From contig NC_092677.1 of the NCBI RefSeq assembly GCF_964355755.1, positions 15,408,101 to 15,472,100 on the forward strand: DNA of 64,000 nucleotides, read 5' to 3'. The notes below the pieces were generated by a model that saw nothing but the letters and a program-made list of their open reading frames with translations, made no database searches and was not told the origin of the DNA. The position numbers and the translations under genes are program-made. Below, in pieces: positions 1 to 64,000 of this stretch. Every line of letters begins with the position of its first letter. Position 1 is the stretch's first letter. The DNA is from Antedon mediterranea. Lineage: Eukaryota > Echinodermata > Crinoidea > Comatulida > Antedonidae.

Positions 1-123
1 TTACAACTCCATGTGCTAGTAATCCTTGTCTTAATGGAGGTGCTTGCACCAACACTGCTACAGGCTTCAGTTGTACATGTACAAGCTCGTATACTGGTAC
101 AAGATGTGAAATACTGGTTACAG
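1..123 (+). CDS. Exon 1 (partial or edge): 6-Cys EGF
   Basis: Reads TTPCASNPC, then CLNGGAC and [10 protein letters not shown], with six EGF cysteines in a normal pattern. The donor is best placed at ACAG/gttagt; an upstream GT is less likely. The acceptor may lie just before the window. CASNPC fits the O-glucose motif C-x-S-x-P-C. Confidence 0.8.
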
Positions 124-3100
124 GTTAGTTAGTATTGGTTTGTAATCGATAACTTTTATGAACAACAATAAAACGAATGTTATGGTTTGAGATGTCAAAA
201 TGTTTGTAACAGTCACAGTACAAAAACAGGGACACTACCTACCATTAATTTAGAATAATCCTGTGTTTAAATATGCTAACACACACACATATATATATAT
301 ATATCAAAAAGCTAAATCAAAAGTTAGCAGAGCTTTCGGGCAACACTAGCCCTTCATCAGTGCAAGTGAAGGAATTTGGATGCCCAAATTTGAGTTAGTG
401 CTTAGTGCTTACTGACTGACCCACATAGTATAGAGTCGCGTTGCACGCACGCGACTAAAGTTACAAAGTTATAGTGATGCTGGTAGCAGCCGATATTAAA
501 GTTAGTTATCAGTTTCTTCATTTAAAGCATATATTTTACATATTATTTTCATTGGCCATTTAGCTTGTACTAGTAGCCCTTGTCTTAATGGAGGTACTTG
601 TACCAGTGTGACTACGGGCTACAGCTGTACATGTACAAGTACATACACTGGCACAAGATGTGAAACGCTCGTAGAAGTAGGTAAGTTTTCAATTGCTAAA
701 ACAAGTAGAAATATATGGCTCATTGCTTATGTTTAATGGTGACTCTGCTATACTTGATCTCAATTTACTATATGCTAAACGAATCATGTATAAGTATAAG
801 AGTATGTTGATCCAGAAACAGAGTGTCACCACAACCCACAATTATTATATTTTCTTATGACTTCATTTTTATATAATTATCTAAATTGGTAAGATGTGTG
901 TGCTTTTCCCGTTGAATCTGGTCCATGCAATACGCAAGTCTCAGTTCTGCGATACTATTACAACAGTGCTATGGCAGCTTGTAATGCATTTGTATATTTC
1001 TGCGAGGGAAATGGCAACAACTTTGAAAGCATGATGGATTGTGAAACGCAATGCAATGGTAAGAGTTTTCATTAACTTATGTCTTATGTTCGTGTGGTTT
1101 TCCCAGTAATCGCCATAATACATATACCATTTAAATGTAGTGGAGTTGGGCTTGGTGCTTATGATACTTGGCTACCAATCTATGGGTCCTGGGTTCAAGT
1201 CCTGTCATATGTCTCAGGATGTCAGAACTCCACTCCCAAAGACTTGTAATAAGTTTTTGTTTGTTTAGAGCATCTTGTGTATTTGTTGAGAGAAGGAAAG
1301 TGATTGAGTTCACTTGTGGTTATTCTTGACAATTTGCCTAAAATTGAAAAAAAGCAGCATTGAGTGAACCACAAAAGGTCACAGTAAATTAAACTTCAGG
1401 AGTCTCCATTCAGGAGACACAAGTCAGGAGTCCAGAGGTGTCCCCCATTACGGTTCTACTGTATACAGTTGTATAAAACTAAAAATAAAATGATATGTTT
1501 TTGTATAGTACAATGGCTATCTTTGCCAGCTGATGAGAACTTCTTATAATTGTTATTAAACTGTTTGTTAATTGCTTGCCGATATTTAGGTAACTGAACT
1601 AAATAACTTCATTATTATGTAATATCTATAGTTGCAGCAAATCCATGCAGCAGTTCTCCTTGTAGTAACATGGGTACCTGTAATAATATGGGAACAGCGT
1701 ATAGCTGTACATGCCTTAGTGGTTACACTGGAACAACATGTGAAACTATTGGTAAGTAGGACAGGGTGAAGCCTCATTTTCCAGTTAAGCTTGACTTTTA
1801 ACTTTTACGTCGTATACATAGTCCATGACGCAGGCCAAAAAAATCATATAAAGGTTATGATGGCCTTTACGGTAGTAGACGGATACCGTTTCACACTTAT
1901 CTACCTATTATTACAAAATACGCCTACGAGAAATGTTAACACGTGTGTGTTATCAAAAAGATTTAGCATTGACAAAAGATAGAAAATAAAATTCACATTT
2001 GAGATTACACTCCCACGTTTTATAAATAATACTTATTATCGTTCAACCTTATGTAGATCTACTGTGCAAATGTATTTGTGTGTTTAATGTAAACTTTACC
2101 TATTCATGTGCATGAAAACAATTCTTTCTCAATCTTTTTGCATTGTAGTCGCAACCCCATGTGATAGTAGCCCCTGTCTTAATGGAGGTACTTGTATCAG
2201 TTTGACCACAGGCTACAGCTGTACATGTACCAACTCGTACACTGGTACAAGATGTGAAACATTAGGTATGTCTGTAGTAACATTACAGTTATCTTCAGGA
2301 GCTGAACAATAATCTCTATCACAGCAGCAACTTACTATAACTATTATCCTCATCTTTACCCAACATAATTTTTATTTTGAGAAAATGCATTTTGTATAAC
2401 AAGAGTTTGCAACGAGAGTTAGTAGGCCTAATAAGCGAGAGATCGGAAACGGAAGAAAGACGACATCTGTACACAACTACCTGTATGTTTTAAATTAACA
2501 ATAATGTATTGTCATTTGTATATTATTATAACTGTTTCGTCTGTCTACGTGTCACCTACCATCTATTCTTATTTTATTGTTAATGTTAGTTACTACTCCG
2601 TGTGATAGCTCACCTTGTCTTAATGGAGGTTCTTGTGTCAATGATGATATAAATTTCAGTTGTTCATGTACAAGTTCATATAGTGGTACAACATGTGAAA
2701 CACCTGGTACGTTTTTCTGATTGTACTCACAATATTTAATTTTGTTTGTCTTATTGCAAAAAAACAATCAGAAACAAAATATCCACTTACAATACTATTT
2801 AAAAAACCAATACTTTCTAAACTACAGTTATTCTAATATGATGCTAAAGTAACGCATTCTTTAATTCGAATTGAGAAACATTTTTGGTGACATAGCCAGG
2901 ATTTGAGTCTAAGACCCATATTCACCTTAACAGATATGATTAAACATGTGTAACTATATTTAAATCATCAATTATCAACTTATATGAATTACCGTTACTT
3001 AGTATTTAAGGGAAATATCTCACTAGAATGGTGATTGGAGAACGGCCGCTGGGATCGGTTAAGTGAGGGAATACAATACTCATACACAAATCCAATACTA

Positions 3101-6100
3101 CCCAGGCTACAGTGACACTTGTATCATTGCTCTTAGTTCTCACAAATGTCAGATCATTGTCTTCATAATCATTATCTTCTTATTAAATCGGCACCATTAC
3201 TATACCTATTTATTATTTTATAATTTCTTTATTATATTGTAGTTACCAATCCATGTGATAGTTCTCCTTGTCTTAATGGAGGTACTTGTACCAACACTGC
3301 TACAGGCTACAGTTGTACATGTACAAGCTCGTACACTAACACTAGATGTGAGACAGTCGTAGAAAGTAAGTTCTCGCATATTATATGCTACTGTTATTGT
3401 CATTGTAAATTCGGAACTAAAAAACACCCCACCCCACCGACCTCTCATCTTAGTGCTGACCTAAGACATTTTTGAAAAATTAGGGCTGTCAGGTACCCGG
3501 AGATGGCACTTTACATTTACATGGTTTTCATATGAACTTTATTCAGACATTCAAAACCAAAAATTACGTGAAAGTTTGAGATCGTAATGTCTTCATATGA
3601 AAACCATTAATAACATTATAAATATTACTAAACTAATATATCTCTAAATTTGTATATGGTAATATTAATGATATCTCTCAGATTGTATACTTTGAACTAA
3701 GAATACGCAAATATCCAATCGAAATAATTAATAGAATCTTCAATAAAAGATTACCTGACACTTTTGTTTGATGATATTTGTGTATAGCCTATTTCTTCAT
3801 AAAACCTTAAATTGGTATGCTTATGTATGTATACGCATGTGTATATGTGGGTATAGATATAAATCCAAAGGCAAATTACTGAAAAAATTGACAATGCTGT
3901 GGGTATCAGTGGCTGGATCTCAATGGAGATACAAAAATAAAAAGCGAAAAGCTAAATCAAAACGATAAAGTAAACAGCCAGAAAAATTAGCAGAGCTTTC
4001 GGGCAACACTAGCCCTTCATCAGTGCAAGTGAAGGAATTTGGATAACGTCATAGTATAAAGCTGTCAAGTGCTGTGGGTATAGATATATATATATGTATA
4101 TATGTATTAGTACGTGTTTGGTACGTTTGTATGTATGATGTATTTGTATATACTAGATGGCACGCTCGCTTCGCTCGCGTACCATCTAGGTCGTGCCAAC
4201 AGATGGTTCTCGAATACACAGTATTTCCAGCGAGAAAAAAATGGAGATTTCAAATGTACGTACCGCAGGACTATAATACATTGTCGTTTACAGAAACGAA
4301 TAAATATACACAATGATTTATGTAGTCAACCAAAATTAGCACCCTGGGAATTACTTCCGAGAGAGAAACAAAATGAGTCAAATTTTTTTATTTGGACTAA
4401 TTTAAACAAACCTAATTTGTGTTTTGTATGTAACATAAGGGTTGGGGGATGGGGGAAGAAGATAGGTACAAAGAGGAAACATTTTAAAATATATTCTTAT
4501 CCACTCAGTAACGAAATATTGTTTTTAATGTTTTATAGGCCTATAAATAATGTACCACTAAATACAGTAAAACATTTACGATTTAATACGGTACTTTGTT
4601 AAAACTCTCACTTTCATAGTCGATTGAAATAGTAAAGTACATGTAACGATACACCACTACGACGTTTATATATTTTTAAATTATTAATTAATACAAACGT
4701 TGTGAAGCAACTGTCAGTAATAACGTTTATTTATTTGTATATTATATGTTTATAATCTAACAGTAGGGCCTATCTACACTCACAGTAATAAAGTTTATTT
4801 GTATATATTTTTATATTACATCTAACAGTACCAACACTCACAGTAAGAAATTTGCGATTCAAATTGCGATCAAAAGTGGTTAATACCTTAACAGTATTGT
4901 ACAGCATTGCAATACTATTTATGTTTATTCTCCAAGGGGGCCCATAAATCTAAATCTATACCTGTATAATGGTTAAACCAAATAATTTGGAATGTTTATT
5001 TGTATATTATATGTTTATAATCTAACAGTAGGGCCTACCCACACTCACAGTAATAAAGTTTATTTGTATATTTTTATATTACATCTAACAGTACCAACAC
5101 TCACAGTAAGAAATTTGCGATTCAAATTGCGATCAAAAGTGGTTAATACCTTAACAGTATTGTACAGCATTGCAATACTATTTATGTTTATTCTCCAAGG
5201 GGGCCCATAAATCTAAATCTATACCTCTATGGTTAAACCAAATAATTTAGAATGTTCCATTCATCACAAATCAATACATTTGTAAAAACGTATATTAAAT
5301 CTATCAAAATAGTATTTTTAAAAGAAAATCGGCCTGTCTTCAACATTATGATGCTGTACTCGAACTGTTCAACCGGTTTTCAGCTATTAAAAACAATTAT
5401 CGTAGGAGGAGATAGAAAAATGCGAAGCCTCCTCGCATTTTTGTGGCGGGTATTTTTCAAGATGAACATCCATTAGACAGTGTATACCACGATCGGAAAA
5501 CACCCCTATTTTATCGTAGGAGGAGATAGAAAAATGCGAAGCCTCCTCGCATTTTTGTGGCGGGTATTTTTCAAGATGAACATCCATTAGACAGTGTATA
5601 CCACGATCGGAAAACACCCCTATTTGGGGCAAATCGTTGAACCTAAATTCGTTTTAGTCGTCAATAACTAATTATCTAACTTAATTTAATTAGTAAACAG
5701 GGTTACATCAGGTGGTTAAAATCAGTACCGAAAGTACGAACCAACTTTATATACCATCGAGTAAAAATTCTAGAAGTAAGGCGCGATTTACCGAATTTTG
5801 CCCTTACGTAAATTTATATATAGATATACACATATGTATGTATATCGACCTATACGTGTCTAAATATGTCTAATTTAAAAAGAAATTATGTATGTAAACA
5901 AAGAAAGAAACACCCCAAAAAAATTTAAAAATTAAGAAAAATATGTTAATTGATTATTAACAAGGCCAACAGCCATTAAGTCGCGTGCTACAATGCATAG
6001 TGATACCGGACCGACAGACAGACCGACCGACAGACCGACAGACAAACAAACCGACAGACCGACAGACAGACCGACCGACCGACATAGTGAACTATACTGA

Positions 6101-9100
6101 CCGAAATTACTAAACATGTTTAAAAATGTTGAAAGGTTTAAAAACATTTATATTTTTTTAATTTACACGTGCGTAGCCTGTCACTTTTGACGTGCTCGTA
6201 TAACGTAATTTCGAGTTGAAAAGAAAGTCAAGAAAACAGAAATCGGGCAAAAAGAGTGCGCAATAACATTTAACGCGTAGTGCGCGCGCAAAAATATGCG
6301 CACTCATGGCAATTTTGTAAACGCTTAAAATTGCATGAAACGTACTCTTATTTCATCGAAAATAAATTTTGAAAATTTTAAGCGCGCGTACGCATGCGTT
6401 ACATGCGCTACGCACGTAATTGTATTGCCATATTATGATGATTTATGCCCTGAAATTTATGAGTACCAAATTTTATTTAATTGTGATTCATGGTTGTGAA
6501 GATATGATTACAAACGTGATTTCGTTAAATCGTGCGTAGACCGCGTAATTTTTTATTGCGCACCGTGAAAACATAACCACATCGATTCCTGGCCATTAGG
6601 AATATACTGTGAAAAATTGACCTAGCTAGATTAAACTGATATCAAGATAAGGTCAGAAAGCGATAAAACGCATAGTGATACCGGACCGACAGACAGACAG
6701 ACAGACCAACAGACAGACAGACCGACAGCAGACCGACAGACAGACAGACAGACCGACCGACCGACATAGTGAACTAAAGAGTCGCTTCCACGCGACTAAA
6801 AACATATAAGCATGGTTAATGTATAAGATTATAAAAGAAAGAAAATGTATTAATGATGACATGTATAAAAATTAATCAAAGATAAAAACGCATCTCATTT
6901 GTATTTATGACAAAATTGTTCAAAGAGAAAAAAAAATTGTTGATAACGCAGGTATAAAGAAAGTTATATAAGATTATAAAAGAAAGAAAATGCATTTACG
7001 TTAACATGTATAAAAATTAATTAAAGATAAAAACGCATTTTAAGTTGTATTTATTTTCAAGCAAAAGGAAGAATTAAAAAGATAAAAATTGTTAAAAAGA
7101 GAAAAAAATGTTGTTAATTGATAATGTATGTACAAAGAATATAAGTATAATTAATATATAAAGTCTCCAGGACCAGGACTTCTACTTTGAAAATATCAGC
7201 CCTACTGAAGGCCTAAACAAGTGGATCTTTTTTCCCTTTATCTGGGAGAGGGCCCACCCCAGCCTACGCTCTGTGCTAAAATGCCATAATGAAAATATAA
7301 ATACAATTATTGTATTAAAATACATATAAGATCATCATTACTTTTAAATTCCAGATGTTTGTGACGTACCTCATGATTCTGGTTCAAATTGTGGGAATGC
7401 AATCTATGTATTGAGATATTATTACGACAGTGGTTCGTCAAGCTGTATTGCATTTTCATATCAATGTAATGGAAATGGCAACAATTTTGATTCAATAGAG
7501 TCGTGTATGAATGCATGCCAAGGTAAGTTAAGTGAAAGCGCATATTTATTTACAGTTTTTTTTTTCAAATAATACACACCAAAAGAAAATACAACGCAAC
7601 ACATTGTCAATTTATCACCACCTCTATATGATCGTTAGATTTCTGCTTAGTGAAACCTGACTAAATCTAAAAATAAAAGGGGCAAAAGAACAGCCAATAT
7701 TCCAAACCAACATCGGCACCCCTCAAGGTGATAGCTTAAGCCCGGTCTTATTCACTGTTTACCTTGAGTCTGCCCTACAAGGAATCCGAAAAAATAACCA
7801 AACAAAAATCCCTCAAAAGATAACATATGCTGATCATGTAGATTTTTTAAGTCTAAACAGCAAGCATAACGTCAACCAATTAGAACGCCATCTATCAACT
7901 TTCAACTTAAATGTAAATTTAAAAAAAACAGAACACACGATCGTAAGACGACAAAAAGAAGACATACAAGAACAATGGAGAAACACGAAAAAAGTAGGAT
8001 CGCTCCTTGGTGACAGACAAGACATAATTAGAAGAAAACAACTAGCGCGTGTTGCAATGACCAAACTAAACTCGATGTGGCTTCGAAAAGATAAAATCAA
8101 ATTAAAAATACGTAGCTTTACAACTCACTAGTAAAGTATATTACTCTACAACTCCGAAACATGGGGGCTCACAAAAGAAGAAGCACATAAACTTGACACA
8201 TTTCACAGACAACAACTTCGCAAAATTATAGGTATCAGGTTTTCCAGACAGGATATCGAACATAAATTTATACAGAAGGACAGGAACAAAACAATTTCGT
8301 TAGAAATAGTCGACGCACGATGGAGACTATTGGGTCACATACTCAGACAAGACCCATATACACCAGCACAGCAGTAAGCTATTATTTCAGCAACACTACC
8401 AATATAAAATTTCGAGGAAGACCGAGAACCATCCTACCAATAACTCTCAGCAACGACCTACTCACCCTTTATAAGCAGAACACAAACATCATGTATCCCG
8501 GACAATTGAAAACCAAGAACGACATCAAACAACTTAAAACAACAAGCCAATGAAAGATCCGATTGGAAGAAACTGGTAAAAGAGAAATACGGAGCAGTCG
8601 ACAGATTTTTCAGCGGAGAGGCAGTAATCATCATCATATATATGGTCATAATTATATTTTATTAAATGTGTTTTGTCTCTTTATATTAGTAGTCTCAACT
8701 CCATGTGATAGTTCTCCTTGTCTTAATGGAGGTACTTGTACCAACACTGCTACAGGCTACAGTTGTACATGTACAAGTTCGTATACTGGCACAAGGTGTG
8801 AAACACTAGGTAAGATTACATTAAACACAAATATCGGCTAATTAGTTGAATGTCTTGGTATATATCGTGTGGTATCATTGTGATCAGAAACAACTTACAT
8901 TACGTCACTAGCTAGTTTCGATACAATGAAAATGAATAAAAACACATCACAATTAAACATAGTTCTATTGTTTATAGATGTTCATTATTTTCCAGTAATG
9001 AATGATGAGCGGCACTTATTAATGATGAACGTTTTGTGAAAATATTTACTTAACCTTACCAATAGTAGCTGGTGCATGCACAATAAATGTATGATATTAT

Positions 9101-12100
9101 GTACATTAGATACAATGAAAATCAATATAAACACATCACAATTAAAAATAATTCTATTTTTTATGGATGTTTGTGCATAATATTGGCCTATTAGGCTAGT
9201 CAATCTAGCATTTTGAGTGAAACAAATTGCAAACAGAGATTTTTTTTTTTTAATGGTTACATATGATAAGGTAATTATTTTTTGAACGTCACACCTCTGA
9301 CACTCATCCCGAAGGTATGCAAATTAGCTTAAATATGCAAATTAGGGTGAAATTACAGGGTTGCCATATCTTAAAAACTACTAATCGTAGAGAGTTCATT
9401 TTTGTACAGTCTGGTTCAAAATATATATATTTATATTTGCTCTAATGAGACATTTTACAGAAAAATGTCCGGAAGTACCAAATGTTGACCCTTGACCCCA
9501 TTTCTCAATATTTACATAAATATGTGATTAAAATGTATGTAGAGACTTTATTTTGGACTCAATGACTTGGATATTGTTTTTCAATACCCACCATAGAACT
9601 GTATTATAATTCCTAAAATCACAACTTCGTCACGCACCTCGAAAGTATGCAAATTAGTAGTACAAGTAATATTAAATATGCAAATTAGGGAGTGAAATTA
9701 CACCGTTGCCATATCCCGAAAACCGCTAATGCTACAGTGTTGATTTTTTCACTAAAATATTTAAAATGTATATATTTATATTTGCTGTAATGAGATATTT
9801 TACAAAAAAATGCACATTTGACCCTCGACCCCATTTCTCAATATTGCATATACAGTATAATGAAAACTAAAATGTCTGTAGAGACTTTGTTTTGCCCTCA
9901 AATGACTCGGATACAGGTTTCTAATAGCCAACATAGGAATGTTTAGTAAATCTCAAAATCACACCTGTATCACTCACCTTCAAAGTATGCAAATTATTAG
10001 TACAAGTTACATGAAATATGCAAATTAGGGGGTGAAATTACAGGTTCCTATATGTATCGAAAACCGCTAAGGTAGAGAGTTGATTTTTTCAAAAACTTGT
10101 TCAGAATGTACATATTTATATTTGCTCTAATGAAACATTTTACGAAAAAATGACCGGAAATACAACAATTGACCCTCGACCCTATTTATCAATGTTTGCA
10201 TACATAATGCGACTAAAATGTCTGTAGATAATTTTTTTGGACTCAAATGACTCGGATACAGTTTTCCTATTGTCAGCATAGGACCTCTTTGTAATTCCCA
10301 AAATCACATCTTTGTCACATACCTTGAAAGTATGTAAATTATTAGTACAAGTTACATGAAATATGCAAATTAGGGGTGAAATTACTGTCTTCCCATATCT
10401 CGAAAACCATTAATGCTAGAGAGTTGATTTGAATTCAGAGTTGATTCAGAATGTACATATTTATATTCGCTGTAATGAAACATTTTATGCAAAAATTGTC
10501 TTGATTGAATTATGACATTGGACCCTTGATCCTATTTCTCAATATTTTCATATAATTCAACTAAAATATCTGTACAGACTGTTTTGGCCTCAAATGACTC
10601 AGATACAGGTTTTCTATAGCCAGCATAGAACTGTAGTAATTCTCAAAATCACACCTTTGTTATTTCCCTAGAAAATATGAAAATTAGTAGTACAAGAGGT
10701 GAAAGTTGCCATATCTCTATCGGTCATTAGCGTTTTTCGAGAGACATAAGGCTGTAATTTGCATATTTCATATAACTTGTACTAATAATTTGCATACTTT
10801 CGAGTTGCTTGACTTTTGGAATTACTAAACGATCCTATACTGGCTATATAAAACCTGTATCCAAGTCATTTGAGGCCAAAACAAAGTATGTACATACATT
10901 TTAGTTGCGTTATATGCAAATAATATTGAGAAATAGGTTCGAGGGTCAAATGTCATACTTTCGATAAATTTTTTTTCAATAATGACCCAGATACAGATTT
11001 TCTATAGCCAGCATAGAACTGTTTAGTAATTCTCAAAATCACACCTCTGTTATTTCGCTTGAAAGTATGCAAATCAGTAGTACAAGAAAGTTGCCATATC
11101 TCTCTCTCGGTCATTAGCGTTTTCGAGATACATAAGGCAATTCACTGTAATTTGCATATTTCATATAGCTTGTACTACTAATTTGCATACTTTCGAGGTG
11201 CTTGACTTATACTGGCTATAAAAAACCTGTATCCGAGTCATTTGAGGCCAAAACAAAGTCTGTACATACATTTTAGTTGCATTATATGCAAATATTGAGA
11301 AATAATAATAATAATATCCTGGATTTATATAGCGCCTAATGTTGTGTAACCTCTAAGCGCTGTACATAAACTAATACAAAAAAAGGGAATTCCAACCATG
11401 CCAAAATGAAGGCGTGATTTTGGGAATTACAAAGCGGTCCTATGCTGACTATAGGAAACATGTATCCGAGTTATTTGAGTCCAAAACAAAGTCTCTACAG
11501 ACATTTTAGTCGCATTATGTATGCAAACATTAATAAATGGGGTTGAGGGTCAATTGTTGTATTTCCGGTCATTTTTTCGTAAAATGTTTCATTAGAGTAA
11601 ATATAAATATGTACATTCTGAACAAGTTATTGAAAAAATCAACTCTCTAGCCTTAGTGGTTTTTGATATATAGGAACCTTTAATTTCACCCTCTAATTTG
11701 CATATTTCATGTAACTTGTACTAATAATTTGCATACTTTGGAGGTGAGTGATACAGGTGTGATTTTGAGATCTACTAAACAGTCCTATGTTGGCTATTAG
11801 AAACCTGTATCGAAGTCATTTGAGGGCAAAACAAAGTCTCTACAGACATTTTAGTTTCATTTATATATGCAATATTGAGAAATGGGGTCGAGGGTCAAAT
11901 GTCATACTTTCGGTCAATTTTTTGTAAAATGTTTCATTGGAGCAAATAGAAATATGTACATTTTGAATACGGCTGTGAAAAAATCAGCTCTCTAGCATTA
12001 GTGGTTTTCGAGATATAGGACAACTGTAATTTTTTCCTCTTATTTGCATATTTTATTTACATTGTACTACTAATTTGCATACTTTCGAGGTGTTTGACAA

Positions 12101-15100
12101 AGGTGTGATTTTGGGAATTACAAAGTGATCCTATGCTGGCTATTAGGAACCTATGTCTGGGTCATTTGAGGGCAAAATAAAGTCTCTACAGACATTTTAG
12201 TCACATTGTATATGCAAACATTGAGAAATGGGGTCGAAGGTCAAATGTTGTACTTCCGGTCGTTTTTTCGTAAAATTTTTCATTAGAGTAAATATAAATA
12301 TATACATTTTGAATAGATCAGTGAAAAAATCAACTCTCTCGGACTAGTAGTTTTTGAGATATGGTAACCTTGTAATTTCACCCTAATTTGCATATTTAAG
12401 CTAATTTGCATATCATCGGGATGAGTGACAGAGGTGTGATGCTCAAATTTTGATCTCCTCATCATATATGACCATTTAAAAAAGAAAAATCTCTGTTTGC
12501 AATTTGTTTCACTTTGGGCTGTTTTTTTTGCTAGATTGACTAGCCTATATTTCGAAAAAAAAAAAAAAATTAATAAAAACAACAAATATATGTCGAAATT
12601 TCGATATAGCAAACAACAAATAAAAAAAATGTTTTGTTTTGTGTTTTTTTACGTATGTCGAAATTTCGAAAAACAAAATACATTGCACATTGGCCGTCGT
12701 TCATTTCAAATGTCTAATATTAGTGTTTTAGAAGTAAATTTCATATTGCCAGTTTGTTAATTCTATGTTGTCTCCCAGGGCTAGACAGTATAGCTCTTAG
12801 GCATAGCTAAACGAAGTTATACATAATTTCCCGGTTTACGCACGTATTTATATGTTGACATTTTAAAATTGCAAAACAAATAACAATTTGTTGTTTTATT
12901 TATTTGTTGTTTGTTTTGCTATCATGTCAAAATTTCGATATAGCTAGCTATATTTATATTCATGTGACAGGATTAGGCTTTCTTAACAAAAAAGAGCTAT
13001 TTCTGCAACATCTTGTGTATTACTATATTATACAGGAACTCGGCTGTTCTAATGCTTGACAAGAAACAACAGGTCATTTAACATAATACTTTTCCTCTAG
13101 ATATATGCACCCTATCACTAGTAGCGGGAACATGCGCAGTAGATCCTATGTTACGATATTACTTTGACGGCACGACATGTCAGCCATTTGCCTTTTATTG
13201 TAATGAGAATGCCAACAACTTTCAATCCAGCGAAGATTGTGAAAGTGCACGCGGAGCTAAATATGTGAACTAACAAGGACAAATTTTAAAGAAAAATACA
13301 ATATTTCTTTAAGGAAAAGTTAAAGATTTTAAGCTGTTTTTATGAATTTTTTTTTATTGAATTTTTTTACTATAGGCGTTAATCCATGTAGTTCTGCTCC
13401 TTGTCAAAATGGTGGGGTATGTAATACTCTTGGAACAAGCTTTACCTGCACGTGCTCTGGTTGTTGGATTGGAAATAACTGTGAAATAGGTTTGTTTCTT
13501 TCGTATATTTAGTGCACGCCCGTAACCTCCAGTGAAAAACTGCAATGAGCTTTGGTGGTCTCTAGTTTGAAAAGGGCAATAGAAGAAAAAGAAGGGTTCA
13601 TTCGTTAGCTTATTTACAAGTTATCGACGTCTGTTTTTGTGAAACAGGTCAGTGGCCTACCAACATTTGCAAGAAAATAATTTTAATATTGATATAATCA
13701 ACATAATGATTCTACTCTTTGATTAGAGGGTAATCATTTATTATAACATTGGTAATTTGTTTTCACTAGCTCAAAACCCTTGTGCCAACAACGTTTGTCA
13801 GAATGGAGGAGCGTGCGTTGCAGTAGCTGGTTCCTGTACTTCTTACACATGTACCTGTCCATCATGTTTCTCAGGAACATTCTGTGAAATAGGTAATTTT
13901 ACTAAACTATTAGTGATGTGCATGCCGCAGACAGACTATGACTATGCCTTCTTTCTTGATCAGTGTAAATTTGAATGTATACAGGGCATTAAATAAATGG
14001 TTTTTCTATTAGGCCAGGATCCATGTGCTGGAAGTGCATGTCAAAACGGAGGAGTGTGTACTGCTATTGCTGGTGTTTGTACTGCTTACACGTGTTCCTG
14101 TTCAGCATGCTTCACCGGTGCTTTTTGTGAAACAGGTCAGTGGCCTACCAAAATGTGCAAGAAAATAATTATAATATTGATATAATCCACATAATGATTC
14201 TACTCTTTAATTAGAGAGTAATAAGTTATTATAACATTGGTATTTTGTTTCACTAGCTCAAACCCCTTGTGCCAACAACGTTTGTCAGAATGGAGGAACG
14301 TGCGTTGCAGTATCTGGTTCTTGTACTTCTTACACATGTTCCTGTCCATCTTGTTTCTCAGGAACATTCTGTGAAATAGGTAATTATACTAAACTATTAG
14401 CGATGTGCATGCCGCAGGCAGACTAGAACTATGCCCTCTTTCTTGATCAGTGTGAATTTGAATGTTTTCAGGCCATTAAATAAAATATTTTTTATTAGGC
14501 CAGGACCCATGTGCTGGAAGTGCATGTCAAAACGGAGGAGTGTGTACTGCTATTGCTGGTTTTTGTACTGCTTACACGTGTTCCTGTCCAACATGCTTCA
14601 CCGGAGCTTTTTGTGAAACAGGTCAGTGGCCTACCAACATTTGCAAGAAAATAATTATTTATTTATTTATTTATTTATTAGGTTATATGCATGCATTCAT
14701 GCATATAACCTCTTGATTCTGTCAAAATCTTTATTTATTTCTTTATTTATTTATTTATTTGTCCGTCAATTATCTTGATATCAGTTTCATGTAACTAAGT
14801 CAATTTTTCAGAGTGTATTCCTTATGGCCAGGAATCGATGTGGTTATGTTTTCACGGTGCGCAATCAAACATTACGCGGTCTACGCGCGATTTTACAAAA
14901 TCATGTTTGTAATCATATCTTCACTAGCATGAATCACAATTAAACAAAATTTGGTACTCATAAATTTCAGGTCATATTTCATTATATGGCAATACAATTA
15001 CGTGCGTAGCGCATATAACGCTTGCGTACGCGCGCTTAAAATGTTCAAAATTGTCAAAATTTATTTTCGATGAAATTAGAGTACGTTTCAGGCAATTTTA

Positions 15101-18100
15101 AGCGTTTAAAAAATTGCCATGAGTGCGCCGATTTTTTCACGCGCACTGCGCGTTAAACGTTGATGCGCCCTCTTTTTGCCCGATTTCTGTTTTACAATCT
15201 TTCTTTAATAATATCATCATATTTGATTCACGTTTCAACTCGAAATTGCGTTATACGAGCACGTCAAAAGTGACTGGCTACGCACGTATAAGTTAACAAA
15301 ATGGTGAAAATATGCTAAATTTTAAAATTAATATATATCGTCAGAATGCAGGGGAACACCTATTTTTTATCTCATTTTCTTGAAGTGTATGTATCATATG
15401 TATGATTTATTGTCAAATTAAGAGAACAAAAGTTGATTAAGTCATCATTAATTGCATATTAAATTAAAAAAAAATAATTTCGACAATCAAACAAATTATG
15501 ACATTTTCTTAAGCCAAAATACCAAACTTAACATTAACTTTCTTCCTTCCAAAGTTCATATATTAAAGTTAAAAGTATATAGTTTGACAGTGCATCATTT
15601 GTTTACATTTTAAAGATGTCATCATAGTAAAAAATTATAATTCATTCTATTTGCACCAAACTGGTTACTGCATAGTAAATACACGGAGGAATTTTTCTAC
15701 AACTTTTAGTCAGTTGTGTATGGCTCGATGGTCTGTGCTCGTGTCTATGGCATTCAAGGTACCGAGATCGAGTCTCACCTCGGGAAACGAAATAAGATTT
15801 TTTTTTTATTATCCGTATTGTTTGTTCAAATTTATTTCTTAGTGTATAGATTATACACATGATTTATAATGAAATCTAGATAAAAATTAACTTATGTCTT
15901 TATTAGTATGTAACAACAAATGTGGTTTATGACATTATACGCATATGGATCTTTGATCGGATTGTGATACCGGCTATGGTGGTCGCGTTAGCAAGGTCCT
16001 ATCATATATTATAAATAATTAAAGATTCTGAGAAAATCAATCAATCAATATATCTTTTAAAAGTCAATTATCTTTATTTAAATCAATGCATATAACCTAT
16101 AATTCGTCATAATGACGAATTAAATCTAGTTTATTTATTTATTCTTTCCTTAGCACTATTTGTCCGTCAATTATCTTGATATCAGTTTCATCTAACTAAG
16201 TCAATTTTTCAGAGTATATTCCTTATGGCCAGGAATCGATGTGGTTATGTTTTCACGGAGCGCAATCAAACATTACGCGGTCTACGCGCGATTTAACGAA
16301 ATCACGTTTGTAATCATATCTTCACAAGCATGAATCACTTTTAAACAAAATTTGGTACTCATAAATTTCAGGTCATATTTCATCATATGGCAATACAATT
16401 ACGTGCGTAGCGCATATAACGCATGCGTATGCACGCTTAAAATGTTCAAAATATTCAGAATTTATTTTCGATGAAATTAGAGTACGTTTCAGCAAAGAAT
16501 ATAAATAGGTAAAGAATCAACAGTACGCGCTGTTATACATAGAAGGATAGGAAACGCGGACGCTTATTCATGGACGCGTAAGAATCCAGCAGCCGAACGA
16601 CGGCGGGCTCTAGATATGGTTCCCGTCTAATCCCACGTTTCGATGTATCGTGATGATCTGATGTGTTCTCGCGTCTGTGCTCTACTAATTTTGATATTAT
16701 TAATATTTTGATAATTATTTTGATAAATAATCATCGTTTGCATTTTGATAGATATTTACAATAAAAGTTTTACCTTACCCACGCCTGAAGGTGGCGCACC
16801 TCTTCTAGAGAAAAAGAAATGCGCCACCTTCAGGCGTAGGCAAATAGTAACCCGGATGTGGTTTACACCGCCAACGGAACTGTTGTATCTTTTCCTTTTA
16901 TTATCTTTGGTTTCAGGCAATTTTAAGCGTTTAAAAATTGCCATAAGTGCGCAGATTTTTGCACGCGCACTGCGCGTCAAACGTTATTGCGCACTGTTTT
17001 TGTCCGATTACTGTTGTATAACCTTTCTTTAACAATATCATCATATTGTATTATCTTTTCAACGCCAAACAGCGTTATACGAGTACGTCAAAAGTGACAG
17101 GCTACGCACGTGTAAGTTAACAAAATGGTGGAAATATGCTAAATTTTAAAATTAATATATATCGTTAGAATGCTCGGAAACACCGATTTTTTATTTCATT
17201 TTCTTGAAGTGTATGTATCATATGTATGATTTATTATGAAATCAAGAGAACAAAAGTTATTAAGTCATCATTAATGGCATATTAAATTTACAAAAATTAA
17301 TTTCGACAATCAAACAAATTATAAAATTTTCTTAGGCCGAAATAACAAACTTAACATTAACTTTCTTCCTTAAGAAGTTCATATATTAAAGTTAAAAGTA
17401 TATAGTTTGACAGTGCATCATTTTTAAAAATCTTTAAAGATGTCATCATAGTAAAACATTATAATTTATTGCGGTATGTAATAATCTATCTGCACCAAAG
17501 TGGTTACTGCATAGTAAATACACGGAGGAAGATTTTCATAATTTTTAGTCAGTTGTGTATGGCTCGGTGGTCTTTGCTCGTGTCTATAGCATTCAAGGTA
17601 CCGAGTTCGAGTCTCACCTTGGGAAACGAAACGAAATAAGATTTTTTTTTTATTATCCGTATTGTTTGTTCAATTGTATTTATTTCTTAGTGTATAGATT
17701 ATACAGATGATTTATAATGAAATTTATTTAAAAACACAAAATGTGGTTTATTACATTATATACGCAGAAGGATCTTTGATCGGATTATGATACCGGCTAT
17801 TGTATTTGCATTAGCAAGATCCTATCACATATTATAAATAACTAAAGATTCTGAGAAAATCAATCAATCAAAATATCTTAAATCAATCAATTATCTTTAT
17901 TTAAATCAATGCATATAACCTATAATTCGTCATAGTGACGAATTAAATATAGTTTTAATATTGATAACATCAACATAATGATTCTACTCTTTGATAAGAG
18001 AGTAATAATTTATTATAACATTGGTATTTTGTTTCACTAGCTCAAAACCCTTGTTCCAACAACGTTTGTCAGAATGGAGGAGCTTGCGTTGCAGTATCTG

Positions 18101-21100
18101 GTTCTTGTACTTCTTACACATGTTCCTGTCCATCATGTTTCTCAGGAACATTCTGTGAAATAGGTAATTATACTAAACTATTAGCGATGTGCATGCCGCA
18201 GACAGACTAGAACTATGCCCACTTTCTTGATCAGTGTGAAGTTGAATGTATACAGGCCATTAAATAAAATGTTTTTCTATTAGGCCAGGATCCATGTGCT
18301 GGAAGTGCATGTCAAAACTGAGGAGTGTGTACTGCTATTGCTGTTTTTTGTACTGCTTACACGTGTTCATGTCGAGCATGCTTCACCGGTGCTTTTTGTG
18401 AAACATGTTAGTGGCTTACCAAAATGTGCAAGAAAAGAATTACAATATTGATATAATCAACATAATGATTCTACTCTTTGATTAGAGAGTAATAATTTAT
18501 TATAACATTGGTATTTTGTTTCACTAGCTCAAAACCCTTGTGCCAACAACGTTTGTCAGAATGGAGGAGCTTGCGTTGCAGTATCTGGTTCTTGTACTTC
18601 TTACACATGTTCCTGTCTATCATGTTTCTCAGGAACATTCTGTGAAATAGGTAATTATACTAAACTATTAGCGATGTACATGTCGCAGACAGACTAGGAA
18701 TATGCCCTCTTTCTTGATCAGTGGGAATTTGAATGAATACAGGCCAGTAAATACAATTGTTTTCTATTAGGCCAGGATCCATGTGCTGGAAGTGCATGTC
18801 AAAACGGAGGAGTGTGTACTGCTATTGCTGGTATTTGTACTGCTTACACGTGTTCCTGTCCAGCATGCTTTACCGGAGCTTTTTGTGAAACAGGTTAGGG
18901 GCCTACCAAAATTTACAAGAAAATAATTATAATATTTATATAACCAACATAATGATTGTACTCTTTGATTAGAGAGTAATAATTTATTATAACATTGGTA
19001 TTTTGTTTCACTAGCTCAAAACCCTTGTGCCAACAATGTTTGTCAGAATGGAGGAGCTTGTGTTGCAGTATCTGGTTCTTGTACTTCTTACACATGTTCC
19101 TGTCCATCATGTTTCTCAGGAACATTCTGTGAAATAGGTAATTATACTAAACTATTAGCGATGTGCATGCCGCAGACAGACTAGAACTATGCCCACTTTC
19201 TTGATCAGTGTGAAGTTGAATGTATACAGGCCATTAAATAAAATGTTTTTCTATTAGGCCAGGATCCATGTGCTGGAAGTGCATGTCAAAACGGAGGAGT
19301 GTGTACTGCTATTGCTGTTTTTTGTACTGCTTACACGTGTTCATGTCGAGCATGCTTCACCGGTGCTTTTTGTGAAACATGTTAGTGGCTTACCAAAATG
19401 TGCAAGAAAAGAATTACAATATTGATATAATCAACATAATGATTCTACTCTTTGATTAGAGAGTAATAATTTATTATAACATTGGTATTTTGTTTCACTA
19501 GCTCAAAACCCTTGTGTCAACAACGTTTGTCAGAATGGAGGAGCTTGCGTTGCAGTATCTGGTTCTTGTACTTCTTACACATGTTCCTGTCCATCATGTT
19601 TCTCAGGAACATTCTGTGAAATAGGTAATTATACTAAACTATTAGCGATGTACATGTCGCAGACAGACTAGGAATATGCCCTCTTTCTTGATCAGTGGGA
19701 ATTTGAATGAATACAGGCCAGTAAATACAATTGTTTTCTATTAGGCCAGGATCCATGTGCTGGAAGTGCATGTCAAAACGGAGGAGTGTGTACTGCTATT
19801 GCTGGTATTTGTACTGCTTACACGTGTTCCTGTCCAGCATGCTTTACCGGAGCTTTTTGTGAAACAGGTTAGGGGCCTACCAAAATTTACAAGAAAATAA
19901 TTATAATATTTATATAACCAACATAATGATTGTACTCTTTGATTAGAGAGTAATAATTTATTATAACATTGGTATTTTGTTTCACTAGCTCAAAACCCTT
20001 GTGCCAACAATGTTTGTCAGAATGGAGGAGCTTGTGTTGCAGTATCTGGTTCTTGTACTTCTTACACATGTTCCTGTCCATCATGTTTCTCAGGAACATT
20101 CTGTGAAATAGGTAATTATACTAAACTATTAGCGATGTGCATGTCGCAGACAGATTAGGACTATGCCCTCTTTCTTGATCAGTGGGAATTTGAATGAATA
20201 CAGGCCAGTAAATAAAATTGTTTTCTATTAGGCCAGGATCCATGTGCTGGGAGTGCATGTCAAAACGGAGGAGTGTGTACTGCTATTGCTGGTGTTTGTA
20301 CTGCTTACACGTGTTCCTGTCCAGCATGCTTTACTGGAGCTTTTTGTGAAACAGGTCAGTGGCCTACCAAAATGTGCAAGAAAATAATTATAATATTGAT
20401 ATAATCAACATAATGATTCTACTCTTTGATTAGAGAGTAATACGTTATTATAACATTGGTATTTTGTTTTCACTAGCTCAAAACCCTTGTGCCAACAACG
20501 TTTGTCAGAATGGAGGAGCTTGCGTTGCAGTATCTGGTTTCTGTACTTCTTACACATGTACCTGTCCATCATGTTTCTCAGGAACATTCTGTGAAATAGG
20601 TAATTATACTTAACTATTAGCGATGTACATGCCGCAGACAGACTAGGACTATGCCCTCTTTCTTGATCAGTGGGAATTTGAATGAATACAGGGCATTAAA
20701 TAAATGGTTTTTCTATTAGGCCAGGATCCATGTGCTGGAAGTGCATGTCAAAACGGAGGAGTGTGTACTGCTATTGCTGGTGTTTGTACTGCTTACGCGT
20801 GTTCCTGTCCAGCATGCTTTACTGGAGCTTTTTGTGAAACAGGTCAGTGTCCTACCAAAATTTTCAAGAAAATAATTATAATATTGATACAATCAACATA
20901 ATGATTCTACTCCTTGATAAGAGAGTAATCATTTATTATAACATTGGTATTTTGTTTTCACTAGCTCAAAACCCTTGTGCCAACAACGTTTGTCAGAATG
21001 GAGGGGCGTGCGTTGCAGTATCTGGATCCTGTACTTCTTACACATGTACCTGTTCATCATGTTTCTCAGGAACATTCTGTGAAATAGGTAATTATACTAA

Positions 21101-24100
21101 ACTATTAGTGATGTGCATGCCGCAGACAGACTAGAACTATGCCTTCTTTCTTGATCAGTGTGAATTTGAATGTATACAGGGCATTAAATAAATGGTTTTT
21201 CTATTAGGCCAGGATCCATGTTCTGGAAGTGCATGTCAAAACGGAGGAGTGTGTACTGCTATTGCTGGTGTTTGTACTGCTTACGCGTGTTCCTGTCCAG
21301 CATGCTTTACTGGAGCTTTTTGTGAAACAGGTCAGTGTCCTACCAAAATTTTCAAGAAAATAATTATAATATTGATACAATCAACATAATGATTCTACTC
21401 CTTGATAAGAGAGTAATCATTTATTATAACATTGGTATTTTGTTTTCACTAGCTCAAAACCCTTGTGCCAACAACGTTTGTCAGAATGGAGGGGCGTGCG
21501 TTGCAGTATCTGGATCCTGTACTTCTTACACATGTACCTGTTCATCATGTTTCTCAGGAACATTCTGTGAAATAGGTAATTATACTAAACTATTAGTGAT
21601 GTGCATGCCGCAGACAGACTAGAACTATGCCTTCTTTCTTGATCAGTGTGAATTTGAATGTATACAGGGCATTAAATAAATGGTTTTTCTATTAGGCCAG
21701 GATCCATGTTCTGGAAGTGCATGTCAAAACGGAGGAGTGTGTACTACTATTACTGGTGTTTGTACTGCTGTACCAACGATTTGCAAGGAAATTGAATTAA
21801 TTTTTTTTTTTAAATTAAAGGACATATAGTTCTACTAATATTTTGATTGTTTGTTTTTATTAGCTCAAAACCCTTGTGCCAACAACGTTTGCCAGAATGG
21901 AGGAGCTTGTGTCGCACTATCTGGTTCTTGTACTTCTTACACATGTACCTGCCCATCATGTTTCTCAGGAACATTCTGTGAAATAGGTAATTATACTTAA
22001 CTATTAGAGATGTGCATGTCGCAGACAGACCAGGACTATGCCCACTTTCTTGATCAGTGGGAATTTGAATGAATACAGGCCATTAAATAAAATTGTTTTC
22101 TATTAGGCCAGGATCCACTCTGTGAAATAGGTAATTAAACTAGCCGATTGGCGATGTGTATGCCGCCGACTGACTATAGGGCCATGCTAAGTGTTTGTCA
22201 ATGTGTTTTATAATTAAAAAAATGAGAACAATCCATTTATAAAAAAAAATTCTATTAGGTCAAGATCCATGTTCTGGAAGTGCATGTCAAAATGGAGGAG
22301 TGTGTACTGCTATTGCTGGCATTTGTACTGCTTACACGTGTTCCTGTCCAGCATGTTTCACCGGTGCTTTTTGTGAAATAGGTTAGTACCCAAAAAAAGT
22401 CTACACGACAATTATATCAATATGTGTTTCACAATAATCGACATACTGTAATTATACTCCAAGTATACATGTTTTGTAATTCTTTGTTTTTATTAGCTCA
22501 AACACCCTGCGACAATAACCTTTGTCAGAATGGAGGTGCCTGTGTTGCTGTTACTGGTTCTTGTACTGCATACACATGTATCTGTCCAACGTGCTTCTCT
22601 GGATCATTCTGTGAAATAGGTAGGCTGGATAAGTAAACATGAATGTAAATGTTCATCTAGTTTTTAATAAAAACAAATGAATGTATACTATTATTTGTAT
22701 CAAAGCAATGGTAAATTACGAAAATAGATGGTAAATACCTTCTTGACGGTTCCGTTGTTTTTTTTTTCTCTTTTGTGGGGATTTTACCCACTTTTATTTC
22801 TTATAAAAATTCATATGTTTGTAAATAATATTTATCTTTATATAATATGCACAATTTTCATTAATATTTGTTTCTCTACTCTCAATTAATACAGATGTAA
22901 GTTTTTCTTATACATACATTAAGATATAATAATAATTATAATTATAAAACAAAATTATATTTTCATAACTATATACAAGTATTTCAACTCAAATATCCAT
23001 AACAAAATAATTATAATTTTTAATTAATACCAATTATCAATATGTTATACTTTAAACATGTTCATAGCATTTCTTTAACACTTTCTTTTTACATGAACAT
23101 AATTATAATTTTCTTATGGTATTATATTTTATACACATTAAATTTAAGTATAAATTGTTAATATACACATATAATTCCTTTATGAATGTATATTTCTAAT
23201 TTAATCATGCTTTGATTCTTATGTAACATTCTTCTACATAAATTCATATAATAATTCATAGTTTTATCTAGTATAGTTTGTTGTTTGCAACATTTTATCT
23301 CATAAAAAAAAAATTGTTTATATTTCTACCAAGCTAACTTTTTTTTTTTTTCAATTATTAATAAAACATTTGAAGTTATATATAGTATTAGTTGAGCAGC
23401 ATGAATTATAATAGTACAATGTAGTATTTTCTTTTACAATAACTTATTTTTTATTTTTTATTTTAAACGATTATCAGATGACTGCTAAACACACTATGCA
23501 TAATGTATCACTTGTTGTTAAAACACAATTATTTGCTTTAACTTTACATATCCGAGATAATATTTTGTATCATCTGCCATCTTTTCCTTCCATTTACTTT
23601 ATCAATATATATGTCACCTTTTATTCGTAATGTAATACTGTATTTAAAAGAGTTCCATATAGATATGGACTTATGCAACTCTGACATTATTTTGTCTTTA
23701 TATATAGTAAATGCAGTTAAGGAATAGATGTAACCTATTAATCTAATTTCTGTTCCAAGTACAATGTTTCTAAAGGATACATTGTCATACCCCAAAAATC
23801 TTAGAATATTACAAATTTTTATCCAGAATTCTCGAATATATGTACAACTAAATGACATATGGTTTTCATCTTGAATATCCCCACATTTTTTACAGGTACC
23901 GGTATCCTTTATTTTCCATATAAAAAGCCTTTTGTTTGTTGCCAAGATTCTATGTAATAGTTTATAATTAAATTCAGCTAATTTTTTGTCTTTCATTTTG
24001 CATATTTTATTTTAGCCAACATGATTTCCAATATATATAATTATTATTGAAATATTGTTCCCATTTTTTGTGTGCAAGGGGTAAAATAAATACCTCTTTT

Positions 24101-27100
24101 ACAAAACTTAAATATACTGTTGTTGTTTGTATAACTTCAAACCGATTTTCAGCAGTATAATCTATAATATTGAAGATACAGTTATTTGATATTTTTATAG
24201 TGCGTTTCCATTCTTTAGGTATCGCCTTAATTATGCATAAGTATTCGTTTAGCCAATTGGATTTACATTTTAATTTAATTTTCAATTCTTCTGAAGTTAA
24301 AAATTTATTCTTCTTGACGATATCTTTAATTAAGATGATATCACTTTCGATCCAATGTTTATACAATAGTGATTTATGTTTTAATTGTATCAAGGAGTTA
24401 CCCCACAACTGCTCATTCATTATTTCTTCATAACTTTGCACAGGATTTTTATTGCATTTGTTATATTCCGTACAAGCTTCCGTTGTTCATTACATGGATA
24501 GATAACTAAAAATTGATAATCTAAATATTTCAGAATAATGGCAAAGCTCGATCAGTGGGTTATATGATTTTTTTTCCATATCACACGCTCACAAATTTAT
24601 AACACTTCTTTGAATAATTCCTTGTCGGTGCCAATGGCGTTAATAATACTGATACAATTCTAAAATGTTTTCTGTTTGCCTATTCGCATTCCAGTTATAA
24701 TACTGAATCATTTAATATATTTTAGGTCAGGATCCATGTGCTGGACATCTTTGTCAGAATGGAGGATTGTGCAATGCTATTGCTGGGGTCTGTTCTGCGT
24801 ACACATGCACCTGTCTAGGATGTTTTACTGGTTCATTTTGCGAAACAGGTTAATCAGCAAGCTTTTACTGGATATAATTATTGTATTACTTTATTATTTA
24901 GATTTTTATTTGTGTTGTGTAATGTTTAATTTGTGATAATCTTTGCCAGACTTTTTCCTGCAATATCTTGTTCCTGACCAGCTTAAATTTGCCTGCCTAG
25001 CTTAAATTTGCCTGCCCAGCTTAAATGTGCCTGCCCATTAATATAATTCTTTAACTCATCTTCAACAAAATGAATCATCAATATTTTGATACACACTGTA
25101 CGTTTTTTCAGGTCAGAATGCTTGTGGTAACAACCTTTGTCAGAATGGAGGTGCTTGTGTTGCTGTTGCTGGTTCCTGTACTGCTTACACATGTTCATGT
25201 AACGGATGCTTTACTGGAACTTTCTGTGAAATAGGTAAACTATATAACTATTTTTAGTTATGTTATTTATAGGCAATATAAATACCGTTCAGCAATAGGC
25301 CTAACTGTGTACACAATGTTATTCTTCGCTTTAGGCCAGAATGCTTGTGCTAACAACCTTTGCCAGAATGGAGCTGGCTGTACCGCTGCTGCTGGTTCTT
25401 GTACCTCTTACACTTGTACCTGTCCATCATGCTTCTCAGGAACATTCTGTGAAATAGGTAGTTACTAAACTATTAGTGATATAAATGTCACAGCAGACGT
25501 ATTGCGGGCATGAACTCTCTTTGTCTGTGTGTTTTAAAATGTTTACATTCTCAACCCAAGGCTTATTTGAGCAACCTCACATAATATGAACTTATTAAAT
25601 ATGTTATTAAAAGTGTTTTATAAATTAAAATGAAACAATAAACAAATGAATAAATACAGGTCATCCATTGAATAATATTCTTTTCTTATTAGGTCAGGAT
25701 CCATGTGCTGGAAATCTGTGTCAGAATGGAGGAATGTGTACTGCTATCGCTGGTGTATGTACTTCTTACACGTGTTCCTGTCCAGCATGTTTCACCGGTG
25801 CTTTTTGTGAAACAGGTTAGTACCCTAAAAAAACATGTTAGTGGCCTACCAACATGTACAAAACAATTGTATCAATATGTTATACTTGATAATCAACATT
25901 ATGATTCTACACCTTATAAAATTGATTTCCTTAGCTCAAAATTCTTGCGACAATAACCTTTGTCAGAATGGAGGTGCCTGTGTTGCTGTTACTGGTTCCT
26001 GTACTGCTTACACATGTATATGTCCGACATGTTTCTCTGGAACATTCTGTGAAACAGGTAAACAATTATTTTCATTATTTCTATTCTATAATTATAAATA
26101 TGTTAATTTTAACTGAAATAATATAAATGACTTTTAGTAATAACTTGGTAAAAAATGTATGTTTCTATTTCAGGTGAGAATGCTTGTGCCAACAACCTTT
26201 GTCAGAACGGAGGTGCTTGTGTTGCTGTTGCTGGTTCCTGTACTGCTTACACATGTACATGTCCAGCATGCTTCACTGGAACATTCTGTGAAACAGGTAA
26301 TTATTAATTAATTCTCTTTAGTTATGTTATGTACCTATAGGCAATAAAAATAGCTTCCAGCAATTCACAATGCTTTTCTTTTTAAAGGTGAGAATGCTTG
26401 TTCTAACAATATTTGTCAGAATGGAGGTACCTGTGTTGCTGTTGCTGGTTCGTGTACTGCATATACATGTTCCTGTAGTGGATGTTTTACTGGAACTTTT
26501 TGTGAAATAGGTAGACCTTTGAATTATTGTAGTCTTTAGGCCAAAGTGATATTTTTTTTTATAGATTTTGTGACAACAACCTCTTTCAGAAATGAACTGC
26601 TTGAGTTGCTGGATCTTGTACTGCATACACGGGTGTATGTTCACATGTTCCTGAACATCCTGAACTCTTATAGTTATACATTATTTAGGCTCTATTACTT
26701 TCAGCAATAACTTTGTCTACTATTTTGTTCAGGTCAGAATGCTTGTGACAACAACTTGTGTCAGAATGGAGGTGCTTGTGTTGCTGGTACTGGTTCGTGT
26801 ACTGCATACACATGCATCTGTCCAACGTGCTTCTCTGGAACATTCTGTGAAATTGGTAAATTCAGTTATAGTTAAATGGTAGTATTATCGTAGGCAATAT
26901 AACTTAGTTCTAAAAATACAATAACTTGTTACACATGTATTGTTGTTTTGTTTAGGTCAGAATGCTTGTGTCAACAACATTTGTCAGAATGGAGGAGTTT
27001 GTAACACTGTTGCTGGTTCTTGTACTGCATACACATGTACCTGCAGTGGATGTTACACAGGAGCATTCTGTGAAACAGGTAAACAATTATACTTCTACAG

Positions 27101-30100
27101 TCATTCTCTGGTGTGATGATAACGTCTAAAATAGTCTTCATTCGATTAACACAAATATCTGCTACAGTAATGAATCTACATGTACCACTGTTTGGATATT
27201 GTACCCGTTTTATTCAATAGAAAAGTAGTGCGTGTATTCTGCTGCTCAATGTTTATCCCCCAGATATTTCATTTTCAAGTCATATTTATTTAAAACACTG
27301 TAAAAAGTAATAAACAATAATTCAATGAAAGTTAGATATTCTGAATGCAAGGTTTTTTTTTTGTATTTTTTTAAACAGATACCAGTGCTTGCGCAACAGA
27401 TATTTGTCAAAACGGAGGAACCTGTATTATTGGAGCTACGTGTACACAATTCTCTTGTTCCTGTCCGGCTTGTTCTAGTGGTTTCATGTGTGACGTCAGT
27501 AAGTTTATATATATATATATATATAAGTAACAACGTATCTGTTGTGTCATATGCGCAACCAGTAAGTTCAGAGACGTAGAAAAAAATGCACGTGGTGACA
27601 TTGTTCTTCCACATCATCGTCATCCACATAATAATAAATGAAAAAGAATGTATTAAAAATTAAAAGTTGGCTCATTTTTGTATAAGATGTAATGGTAATA
27701 ATTAAAAAAGATACACTTTTCCCTCCTCACCCCCTAACAAAAGAATTTTTTAACCAAAAAACTTCTTTCGATTTTATTATCTCAATTTAGATTTTTACTT
27801 ATTTATGTTTATCTCCCTTGATTAATACACAGTAACATTTTTGCTATTTAAAAAATAATGTTTGTAAATCTAACGATAATAATCTAAGTCTAATTTCTTC
27901 TGGTACTTAGTTGATTGATTTAAATGAACGTACTTCCTTTTTTAATACCTTATTCATTTGTTTTATTGTTATTGATTGAGTGAAGTGAAAATAGTCTAGG
28001 CTATAGGGCCTACATATATATATATATATATTTATAAAATGTAGTATTCATTTGTTTTATTGTTGCTGATTGAAAGAAAGAAAATAAATGATTACGTTGA
28101 ATTGAATTGAATTGAAGTTATATTTATTATCAAAGTATTATAACAATTACGATTGTTTTGATTATTTATGAACAATTTAGTTACTAATGCGTGCAGCAAC
28201 AACCCTTGTTTGAACGGTGGACAATGTCAGACATCAACCGATTCATGCAATGCATTTTCATGTATTTGCCCTTCTGGCTTTTCTGGTACAGTATGCGAGG
28301 GTAAGTCTTATTTCTTTTTTTTTGTAATGGTTGAGTTAGTTTAACTAAATGTTTAGCTACAGGATGATATATAGCTAGCACCTGAATGAATATGTGCGCT
28401 ATATAAGTTTTTATTATTATTGCTATTACTATGAGTTTCTTTGTCATCAAAACAAATATTTATAAGAAATAATACATAAAAAGAAAAGCTCAAAACAGCT
28501 TGTGAACAAAAGACTAGACTATGTAAAAAGTAAAATACTACCGATAAAATTGTCACTTAATATGAACAAGGCCATATACATGGCTGCAGTTGCGTGCGCA
28601 AATTTGAGTTAGTGTTTACCGACCGACCGACATAGTGAGCTGTAGAGTCGCGTTTGCACGCGACTAAAAATAATAACAATACTCCATAATTATCAAAACT
28701 GCAGTCTTTCTTATCTAAATCTTTGTGTACGTTGTATTCTTTTAATCTGTGAAAACATGTGGAAATAAATATCTAGGATAGTATTAGTTTCATAATTTGT
28801 GAATTCCTTTCACAAGTTGTGAAAGTAATTTTATTAAATTATTTCAAATTAAAATTTAAAAACAATAATAAGTGTAAATATCATTCATATCTAACGATAG
28901 TATATTTCATTATTTGATTGTTTTTATGTATCCCACACACTATGTTTAATTATTATTATTATTAAAGATACTTTATGAAAATAATTCAAAAAATAAATCA
29001 AATAGAAATAATAATGTTGTATTTAATAGTTTCAACAGGTCCCTGTAGTAGTTCTCCTTGTCTGAACGGAGGTCAGTGTACTGACTTTACAACATTTTAT
29101 ACCTGTGCCTGTCCAACTTCATACACTGGTACAAGATGTGAAATATTTTGTAAGTTATATTGAAAAATATACAAATTGTCCAAAATAAATGTCATGGTTC
29201 AGTATTATTTTCAATTTTAAGATAGTTCGTCTTGTATCTTTTTTTTCTTTTCCATTTATTGCTCTTTAAAAATCATCACACGAGAATTGTCTCATAATGA
29301 CAACAAAGCATGATCATTTAAGTTAACAATATTTTTGCTTGTTTATAGTACAACCATGCAGTTCAAACCCATGTCTTAACGGTGGTGTGTGCCTTCAATC
29401 TGGAACAATGTACATGTGCGCATGTGATACTGGATACATTGGGACAAATTGCGAGACTTTCAGCGGAAGTAAGTATCTCAACAAATAAAAGCAAAATTAG
29501 TCATTGTTTTCTTTTTCTAGAAAACCAACAAAATGAAGATTTAAAGATATTTTGTTTTTGAGTAGTTGAATCATTTTAGTGGAAACATTTTTGTTTATTG
29601 TTTCTGTTTATTTATTTTTAAAGTCTTGGAAATTAAGTTACTTATGAATTGATTTCTAAGTAAGTAAATTCTGGCACTTTCAAATTAAAGAATTGATTGA
29701 TTCAACAGTGTTTGGTAAAGGTGCTTCTATAATAGGAAAAAATTCAGAAACTCAAAATAGGCCTAAAAAATTACATTATTGACTGATAACATTTGAATGT
29801 GACAATGTAAGTAGGCCTAGTATTACTGGGTGTTAACTTCATTAACCCAACCAACAAATATGATAAAATGTGGTAATAGTTGTTTGTTGTTATTACAGCG
29901 AGTCCATGTGATTCAAATCCATGCCAGAATGGAGGTGTCTGTAGTCTAACTACTACATCAACTTATATGTGTATGTGCTCTGGAAGTTACATAGGAACCA
30001 ACTGTGAAACATGTATGTAAGATGTTTTTTTTTTCTAATTTTTTTTGGCTTCAAATTCATTTAGTGTACGGAAAACATAACAACTAAAGACGAAGCTTAA

Positions 30101-31900
30101 TTCTATTTTACTCTGTCTACTTAACGTTGCCAAAGAATAAGAACATTTTTTATTTTTAAATTATACATCAGGGAATAGTGAAATTAATCACCCTTTCCTG
30201 GGTTAATGAACACAGGTTACAGGCACAAAAATATACTTAAAATACACAGCGAACAATGTCTTTTCTTCAGTTCTTTTTAAATTAAAGATAAACACAAATT
30301 AGCTCGGCCTATTTATCATAACTTGCTGTTGATTTTAAACTTGTCTACGCTTTGCCTCGGCTTGATTGTTGTAACTTGTTATTTACCCGTGCAAAACATC
30401 AAATAAATGTAATAATTGATGTTTTTCTCAGTTTCTGATGTCAACTCATGCGACAGTAGCCCTTGTCCAGCTGGTCAATTATGCTTCTATACACCAGTAA
30501 TGTACCTTTGTACGGATTCAGGTAAGCCTATCACAATTTCAATTAATTCTCAGTGCTGTTTCTTCACATATGGCAACTTGTGTACAGTATAATAATTATA
30601 ATTTCGTAATTGCTAAAAAAAAATCTGTAAAACGTTACCTATAAGCCATTTAAACAACTTACTTTTGTTATGCTCAATATTTTATCTGTTTCGTTTTTTG
30701 ACCTTTTTTGTATTGTTTTATAAAATATTTCTTTTTTGTATTGTTGCATATTTGTATTGTAGGGGCCCTCATGAGACAAGCTATTGCTTCTAGTGCGGCC
30801 CCAGTTATTGTCAAAAATCTGAACACATGTGTATGAATAAATGAATGAATTAATGAATACAGGAGTCAAATGATTCCTGTATCATGTAATTTTTATTTCA
30901 ATATTTTTGTTATAGCTACTACTGGAAGGCGTCGCAGAGATGTTGAAAGTGAGTTTTCATTGCATAGTGTTCATCTTTTTTATATATAGATGTGTTGTTG
31001 AATATTCAATTTAAATACATTTTTTTGCATCCAAAAGTAATAAATAGTAGGGTAGGGTCAACTACAATTAGTGAAGGCAGATTCTCAAAAGTTGGCGAAA
31101 AACAAATTTGATTCAAAAGGAATGCAATTGTAAAAATTAAATTAAAAATAAAATAAATAACTCAATAAATGAATAAATACCTAACCACAATCAGAAAATG
31201 ATTCCAATATTTTAAAAAGATAGTAATATTCATCACTGTGTAAATGATTGTTTCAGTTTCGTTGGAGTTGCCAGGCTATTCCAGGGCTTGCTCTCCCAAT
31301 CCATGTAATAACGGTGGTTCATGTGACCCTTTTGAAGTTGATGGCCGTGAATTATTTCTATGTCAGTGTTTACCTGGATGGAATGGACCAAGGTGTATGA
31401 ATGGCAAGTACACGTTGGGTGTAATCACATTCCTTGTTTTTTGTTATGTTTGTAAATCTGTTTATCCCCATACAACATTAAGATTAGTTAATGAGAAGGC
31501 TGCTAAATCAGCCAATATCATTAACAGCTATGTTGTTATCTGGCCTCTTGTCTCCAAACTGTATAAATATACTAAAATATATAATAATTCAAGTAGCTAC
31601 TTTTGATCAAAAGCAATTGTTGGAATGTGCTACAGCTATACAGGCATCTCACGATATTTAAATGTTCTGCCACTACCGAATGAATGTAATAAACGTCATT
31701 GATTGGTTACAGCTGTGGAAAACGGTACGTCTGATCGTGAAGATCCGCAAGATCAAGATCAAGATTACATCCACTATACAATGGTGATTGTACTTTGTAC
31801 ATTGACTGTGGTTGTATTGGGGTTACTTCTGATGTTGAGCTGTGTCATCATCGCCAAACGAAGTAGCATAGTTAAGGACAAGATTGCTTTGGTCAACTAG
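1..31900 (+). CDS. Multi-EGF/Kunitz type I membrane protein, partial (N-terminus outside window)
   Basis: Overall gene entry; exons are listed separately and numbered from the window edge. Visible order: EGF, EGF, Kunitz, four EGFs, Kunitz, EGF, decayed Kunitz, 7-Cys EGF, about 31 intact 8-Cys EGFs, 7-Cys EGF, three EGFs, half EGF, RRRR site, last EGF, transmembrane helix, short tail. Every junction I could place is phase 1 (exon = 2 nt + codons + 1 nt), so all exons are symmetric, as in Notch- or fibropellin-like shuffled genes. The early EGFs lack the D-x-[DN]-[EQ]-C calcium consensus. The role is unknown; a surface or furin-shed adhesive or matrix protein is an inference from architecture. 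It could also be more than one transcription unit, because exon 10 ends in a stop and has no donor. No initiator or signal peptide lies in the window. Confidence 0.85.
325..363 (-). ncRNA. Hammerhead ribozyme-like core, copy 1
   Basis: The minus strand reads CTGATGA, a 4-bp stem II (GGGC/GCCC, loop TAGTGTT), GAAA, then AGC-TCT-GCT as a 3-bp stem III, ending in TA where cleavage (NUH) is expected. These are the conserved hammerhead elements. I could not find convincing stem I pairing. The same stretch recurs at 3988-4026. Short-stem III hammerheads are known from Penelope-like retroelements. Activity is not shown. Confidence 0.6.
395..466 (+). repeat. Fragment of TCGCGTGC-ended MITE
   Basis: Carries AAATTTGAGTTAGTG, degenerate CTGA repeats, CATAGT and a right end with the hairpin GAGTCGCGT...ACGCGACTAAA. 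The same order occurs near 5978-6800, 28565-28672 and (reversed) 45100-45205. Confidence 0.6.
564..680 (+). CDS. Exon 2: 6-Cys EGF
   Basis: Acceptor tttag, donor G/gtaagt, 117 nt. It contains CTSSPC (O-glucose motif) and CLNGGTC (O-fucose motif C-x4-[ST]-C), and ends RCETLVEV. Confidence 0.9.
894..1058 (+). CDS. Exon 3: Kunitz/BPTI domain 1
   Basis: A 165-nt exon encoding six cysteines in Kunitz order (C-x8-C-x17-C-x6-C-x12-C-x3-C) with LRYYYNS and GNGNNF, the family hallmarks. The residue after the second Cys (P1) is Asn, not Lys/Arg, and the usual YGGC is shortened to YFC, so trypsin inhibition is doubtful. The polypyrimidine tract before the acceptor (ggtaag) is weak; the donor is G/gtaaga. 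Confidence 0.85.
1135..1320 (+). repeat. tRNA-derived SINE-like repeat
   Basis: A tRNA-like head has an A-box-like TTGGTGCTTATGAT stretch and a perfect B box, GGTTCAAGTCC (about 1193-1203), roughly 40 nt apart. The region sits in intron 3. It does not form a full cloverleaf by eye, so a SINE head is more likely than a functional tRNA gene. Outer limits are uncertain. Confidence 0.5.
1632..1751 (+). CDS. Exon 4: 6-Cys EGF
   Basis: Encodes NPCSSSPC, then SNMGTC and [15 protein letters not shown]; 120 nt. CSSSPC is an O-glucose motif. The NGG turn is replaced by NMG. Donor G/gtaagt. Confidence 0.9.
2149..2265 (+). CDS. Exon 5: 6-Cys EGF
   Basis: Encodes [15 protein letters not shown] then [15 protein letters not shown]; 117 nt. 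It has both O-glucose (CDSSPC) and O-fucose (CLNGGTC) motifs. Acceptor ttgtag, donor G/gtatgt. Confidence 0.9.
2590..2706 (+). CDS. Exon 6: 6-Cys EGF
   Basis: Encodes [26 protein letters not shown] and YSGTTCETP; 117 nt. The loop between the third and fourth Cys is acidic (NDD), unlike its neighbours. Donor G/gtacgt. Confidence 0.9.
3243..3365 (+). CDS. Exon 7: 6-Cys EGF
   Basis: Encodes [20 protein letters not shown] then [11 protein letters not shown]; 123 nt. It is nearly the same as exons 1 and 9, suggesting recent exon duplication. Donor A/gtaagt. Confidence 0.9.
3521..3607. repeat. 16-bp perfect inverted repeat
   Basis: ATGGTTTTCATATGAA at 3521-3536 is matched by its exact reverse complement at 3592-3607, with a 55-nt spacer. 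It could form a hairpin or be a short MITE remnant. Confidence 0.7.
3870..4060 (-). mobile_element. Penelope-like retroelement fragment (putative)
   Basis: Defined by the hammerhead core at 3988-4026 plus flanking sequence partly shared with 300-372. The shared word AAAAGCTAAATCAAAA lies next to the core in both copies, and copy 1 lacks about 24 nt present here. Assignment to Penelope-like elements rests on the ribozyme and is inference; no GIY-YIG or reverse transcriptase ORF is visible. Confidence 0.45.
3988..4026 (-). ncRNA. Hammerhead ribozyme-like core, copy 2
   Basis: The core matches copy 1 (CTGATGA, stem II GGGC/GCCC, GAAA, AGC-TCT-GCT, TA). Conservation of the core at two loci with divergent flanks supports one element family. 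Stem I is not evident. Confidence 0.6.
4153..4189. repeat. Imperfect palindrome
   Basis: CTAGATGGCACGC and GCGTACCATCTAG form a 13-bp stem with one G-T type mismatch around TCGCTTCGCTC. It resembles a MITE end; no second copy was seen in the window. Confidence 0.55.
4730..5254. repeat. Tandem duplication, ~262 bp unit, two copies
   Basis: The block from TTTGTATATTATATG through GGGGGCCCATAAATC to AATAATTTGGAATG recurs from about 4995 with few differences (about 260-265 bp offset). No coding capacity. Confidence 0.9.
5398..5625. repeat. Tandem duplication, 114 bp unit, two copies
   Basis: The unit starts ATCGTAGGAGGAGATAG and ends AACACCCCTATTT. Each copy contains the hairpin AAAATGCGA...TCGCATTTT. 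The two copies are practically identical, so the duplication is recent. Confidence 0.95.
5978..6800. mobile_element. MITE-like element with CCGA/CAGA microsatellites
   Basis: Left end AAGTCGCGTGC near 5978; right end CCACGCGACTAAAA near 6800. Two copies of GCATAGTGATACCGGACCGACAGACAG, each broken here only by quotation length, run into (CCGA/CAGA)n tracts that end CGACATAGTGAACTA and flank about 500 bp. That interior is the reverse complement of part of the element at 14660-17953. Shorter relatives lie near 395, 28565 and 45100. Confidence 0.6.
6820..7110. repeat. Degenerate tandem repeat, ~145 bp
   Basis: TATAAGATTATAAAAGAAAG and, further on, GATAAAAACGCAT recur about 145 bp apart. The sequence is A-rich and non-coding. 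Confidence 0.6.
7355..7522 (+). CDS. Exon 8: Kunitz/BPTI domain 2
   Basis: A 168-nt exon with Cys spacing C-x9-C-x17-C-x6-C-x12-C-x3-C; LRYYYDS and GNGNNF are family hallmarks. P1 is Gly and the YGGC position is YQC, as in domain 1, which argues against classical trypsin inhibition. Acceptor ttccag, donor G/gtaagt. Confidence 0.88.
7676..8625 (+). mobile_element. Non-LTR retrotransposon remnant (reverse transcriptase C-terminal half)
   Basis: Conceptual translation with frame breaks gives [15 protein letters not shown], then a YADH tetrad where YADD is expected, followed by [17 protein letters not shown] and [12 protein letters not shown], all typical of LINE polymerases. The catalytic Asp to His change and internal stops show it is dead. 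It ends at an (ATC)n-like tail just before exon 9. The clade is unresolved. Confidence 0.8.
8693..8809 (+). CDS. Exon 9: 6-Cys EGF
   Basis: Encodes [24 protein letters not shown] and YTGTRCETL; 117 nt. Two in-frame acceptors are possible (ttag/TAG or three bases later at tag/TC); the second matches exon 5. Donor G/gtaaga. Confidence 0.88.
   Translation, partial: SQLHVIVLLVLMEVLVPTLLQATVVHVQVRILAQGVKH
9192..12547. mobile_element. Foldback-type element, 3.36 kb, with tandem subrepeats
   Basis: The ends are inverted (TAGGCTAGTCAATCTAGC left, its complement right), followed by a second matching stretch (TGAAACAAATTGCAAACAGA). Each arm is about 1.5 kb and built of about 330-345 bp tandem units, so the two arms pair almost throughout. 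The turn lies at about 10.70-10.76 kb, and a second forward-to-reverse turn at 10.98-11.17 kb shows internal rearrangement. Each unit carries TATGCAAATTA once or twice. No transposase ORF. Foldback (TU-type) elements are known from sea urchins; the relationship here is inference. Confidence 0.8.
11300..11405. mobile_element. Short nested insertion with (TAA)n end
   Basis: (ATA)n followed by ATCCTGGATTTATATAGCGC and CTCTAAGCGCTGTACAT interrupts the right arm of the foldback element, so it is younger than the arm. The TATATAGCGCC...AAGCGCT pattern is a common short interspersed motif in marine animal genomes. Confidence 0.6.
12598..12925. repeat. Inverted repeat flanking ~290 bp
   Basis: ATAGCAAACAACAAATAAA near 12605 is matched by an inverted copy near 12900-12925, and both sides carry AAATTTCGATATAGC. 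Probably a small non-autonomous element. Confidence 0.5.
13101..13256 (+). pseudogene. Exon 10: decayed Kunitz exon
   Basis: The Kunitz pattern is clear (five cysteines, LRYYFDG, NENANNF), but the sixth Cys is Arg (CGC for TGC) and the expected donor GT reads CT, so the frame runs to a TAA at 13271. P1 is Ala. Most likely a dead exon that is skipped without frame change; less likely an alternative last exon. Confidence 0.75.
13376..13489 (+). CDS. Exon 11: 7-Cys EGF, transitional
   Basis: Encodes [31 protein letters not shown]. It has the second extra cysteine of the downstream array (SGC) but lacks the first one, leaving an odd number. Donor G/gtttgt is weaker than its neighbours. Confidence 0.85.
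   Translation, partial: ALIHVVLLLVKMVGYVILLEQALPARALVVGLEITVK
13770..13892 (+). CDS. Exon 12: 8-Cys EGF, type A
   Basis: Founder pattern of type [42 protein letters not shown]. Cys spacing is 4-5-6-4-1-2-5. The extra pair are the Cys of GSC and PSC. 123 nt. Confidence 0.9.
14013..14135 (+). CDS. Exon 13: 8-Cys EGF, type B
   Basis: Founder pattern of type [42 protein letters not shown]. It has the same eight cysteines as type A with a different sequence between them. Donor G/gtcagt, typical of type B. Confidence 0.9.
14257..14379 (+). CDS. Exon 14: 8-Cys EGF, type A
   Basis: Variant with AQTPCANN and CQNGGTC; SGSC replaces AGSC. It lies 487 bp after exon 12, the unit length of the array. 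Confidence 0.9.
   Translation, partial: LKPLVPTTFVRMEERALQYLVLVLLTHVPVHLVSQEHSVK
14499..14621 (+). CDS. Exon 15: 8-Cys EGF, type B
   Basis: Variant with AGFC and CPTC. The intron behind it carries the large element pair at 14660-17953. Confidence 0.9.
15718..15790 (+). repeat. tRNA-like SINE head, copy 1
   Basis: A box TGGCTCGATGG at 15721 and B-box-like GAGATCGAGTCTC near 15763-15776 sit at tRNA-like spacing. Followed by AAACGAAATAAGA and a T run. Embedded in copy 1 of the intron 15 element. Confidence 0.55.
16495..16917. mobile_element. Nested ~420 bp insertion in copy 2
   Basis: Comparing copies 1 and 2 shows extra DNA exactly here, flanked by direct repeats GTTTCAG (7 bp). Its ends are imperfectly inverted (CAAAGAATATAAATAGG versus CAAAGATAATAAAAGG). 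This fits a small hAT-like or similar MITE; the superfamily is uncertain. Confidence 0.65.
16781..16837. repeat. Perfect 18-bp GC-rich hairpin
   Basis: ACGCCTGAAGGTGGCGCA at 16781-16798 is followed after 21 nt by its exact complement at 16820-16837. It lies inside the nested insertion and stands out by GC content. Confidence 0.85.
17556..17625 (+). repeat. tRNA-like SINE head, copy 2
   Basis: A box TGGCTCGGTGG at 17560 and B box GAGTTCGAGTCTC at 17603-17615, closer to the Pol III consensus than copy 1. Confidence 0.55.
18041..18163 (+). CDS. Exon 16: 8-Cys EGF, type A
   Basis: Distinguished by NPCSNN (TTC for GCC shifts Ala to Ser). It is the first exon after the intron 15 insertion. Confidence 0.9.
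   Translation, partial: LKTLVPTTFVRMEELALQYLVLVLLTHVPVHHVSQEHSVK
18284..18406 (+). pseudogene. Exon 17: 8-Cys EGF type B with premature stop
   Basis: TGA at 18319-18321 replaces the GGA of the NGG turn through a single G-to-T change. Its duplicate, exon 21, has GGA. Both share AVFC, CRAC and a T/gttagt donor. The exon could be skipped in frame, or this could be a sequencing error. Confidence 0.85.
18528..18650 (+). CDS. Exon 18: 8-Cys EGF, type A
   Basis: Variant CLSC (Leu for Pro). Duplicated with exon 22, 974 bp downstream. Confidence 0.9.
   Translation, partial: LKTLVPTTFVRMEELALQYLVLVLLTHVPVYHVSQEHSVK
18771..18893 (+). CDS. Exon 19: 8-Cys EGF, type B
   Basis: Variant AGIC; donor G/gttagg. 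Identical in pattern to exon 23. Confidence 0.9.
19015..19137 (+). CDS. Exon 20: 8-Cys EGF, type A
   Basis: Has NPCANN and SGSC. Exon and both flanks match exon 24 almost base for base. Confidence 0.9.
   Translation, partial: LKTLVPTMFVRMEELVLQYLVLVLLTHVPVHHVSQEHSVK
19258..19380 (+). CDS. Exon 21: 8-Cys EGF, type B
   Basis: Open copy of exon 17 with the intact GGA codon; AVFC and CRAC; donor T/gttagt. Confidence 0.85.
19502..19624 (+). CDS. Exon 22: 8-Cys EGF, type A
   Basis: Variant NPCVNN (GTC for GCC). CPSC here against CLSC in its duplicate, exon 18. Confidence 0.9.
   Translation, partial: LKTLVSTTFVRMEELALQYLVLVLLTHVPVHHVSQEHSVK
19745..19867 (+). CDS. Exon 23: 8-Cys EGF, type B
   Basis: AGIC type with G/gttagg donor; duplicate of exon 19. 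Confidence 0.9.
19989..20111 (+). CDS. Exon 24: 8-Cys EGF, type A
   Basis: Duplicate of exon 20. The 974-bp repeat ends in the following intron. Confidence 0.9.
   Translation, partial: LKTLVPTMFVRMEELVLQYLVLVLLTHVPVHHVSQEHSVK
20232..20354 (+). CDS. Exon 25: 8-Cys EGF, type B
   Basis: AGVC variant with CPAC and the usual G/gtcagt donor. Lies 487 bp after exon 23. Confidence 0.9.
20477..20599 (+). CDS. Exon 26: 8-Cys EGF, type A
   Basis: Variant SGFC (Phe for Ser before the extra Cys). From here the unit is 488 bp. Confidence 0.9.
   Translation, partial: LKTLVPTTFVRMEELALQYLVSVLLTHVPVHHVSQEHSVK
20720..20842 (+). CDS. Exon 27: 8-Cys EGF, type B
   Basis: Variant TAYACSC (GCG for ACG). Starts the 488-bp duplicated block. 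Confidence 0.9.
20965..21087 (+). CDS. Exon 28: 8-Cys EGF, type A
   Basis: Variant CTCSSC (Ser for Pro). Identical to exon 30. Confidence 0.9.
   Translation, partial: LKTLVPTTFVRMEGRALQYLDPVLLTHVPVHHVSQEHSVK
21208..21330 (+). CDS. Exon 29: 8-Cys EGF, type B
   Basis: As exon 27 but DPCSGS instead of DPCAGS. Confidence 0.9.
21453..21575 (+). CDS. Exon 30: 8-Cys EGF, type A
   Basis: Copy of exon 28 with matching flanking introns. Confidence 0.9.
   Translation, partial: LKTLVPTTFVRMEGRALQYLDPVLLTHVPVHHVSQEHSVK
21696..21769 (+). pseudogene. Exon 31: truncated type B exon
   Basis: Starts normally ([19 protein letters not shown]) but breaks after TGTACTGCT. The second half and donor are deleted, and homology resumes in the intron (GTACCAAC...). 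Keeps only four of eight cysteines. Confidence 0.85.
21864..21986 (+). CDS. Exon 32: 8-Cys EGF, type A
   Basis: Variant VALSGSC. Its upstream intron is unlike the other array introns because of the exon 31 deletion. Confidence 0.88.
   Translation, partial: LKTLVPTTFARMEELVSHYLVLVLLTHVPAHHVSQEHSVK
22107..22130 (+). pseudogene. Exon 33: 24-nt relic exon
   Basis: A type B acceptor and start (GQDP) is joined to a type A end (LCEI) and donor (G/gtaatt). About 99 nt of core are missing. The relic is still phase 1 to phase 1 with both splice sites, so an eight-codon exon could in principle be spliced in. Confidence 0.6.
22259..22381 (+). CDS. Exon 34: 8-Cys EGF, type B
   Basis: DPCSGS, AGIC, CPAC, ending FCEI instead of FCET; donor G/gttagt. 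Confidence 0.9.
   Translation, partial: VKIHVLEVHVKMEECVLLLLAFVLLTRVPVQHVSPVLFVK
22497..22619 (+). CDS. Exon 35: 8-Cys EGF, type A
   Basis: [29 protein letters not shown]. More diverged than exons 12-32, so probably an older array member. Confidence 0.9.
   Translation, partial: LKHPATITFVRMEVPVLLLLVLVLHTHVSVQRASLDHSVK
22620..24725 (+). other. Intron 35 (2.1 kb)
   Basis: Very AT-rich. The right half is a dead LINE in reverse orientation (23540-24480). The left half (22.64-23.54 kb) is probably that element's 3' untranslated part plus simple A/T runs. No further exon found. Confidence 0.6.
23540..24480 (-). mobile_element. L1/Tx1-like LINE ORF2 C-terminal remnant
   Basis: Two minus-strand open frames (24441-24007 and 23996-23544) are offset by one base, so they are a frameshifted single ORF. 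The first has [19 protein letters not shown] and AIPKEWKR. The second has [15 protein letters not shown] and a zinc knuckle C-x2-C-x7-H-x4-C. This is the usual C-terminal region of L1/Tx1 ORF2. The polymerase and endonuclease are absent (5' truncation). Confidence 0.75.
24726..24848 (+). CDS. Exon 36: 8-Cys EGF, type B
   Basis: [34 protein letters not shown]; donor G/gttaat is suboptimal. Confidence 0.88.
24975..25036. repeat. 20-bp minisatellite, three copies
   Basis: AGCTTAAATTTGCCTGCC recurs three times with small changes inside intron 36. Confidence 0.85.
25112..25234 (+). CDS. Exon 37: 8-Cys EGF
   Basis: [31 protein letters not shown]. It mixes a type B start (GQ) with a type A body, as do exons 38 and 41-44. 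Confidence 0.9.
   Translation, partial: VRMLVVTTFVRMEVLVLLLLVPVLLTHVHVTDALLELSVK
25335..25457 (+). CDS. Exon 38: 8-Cys EGF
   Basis: [16 protein letters not shown]: the NGG turn is shuffled to NGAG. TAAAGSC, then [12 protein letters not shown]. Donor G/gtagtt. Confidence 0.88.
   Translation, partial: ARMLVLTTFARMELAVPLLLVLVPLTLVPVHHASQEHSVK
25693..25815 (+). CDS. Exon 39: 8-Cys EGF, type B
   Basis: [29 protein letters not shown]; donor G/gttagt. Confidence 0.9.
25935..26057 (+). CDS. Exon 40: 8-Cys EGF, type A
   Basis: [25 protein letters not shown]. Close to exons 35 and 43. Confidence 0.9.
26174..26296 (+). CDS. Exon 41: 8-Cys EGF
   Basis: [10 protein letters not shown]: Glu replaces Gln before the first Cys. 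[14 protein letters not shown]. Clean acceptor tttcag. Confidence 0.9.
26388..26510 (+). CDS. Exon 42: 8-Cys EGF
   Basis: [33 protein letters not shown]. Acceptor tttaaag is unusual (A before AG). Contains the O-fucose motif CQNGGTC. Confidence 0.88.
   Translation: MRMLVLTIFVRMEVPVLLLLVRVLHIHVPVVDVLLELFVK
26565..26660 (+). pseudogene. Decayed EGF exon
   Basis: A region after a T-run and ATAG is similar to exon 43 (TGTGACAACAACCTC, TTCAGAA, GTACTGCATACAC) but has indels, stops and lost cysteines. An abandoned array member. Confidence 0.7.
26733..26855 (+). CDS. Exon 43: 8-Cys EGF
   Basis: [31 protein letters not shown]. Acceptor gttcag, donor G/gtaaat. Confidence 0.9.
26956..27078 (+). CDS. 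Exon 44: 8-Cys EGF
   Basis: [31 protein letters not shown]. The CSGC tetrad recalls the CSGC of exon 11. Confidence 0.9.
27379..27498 (+). CDS. Exon 45: 8-Cys EGF, divergent
   Basis: [33 protein letters not shown]. Last exon with both extra cysteines; 120 nt, one codon shorter in the extra-Cys loop. Donor A/gtaagt. Confidence 0.9.
27499..28180 (+). other. Intron 45
   Basis: Contains two (TA)n runs and repeated TCATTTGTTTTATTGTT stretches (about 27951 and 28051). Nothing coding recognised. Confidence 0.6.
28181..28300 (+). CDS. Exon 46: 7-Cys EGF, transitional
   Basis: [38 protein letters not shown]. Has the first extra Cys (DSC) but Gly where the second should be (PSG), the mirror image of exon 11. 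Confidence 0.88.
28565..28672. mobile_element. Short TCGCGTGC-ended MITE copy
   Basis: GGCCATATACATGGCTGCAG, TTGCGTGCGCAAATTTGAG, then (CCGA)3, CATAGTGAGCT and the right end GCACGCGACTAAAA. Internally shortened relative of 5978-6800. Confidence 0.65.
29030..29149 (+). CDS. Exon 47: 6-Cys EGF
   Basis: [33 protein letters not shown]. Returns to the ordinary EGF pattern with the O-glucose motif. Donor T/gtaagt. Confidence 0.9.
29349..29468 (+). CDS. Exon 48: 6-Cys EGF
   Basis: [34 protein letters not shown]. Donor A/gtaagt. Confidence 0.9.
29899..30012 (+). CDS. Exon 49: 6-Cys EGF
   Basis: [31 protein letters not shown]. 114 nt; donor T/gtatgt. Confidence 0.9.
30432..30521 (+). CDS. Exon 50: half EGF (four Cys)
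   Basis: [23 protein letters not shown]: four cysteines, lacking the last two of an EGF. Short (90 nt) but with good splice sites, so probably a real stalk segment. Confidence 0.8.
30916..30948 (+). CDS. Exon 51: 33-nt exon with RRRR furin-type site
   Basis: Encodes [10 protein letters not shown] between phase 1 sites (acceptor ttatag, donor A/gtgagt). R-R-R-R-D fits R-x-[KR]-R. Cleavage would release the EGF/Kunitz chain from the membrane stub unless the halves stay associated. Confidence 0.75.
31257..31403 (+). CDS. Exon 52: membrane-proximal 6-Cys EGF, GC donor
   Basis: [31 protein letters not shown]; 147 nt. No phase-correct GT follows, but G/gcaagt does, and the next exon continues in phase, so a GC-AG intron is the best model. 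Confidence 0.85.
31713..31900 (+). CDS. Exon 53: transmembrane helix and cytoplasmic tail
   Basis: After a QDQDQD-rich acidic linker comes a hydrophobic stretch of about 25 residues ([12 protein letters not shown] to SCVIIA), then basic [14 protein letters not shown] and TAG at 31898-31900. Type I orientation by the positive-inside rule. The 14-residue tail ends in a hydrophobic ALVN but shows no known sorting motif. Confidence 0.9.
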
Positions 31901-32121
31901 ATTCGACATGCTTGTTGGGTCGTGGGTTGGTAGGTTTGTCCACAGTCGGATCGGATTATGTTTATAATCACATTATACCACCCTCGTATTACGATAATCT
32001 AATGTTAGTGATATTAAATAGCAAAGACGAGTTTTATATTAGACAGTGTTTTTATATATTTAAAAAAATTACTATTAAAATGGTTGGTATGCTAACTAAA
32101 TAGTTGACCAAATTTAATAAA
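31901..32121 (+). terminator. 3' untranslated region with AATAAA
   Basis: AATAAA at 32116-32121 is the nearest polyadenylation signal after the stop; another lies at 32403-32408. The end is not proven. Confidence 0.55.
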
Positions 32122-32670
32122 CTGTTAAGTTTATGTTGGAGCTCATTAAATCACTCAAACTTGTTAGAAATATTGTTTAATTACATGATAATAGTTTTAG
32201 GCATGTACTTAATTATTATTATTATTTTTAATCTTCGTGTACACAACCATAAATAAGTAATATTTAATATGCCTATTTTGAGTTAAATGTAAAAAAATAG
32301 AAAATGTATAATATTAGGCTTAATAGTAATATTATTCAAATGTTGCCATCGCCATTCGCTAATCATTTTTCCTTTCAATATTAATATTATTATTGTAGCT
32401 CTAATAAAATAGCTTGATAATGCAAATGTTTTGGTTTTATTTTTAGTGATTAGTACTAGAAACTAAAACAACAGCTAATGGTGAGCAATCAATCTTATAA
32501 CTGCTCATTAGCATAATAAGTATAGGCCTCGGTAGATTTTATTAGAGAGGTTTCGCAATCTTACGAATATGATAACGAAAACGGATACGTCACGCACACT
32601 TATTCGTTTTCGTAAGCCAGTAAAAATCTGTTTCGCGTGGTATCGAAATATTGAGGGCGCCGTCCAAAAT

Positions 32671-32700
32671 ATGACTGCGGTAAATTTGAGCGAAGAGAAG
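32671..32700 (+). other. Possible orphan first exon
   Basis: In a short CpG-containing region (GGCGCC, TTTCGCG), ATG opens MTAVNLSEEK and runs straight into a strong GTACGT donor at 32701. It could be a first exon of a gene continuing beyond the satellite, or chance. No matching second exon was found. Confidence 0.25.
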
Positions 32701-32783
32701 GTACGTATTGCTTGGTGCTTGGCTGCCTAGGCCTAGCGTAACGTCAGAGCGAGTGAGGACTTTAAAAACTGCTATTTATCTAA

Positions 32784-34901
32784 ATTGACCTGGCTCCACA
32801 AATAATTCTAGGAGACTTCAACAAATGCACTTTGAAGGATGTGCTACCTACTTATGAACAAGCAATCTCTGTAGAAACAAGAGGCAGTGCTACACTGGAC
32901 TTATGCTACTGCAATGTGAAAAATGCATACACAAGCAAAATCTGTTCAAAACTTGGAAATTCTGATCATAACAATATACATATTATGCCAAAATACAAGA
33001 CAAAATTAAAACAGTCAAAACCAGTAGTTATACAACAGCAGTTGTGGAGTACAGAGGTGGTTGAAAAGTTGTGTGGCTGTCTAGCATGTACTGATTGGGA
33101 TATTATGCTCGATGTTGATGATACACTTGATGTAAGGGTATCTACAATCTCAGCATACATATCCTTTTGTGTTGATATGGCTATACCTAAAGTAACAAAA
33201 AAGATATATGCAAATGAAAAACCATGGATCTCTAACCAACTAAGGAAACTGTTACAAGATAAGCGTATAGCGCATAGAGGAAAAGATACTCCTAAAGTCA
33301 AGGAAATTCAAAAGGAAATAAACAAGTGTATAAAAAATAGTAAACTGAAATACAAAAAAACACTAGAAAATAAATTTAAAGACAAAAATCCTAAAGCAGC
33401 ATGGAAAGCAATTAAAACACTAACCGGCTACAAAGAAACCATATTGCGTGTACATGGAAGTGAGAACTTCGCTAATGACTTAAACAACTTTTTCTGTCGT
33501 TTTGAATCCGAGATATTAGTTACCAAAAATGAAAATGAAGACACAGAAATCCGCGAAAATGAGACTTCATTAGTAAACAATGCAGTCATAAATGTAGTTG
33601 ATGTGCGTAATGTATTCGCCAAAGTAAAGCCTGGTAAAAGTACTGGCCCTGATGGAATTGGAAATCGTGTTATTAAATACTGCAACCAAGAGTTGGCACC
33701 GATATATACCAAACTTTTTAATGAGAGTTTAGCAAGTGGTACAGTGCCCAATCAATGGAAAACGGCCTGTATCTCACCTATTCCTAAGATAAAAAATCCC
33801 AAGGAACTTAATGACTATAGGCCAATAGCTATCACATCCAATGTTGGTAAGTGCCTAGAAAAGATTGTACTTAGGCAGTTTCTTGATCAGACCAAATTGT
33901 TTCTCGATCCTCTCCAATTTGCCTATCAGAGTAATAGAAGTGTTGAAGATGCTGTGCTCTTCCACTTACATAATATTTACCAACATTTAGATGTGCCTAA
34001 ATCATATGTAAGATGTTTGTATATAGATTTTTCTAGTGCTTTTAATACCGTTGAACCTGGTTCATTAGTACGCAAACTTAAAGAAATGAACGTAAACGAC
34101 ACATTGACTTCATGGATATATAATTTCTTAACAAAAAGGTTCCAGTATGTTAAACTAAACGGTATTTTATCTGATAAAAGAACTGTTAGCATTGGCACGC
34201 CACAAGGGCCTGTTATCTCCCCAATGTTGTTTTCACTGTTCACCAGCAGTTTCAGAGCCAATTCAAATGAATGTTGTATAGTAAAATATGCAGATGACCC
34301 AGTCATCACTGGATACATTACTGGCAATGATGAAACAAGCTATAGACAACTAGGATGTGATTTTTATCACTGGTGCTGCAATAACAACCTGAAACTAAAC
34401 ATAAAGAAAACAAAAGAAATGCAAATTGATTTTAGGAAAATTAAAGAACCCTTAGAACCTCTGATTATAAATGAAAATGAGATTGAAGTAGTAAATGAGT
34501 ACAAATATCTGGGTTGTATAATTGACAATAAGCTAAATTGGATAAATAATGTAAATAAAGCCACATGCAAAGCCAACCAAAGGATGTTTATTTTAAGAAA
34601 AATGAAGTACCTACAAATTGACATAACTATACTTAAATTGTTTTATAACTCTGTAATTCTCAGTGTAATACTTTTTTGTAATGTTTGTTTTTATGGTAAT
34701 ACAATGCAAAAAAATAAAATTAAACTTAATCGAATAGGAAATAGAGCAATTAAACTAGTAGGAGAGCACTTACCTGATGTTGAATCCTTGTATAAAGAAA
34801 ATGTGTTAAAAAAAGTAAAAAGTATCATTGATGATGAAACACATCCTCTTCACAAACAATTTTGCTCTCATGAATTCTGGCATAAGACTACGTGCACTTA
34901 A
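32784..34901 (+). pseudogene. LINE endonuclease-end plus reverse transcriptase ORF
   Basis: About 705 codons. Endonuclease end: GDFN, LDLCYC and SDHNNI. Polymerase: KPGKSTGPDGI, DYRPIAITSNVGK, LYIDFSSAFN (first catalytic Asp), GTPQGPVISPMLF and KYADDPVITG (catalytic DD kept), then NLKLNIKKTKEM and YKYLGCIID. The frame ends HKTTCT, but the usual family C-terminus (KTKRFWCSFVPNAI) lies in another frame from 34873 to 34977, so one frameshift near 34865-34873 has cut it short. Relatively young by its open length, yet unable to move on its own without its 5' half. Confidence 0.85.
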
Positions 34902-35160
34902 TACCAAAACAAAACGGTTTTGGTGCTCGTTTGTACCTAATGCTATACACTTATATAACTCCAGAGTACAAAGGTAAAATGTAACCGATAATTTTTATCT
35001 AATTTTAACAATTTTTAGCCTCTTAACTTTTTGTGTGTGTTTTTGTAAATTATATTTTATATTTTTGTATTTTGCCAGTTTTCAAATCACATTTCTGTTT
35101 TTTAAATGGACAATAAAGTATATATGACTATGATGACTATGACTATTTTAGTAAATTACT
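32784..35160 (+). mobile_element. CR1/L2/Rex1-like LINE, 5' truncated
   Basis: Begins inside the endonuclease (IILGDFN) directly after an unrelated TAA, so the 5' end is lost. Reverse transcriptase is followed by a 3' untranslated part with GGACAATAAAG and a (TGACTA)n tail at about 35120-35145, typical of CR1/L2-group insertions. The satellite array starts right after the tail. Confidence 0.85.
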
Positions 35161-35164
35161 TTAG

Positions 35165-38100
35165 TAATTACTATAGCATGATTGACATGCGCAGAACCCA
35201 TTATTCGACTGTGCGCATGTTTATTGTGGTATATTAACCATTTATGTGAAAAAATAAAAGGGTCGAAAAATGGCCATTTGTCGAAAATTTGCCTGTACTA
35301 TATATAGTACAGGGATTTTTTCCCAAAAATGGCCAAATTTCGACCTTTTTATTTTTCGTTAAAACCGATAACTATAGCATAATTGACATGCGCAGAACCC
35401 GTTATTCGACTCTGCACATGTTTATTGTGCTATAGTAACCATATATGTCCAAAAATGAAAGGGTCGAGAAATAGCTATTTTTCGAAAATTTCCCTGTACT
35501 ATAGTACAGGGTTCTTTTCCAAAAATTGCCAAATTTCGACCTTTTTCTTTTCGATAAAATTGGCTACTATAGCATGATTGACATGCGCAGAACCCATTAT
35601 TCGACTGCGCACATGTTTATTGTGGTATAGTAACCATTTATGTGAAAAAATAAAAGGGTCGAAAAATGGACATTTTTCGAAAATTTGCCTGTACTATAGT
35701 ACAGGGATTTTTTCCAAAAATGGCCAAATTTTGACCTTTTTATTTTTCGATAAAATTGGCTACTATAGCATGATTGACATGCGCAGAACCCATTATTCGA
35801 CTGTGCGCATGTTTATTGTGGTATAGTAACCTTTTATGTGAAAAAAATAAAAGGGTCGAAAAATGGATATTTTTGAGAAAATTTCCCTGTACTATAGTAC
35901 AGGGATTTTTTCCAAATAATTATGACCAAATGTCGAACTTTTTATTTTTCGATAAAACTGATTACTATAGCATAGTTGACATGCGGAGAACCCATTATTC
36001 GACTCTGCGCATGTTTATTGTTCTATAGTAACTCTTTATGTCAAAAAATGAAAGGGTCGAAAAATTGCTTTTTTTCGAAATTTCCCTGTACAGGGATTTT
36101 TTTTTTAAATGGCCAAATTTCGGCCTCTTTATTTTTCGATAAAACTGGCTACTATAGCATGATTGACATGCGCAGAACCCATTATACAACAGTGCGAATG
36201 TTTATTGTGGTATAGTAACCATTTATGTGAAAAAATAAAAGGGTAAAAAATGGCAATTTTTCGAAAATTGGCCTATACTATAGTACCGGGATTTTTTCCA
36301 AATATGACAAAATTTCGAACTTTTTATTTTTCGATAAAACTGATTACTATAGCATAGTTGACATGCGCAAAACCCATTATTCGACTCTGCGCATGTTTAT
36401 TGTGGTATAGTAACCATTTATGTCCAAAAATAAAAGGGTCGAAAAAAGGCTATTTTTCGAAATTTCCCTGTACTATAGTACAGGGATTTTTTCCAAAAAT
36501 GGCCAGTTTTCGACCTTTTTATTTTCGATAAAATTGGCTACTATAGCATGATTGACATGCGCAGAACCCATTATTCGACTGTTCGCATGTTTATTGTGGT
36601 ATAGTACCCATTTATGTCAAAAATGAAAGGGTCGAAAAAAGGCGATTTTTCGAAAATTTCCCTGTACTATAGTAAAGGGATTTTTTTCCAAAAATGGCCA
36701 AATTTCGACCTTTTTATTTTTCGCTAAAACTGATTACTATAGCATAATTGACATGCGCAGAACCCATTATTCGACTCTGCGCATGTTTATTGTGGTATAG
36801 TACCCATTTATGTCAAAAAATGAAAGGGTCGAAAAAAGGCGATTTTTCGAAAATTTTCCTGTACTATAGTACAAGGACTTTTTCAAAAAATGGCCAAATT
36901 TCGAACTTTTTATTTTTCGATAATACTGATTACTATAGCATAGTTGACATGCGCAGAACCCATTATTTGACTCTGCGCATGTTTATTGTGCTATAGTAAC
37001 CATTTATGTCCAAAAAAACTGATTTCTAAAGCATAATTGACATGCGCAGAACCCATTATTCGACTCTGCGCATGTTTATTGTGCTATAGTAACCATTTAT
37101 GTCCAAAAATGAAAGGGTCCAAAAATAGCCATTTTTCGAAAATTTCCCTGCACTATAGTACAGGGGATTTTTTCCCAAAAATGGCCAAATTTCGACCTTT
37201 TTATTTTTGATAAAATTGGCTACTATAGCATGATTGACATGCGCAGAACCCATTATTCGACTGCGCGCATGTGTATTGTGGTATAGTAACCATTTATGTA
37301 AAAAAATAAAAGGGTTGAAAAATGGGCATTTTTCGAAAATTTGCCTGTACCATAGTACAGGGATTTTTTCCAAAAATGGCCAAATTTTGACCTTTTTATT
37401 TTTCGATAAAATTGGCTACTATAGCATGATTGACATGCGCAGAACGCATTATTCGACTGTGCGCATGTTTATTGTGGTATAGTAACCATTTATGTGAAAA
37501 AATAAAAGGGTCGAAAAATGGATATTTTTCGAAAATTTCCCTGTACTATAGTACAGGGATTTTTTCCAAATATGACCAAATTTCGAAATTTTTATTTTTC
37601 GATAAAACTGATTACTATAGCATAGTTGACATGCGCAGAACCAGTTATTCGACTCTGCGCATGTTTATTGTGGTATAGTAACCATTTATGTCCAAAAATG
37701 AAAGGGTCGAGAAATAGCCATTTTTGAGAAAATTTCCCTGTACTATAGTACAGGGAGTTTTTCCAAATATGACCAAATGTCGAACTTTTTATTTTTCGAT
37801 AAAACTGATTACTATAGCATAGTTGACATGCGGAGAACCCATTATTCGACTCTGCGCATGTTTATTGTGCTATAGTAACCCTTTATGTCAAAAAATGAAA
37901 GGGTCGAAAAATTGCTTTTTTTCGAAATTTCCCTGTACTATAATAGTACAGGGATTTTTTTTTTAAATGGCCAAATTTCGGCCTTTTTATTTTTCGATAA
38001 AATTGGCTACTATAGCATGATTGACATGCGCATAACCCATTATTCAACTGTGCGAATGTTTATTGTGGTATAGTAACCATTTATGTGAAAAAATAAAAGG

Positions 38101-41100
38101 GTAGAAAATGGCAATTTTTCGAAAATTGGCCTGTACTATAGTACAGGGATTTTTTCCAAATATGACAAAATTTCGAACTTTTTATTTTTCGATAAAACTG
38201 ATTACTATAGCATAGTTGACATGCGCAAAACCCATTATTCGACTCTGCGCATGTTTATTGTGGTATAGTAACCATTTATGTCCAAAAATAAAAGGGTCGA
38301 AAAAAGGCTATTTTTCGAAATTTCCCTGTACTATTGTACTGGGATTTTTTCCAAAAATGGCCTATTTTCGACCTTTTTATTTTCGATAAAATTGGCTACT
38401 ATAGCATGATTGACATGCGCAGAACCCATTATTCGACTGTGCGCTTTTTTATTGTGGTATAGTACCCATTTATGTCAAAAAATGAAAGGGTCGAAAAAAG
38501 GCGATTTTTCGAAAATTTCCCTGTACTATAGTAAAGGGATTTTTTTCCAAAAATGGCCAAATTTCGACCTTTTTATTTTTCGCTAAAACTGATTACTATA
38601 GCATAATTGACATGCGCAGAACCCATTATTCAACTCTGCGCATGTTTATTGTGGTATAGTACCCATTTATGTCAAAAAATGAAAGGGTCGAAAAAAGGCT
38701 ACTTTTCGAAATTTCCCTGTACTATAGTACAGGGATTTTTTCCAAAAATGGCCAAATTTCGACCTTTTTATTTTCGATAAAATTGGCTACTATAGCATGA
38801 TTGACATGCGCAGAACCCATTATTCGACTGTGCTCATGTTTATTGTGGTATAGTAACCATTTATGTGAAAAAATAAAAGTGTCGAAAAATGGATATTTTA
38901 CGAAAATAGTAAAGGGATTTTTTTCCAAAAATGGCCAAATTTCGACCTTTTTATTTTTCGCTAAAACTGATTACTATAGCATAATTGACATGCGCAGAAC
39001 CCATTATTCGACTCTGCGCATGTTTATTGTGGTATAGTACCCATTTATGTCAAAAAATGAAAGGGTCGAAAAAAGGCTATTTTTCGAAATTTCCCTGTAC
39101 TATAGTACAGGGATTTTTTCCAAAAATGGCCAATTTTCGACCTTTTTATTTTCGATAAAATTGGCTACTATAGCATGATTGACATGCGCAGAACCCATTA
39201 TTCGACTGTGCTCATGTTTATTGTGGTATAGTAACCATTTATGTGAAAAAATAAAAGTGTCGAAAAATGGATATTTTTCGAAAATAGTAAAGGGATTTTT
39301 TTCCAAATATGACCAAATTTCGAACTTTTTATTTTTCGATAAAACTGATTACTATAGCATAGTTGACATGCGCAGAACCCATTATTCGACTGTGCGCATG
39401 TTTATTGTGCTATAGTAACCATTTATGTCCAAACATGAAAGGGTTGAAAAATGGGCATTTTTGAGAAAATTTCCCTGTACTATAGTACAGGGATTTTTTC
39501 CAAATAATTATGACCAAATGTCGAACTTTTTATTTTTCGATAAAACTGATTACTATAGCATAGTTGACATGCGGAGAACCCATTATTCGACTCTGCGTAT
39601 GTTTATTGTGCTATAGTAACCCTTTATGTCAAAAAATGAAAGGGTCGAAAAATTGCTTTTTTTCGAAATTTCCCTGTACAGGGATTTTTTTTTTAAATGG
39701 CCAAATTTCGGCCTCTTTATTTTTCGATAAAACTGGCTACTATAGCATGATTGACATGCGCAGAACCCATTATACAACAGTGCGAATGTTTATTGTGGTA
39801 TAGTAACCATTTATGTGAAAAAATAAAAGGGTAAAAAATGGCAATTTTTCGAAAATTGGCCTGTACTATAGTACCGGGATTTTTTCCAAATATGACAAAA
39901 TTTCGAACTTTTTATTTTTCGATAAAACTGATTACTATAGCATAGTTGACATGCGCAAAACCCATTATTCGACTCTGCGCATGTTTATTGTGGTATAGTA
40001 ACCATTTATGTCCAAAAATAAAAGGGTCGAAAAAAGGCTATTTTTCGAAATTTCCCTGTACTATAGTAAAGGGATTTTTTTCCAAAAATGGCCAAATTTC
40101 GACCTTTTTATTTTTCGCTAAAACTGATTACTATAGCATAATTGACATGCGCAGAACCCATTATTCGACTCTGCGCATGTTTATTGTGGTATAGTACCCA
40201 TTTATGTCAAAAAATGAAAGGGTCGAAAAAAGGCGATTTTTCGAAAATTTCCCTGTACAGGGATTTTTTTCAAAAATGGCCAATTTTCGACCTTTTTATT
40301 TTCGATAAAATTGGCTACTATAGCATGATTGACATGCGCAGAACCCATTATTCGACTGTGCGCATGTTTATTGTGGTATAGTACCCATTTATGTCAAAAA
40401 ATGAAAGGGTCGAAAAAAGGCGATTTTTCGAAAATTTCCCTGTACTATAGTAAAGGGATTTTTTTCCAAAATTGGCCAAATTTCGACCTTTTTATTTTTC
40501 GCTAAAACTGATTACTATAGCATAATTGACATGCGCAGAACCCATTATTCGACTCTGCGCATGTTTATTGTGCTATAGTAACCATTTATGTCCAAAAAAA
40601 CTGATTTCTAAAGCATAATTGACATTCGCAGAACCCATTATTCGACTCTGCGCATGTTTATTGTTCTATAGTAACCATTTATGTCCCAAAATAAAAGGGT
40701 CCAAAAATAGCAATTTTTCGAAAATTTCCATTTTTTCCCAAAAATGGCCAAATTTCGACCTTTTTATTTTTGATAAAGTTGGCTACTATAACATGATTGA
40801 CATGCGCTGAACCCATTATTCGACTGCGCGCATGTGTATTGTGGTATAGTAACCATTTATGTGAAAAAATGAAAGGGTTGAAAAATGGGCATTTTTCGAA
40901 AATTTGCCTGTACTATAGTACAGGGATTTTTTTCCAAAAATGGCCAAATTTTGACCTTTTTATTTTTCGATAAAATTGGCTACTATAGCATGATTGACAT
41001 GCGCAGAACCCATTATTCGACTGCGCGCATGTGTATTGTGGTATAGTAACCATTTATGTGAAAAAATAAAAGAGTTGAAAAATGGGCATTTTTCGAAAAT

Positions 41101-43459
41101 TTGCCTGTACCATAGTACAGGGATTTTTTCCAAAAATGACCAAATTTTGACCTTTTTATTTTTCGATAAAATTGGCTACTATAGCATGATTGACATGCGC
41201 AGAACGCATTATTCGACTGTGCGCATGTTTATTGTGGTATAGTAACCATTTATGTGAAAAAATAAAAGGGTCGAAAAATGGATATTTTTCGAAAATGGCC
41301 AAATTTTGACCTTTTTATTTCGATAAAATTGGCTACTATAGCATGATTGACATGCGCAGAACCCATTATTCGACTCTGCGCATGTTTATTGTGGTATAGT
41401 ACCCATTTATGTCAAAAAATGAAAGAGTCGAAAAAAGGCGATTTTTCGAAAATTTCCCTGTACTATAGTAAAGGGATTTTTTTTCCAAAAATGGCCAAAT
41501 TTCGACCTTTTTATTTTTCGCTAAAACTGATTACTATAGCATAATTGACATGCGCAGAACCCATTATTCGACTCTGCGCATGTTTATTGTGGTATAGTAC
41601 CCATTTATGTCAAAAAATGAAAGGGTCGAAAAAAGGCGATTTTTCGAAAATTTTCCTGTACTATAGTACAAGGACTTTTTCCAAATAATTATGACCAAAT
41701 GTCGAACTTTTTATTTTTCGATAAAACTGATTACTATAGCATAGTTGACATGCGGAGAACCCATTATTCGACTCTGCGCATGTTTATTGTTCTATAGTAA
41801 CTCTTTATGTCAAAAAATGAAAGGGTCGAAAAATTGCTTTTTTTTCGAAATTTCCCTGTACAGGGATTTTTTTTTTAAATGGCCAAATTTCGGCCTTTTT
41901 ATTTTTCGATAAAACTGGCTACTATAGCATGATTGACATGCGCAGAACCCATTATTCAACTGTGCGAATGTTTATTGTGGTATAGTAACCATTTATGTGA
42001 AAAAATAAAAGGGTAAAAAATGGCAATTTTTCGAAAATTGGCCTGTACTATAGTACAGGGATTTTTTCCAAATATGACAAAATTTCGAACTTTTTATTTT
42101 TCGATAAAACTGAATACTATAGCATAGTTGACATGCGCAAACCCCATTATTCGACTCTGCGCATGTTTATTGTGGTATAGTAACCATTTATGTCCAAAAA
42201 TAAAAGGGTCGAAAAAAGGCTATTTTTCGAAATTTCCCTGTACTATAGTACAGGGATTTTTTCCAAAAATGGCCAGTTTTCGACCTTTTTATTTTCGATA
42301 AAATTGGCTACTATAGCATGATTGACATGCGCAGAACCCATTATTCGACTGTGCGCATGTTTATTGTGGTATAGTACCCATTTATGTCAAAAAATGAAAG
42401 GGTCGAAAAAAGGCGATTTTTCGAAAATTTCCCTGTACTATAGTAAAGGGATTTTTTTCCAAAAATGGCCAAATTTCGACCTTTTTATTTTTCGCTAAAA
42501 CTGATTACTATAGCATAATTGACATGCGCAGAACCCATTATTCGACTCTGCGCATGTTTATTGTGGTATAGTACCCATTTATGTCAAAAAATGAAAGGGT
42601 CGAAAAAAGGCGATTTTTCGAAAATTTTCCTGTACTATAGTACAAGGACTTTTTCAAAAAATGGCCAAATTTCGAACTTTTTATTTTTCGATAATACTGA
42701 TTACTATAGCATAGTTGACATGCGCAGAACCCATTATTTGACTCTGCGCATGTTTATTGTGCTATAGTAACCATTTATGTCCAAAAAAACTGATTTCTAA
42801 AGCATAATTGACATGCGCAGAACCTATTATTCGACTCTGCGCATGTTTATTGTGCTATAGTAACCATTTATGTCCAAAAATGAAAGGGTCCAAAAATAGC
42901 CATTTTTCGAAAATTTCCCTGTACTATAATACAGGGGATTTTTTCCCAAAAATGGCCAAATTTCGACATTTTTATTTTTGATAAAATTGGCTACTATAGC
43001 ATGATTGACATGCGCAGAACCCATTATTTGACTGCGCGCATGTGTATTGTGGTATAGTAACCATTTATGTGAAAAAATAAAAGGGTTGAAAAATGGGCAT
43101 TTTTCGAAAATTTGCCTGTAGTATAGTACAGGGATTTTTTCCAAAAATTGCCAAATTTTGATCTTTTTATTTTTCGATAAAATTGGCTTCTATAGCATGA
43201 TTGACATGCGCAGAACGCATTATTCGACTGTGCGCATATTTATTGCGGTATAGTAACCATTTATGTGAAAAAATAAAAGGGTCGAAAAATGGACATTTTT
43301 CGAAAATTTGCCTTTACTATAGTACAGGGATTTTTTCCAAAAATGGCCAAATTTCGACCTTTTTATTTCGATAAAATTGGCTACTATAGCATGATTGATA
43401 TGCGCAGAACCCATTATTCGACTCTGCGCATGTTTATTGTGGTATAGTAACCATTTATG
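35165..43459. repeat. Satellite array, ~196 bp unit, about 42 copies
   Basis: Each unit (195-202 bp) has dyad 1, CATGCGCA...TGCGCATG, around GAACCCATTATTCGACT, and dyad 2, a long imperfect stem (AAATAAAAGGGTCGAAA ... TTTCGACCTTTTTATTT) whose tip is the palindrome CCTGTACTATAGTACAGG. Some units have the tip shortened to CCTGTACAGG (near 36085, 39676, 40253, 41855) or partial deletions. Larger blocks recur (36748 with 42519; 35976 with 39564; 37234 with 40994), showing higher-order duplication. Open frames of about 82 codons on both strands follow from the repeat and are not called as genes. Confidence 0.95.
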
Positions 43460-44924
43460 GATTTTTGGAAAAAATGGCCAAAATAGGCACTTTTCAAAAT
43501 ACTATTATTATGCAATAATATTGCTATATATGCGCATTTATTGCGTTATTATCATCTTATAGACGTATGTAATCCTTCTTGTTCGAAAATACTAATAAAA
43601 ACTCGGATTCCAAATAAACTTATATTATTCCGGAGTGTATTCCAATTAAAGTTTAATTTAATCTGAAACTAAAAGAGCCAGTCGTACGGGCCAGATAGAA
43701 AACTTTAAAAAACAGGTTGTTAATATGGTCGGAGCACTGTTACACTTTGTATGTCTTGGTTTTATCTGTGTGCATCAGGAGAATGGAATGTGGGGCTAGG
43801 CTTATCTGACAACTTTGGGTAATTTATGTCTTCTTTAATTACAAACATTGCAAGAGGGCTCTTTATATTATGGTTCCCTGTCATTTGATATTTTGCTCTT
43901 GGTTACACGTATAGTAACTACTGCCATTGATTTGTTATACACTATCCCTTCATTTTAAAATATATGTAGGCTAAAAAGTTGAAGCAATAGTGGATATGGA
44001 ACTTTACTGTTGACTGTTCAGACTTTACGAAAAGTAGAAGACGCTAAAGAAAAATTGTGCTGTGTGAATTAGATTTGTGCACAAACACATAACGAAAGTA
44101 TAAATGCCAAACTATTATTTTTTTATTAGGTGTTTTTCGTGGTGTATTAATTATTTGATACATTAGAGATAAAATAAAAAGAGTGGACAAAAATCGAATG
44201 AAAAACACATTGCTGCGGAAACACGAATTGTTAAGTTTATTCATTTACATTTTATTTGTATTTCACTGGTTATGATATTTTGCAATTTTTTTTTGTATGG
44301 GAGATTTGTTACCTACTTGCTACTTTGTCTACCTTAAAAATAATTCGCATGACATGATATATGCGCACTTTTCCCGGCCCCTGACAAATTATTTATAAAC
44401 AAAAACAAACAATTTGTCAAGAATACAATTCGGAACTATTTACGGCCATTGATTTTGTTATACACGGAGTAATCCTTTACTTTCTTTTAGAAATATCTGT
44501 AAGCTACAGAATATGCTGTGTGAATATCAATGTACCGCCTTAGAAAGTGACAACGTGCAGGAAAGGGACATGCACGTTGAAGTCTGTCAATCAGCCGACA
44601 GATTAAAACATTTTAATTATAAAATATGAATTGTTAAGTTATCAATTAAGATGTAAAGTATTGGAATAATAATAATGCTTACGGACTCTGAAATCAATAC
44701 AAAATATAGTCGAAATTAGATGATGCGCTCGTGTATTTTTCGTTGATATTTGATATTTAGCAGTGATGGGAAAAACGACACCCATTTGGATTCGTTTTAA
44801 TTGTGTGTGTGAGTGTTTTTACATTTTTTTTATTTCAGTTTTTTTGTGTGTGTAAGGTTTTGTATCATTTTTGCTAGTTTTGTAATTACATTGTGGTCTA
44901 GTTTTATTTTTAGCTTTAAGGTGA

Positions 44925-45022
44925 TACTCAATAATTACATTTGTCGCGGATTCGAACTCTAACGTACTAAGCATTGATATCAATGGCCACGGCGATTTAC
45001 TCACTAAGCCAAACCGTGATTT
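44925..45022 (-). repeat. tRNA-derived SINE-like head
   Basis: The minus strand has A box TGGCTTAGTGAG and B box GAGTTCGAATCC at tRNA-like spacing, but no good acceptor stem, so SINE-derived rather than a tRNA gene. Confidence 0.55.
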
Positions 45023-45099
45023 AAGGAAATCATTCTGTTCACAATGGTAGTAATGTGACGTCATTGTGTCCATTATTATGAGCGCATCACTTTTTTGGT

Positions 45100-45205
45100 C
45101 GACTCAATAGCTCACTCTGCCGGTCGGTTTGTTGGTTGGTCGATCGGTCGGTCGATAAACACTAACTCAAATGTGCGCACGCGACTGCAGCCATGTATGG
45201 CCTTG
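45100..45205. mobile_element. TCGCGTGC-ended MITE copy, inverted
   Basis: The reverse complement shows GGCCATACATGGCTGCAG, TCGCGTGCGCA, GAGTTAGTG, (CCGA)n-like tract and GAGTGAGCTATTGAGTCG, in the same order as 28565-28672. Confidence 0.65.
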
Positions 45206-45899
45206 CTTGTTTTATAAAGTACAAGAAAGAGTAATCTTATTTTAACGTCTTAACATTGTATTCTCTAACGATTTTCTTTTCTAATTGCAGTGTGATGTTA
45301 ACAATATTTACATTTATGAGGTTTAGTCTATTAATTAACTCGTTCGAAAAGAGTTGCAATGTAGATTTATGTCTTAAATAACTAGATTTAGACGAGGTTC
45401 GTGTATATTATTATTTGTGACAAATTTACAATTAAAACCGATATTGCCGAGAGAAAAATGCATGAGCCCAGAATTAGGTCCTCTGATTATTTTCAATGTG
45501 CGGATTTTGCAATTCAAACGGTTATCAACAGTATTCAATTGTTCATTGTTATTATTATTATTAAACCACTGACTTCCAGGCTCCTCGTTGACTATATTTC
45601 AAAACACTTTATTATTTACGCTATCATTGATAAATTATATTAATTATTTTAATGATAAATGTTTAGACGTGTACACGCAACCTATTATTTGACTTAATAA
45701 ACCAAAAATCAATGACTGTCCATTAAGTATAATAGAAATAACGAAGCAAGGACAGTGCATTGTTGTGTTAACTTCCACTTGACTGGTCATAACTTAATTA
45801 ATTCAGAAGTCAATCAATAATTGCTTGACATTATATACGGCCCAATTATGTTATATTTACGTCATCAGATTGCATCTCACACATTTCTGGTCACAATAA

Positions 45900-46295
45900 A
45901 AAGAGTTTTATCCAACGATTTTGGATCTCGTTTCTGGACACTATATCTCCGACAATAGAAGTTTAATCCAACGATTTATGATCGCGTCTCTGATCACCAT
46001 ATCTTTGACAATAGAAGTTTCATCAACCGATTTAGGAAAGCGTTTCTGGACACTATATCTTTTGACAATATGAGTTTCATCAACCGATTTAGGATCGCGT
46101 TTCTGATCACAATATCTTTGACAATAGAAGTTTCATCAACCGATTTAGGATCTCGTTTCTGATCACTATATCTTTTGACAATAGAAATTTCATCAATTGG
46201 TTTTTGGATCTCGTTTCTGATCACCATATTTGTTGGAGATAGAAGTTTCATGCCCCAGTTTTAGGGTCTCGTTCCTGATTATCTTGACCGATTGA
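45900..46295. repeat. ~60-bp minisatellite, about seven copies
   Basis: Unit AAGTTTCATCAACCGATTTA, GGATCGCGTTTCTGATCAC, ATATCTTTGACAATAG, repeated with drift. Confidence 0.9.
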
Positions 46296-47133
46296 GTTTT
46301 TTGGTAAGTTTACAATTTTATATCTTTCTTTTTTAAAACTAATAAATCTATAAAATAATGTATACACAAATACACAATCCAATACATCGATAACATTTTA
46401 TATATTATTATTATACAACTAATAAATATTATAAAGTATAATGGTACTTTGACATTTATGACTTGAAAGATGAAAATATAACCAATATTCATCTTTCATC
46501 ACCGTATGAAATTATTTGTTCGATAATGTTATAACACGCCTAATTCTTTAACAAAAGTCTTGGCCAAAGCTTTAGACTCTTCGAAAAAACAGCGTTTAAT
46601 ATTTTAAGCATGGAGTAGAACAATTATAGACGGAAATTAATAAAACTCAATACCATATTTATTTTAACCCTTTGAAAACGAAGAAGTTTCTACCCCAAGT
46701 GACTGAGGCTAAATAAGGTATTTTAAATAGGTTTAGGAAAAATGCAAAATAGGGAATGGAAACTATACTAGCACAATAGGCATAGTGTGCATAAGGAATA
46801 CCATTACATTACTTGTTTATCTATTTTTCTTGTTCGTTGTTTTATTTAAAGTTTTATATTCTGTTTATCCCGAATTTTTTGTTCCGGTGGAAGAAAAATT
46901 GCCTTAGTAAGAGTTTGAAGGACAACAAAGTACTGTATCTTATCTAATCTCATATTATATTGTAATCTTGTCTGCACTACTGTACAGCACTTTAATGGTA
47001 CAAGGATTAATTTAAAATAGGCAAACCTTGACTTATTAATTCAATATAATTATGTAGTTTGTAAATACAGTTCTTCTACATTGCCTCTTATTGTTTTTAA
47101 TCCACAGCATTTTGTTTAGCTTGCTATTCTGTG

Positions 47134-47188
47134 ATGTTTTCAAATAAGTATTGGATAGCAGCCTATCTGTTACTATCTACAGTACAAG
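47134..47188 (+). CDS. Gene 1 exon 1: signal peptide
   Basis: MFSNKYWIAAYLLLSTVQ, then G/gtaata (phase 1). An acceptor tccacag lies 24 nt upstream (47099-47105), so there is at least one non-coding exon further 5'. Gene 2 has the same layout. Confidence 0.75.
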
Positions 47189-50100
47189 GTAATACAATGT
47201 TAAAAAAAGAAGAAACAAGGAATTTACGGTCTAAACTAACATTGAAACCGCAATGAGACACAATTTACACCTCGATGAGACATATATACCACCATAGAAA
47301 ACCAATTTAGTACGATGAGAAAAAGATAATACCACACTACAGAAAAAACTAACACTACGATTAAAAAAACAAATTTAAACGACGATGATACCATACAAAT
47401 TGAAAAGATAAGAAAGACACCGCTATAAGAAAATTAATTTTCACCCCAATAAAACAACAGTTTACACCAGGATGAGACAGAAAGGACACCACGCTAAGAA
47501 AATGTACACCACACATAATTAGACAACACAAATTACACGCGTGATATCAATATAGTTTATTGATACTGCGAGCGTATGATAGTGAGCTTTTCCAATTGGA
47601 TATAAATAAATGATAAACAAAGTAAATCATCTAATAATAATGATAACAATGTTGTGTTTCATTTCAGCTACTCCACCTGGGCTAAAATCAGTACTGTTCG
47701 TAATTCGTGCGAATAATGGATTTTCTCCAGAACAATCGAGTAATCGACCAATCAGAATTCGATGTGCACAAGCATGTTTACGGTTAGGTTACGACGAATG
47801 TAATTTTTTTAGGATTAAAGTAGGAATGTCTGGATGCGAGACTAAATATCCAGCAGCGGAAAATGAAGTGACCCGGGAGTACGAAATCAAGGTACAGGCC
47901 TAAAATGCATCTTTGTTTACTTTATGTGTTGTTGCTCATTCGGATATGATGCATTTATTTTGAAGTATACAAAATTGAGTTGAGATGTTGTACTACATTT
48001 TCCATTTGTTGGTCTCAACACCATCGTTTTCGCAACCCCAAACCCGCCACTGATAAAAGGGCGTAAAATGAGGAGATTTGCACATGTCCTTGTTACTATC
48101 CTACTATTTTTGTTTAAATATCCATTCCCTACAATGTGACGTTTTGTAAAAATAATGCATATATATATTACTTTAAAAACATTAAACCAGATCATTCCTA
48201 GACTTGAAATATGCGTTTTATGGAAAAGTATGCAAGCCCGTAGCCCGAGGCGTTCGAGGGTTCGAACGAACTTCCCTCCTTTCCTGAATTGCCCTTTCAA
48301 ACGAGACTAGGCATAGCCCAGATTCTTTGCATATTCTGTAGTATAGCCAGCAGGCAAATGTAACTTTTATTACTAAATAGGAGGCCTAGAATATAACAAG
48401 ATCATCTTATAAAATTGCTAATAATCCCGTCGCCTTCAATGTATTTCCAATTGCCTTTTATTTTAATTACCAAAGGAAATTTTGATCTTTTGCGTTTAAA
48501 TTTGGTTCCGTTAAAAATCAACATCCCGTATATTCCGTATGCAACGTCGCTTTTGTGTTTGTAAATGGTTCTGGTCAATATGTGTTACGTATAAAGGATG
48601 AATGTTTATTTAGGCCTAATTTATATGTTTGTTTTCAATTTATTTTACATGCGATTGCAAGAAGTTTGTGAATGTGTGTTCACTGTTAAAAATGTTGTTT
48701 CTGAAAAGAAATCAGAAATGAATAGTTAAAATACTTTTAGTAATGATAGTATTTATTACCGATGAGACGTTCTTTCTATGCCTACACTACAAGTGAATAT
48801 ACCAGAGCACTTGTTTTAGGGTAGGCCTATTATAAAATAATATGTTGATTGAGGAAAGTAGAATCTACCGTAGAATATTGACAAAAAACTATGGATATAG
48901 AAGAATATTAAAAGGGTGGGCGATTTACCCACAAAGTGTACATGCAGAAATTAACCAGATTAATTACAAACCACATTATCATTATGTATAAGATACAGCC
49001 AGGTTTTATTTGCATTTTATTTTACTGCAATTATAATGACAGCAAACCTAATTAAAAAAATCTTAAATTCAAACGGTTTCCACTTTTGGCAGGCAACTGT
49101 TACCGCTTTGATGTTTAGTCCGTAACACGTCTTATAATATCCAGACGATAAAATAAATCAACTATAGTAGGCATAGCTAATATAAAACGATCACGAAATG
49201 TATAATGAACACAAAAATGTATTTAGTGCGCCAAATACAAAATAGCGCGAAGCAATCAAACCCAATCGATTTAAAAAACACGGCCGATAAGTGAAAAATA
49301 CATAGCTAGGTGGCCCGCGGCACCATAAAACATTTCAAAAGTTGGTATAATTATTGCAACCAAAAAAAAAAGTGCCCGATCGTCTTATTTGTTGGGCCCG
49401 ATTGTCTAGGCCCGATCGCCTCTGTTTCCGATCGTCTTACAATGGCCCCGGTCGTCTGTTACCCTCCTGGACGGTCTTTCGGCCTAGCCTAGCTTGGCTT
49501 TTGTATGTCTATCTGGTAAACATCGGAAAATACGAACATCGACGCTAGCTATAGGGCTATATAGGCCTAGCCTGACGTATGGTTTCTGCTTTAATTACCT
49601 TTCTATTTTTGCCAGACTCCGTTGGTACAAATTGAGGGAAACCCACTATTTTAGTGTGAACGTTAGGAGTCTTCCATTTGTTTTGGCGAATCGATCGAAA
49701 AGTGGGTGAATTACAGAACAAAAACAAAAATATCAATCGACTTGTTTTTTTTACATTTTAACCGCTTAAAGGTGGGAGCCAATTTCTAACATTGCATCAC
49801 CTTGTAAACTAATGTTAATGGAGGGAAAATTAATGTTAAAAGTAAAATTCATTGTGTTTTGTCTGGTTGTACAATGTTTATTCCATGGAGGCCTACCTAC
49901 CTCTCGCGATGTATTTTATGAGTTTTGTCAAATTGGATAGAAAACAAACTCCCTAGCTACTGTAATTTTAGCTATTTTGTATATTTATTTAATGAAAATC
50001 ATGTAAAGTTGGTCCAGTTGTTAAACTACGCCTCGGGATTGTTGACAAAGAGTCAAGTCAAGTTTGATTTCAGTTTGATTCTTATGTGTTTTTAATTTCA

Positions 50101-51039
50101 TTTTAGATGCAAGATGGGGCTTTCATCAAAATAACAGGTGACGTGATCTACCAACAAGCATTGGATCAGTGTCTGCAACTGAAAGGAACTCCTGCGTCCT
50201 ACGAGCAACTGGTGTCTGCCATCAAATACGGAATGAATATGACATGTGATCAGTGTTGGCTATTCAGTGGAGAATTAACCTTCAGCAATGAAGACACCGG
50301 GTGTGATCTTGTGGATGCATCGACTCGCTTCAACCTGTATCCAGAACTTGATGAACTATATAGTTGCTTCTACTGCTACATTTACTCAGACCAAGCAAAA
50401 GACAAGCATAGCTACTACCCTGCTAGCAAGCTTCTCCATCTTAGAAGAAATAAAGATACAGGGTATAATTATGATGAGGCGGAAACCCGATGTCAGGACG
50501 AGTTTGGAGGTCACATGGCGCTACCTATGGAGGTGTATAATGCTAGTTTAAGTGGTGTTGACAATTGCATAGGAGGACGATCGTGGTTTTCACACAATAT
50601 GTCTGGAAAGTGTTGCTATGAAGACTCTAATGTTACATGTTGGTCTAATATTCTAGTTGGTGGAAAATTTAAAGTAATGAATCTTCTAGATAAATTGTAT
50701 AGCGTGTTTTGTTCGCTAACAAACAACAATCTGAACGAGTATCCATATCCATCTCATAGGGTACTAGCAATTAGAGGAGAAAGTACGAACAGTCTCACAT
50801 ACGAAGAAGCTGTGGTAAAATGCGGTGATATTGGCGGTTCAATTGCAACGAAAGATCAAGTTAACCAGGCTTACATGATGGGTTATCAATCTCAAATATT
50901 TGGTTGGGTTGCAGAACAGGAAGCAGTAAAGTCATGTTCCGTGTCCACCAACAACTGTCCATCGATAGGCTTACTTGAAGACATGGAAATCAATCCTGAG
51001 TACGACGCATTTTGTTACATTCCTCCTGATAATTTTTAG
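47134..51039 (+). CDS. Secreted PAN-like/triple Link-like protein, gene 1
   Basis: Join of 47134-47188, 47668-47891 and 50107-51039; about 403 aa. Residues 1-18: signal peptide. About 20-93: PAN/apple-like segment (RCAQACLRLGYDECNFF, GCE). About 94-403: three repeats, each with the Link-module layout. The third is clearest (RVLAIRG, LTYEEAVVKC, GGSIATKDQVNQAY, GWVAEQEAVKSC, YDAFCYIP), compared with the family's TFEEA..C, IAT..QL.AAY, GWL.D..V and YD.YC. The second Link Cys has moved. No membrane segment. Link modules usually bind hyaluronan; that ligand is unproven here. C-type-lectin-like is the alternative reading. Confidence 0.75.
47189..47667 (+). other. Gene 1 intron 1
   Basis: Holds a degenerate repeat of about 35-40 bp built on CGATGAGACA and ACACCA words (about 47250-47520). 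Otherwise nothing noted. Confidence 0.5.
47668..47891 (+). CDS. Gene 1 exon 2: PAN/apple-like segment
   Basis: Acceptor tttcag, phase 1 in; AAG/gtacag donor, phase 0 out. Four cysteines (RCAQAC, DEC, SGC). Reading through the donor meets TAA two codons later, which supports the splice. Confidence 0.8.
47892..50106 (+). other. Gene 1 intron 2 (2.2 kb)
   Basis: No exon seen. A small repeat of GCCCGATCGTCT words lies at 49374-49460, and several TAGGCCTA words. Confidence 0.6.
50107..51039 (+). CDS. Gene 1 exon 3: three Link-like modules
   Basis: One 933-nt exon in phase 0, opened by acceptor attttag and closed by TAG. Modules at about codons 1-92, 93-205 and 215-310. The first has FIKITGDVIYQQALDQC and SYEQLVSAIKYG; the second LLHLRRN, YNYDEAETRCQ and FGGHMALPMEVY. 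N-glycosylation sequons are visible (NMT, NAS, NMS, NVT). Confidence 0.85.
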   Translation: MQDGAFIKITGDVIYQQALDQCLQLKGTPASYEQLVSAIKYGMNMTCDQCWLFSGELTFSNEDTGCDLVDASTRFNLYPELDELYSCFYCYIYSDQAKDKHSYYPASKLLHLRRNKDTGYNYDEAETRCQDEFGGHMALPMEVYNASLSGVDNCIGGRSWFSHNMSGKCCYEDSNVTCWSNILVGGKFKVMNLLDKLYSVFCSLTNNNLNEYPYPSHRVLAIRGESTNSLTYEEAVVKCGDIGGSIATKDQVNQAYMMGYQSQIFGWVAEQEAVKSCSVSTNNCPSIGLLEDMEINPEYDAFCYIPPDNF

Positions 51040-52534
51040 CAATACAATTCCAACATTTTTTTGGGCAAAAACTGATATCATACTATAGTATTTACAAACT
51101 AAACAACCAGTTATAAAATGTTCAATTAGTAATTCACGTACGTGTATACTATACAGTCAAACATACAGGGAGACATTTCAGTCCTACAGAATGTGTAAAA
51201 CAACAAGCAAAATGAAGTTGCATATTTTAGGCCTATGCTTTAATTGCTCTTTGGTGTATTTGAAAACAAGAATATCCTATAGTAGAACCTCTACCATTGG
51301 AACTTTAAAAGTATAAATACAACATACTAAACACCACTTTATTTATTATTTTCTTTATTTTTTTATTGTATGTGCTGTATCAATATTAAGTTTAGGAAAT
51401 CTATTTTGCACGATGTTTATAGGATAATTAGCAAATAGATTGATTGGTGTTAAAATGAATACATTTTCCAACACAACACAGTACACTATAACGATAGTAG
51501 GACTATTACTGTACTTGCTAGACCAAACACAAATAATAATATATTGATTTTTTTTTAATATCAACAATTGTTGAATTCTTGAAAATGTGAATTATAAGTG
51601 TTAGTTATGTATTACAGTATTTCATTCATATTATTTAAAACATGTTTTGCTAAATTATTGATAGTAAATATTTGAACTTGACATAATGGTTACAAGCTAT
51701 GAAAATGTATGCTTTTTTAACGAAGTTGGAGTTGTAAACACTTTTTCATTAACTGTCATCGTAATTTGTTTTAAGATAGCTAGTGATTAAAATGTTTAAT
51801 TAGATGTGGTCATTAGTTAGTATTCGAATCACCTAAATAATCTTTTTATAAAAGTCATCGGTCAACTTTTACGAAAGTTATATTTATGAAAATAGATATA
51901 AAACCAATGCTGACACATTCAAGCAATACAAATGGAATAGCAAACAGTAAGACAAGTTATACAAATATATAACATTTATAAAGTTTAAAATCAGTAGTAA
52001 GGTAGGCCTACATAAAGAGATATAAATAAAACAAAGAACAATTATAAGCCTACTTCTAAATCTAAGGTCACTATCAGTATAAATCAAAACGACTGAGGTG
52101 AGTCTGAAGACTGTACTGATTGAATTATGGAAAAAAAAATGTGTGGTTTCGCTGGATATTCAATCACTACATTATTTAGAATAGTTCAATAGAACTCTGA
52201 TTCAGAAACTTCAATTTCGCAGGTTGTCCGCCACAAACTGATTTATCATATCAATGAGATTTTAAGACACTATTCAGCTAAGAACTTTCTAATGTTTACA
52301 GATAGGTTTACAAAACGTTAAAATCTATCAATAATACATTGAGTATTTAATATAACTTTTTGGATTTCCCAACAAAAACATTTTACCAATTTGAATTTCC
52401 AACTGATTTATATTTTTATAATTTTACTATAAAGAAATAACAAGCAATGTGTTAACTTCGTTTTAAATTAAATAAAACAGACAAACAAATAAAATGTCTT
52501 TTTATTTTAATTTCAGTTTTGTCATATTATCATA
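51040..52534. other. Downstream of gene 1
   Basis: AT-rich; 3' untranslated end not located with confidence. No gene recognised. Confidence 0.5.
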
Positions 52535-52538
52535 TTAA

Positions 52539-53550
52539 AGGAAAGGAACACCCTGGGCTAAATGTGCCACTGTGCTTATAGATAAATGTAACAAAAACAT
52601 GATTACGATGGTTCAAGGTACAATAGTAAGCAATTTAGTTAAAAAATAGACTTTTAAACGACAACATATCGGAAATTGAACAGCGCCATTTTGACAGGTT
52701 AAGAGCAATTATGTGACGTCAGATTAGGTGGACGCATTCAAGCAAATCCAAGCGCCCATCGTCTTACTACAGTATTTCAATATGGAAGTGCGGGATATAA
52801 CCACAAATAAAATCAATTAAATAGCCTAACATACCTAATATTTTCGGAATATGGCTTGGAGTTTTTATAATTCAGAAAATTTGGAACCAGAATATACAGA
52901 AAGAGAGTTAGTTTTTCGTCGTGCTGATGAGGAAAAAAGAAGAGAAGAAGAACATTCTCGAGCATAACAAGCCGTCGAAGAATGGTGTACTTTCGGCCAG
53001 TGTATCTGTACTGTATGCCTTACTAGGCCTAGAACTCGTGTTGAACGAAAATAAAGTAGACACTGCATCGTCAACCAACAGCCTCCGTTTGGAAGGTTTG
53101 TCAGTTAATTCCCCTACCAAATCCCGTTTGAAACAGCTAGGCAATAAAAGTAACAATAGATTAACAATAGCTGAAAGATTTACGAATTGGCTTGCAGAAG
53201 AAAAGATCGATCGAAGGTTTGTTTACCAAGCCAGCGCATGCTCATACCGTGTCATCGCCGTCCTGCATGACCGCATGTCGCGTTATTAGCCAATCATATT
53301 AGCGGATTCGCTTAGCCAATAGAAGCGCTGAATGCAACCGCGAATCTTAAAATTTTCGTCGGCCGTATCTGACGTCACAAACAGGCTGCCATGAGCACAA
53401 GATGGCGATTTTCAAATGTCTTGAAAACAGCTTTAAAATCCTGTTTACTAAAAAACTACAAATCCGATTTAAACATAAATTTTGTTGAATATTAAGTTGG
53501 TAGGGTTACTTCTATAATAGTTAGGTAAGATATTAGGGTGTTCCTTTCCT
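52539..53550. mobile_element. Kolobok-like DNA element with TTAA target duplication
   Basis: 16-bp inverted ends AGGAAAGGAACACCCT are flanked on both sides by TTAA (52535-52538, 53551-53554). TTAA duplication with AGG ends fits Kolobok better than piggyBac (CCY ends). Inside, 52851-52967 reads MAWSFYNSENLEPEY, TERELVFRRADEEKRREEE, and a later frame gives EEWCTFGQC and QPPFGRF, resembling the Cys-rich P2X7-like C-terminal domain found in animal repeats; frames are broken. No transposase remains. Confidence 0.7.
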
Positions 53551-53579
53551 TTAAGTAATTCATCTGGTGAAATTAGTGT

Positions 53580-54300
53580 AAACATTATATAGTATATAGC
53601 TCATACGACTTACATAGTAGTATATCATACGACTTATTACAGTAGTATATCATACGACTTATTATAGTAGTATATCATACGACTTACATAGTAGTATATA
53701 GCTCATACGACTTACATAGTAGTATATCATACGACTTACATAGTAGTATATAGCTCATACGACTTACATAGTAGTATATCATACGACTTACATAGTAGTA
53801 TATAGCTCATACGACTTACATAGTAGTATATCATACGACTTATTATAGTAGTACTGTATATCATACGACTTATTATAGTAGTATATCATACGACTTATTA
53901 TAGTAGTATATCATACGACTTACATAGTAGTATATCATACGACTTATAGTATTATATCATACGACTTATTATAGTAGTATATCATACGACTTACATAGTA
54001 GTATATCATACGACTTATAGTATTATATCATACGACTTATTATAGTAGTATATCATACGACTTATTATAGTAGTATATCATACGATTTATTATAGTAGTA
54101 TATCATACGACTTATTATAGTAGTATATCATACGACTTATAGTAGTACATCATACGACTTACAGTAGTATGTCATACGACTTACAGTAGCATATCACACG
54201 TACGACTTACATAGTATATCATACGACTTATAGTAGTATATCATACGACTTAGTATCGCTAGTACGTACGACTTACATCAGCATCTCGTACGTACGAATT
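53580..54300. repeat. ~21-29 bp minisatellite, about 30 copies
   Basis: Core ATCATACGACTTA with TAGTAGTAT spacers; two length classes (with and without an extra GCTC after TATA) alternate near 53690-53830. Copies decay toward 54300. Confidence 0.95.
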
Positions 54301-55347
54301 ACAATCATTAGTTACTTCCATCTCGTACGTACCAACATTTTCTGCTTTTCTTTTTATTTCATTTTGAAAAATAAAATGAAATAAAACTTTAATCTAAGTT
54401 ATATATTGCATTGCAATTCAACGAGAAAAATGGTTAGTGGTAAGTACACGCTCAAAACCGATTACTTTTGATCACTTAATTTGATAATGATTGCTTTTCA
54501 CATAAAATACCTACTGGAAAAGTGTCTTTATATTATGAGAAAAATATTTGTTGTGATGTTATTTTATGACTAGGCTATTCAAATTCAACATTTACTTTAG
54601 AAATGTATTAATGGTATAAACGAACAGGAATTGTAACCCAGTGAGATGTAGCAAGGGCATCCAGTGTTTGTTTATGTCTGAAAAAATTGTGTTATTGGTA
54701 ATAGAAATTTCAACTAATTATTTTCGTTGTTGGTAAGAATTGTTTTTTCTGTTCGTTGTACACAGTAAATATAAAGTAAGTAAATATAAATTATTTTATT
54801 CCTTTAAAAGTCTATAATATAGATGGGTTTGTCGCAAAGAGCAACATAAAAAAACAATTCGTCATGCAATAGAAAAAATTAATAAAAATGTATAGAATTG
54901 TTGAATTAAATTCGTTTATCTCTTTAAAAGTGTAATCACATTTTTTTATATTTTATTAGTAATAATAATAATAATATTTCTTTTCACAAATAATAGAGCA
55001 AAACACAGAGTAATGGCATATGCGAGCGAAATCGGACATAAGTCGCATATGTATATTTGTAATGACAGCCAAAAACAAAAAAAGCTGAAAAATTACATTT
55101 TTTAAAATCTTTTACAGTCTATTTCCTATTACGTTCTATTTTTAGTCTCTAAATCTAAATTATAGTATATGCGCTCACTGAACCCGTTTGAAAAATATCA
55201 GATAGGTATAAGACCGCTTGGACGCCGATTTAGAGAAGTCCGTACTAACAATTTAAGCTTTTCTGCGTTTGCCTATTACGATACGTGCATTACGAGATGG
55301 TGCGTTTATCATGGTAAAATGTGACGTATGCTATCATAAAGCATCAT
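54301..55347. other. AT-rich intergenic
   Basis: No gene, RNA or element recognised apart from a short (TAA)n run near 54960. Exons 1 and 2 of the pseudogene were looked for here and not found. Confidence 0.5.
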
Positions 55348-56781
55348 ATCAGTGTCTGAAACGAGCAACTGGTGTCTGCCATCAAATACGGAATGAATGG
55401 GACATGTGATCAGTTTTGGTCAGTGGAGAAGTAACCTTCAGCAATGAAGACACCACGTGTGATCTTGTGGATGCATCGACTCGTTTTAACCTGTATCCAG
55501 AACGTGGTGAACTGTGTATAGTTGCTTCTACTGCTACATCTACCCAAACCAAGCACAATATACACATAGCTACTACCCTGTTGGCAATCTTCTCTACCTT
55601 AGAAGAAACCGAGATACAGGTTATAATCACGGTGAGGCAGAAACTTACGGTGGCTGATTTCCGCCAAAGAAACAAATTATTTTATAATAATACGGCGTGA
55701 TAACGCCGTAATTAGGGCGTTATAACGCCGTATTAAGGCGTTATAATGCCCTAATTTTACAATCCGTTCACACGTACATGCGCAAGCGTAGTACATCAAC
55801 AAACCCAGAGCCATAAAAGTTTCGACTATAAATGGATTGAATCAATTTGTTTAAAGGTTTTTGTTAAAATAATAATATTATTTTGATGATTTTAATCAAA
55901 ATAGATTTAATCCATTTAATTTAACGGCTCTGGCTGTGCGCTCTATGCACGCTCTACGCGTGCGCGTTTATTTTGTACAGCGATTCTCTAATAGTAATGC
56001 ATTGTTTTTACATTTTGTTGTTTAAAATTCATTCATTCATTCAAGTAAACATTCATTTCTACGATAAGAAAAAACATTTTTTTCAATTTACAAATAAATT
56101 ATGAGATTAAAATCATCTTCGCCGTAACTTATGATTGCGTTATCTTAACAAAAACCTTTAAACAAATTGATTGTTTTGATATTAAATTAGATATTTAAAA
56201 CCTTGTGAAAGTTATACATTTTTTAAGCAAATGACTCGACTCCATACACTACATAGGCATATTGGACACAAAGATGGCCAGTAATGTACCACGTGAATTT
56301 CTAAAATCTATGAATGCGCCGAGAGGTTTGTTGATGTACTACGCATGCGCATGTACGTGTGAACAGATTGTATATTTAGGGCGTTATAACGCCTTAATAC
56401 GGCGTTATAACGCTGTATTATTATAAAATAATTTGTTTCTTTGGCGGAAATCAGCCACTGTAGAAACTCGATGTCAGAAAGAGTTCGGAGGTCACATGGC
56501 ACTACCTAGAGATGTCTATAATGTTAGTTTAAGTGGTGTTAAATGTGTTTGGAATCAGCGTAGGAGTTTTTGCTCACTTTCCAACATCGACCTAAACCAG
56601 TATCCACCACTGGGTAATAGCCATTAGAGGCGTCGGTACAATTTGGTGATATTAGTGGTACACTGAAAGAGCACGCTTCATTACTCCAGTATTCGATTGG
56701 ATCGCAGAACAGAGAGTAGTAAAATCATGTCCCATAGTGCATGGCAAAAACTGTGAATTTATAGGTTTATTTGAAGAAACC
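55348..56781 (+). pseudogene. Pseudogene of the triple Link-like family
   Basis: Exon-3-like sequence starts at CAGTGTCTGAA with an early deletion, continues through ATCAAATACGGAATGAATG and a frameshifted stretch to about 55645. It resumes after an 816-bp insertion with CGATGTCAG...GAGTTCGGAGG, lacks the middle of module 2, and ends near GAATTTATAGGTTTATTTG. Many frame breaks. It lies between the two intact paralogs in the same orientation. Confidence 0.9.
55646..56461. mobile_element. 816-bp MITE inside the pseudogene
   Basis: Flanked by AGAAACT on both sides (55639-55645; 56462-56468). Long inverted ends (>100 bp) begin GTGGCTGATTTCCGCCAAAG. Subterminal repeats of the palindrome GGCGTTATAACGCC or close variants. 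No ORF. Insertion followed loss of function or caused it. Confidence 0.85.
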
Positions 56782-59006
56782 AAAAAAAAACCCCATTTTA
56801 GGTTAGGACGCTTTTTGTTATAATGTTCCTATATTTAGCACTGGACTCCGGTCTGGAAGAAGGTTGGGGATGCAATTTCCTCCGTATTCTATGAACAAGC
56901 AAGGTGTAACTAATACGACACTGCATGTTTTGATATTTGTTATGTATGAATAAAAGTCACGTACGTGATTGTAAACTATATATTTTACTTTACTTTTATA
57001 GATTTAAAGCTCTATTATAAATAGTATTATTCATTTTTCTAGCGAAGTATGAGTAATCAATGAATTATAATAACTCATATTGTAATAAAAAAAAACCTTA
57101 AAAATAATTATTTACAGAGTTTTCGACTGTTTATTATACCCATTTTCAACTGAAAAAAAAGAAATGTAAATTTTAATTTCATTGAAAAGTATCTCATACG
57201 CAAAACGTTCTTTTATTCTACTTCTTTTTAATATCATTTATTGAATAGCAATTAAATAAAACCTTTAATGTTAGTTCAATTATGTTTTATTGTTAATAAG
57301 GAGAAAATAGTTATTATGTACACGATCAACCGATAATATTTGCTCACATAATTGAATTATGATTACTTTTAACATAAAATACGTACAGCAAACATAAATG
57401 TCCTTATAGGAGAGATAGAAACAAAACATTTTTAGTGATGTCAACTCCTGACTAGCCAAGTGAAAACTTAATTTAAAAGTCAATCATTATTCATATACAC
57501 GAACAGGAATTCCAACCCGGTGATATGTAGCCATGACCACAAGTATATATTTACAACTGACATATAAATATATCCCATTATATGATTGCTCTTAACTTTG
57601 ATGCTGCTAAATAGAAGTTTCAACAACTGATGTTCAACAACTGTTGGTAAGATTATACTTGGTTGTTTATTAAATAATGTCAATCAAATTTTCTATTTTA
57701 CAATTATTTTATATTTATAAAGAATATTTATATAATGTTTTTTTTTTCATTATTTGTTGGTAAGAATATTATTTTGTTATTGCTGTTTTTTTAAATATTG
57801 TAAATCGAAAACTACTGATACAAATACAAAGTATATGCATTAATTAATATCGATTTTTTTATAAAAAATATTTGATGTACAGCATATAAGATGGAACATG
57901 TGTACATTTTCAAATAATTGTTGGTGTCGAACCAGAAATACTGTTTATATGTTTTTTATATTTCATTAATTCATTTATTTTTCATAATTAAATTATTCGC
58001 TATTGTTTTGTATGCAAATATTGGGTTCCGGACTGTTTCCACCTGTTATTTTGCCACCCAGCATATAGCCACCAGGCCTTTTGCCACCCGGTCTTTCTCC
58101 ACCGGCCTATTGCCACCCGGCCAATTACCACCCTGTCCATTTCGCCACCCGGCCTTCAACCACTTGGGTTTTTACCACCTTAGGCCTTTTGCCACCCGGC
58201 CAATTGCAACCCGGCCTGTTACCACCTTAGGTGTTTTGCCACCCGGCCTGTTGCTACCCGGCCTTTTGTCACCCGGCCTATTATTGCAGTTGTGTAGTTA
58301 TTATTTTAAAAGAAGCCAGGCTGTGTATTACTTACTAAAATATATTTTGAAATAAATAAACTGATTCTTTATCTCAATACTATTGTATTATATAAATCTG
58401 AAGAAGGACTAGATTTAGATATTACTATTTCGATATAACAACCTATTTCTATAACACCTATTGAGAGTAGGCCTTCTTCAGTCCTCAAAGAACGTTGGTG
58501 GTCATGGCTTTCCAATAGTTCTATTCTCAGCCAACTATAAATCTCAACATGCATTGCACGCGGATTGATATTTTAGTTTTCTTCTGTAATTCACCCACTT
58601 TGAAGAACGTCAGGCTAGGCATAGAGATATTATCTCTATGGGCTAGGCCTATAGCTATTGTACGATGTTAGTACGTCGCTGCTGTTTACCAGCAAGGCCT
58701 ACAAAATCAAGCCTACTGTAGCTAGACTTGATTTGGTCCACGAGAGGAAATTCACCGCGTGCTACTTAGGTAGTGCATTGTTTCTCTCTTTTTATCATAA
58801 TTTACCATAAAATGTACATTTAAGAAAAGGGATGACCTGGTTTAATATTTTTATTAATATCATATATTGCATTATTTGACAAAACGTCAAAAATTGTAGG
58901 GATGGGTCTTTAACTTTTTAAAAGTTCATAATACAGGAGGTTTTGTTGCAAAGAACAAAAAAAATAACAACAACAATTTGTTAAATGTATTCTTTATCTT
59001 TTCATT
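56782..59006. other. Intergenic, upstream of gene 2
   Basis: AT-rich, with the GC-rich minisatellite at 58030-58285. No gene recognised; any promoter and non-coding first exon of gene 2 should lie here. Confidence 0.5.
58030..58285. repeat. GCCACCCGGCC minisatellite, ~16-26 bp units
   Basis: About a dozen GCCACCCGGCCTTTT-like units with variants (ACCACCTTAGG). The stretch is open in one frame only because of the repeat. Confidence 0.9.
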
Positions 59007-59037
59007 TCCAGTGGCATTTCTTAGTTCGTGTTCTGTG

Positions 59038-59089
59038 ATGTTGTTTATGTATTGGATAGCTGCAGTCATTTTAATTGCTACGGCACATG
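59038..59089 (+). CDS. Gene 2 exon 1: signal peptide
   Basis: 17 codons then G/gtaact. An acceptor tttccag ends 27 nt upstream (about 59010), matching the gene 1 arrangement, so the start codon sits in a second exon. Confidence 0.75.
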
Positions 59090-60770
59090 GTAACTAAGTC
59101 TGATTATTAAGCTGTAACTAACTATAGAAATTGAAGTGACGAAAAACGAGAACGAAAAAGAAGATGACGATGATAATGATGACGGTAATGCCGATGACTA
59201 TGATGATGATGAACCAATGTCGGTTAACGTTACTAAAAGTAGATATCTACAAAATACGAAGGTGATGATAACGATAAAGTAAAACTGCTAAAAACGATAA
59301 TATGAGTATTACAAGATTTCTTCTCCTTTCAGCTCGAACACCAGGGCTTAGAACAGTGCTGTTTCGTACGAAAACTGGAACCATTTCAGCAAAAATGAGT
59401 GATCAACCAATCAGCATTCGATGTGCACAAGCATGTTTAAGATTAGGTTACGATGCATGTGATTATTTTAGGATTAGTAGGCCTTTGGTTGAAGGAAGCG
59501 TGCCTGGATGCGATATTAAAAATTCGATAGCAGATAATGATGTGTTGCTGGAATACGAAATTAAGGTATGTGCTTAATATTCTATGGCGATTCTCAAGAA
59601 GGGTGAATGGGAAGCTATTGAGTGCGCAAGGGTACAGATTATCTCCCCCAATAAATAACACAAACATACTTTGCCTACGATTTCATTCCAATGTAAAAAT
59701 ATTCGGGTAGGTCTCCGAATAATGATTTGTGTGTGTAGTAGGCTACTAAACGATTAAAATGTGTGGTAAAGCACTGAGCTTGATTCTTGCTGTAGACAAC
59801 ATAAACGTTTTAATTTTCATTATTACAGTTTCAAAATGGCGCATTCATAAAGGTAATGGACGAAGTAAACTACCAGCAAGCATTAGATAAGTGTTTGCAA
59901 TTAAAAGGAAATCTAGCATTTTACGAGCAATTGGTGTCTGCCATCAAATACGGAATGAAAATGACATGTGACCAGTGTTGGCTTATCAGTGGAGAAGTAA
60001 CCTTCAGCAATGAAGACACCGGGTGTGATCTTGTGGATGCATCGACTCGTTTCAACCTGTATCCAGAACGTGATGAACTGTATAGTTGCTTCTACTGCTA
60101 CATCTACTCAAATCAACCACAAGATACACATAGCTACTACCCTGCTAGCAAGATTCTGTACCTTAGAAAGAATAATGGTACAGGCTATAATTACGTTGGG
60201 GCAGAAACCCGATGTCAGTCAGAGTTTGGAGGACACCTGGCCCTACCTATGGAGGTTTATAATGCTAGTCTAAATGGTGTTACAATGTGCTTGGACAAAA
60301 AATTTTGGTTTTCTCACAATATGTCTGGAGCTTGTTGTGTAGAAGATTATATTGATACGTGTTGGTCTAACATATTAGTTGGAGGAAAATTTAAAATCAC
60401 AAATCTCGAAAAAAAAAAGTTACGAAAGGCTTTTTGTTCGCTATCAAACATTGATCTCAACCAGTACCCGTATCCATCTCATTGGGTAATAGCTATAAGG
60501 GGAGAACAAAAGAAGAGTCTCACATTTAAAGAGGCGTCGGAAAAATGTCGTGATATCGGTGGTACAATTGCAACAAAAGAGCAAGTTAACAAGGCTTACT
60601 TGAAGGGATATTTCTCTCCCATCCGTGGTTGGATTGCAGAAGAGAGAGTAGTGAGGTCATGTTCCATAGTACACGGCACAACCTGTGAATATATCGGTTT
60701 ATTTGAAGAAACCACCACCACTTCAGCTGAGTATGACGCCTTTTGTTACGTTCCTCCTGATGGTAATTAA
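59038..60770 (+). CDS. Secreted PAN-like/triple Link-like protein, gene 2
   Basis: Join of 59038-59089, 59333-59565 and 59829-60770; about 408 aa. A close paralog of the gene at 47134-51039 with the same exons and phases: signal peptide (MLFMYWIAAVILIATAH), PAN/apple-like segment (SIRCAQACLRLGYDAC, PGC) and three Link-like modules (ALDKCLQLKG..YEQLVSAIKYG; ILYLRKN..AETRCQ; WVIAIRG..SLTFKEASEKC, GGTIATKEQVNKAY, GWIAEERVVRSC, YDAFCYVP). Introns are much shorter than in gene 1. No membrane anchor. Confidence 0.78.
59140..59240. repeat. (GAT/GAC)n-rich tract in gene 2 intron 1
   Basis: GATGACGATGATAATGATGA and similar trinucleotide runs; intronic by position. Confidence 0.8.
59333..59565 (+). 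CDS. Gene 2 exon 2: PAN/apple-like segment
   Basis: Acceptor tttcag, AAG/gtatgt donor (phase 0). Three codons longer than its gene 1 counterpart, in the loop before PGC. Read-through would stop after three codons. Confidence 0.8.
59829..60770 (+). CDS. Gene 2 exon 3: three Link-like modules
   Basis: Acceptor attacag; first codons FQNGAFIKVMDEVNYQQ align with MQDGAFIKITGDVIYQQ of gene 1, so the ATG at the gene 1 exon start is not an initiator. Ends TAA at 60768-60770. Confidence 0.85.
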   Translation, partial: FQNGAFIKVMDEVNYQQALDKCLQLKGNLAFYEQLVSAIKYGMKMTCDQCWLISGEVTFSNEDTGCDLVDASTRFNLYPERDELYSCFYCYIYSNQPQDTHSYYPASKILYLRKNNGTGYNYVGAETRCQSEFGGHLALPMEVYNASLNGVTMCLDKKFWFSHNMSGACCVEDYIDTCWSNILVGGKFKITNLEKKKLRKAFCSLSNIDLNQYPYPSHWVIAIRGEQKKSLTFKEASEKCRDIGGTIATKEQVNKAYLKGYFSPIRGWIAEERVVRSCSIVHGTTCEYIGLFEETTTTSAEYDAFCYVPPDGN

Positions 60771-61088
60771 CAATGGAATACAGCCATGCACGCTCAGCCT
60801 TTATAACAATTATCGTTATTGAAATGATAGTAGACATGTGATGCCACTTGTAATATGCTAATTTTTTACCTGCACCTTAATTATATCAGTAGCAGATAAG
60901 AACTCACATTACATTTACATCTAATATTGATGAAATTACTTACAAATGAATGTTTTATATTAGCAATATAACTAATTTTACTAATTAACAAAACAATTAG
61001 GAATTGTGTAGCATAAAAAGTTTTCACAATATATAAACATACAGTACGCTTACTATACTATACTGTAATATAACAAGTGATAATAAGT

Positions 61089-61094
61089 AATAAA
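61089..61094 (+). terminator. Candidate polyadenylation signal of gene 2
   Basis: AATAAA, first clear one after the stop codon, 319 nt downstream. Confidence 0.4.
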
Positions 61095-61189
61095 TAAGTA
61101 GTGACCAACTAACATTATGTTTACAAAATATATAATTATGTTAACTGTATTCAGGCAATAACACATACTGTAATCCGTAACAATAGACG

Positions 61190-61580
61190 ACCAATTATTT
61201 GTATAGTGGGGTTATGGCAAGCCTCAGCTGTCTGAAGTATTCAAAATATTATATTATTATATCATTTTTTAATTATATTATATATTGTATTGTAATGAAT
61301 TATACGTTTTGCATTATATTACTTGGTTTTAGCATTATATTATATCTATTTCTAATATATTATGTGAAAAATGTAACAAATTATTGACTTTTTGTATTAT
61401 ATTATTTGGTTTTAGCATTATATTATGAACATTTAATATTATATTATTAATAAAATACATTATATTATAATATAATTGTATTATATTAAACGCATTTACT
61501 TTACTTTATAACATACAACATTATTATATTATACGGATTCGTTAGTTATATTATTATTTTGTATGATGTTTATTATACGT
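61190..61580. repeat. TATAT/ATTATATTA low-complexity tract
   Basis: Dense TTATATTAT words; no coding sense. Confidence 0.85.
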
Positions 61581-63610
61581 CACGGCTTATTTCAGTTCTT
61601 CTAACTCTTTCTCTCCCTCCCCCTGTTCACTAGCAATCAGCGGCCGGCAGAATCTGAATTGTGACTGTTGAAGAATAACTACGTACTAGGCCTAGCCTAG
61701 GGGATCTAGACAAGTGACCAAGGATCACCGGACAGCTACAACTAATACTACAATACAATAATACTACTACAATAACTACTACTGCTACTACCTAGGCCTA
61801 GCTAGTGAGTAGTAGGTAGCTACTACTAGGCTCTAGGGCGTATGTATGATGTTAACTACAAGGGCCTAGGCCTAGACTTAAGTTGTAGTAGCCTGCTGCC
61901 TTAGGCTAGGCTACTACTACTACTACTACTAGGCAGCCCATGATGGGTACGAGTAAGCCAAAATGTTGGATATATGTAAACCAAAATTTGGGTACGAGCG
62001 TGTTGGCATGGTATGGGTACGGGTTGACCTGTATCCTTCTAGCTAATCGTACTATGCCTAGGCCTCAAGTAAGTCTACGCTACCCAGTCCGGCTACAATA
62101 TGGTCTATTTTGTTTTATAGCTTTATTGATAGCTGGGTTCAAATCTGGGTTGGGACGGCTTTTTCTCATTCTAAAACAGATTTCCTTATCATAATAAAAT
62201 AATATATGAATTTATTTGTAATATTATTGTAATGTATACATAATATAAGTAATTGCCATTGCCTTTATTACTATTAATTATGTATTATACGGTTACCCCT
62301 TAATTATACTATAGTATAATTTCCTTGTTATATTTTACAATATTTTCTTCCTAATTCTACAATTTTGTCTTTCACAGCACAAATTTATCATACTGAATCA
62401 TCACACACCAAGTCTCATAAATCTCTACTGTATTTGTCCAAGCTACTCCAGCTACATGGTATTGCCTTGAGGCTAAATTACACGGTATACTGGCACTACC
62501 ATCATTCCTGGCTCGTCAACCTGTACCACATAAGCACAGTTTCAGTTTCAGTTTATTTACCATTTCAATTTCTGAACATAAGAGATGAACAACTTATATG
62601 GATGGATAATCGTAAGAGCGAAGCTCGTTTACCGGTCACCCGTTAGTGCAGTGACATTACAGACAACATAAAGACAGGACAAAGGTGCAATACTTAACAA
62701 GACATGTGAACACTTGTGTTTGCAACCCCTTGGATAAAATAATATATTTATATAATGGAGAAAGTTAGATATTATAATATTTCTTTTTGATCATACAATG
62801 ATAATTTTTAAATTACTTCTTAAGAAGTCATACTACTGATTCAAAATAGTGACTTACACCCTGTGGTCAAGGCTTTCTTTGCTCTTATGCTTATATCCTC
62901 CAACATACAGAGTACATAGGACTTTTTTTATTCATAACTGTTGGAATTGTTTCCCAATACATAGTACCTATTGGTATTATATCTAAAAATACAAAGGCGG
63001 CTAACACAGATAGTTCCATATATACAGTACTCCTTTATAAATAAATGTATCTCTCCAAACTACTCCCAACTACCTAATCTAATAATAGTACTATTAGCAT
63101 ACTACTATACACTTTGTAGACAAGAAATAAGTTGTATACACTACAGGACTTATGGTAGTACAGTCGATCGCCCTCTCACTGGCCCGGTCAACATAATCTA
63201 TACCTAGATTATTACAGTAATTAAAGTACATTATTACAGAGTTTTTTTTTTTTTTGCAGAAATCAAAGTTATGTGTATAGAAAGCAGTACTCGTATTAAA
63301 AACTAAGCAGGTTTTTGAACGCAAACTGGCAGGATATTTTGAATATTTTTTGTTGTTGAAATGATGGAATCCTAACTTCAATTTCCACGAACCCTTTTAT
63401 TTAAATTTATTTGAATAGACCTCCATGTAAACTCATTAAAGGCTACATGATTGTTTTATATTTTAATATGTGATAGTAGAAAATCATTGTGTATAATGAG
63501 GACTATGAATCTGATATTTACTTGCATTCTCATCTTTTTAAATTATTATTTATAATGCCGGTAATGAGTTTAAAATTTAATTACCGTATATTGACTATTT
63601 TTGATAATCA
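61581..63610. other. Intergenic end region
   Basis: Contains CTAGGCCTAG words and (CTA)n runs at 61680-61935, and a TTTCAGTTTCAGTTTATTT stretch near 62520 that looks like a repeat tail. An acceptor-like tttcacag at about 62370 precedes an open stretch of about 90 codons with no recognisable domain. No gene called. Confidence 0.45.
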
Positions 63611-63612
63611 TC

Positions 63613-63720
63613 ATTCAAGATTCAAGATTCAAGAAATTTTATTTGTCCATAAAAATGGAAATTCACTTTGCTTGGTAGATTAAAACAACAATATTGCAAC
63701 AATTTAAAAACGTGCAGTAT
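63613..63720 (-). mobile_element. LINE 3' tail fragment
   Basis: The minus strand reads ...ATGGACAAATAAAATTTC followed by (TTGAATC)3, the form of a CR1/L2-group 3' terminus with its repeat tail. Confidence 0.5.
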
Positions 63721-64000
63721 TATAACAGATTAAAAATACAAGATAAAAAGTAAAAACACTGTTAAAAATGTAAAACTATGTCCTTATAAATTCATTTATA
63801 TTTCTTTTGTGTAATATAGTTCATATATTATGTATTAAGTAAATTGGTAAGGCCCTATACTGTTACTATTTAAGGAAAGTTTATATACACTATTATTTTA
63901 TGCCTACCAATATTAGTATTAATTGTTTATGTAAATATTTTGTCTAATTGCCTTGATTTTTTGTATAGGCCAATGGCATCAATGTTTTTCTCAAAGCAAA

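What the first reader, a model, noticed from the sequence alone, without database searches (positions are those of the whole stretch)
13770..27498. An 8-cysteine EGF variant in a long exon array
Thirty-one intact exons encode EGF-like modules with two added cysteines: one between canonical Cys3 and Cys4 (GSC/GVC), one between Cys5 and Cys6 (PSC/PAC). Spacing is 4-5-6-4-1-2-5. Laminin-type EGFs also have eight, but their extra pair follows Cys6. The consistent pairing suggests a fourth disulfide and a distinct EGF subfamily.
Basis: partly seen in the sequence, partly recalled or inferred. Interest (0 to 1): 0.8.

Follow-up and report, generated by a model that had tools for sequence, protein, structure and literature searches.

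The report
EGF chain stapled between neighbouring modules
A huge animal cell-surface protein is built from dozens of small EGF modules, each carrying two extra cysteines that most likely bond each module to its neighbours rather than within itself, which would give a stiff, calcium-free protein rod not described in the papers searched.

Summary
In detail: 31 intact exons encode EGF-like modules with two extra cysteines, a (between Cys3 and Cys4) and b (between Cys5 and Cys6). Nine further arrays in the genome have such caps in this order; one array with both flanks read, on C1, does not (10 of 11 obey). Of 380 neighbouring module pairs, 333 join a b to a following a, 44 have neither and 3 mismatch, all in the C1 gene; pairing inside modules would leave 25 half-modules with an orphan cysteine. 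Bonding b of module n to a of module n+1 fits the published EGF-EGF interface: the aromatic four residues after Cys5 packs on the next module's hairpin, and b directly precedes that residue. None of 325 modules has the Glu/Gln of the calcium site. The gene appears to encode a very large single-pass membrane protein. The bonding is inferred: no two-module structure could be run, and the C1 array and a lone EGF elsewhere speak partly against it.

The parts
13082..13270 (+). Kunitz/BPTI-like domain just upstream of the array
   Evidence: Pfam PF00014 E 2.2e-9, 37.8 bits
13376..13489 (+). N-terminal cap exon: 7-cysteine EGF module with b only (4-5-8-1-2-5)
   Evidence: Pfam EGF 25.4 bits, cut-off 21.5
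13770..27498 (+). array of 31 intact 8-cysteine (a+b) EGF exons, with two damaged copies
17949..21769 (+). block of two-exon units (A type + B type), period 487 bp, 7.8 copies, 95% matches
   Evidence: Tandem Repeats Finder
18284..18406 (+). B-type exon with in-frame TGA near 18319 (limits by analogy with the other exons)
21696..21760 (+). truncated B-type exon (approximate limits)
28181..28300 (+). C-terminal cap exon: 7-cysteine EGF module with a only (4-5-6-4-1-8)
   Evidence: Pfam EGF 31.8 bits
12..8799 (+). seven upstream 6-cysteine EGF exons (Cys1 at 12, 566, 1646, 2160, 2601, 3254, 8704); three more lie in the 3.1 kb before the window
   Evidence: Pfam EGF 35.2 bits for the one at 3254
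29033..30030 (+). three downstream 6-cysteine EGF exons (approximate limits)
   Evidence: Pfam EGF 30.9 bits for the first
30916..30948 (+). small exon reading [11 protein letters not shown], furin-like site (recalled motif); a similar stretch lies in the neighbouring paralogue
31265..31410 (+). last EGF exon, 6 cysteines (approximate limits)
   Evidence: Pfam EGF 36.6 bits; 47% identity to the paralogue over 49 residues
31706..31900 (+). hydrophobic segment, read as membrane-spanning, and short tail ending KDKIALVN-stop
   Evidence: 43% identity to the paralogue over 65 residues; no topology program was run

Best explanation
The array is a rod of Notch/Delta-type EGF modules in the ectodomain of a very large single-pass membrane protein. 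Each module has the usual three EGF disulfides. The extra cysteine b (three residues after Cys5, where the Gly of the Gly-aromatic packing motif normally sits) bonds to the extra cysteine a (usually five residues before Cys4, in the main hairpin) of the NEXT module, so each junction carries a covalent staple. The first module needs only b and the last only a, which is what the caps show. The staple would take over the job that calcium does between calcium-binding EGF modules: holding neighbours in a fixed, extended orientation. Shown: the cysteine pattern, the caps and their order, the missing calcium-site residues, purifying selection, gene layout. Inferred: disulfide partners, stiffness, cleavage at the RRRR site, surface location.
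For: (1) Order b-only, n x (a+b), a-only in 10 of 11 arrays with both flanks read: window and C8 at 15.35, 10.5, 1.196, 1.216, 1.58, 1.60, 1.61, 1.63 and 27.8 Mb; the exception is C1. (2) Over 15 regions: 325 a+b, 13 a-only, 12 b-only, 45 canonical; of 380 neighbouring pairs 333 are b then a, 44 neither, 3 mismatched, whereas 25 modules mismatch under intra-module pairing; all 13 a-only follow a b-bearing module and 11 of 12 b-only precede an a-bearing one. [quoted passage not shown] Gly-aromatic motif in PMC3906135 (passages). Here the residue after b is Tyr or Phe in 316 of 325. (5) Glu/Gln before Cys1, part of the calcium consensus, in 0 of 325; Asp/Asn at Cys3+2 in 4 of 325. (6) Most NOTCH3 mutations that cause CADASIL change the cysteine number from even to odd (PMC8991201, abstract and passages), so unpaired caps should be costly. 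(7) Of 24 half-modules checked, 23 have a phase-compatible AG and 24 a phase-compatible GT within 45 nt.
Against: The C1 array (37 a+b modules, 13836164 to 13860348) is flanked on both sides by canonical modules, leaving an orphan a and an orphan b under chain pairing; the third mismatch there (b-only 13833533 before b-only 13833991) could be met by an extra linker cysteine in the second exon, but that is a guess. Two C-terminal ends had no cap in the DNA read: C2 near 13747106 and C8 1.33 Mb. N-terminal ends at C2 show only a partial b half. The a-only cap at C8 1618796 has no phase-compatible AG, so that gene may be decaying. One calcium-consensus position, Asp/Asn two before Cys1, is kept in 297 of 325 modules. 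In another gene family a lone EGF (C3:33909820) has b plus a Cys3-Cys4 cysteine at a different place in one module, which could pair internally. The ten arrays are related and form about four groups. AlphaFold of a single module was poor (pLDDT 58) and says nothing on distances.
Confidence: 0.77

Rival explanations
1. Fourth disulfide within each module: a and b of the same module pair.
For: 325 of 350 modules with extra cysteines have both; the C1 array has no caps at its two ends; the lone EGF at C3:33909820 has two extra cysteines in one module.
Against: 25 half-modules would carry an orphan cysteine; those of the ten obeying arrays sit at the ends in fixed polarity (b-only first, a-only last), and no intact half-module was found inside them, only damaged copies and fragments. 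Published EGF-EGF interfaces put the Gly-aromatic motif at the junction with the next module and the hairpin turn at the junction with the previous one.
Confidence: 0.15
2. The extra cysteines cross-link different molecules (side by side or end to end), as a matrix glue.
For: Teneurin EGF2 and EGF5 each have a free cysteine used for covalent dimers (PMC9058538, passages); an unpaired cysteine in a fibrillin hybrid domain is suggested to form intermolecular bonds (PMC3306419, passages); the orphan a and b of the C1 array could serve end-to-end linkage (inference).
Against: Does not explain why caps are complementary and polar in 10 of 11 arrays.
Confidence: 0.06
3. No functional bond: the pattern is a by-product of exon duplication and the caps are unrelated leftovers.
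For: Exon blocks are plainly duplications; some copies are dead.
Against: Nonsynonymous sites change about a quarter as often as synonymous ones; C-terminal caps come in several unlike sequence types; the divergent 27.8 Mb array keeps the order.
Confidence: 0.02

Closest known systems
Notch/Delta-type EGF repeats (Pfam EGF PF00008, hEGF PF12661)
   Same: Six core cysteines in EGF spacing, six-residue linker, aromatic four after Cys5; best PDB profile matches are Notch1 EGFs, E 2.8e-16
   Different: Two added cysteines, usually a three-residue longer Cys3-Cys4 loop; four of four sampled modules below Pfam cut-offs
Calcium-binding EGF (EGF_CA PF07645; fibrillin, Notch EGF11-13)
   Same: Tandem modules whose junction is set by the Cys5-Cys6 aromatic packing on the next hairpin (PMC4826273, passages)
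   Different: Glu/Gln before Cys1 in 0 of 325 modules; proposed covalent junction instead of calcium
Laminin-type EGF (PF00053)
   Same: Eight cysteines
   Different: None of 104 reported genome matches lies in the window, but only 150 of 377 candidates were scored; no match to four sampled modules at E<=1
Integrin I-EGF
   Same: Eight cysteines in EGF frame (recalled)
   Different: Extra pair recalled as elsewhere in the module; no comparison run
Teneurin EGF2/EGF5
   Same: A cysteine of an EGF bonding outside its own module (PMC9058538, passages)
   Different: Between two molecules, two single sites, not a repeated chain

Membership tests
EGF-like domain (general) | six core cysteines in EGF spacing | tested here: met
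   profile matches Notch1 EGFs
EGF-like domain (Pfam PF00008) | score above curated cut-off | tested here: not met
   0 of 4 a+b modules sampled reach it; both window caps do
Laminin EGF | extra pair after Cys6; PF00053 match | tested here: not met
   spacing; no PF00053 match for 4 sampled modules; genome scan was capped
Calcium-binding EGF | Glu/Gln before Cys1 and Asp/Asn at Cys3+2 | tested here: not met
   0 of 325 and 4 of 325; Asp/Asn two before Cys1 is kept in 297 of 325; the ligand four before Cys1 was not counted
Calcium-binding EGF (works like) | aromatic at Cys5+4 for packing on the next module | tested here: met
   Tyr/Phe after b in 316 of 325
Chain-stapled EGF array (proposed) | b in module n if and only if a in module n+1 | tested here: met
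   377 of 380 pairs consistent; 3 exceptions, all in the C1 gene
Chain-stapled EGF array (proposed) | actual b-a disulfide between modules | not testable with these tools
   needs a structure or mass spectrometry
Integrin I-EGF | Cys1-Cys5 extra bond (recalled) | not tested
   recalled only

The most novel reading that the evidence does not exclude
An animal has a family of giant EGF proteins (one array has 107 intact a+b modules) in which the calcium clamp between modules is replaced by a daisy chain of inter-module disulfides, with dedicated half-modules starting and ending each chain: a distinct solution for a covalently locked, calcium-independent rod.
Probability: 0.7. Interest if true: 0.85.

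Novelty: new variant of a known kind. Interest (0 to 1): 0.72.

Why it matters
EGF modules are very common extracellular building blocks (recalled), and their six cysteines are described as forming three bonds within the domain (PMC8991201, passage). A natural chain of bonds between modules, with separate start and stop modules, would add a second way to make stiff EGF rods without calcium and a ready-made design for rigid protein fibres. It also gives a direct test: cysteine parity at array ends predicts disulfide topology.

Tried and rejected
Membership of Pfam EGF, laminin EGF and calcium-binding EGF was tested and not met for the features named. Bonding in the opposite direction (a of n to b of n+1) is rejected because it needs the caps reversed; skipping one module is rejected because it would leave orphans at both ends. 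A scan of viral contigs gave no relative. Four prokaryotic contigs gave EGFs, none of the a+b class; the regular expression called some of theirs '7 a-only' because of displaced or linker cysteines. AlphaFold of a single module was not confident. Literature: listings (terms on eight, extra or unpaired cysteines, inter-domain or adjacent-EGF disulfides, EGF packing, exon-duplicated giant EGF proteins) showed no such array; passages only were read in PMC4826273, PMC3906135, PMC10794152, PMC9058538, PMC8991201 and PMC3306419. Most subscription papers are not held, so novelty is not proven. The species was not identified: no COX1 match, and the 18S search failed.

In the count, hits of class 'other' and the damaged or partial modules listed were left out; two modules were added by hand (C1:13836164 with Cys4-x2-Cys5, and the C2:13675364 a-only cap found by the HMM); the N-terminal C2 regions L026 and L028 were not included, as their first module lacks Cys1. 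Only 150 of 1277 and 150 of 1292 candidates were scored, so further arrays may exist.
Full report
The window is part of a 354-Mb genome in 18 contigs (window = C8:15408101-15472100), by its genes an animal (inference). On the + strand a long gene runs through it. In the stretch 13770-27498 there are 31 intact exons, each encoding one EGF-like module with eight cysteines. Thirty have spacing 4-5-6-4-1-2-5 and the last 4-5-5-4-1-2-5. The two added cysteines are called a (between Cys3 and Cys4, five residues before Cys4) and b (between Cys5 and Cys6, three residues after Cys5). Two further copies are damaged: one has an in-frame TGA near 18319, the other is cut short. Exons are phase 1-1, so a skipped exon would keep the frame. 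A block at 17949-21769 is a 487-bp tandem repeat of 7.8 copies at 95% matches. Uncorrected differences per site are 0.025 nonsynonymous and 0.115 synonymous among 11 A-type exons, 0.028 and 0.111 among 9 B-type; introns in the block differ by 0.089 and 0.066, like the synonymous sites there, 0.084 and 0.069. The exons are therefore under purifying selection.

The exon just before the array (Cys1 at 13387) has seven cysteines: b but no a. The exon just after it (Cys1 at 28192) also has seven: a but no b. If a and b paired inside a module, both caps would have an orphan. If b of module n pairs with a of module n+1, every cysteine in the run finds a partner.

I tested this in other arrays of the same genome. 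Protein searches, capped at the 150 best candidates, found related modules in clusters on C8 and C2 and C1. Reading the DNA gave ten more arrays with both flanks in hand. Nine of them, like the window, run b-only, then a+b, then a-only: C8 at 15.35 (56 a+b modules), 10.5 (minus strand, 107), 1.196 (15), 1.216 (4), 1.58 (12), 1.60 (1), 1.61 (5), 1.63 (16) and 27.8 Mb (minus strand, 20). The tenth, on C1, does not. A profile scan found damaged copies and fragments in several arrays but no intact interior half-module in the ten that obey. Ends seen singly: a split b-only cap at C8 1.33 Mb and a-only caps at C2 13.79 and 13.675 Mb. No cap was found at the C-terminal ends at C2 13.747 Mb and C8 1.33 Mb, and only a partial b half at the N-terminal ends at C2 13.70 and 13.77 Mb. 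Of 24 half-modules checked for splice sites, 23 have a phase-compatible AG and all 24 a phase-compatible GT within 45 nt; the a-only cap at 1618796 has no such AG.

Counts over 15 regions: 325 a+b, 13 a-only, 12 b-only, 45 canonical. Neighbour pairs: 380, of which 333 are b then a, 44 neither, 2 b without a, 1 a without b. All 13 a-only modules follow a b-bearing module; 11 of 12 b-only modules precede an a-bearing one. The three mismatches all lie in the C1 gene, where an array of 37 a+b modules is flanked on both sides by canonical modules, and where two b-only modules stand in a row; the second of these may have an extra cysteine in its linker. The same gene has a b-only module directly followed by an a-only module. 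The C1 array is real counter-evidence and is reported as such. The arrays are related: judged by cap sequences and place, the ten that obey fall into about four groups (window with 15.35; 10.5; the six at 1.2-1.6 Mb; 27.8). If each group had its two caps labelled at random, the observed polarity in all four would have a chance of one in 256, about 0.004 (my arithmetic). Within the 1.2-1.6 Mb group C-terminal caps are of two kinds; one is 92% identical over 38 residues to an a+b module, with Ser in place of b. That is what selection against an orphan would leave.

The polarity agrees with known structures. In tandem EGF pairs the aromatic four residues after Cys5 of the first module packs on the main hairpin turn of the second (PMC4826273, passages), as part of a Gly-aromatic motif (PMC3906135, passages). 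Here b takes the Gly position and is followed by Tyr or Phe in 316 of 325 modules; a lies in the hairpin. In calcium-binding EGFs this junction is stiffened with the help of calcium. Glu/Gln before Cys1 is absent in all 325 modules and Asp/Asn at Cys3+2 is present in 4, although Asp/Asn two before Cys1 is kept in 297. I infer that the staple stands in for calcium. A single-module AlphaFold run was of low confidence (pLDDT 58) and cannot decide distances.

Gene layout: ordinary EGF exons, a Kunitz domain at 13082-13270, the capped array, ordinary EGF exons, a small exon with RRRRD at 30916-30948, a last EGF, and a hydrophobic segment with a short tail ending at 31900. The neighbouring gene at C8:15345-15391k has matching pieces at its end. 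The protein is therefore read as a very large single-pass surface protein; exon joining is inferred from splice sites and no transcript was available, and a cut by furin is a guess from the site.

Known relatives: best PDB profile matches are Notch1 EGFs. Four sampled a+b modules fall below every Pfam cut-off, while both caps pass the EGF cut-off. I found no report of a natural EGF-to-EGF disulfide array in the library searched (listings). PfRIPR, a cysteine-rich protein with EGF-like domains, has no inter-domain disulfides in its solved core (PMC10794152, passage); teneurin EGF2 and EGF5 have free cysteines that join two molecules (PMC9058538, passages); an unpaired cysteine in a fibrillin hybrid domain is suggested to act between molecules (PMC3306419, passages); most CADASIL mutations of NOTCH3 make the cysteine number odd (PMC8991201, passages).

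A caution from another gene family: a lone EGF at C3:33909820 has b and a Cys3-Cys4 cysteine at a different place; three paralogues have only the latter and one has neither. It could pair internally. It does not lie in an array: no other EGF was seen in the 3.8 kb read around it.

Noticed in passing
window 32784-34898 (+) and C8:15393108 (L005): A reverse-transcriptase ORF (RVT_1) lies about 1.3 kb past the membrane exon; a copy 97% identical over 637 residues lies at a similar place behind the neighbouring paralogue, although the matched gene ends are only 43-47% identical.
   Followed up: partly
window 50107-51036 and 59814-60767 (+): Two ORFs with extracellular Link (Xlink) domains, a likely tandem gene pair.
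   Followed up: partly
window 35167-43459: Long satellite-like array with period about 195 bp and a 93-bp sub-period.
   Followed up: no
L024, C1:13850609 and 13850732: Two a+b modules 123 nt apart in one open exon without an intron, a natural two-module unit for structure work.
   Followed up: no
L040, L041, L045-L047 (C3 and C4): Gene family with a lone EGF whose copies have zero, one or two extra cysteines.
   Followed up: partly
   Followed up: partly
window 7661-8128 (+) and 23547-24011 (-): Further reverse-transcriptase remnants between the gene's EGF exons; the second matches zf-RVT just below its cut-off.
   Followed up: no
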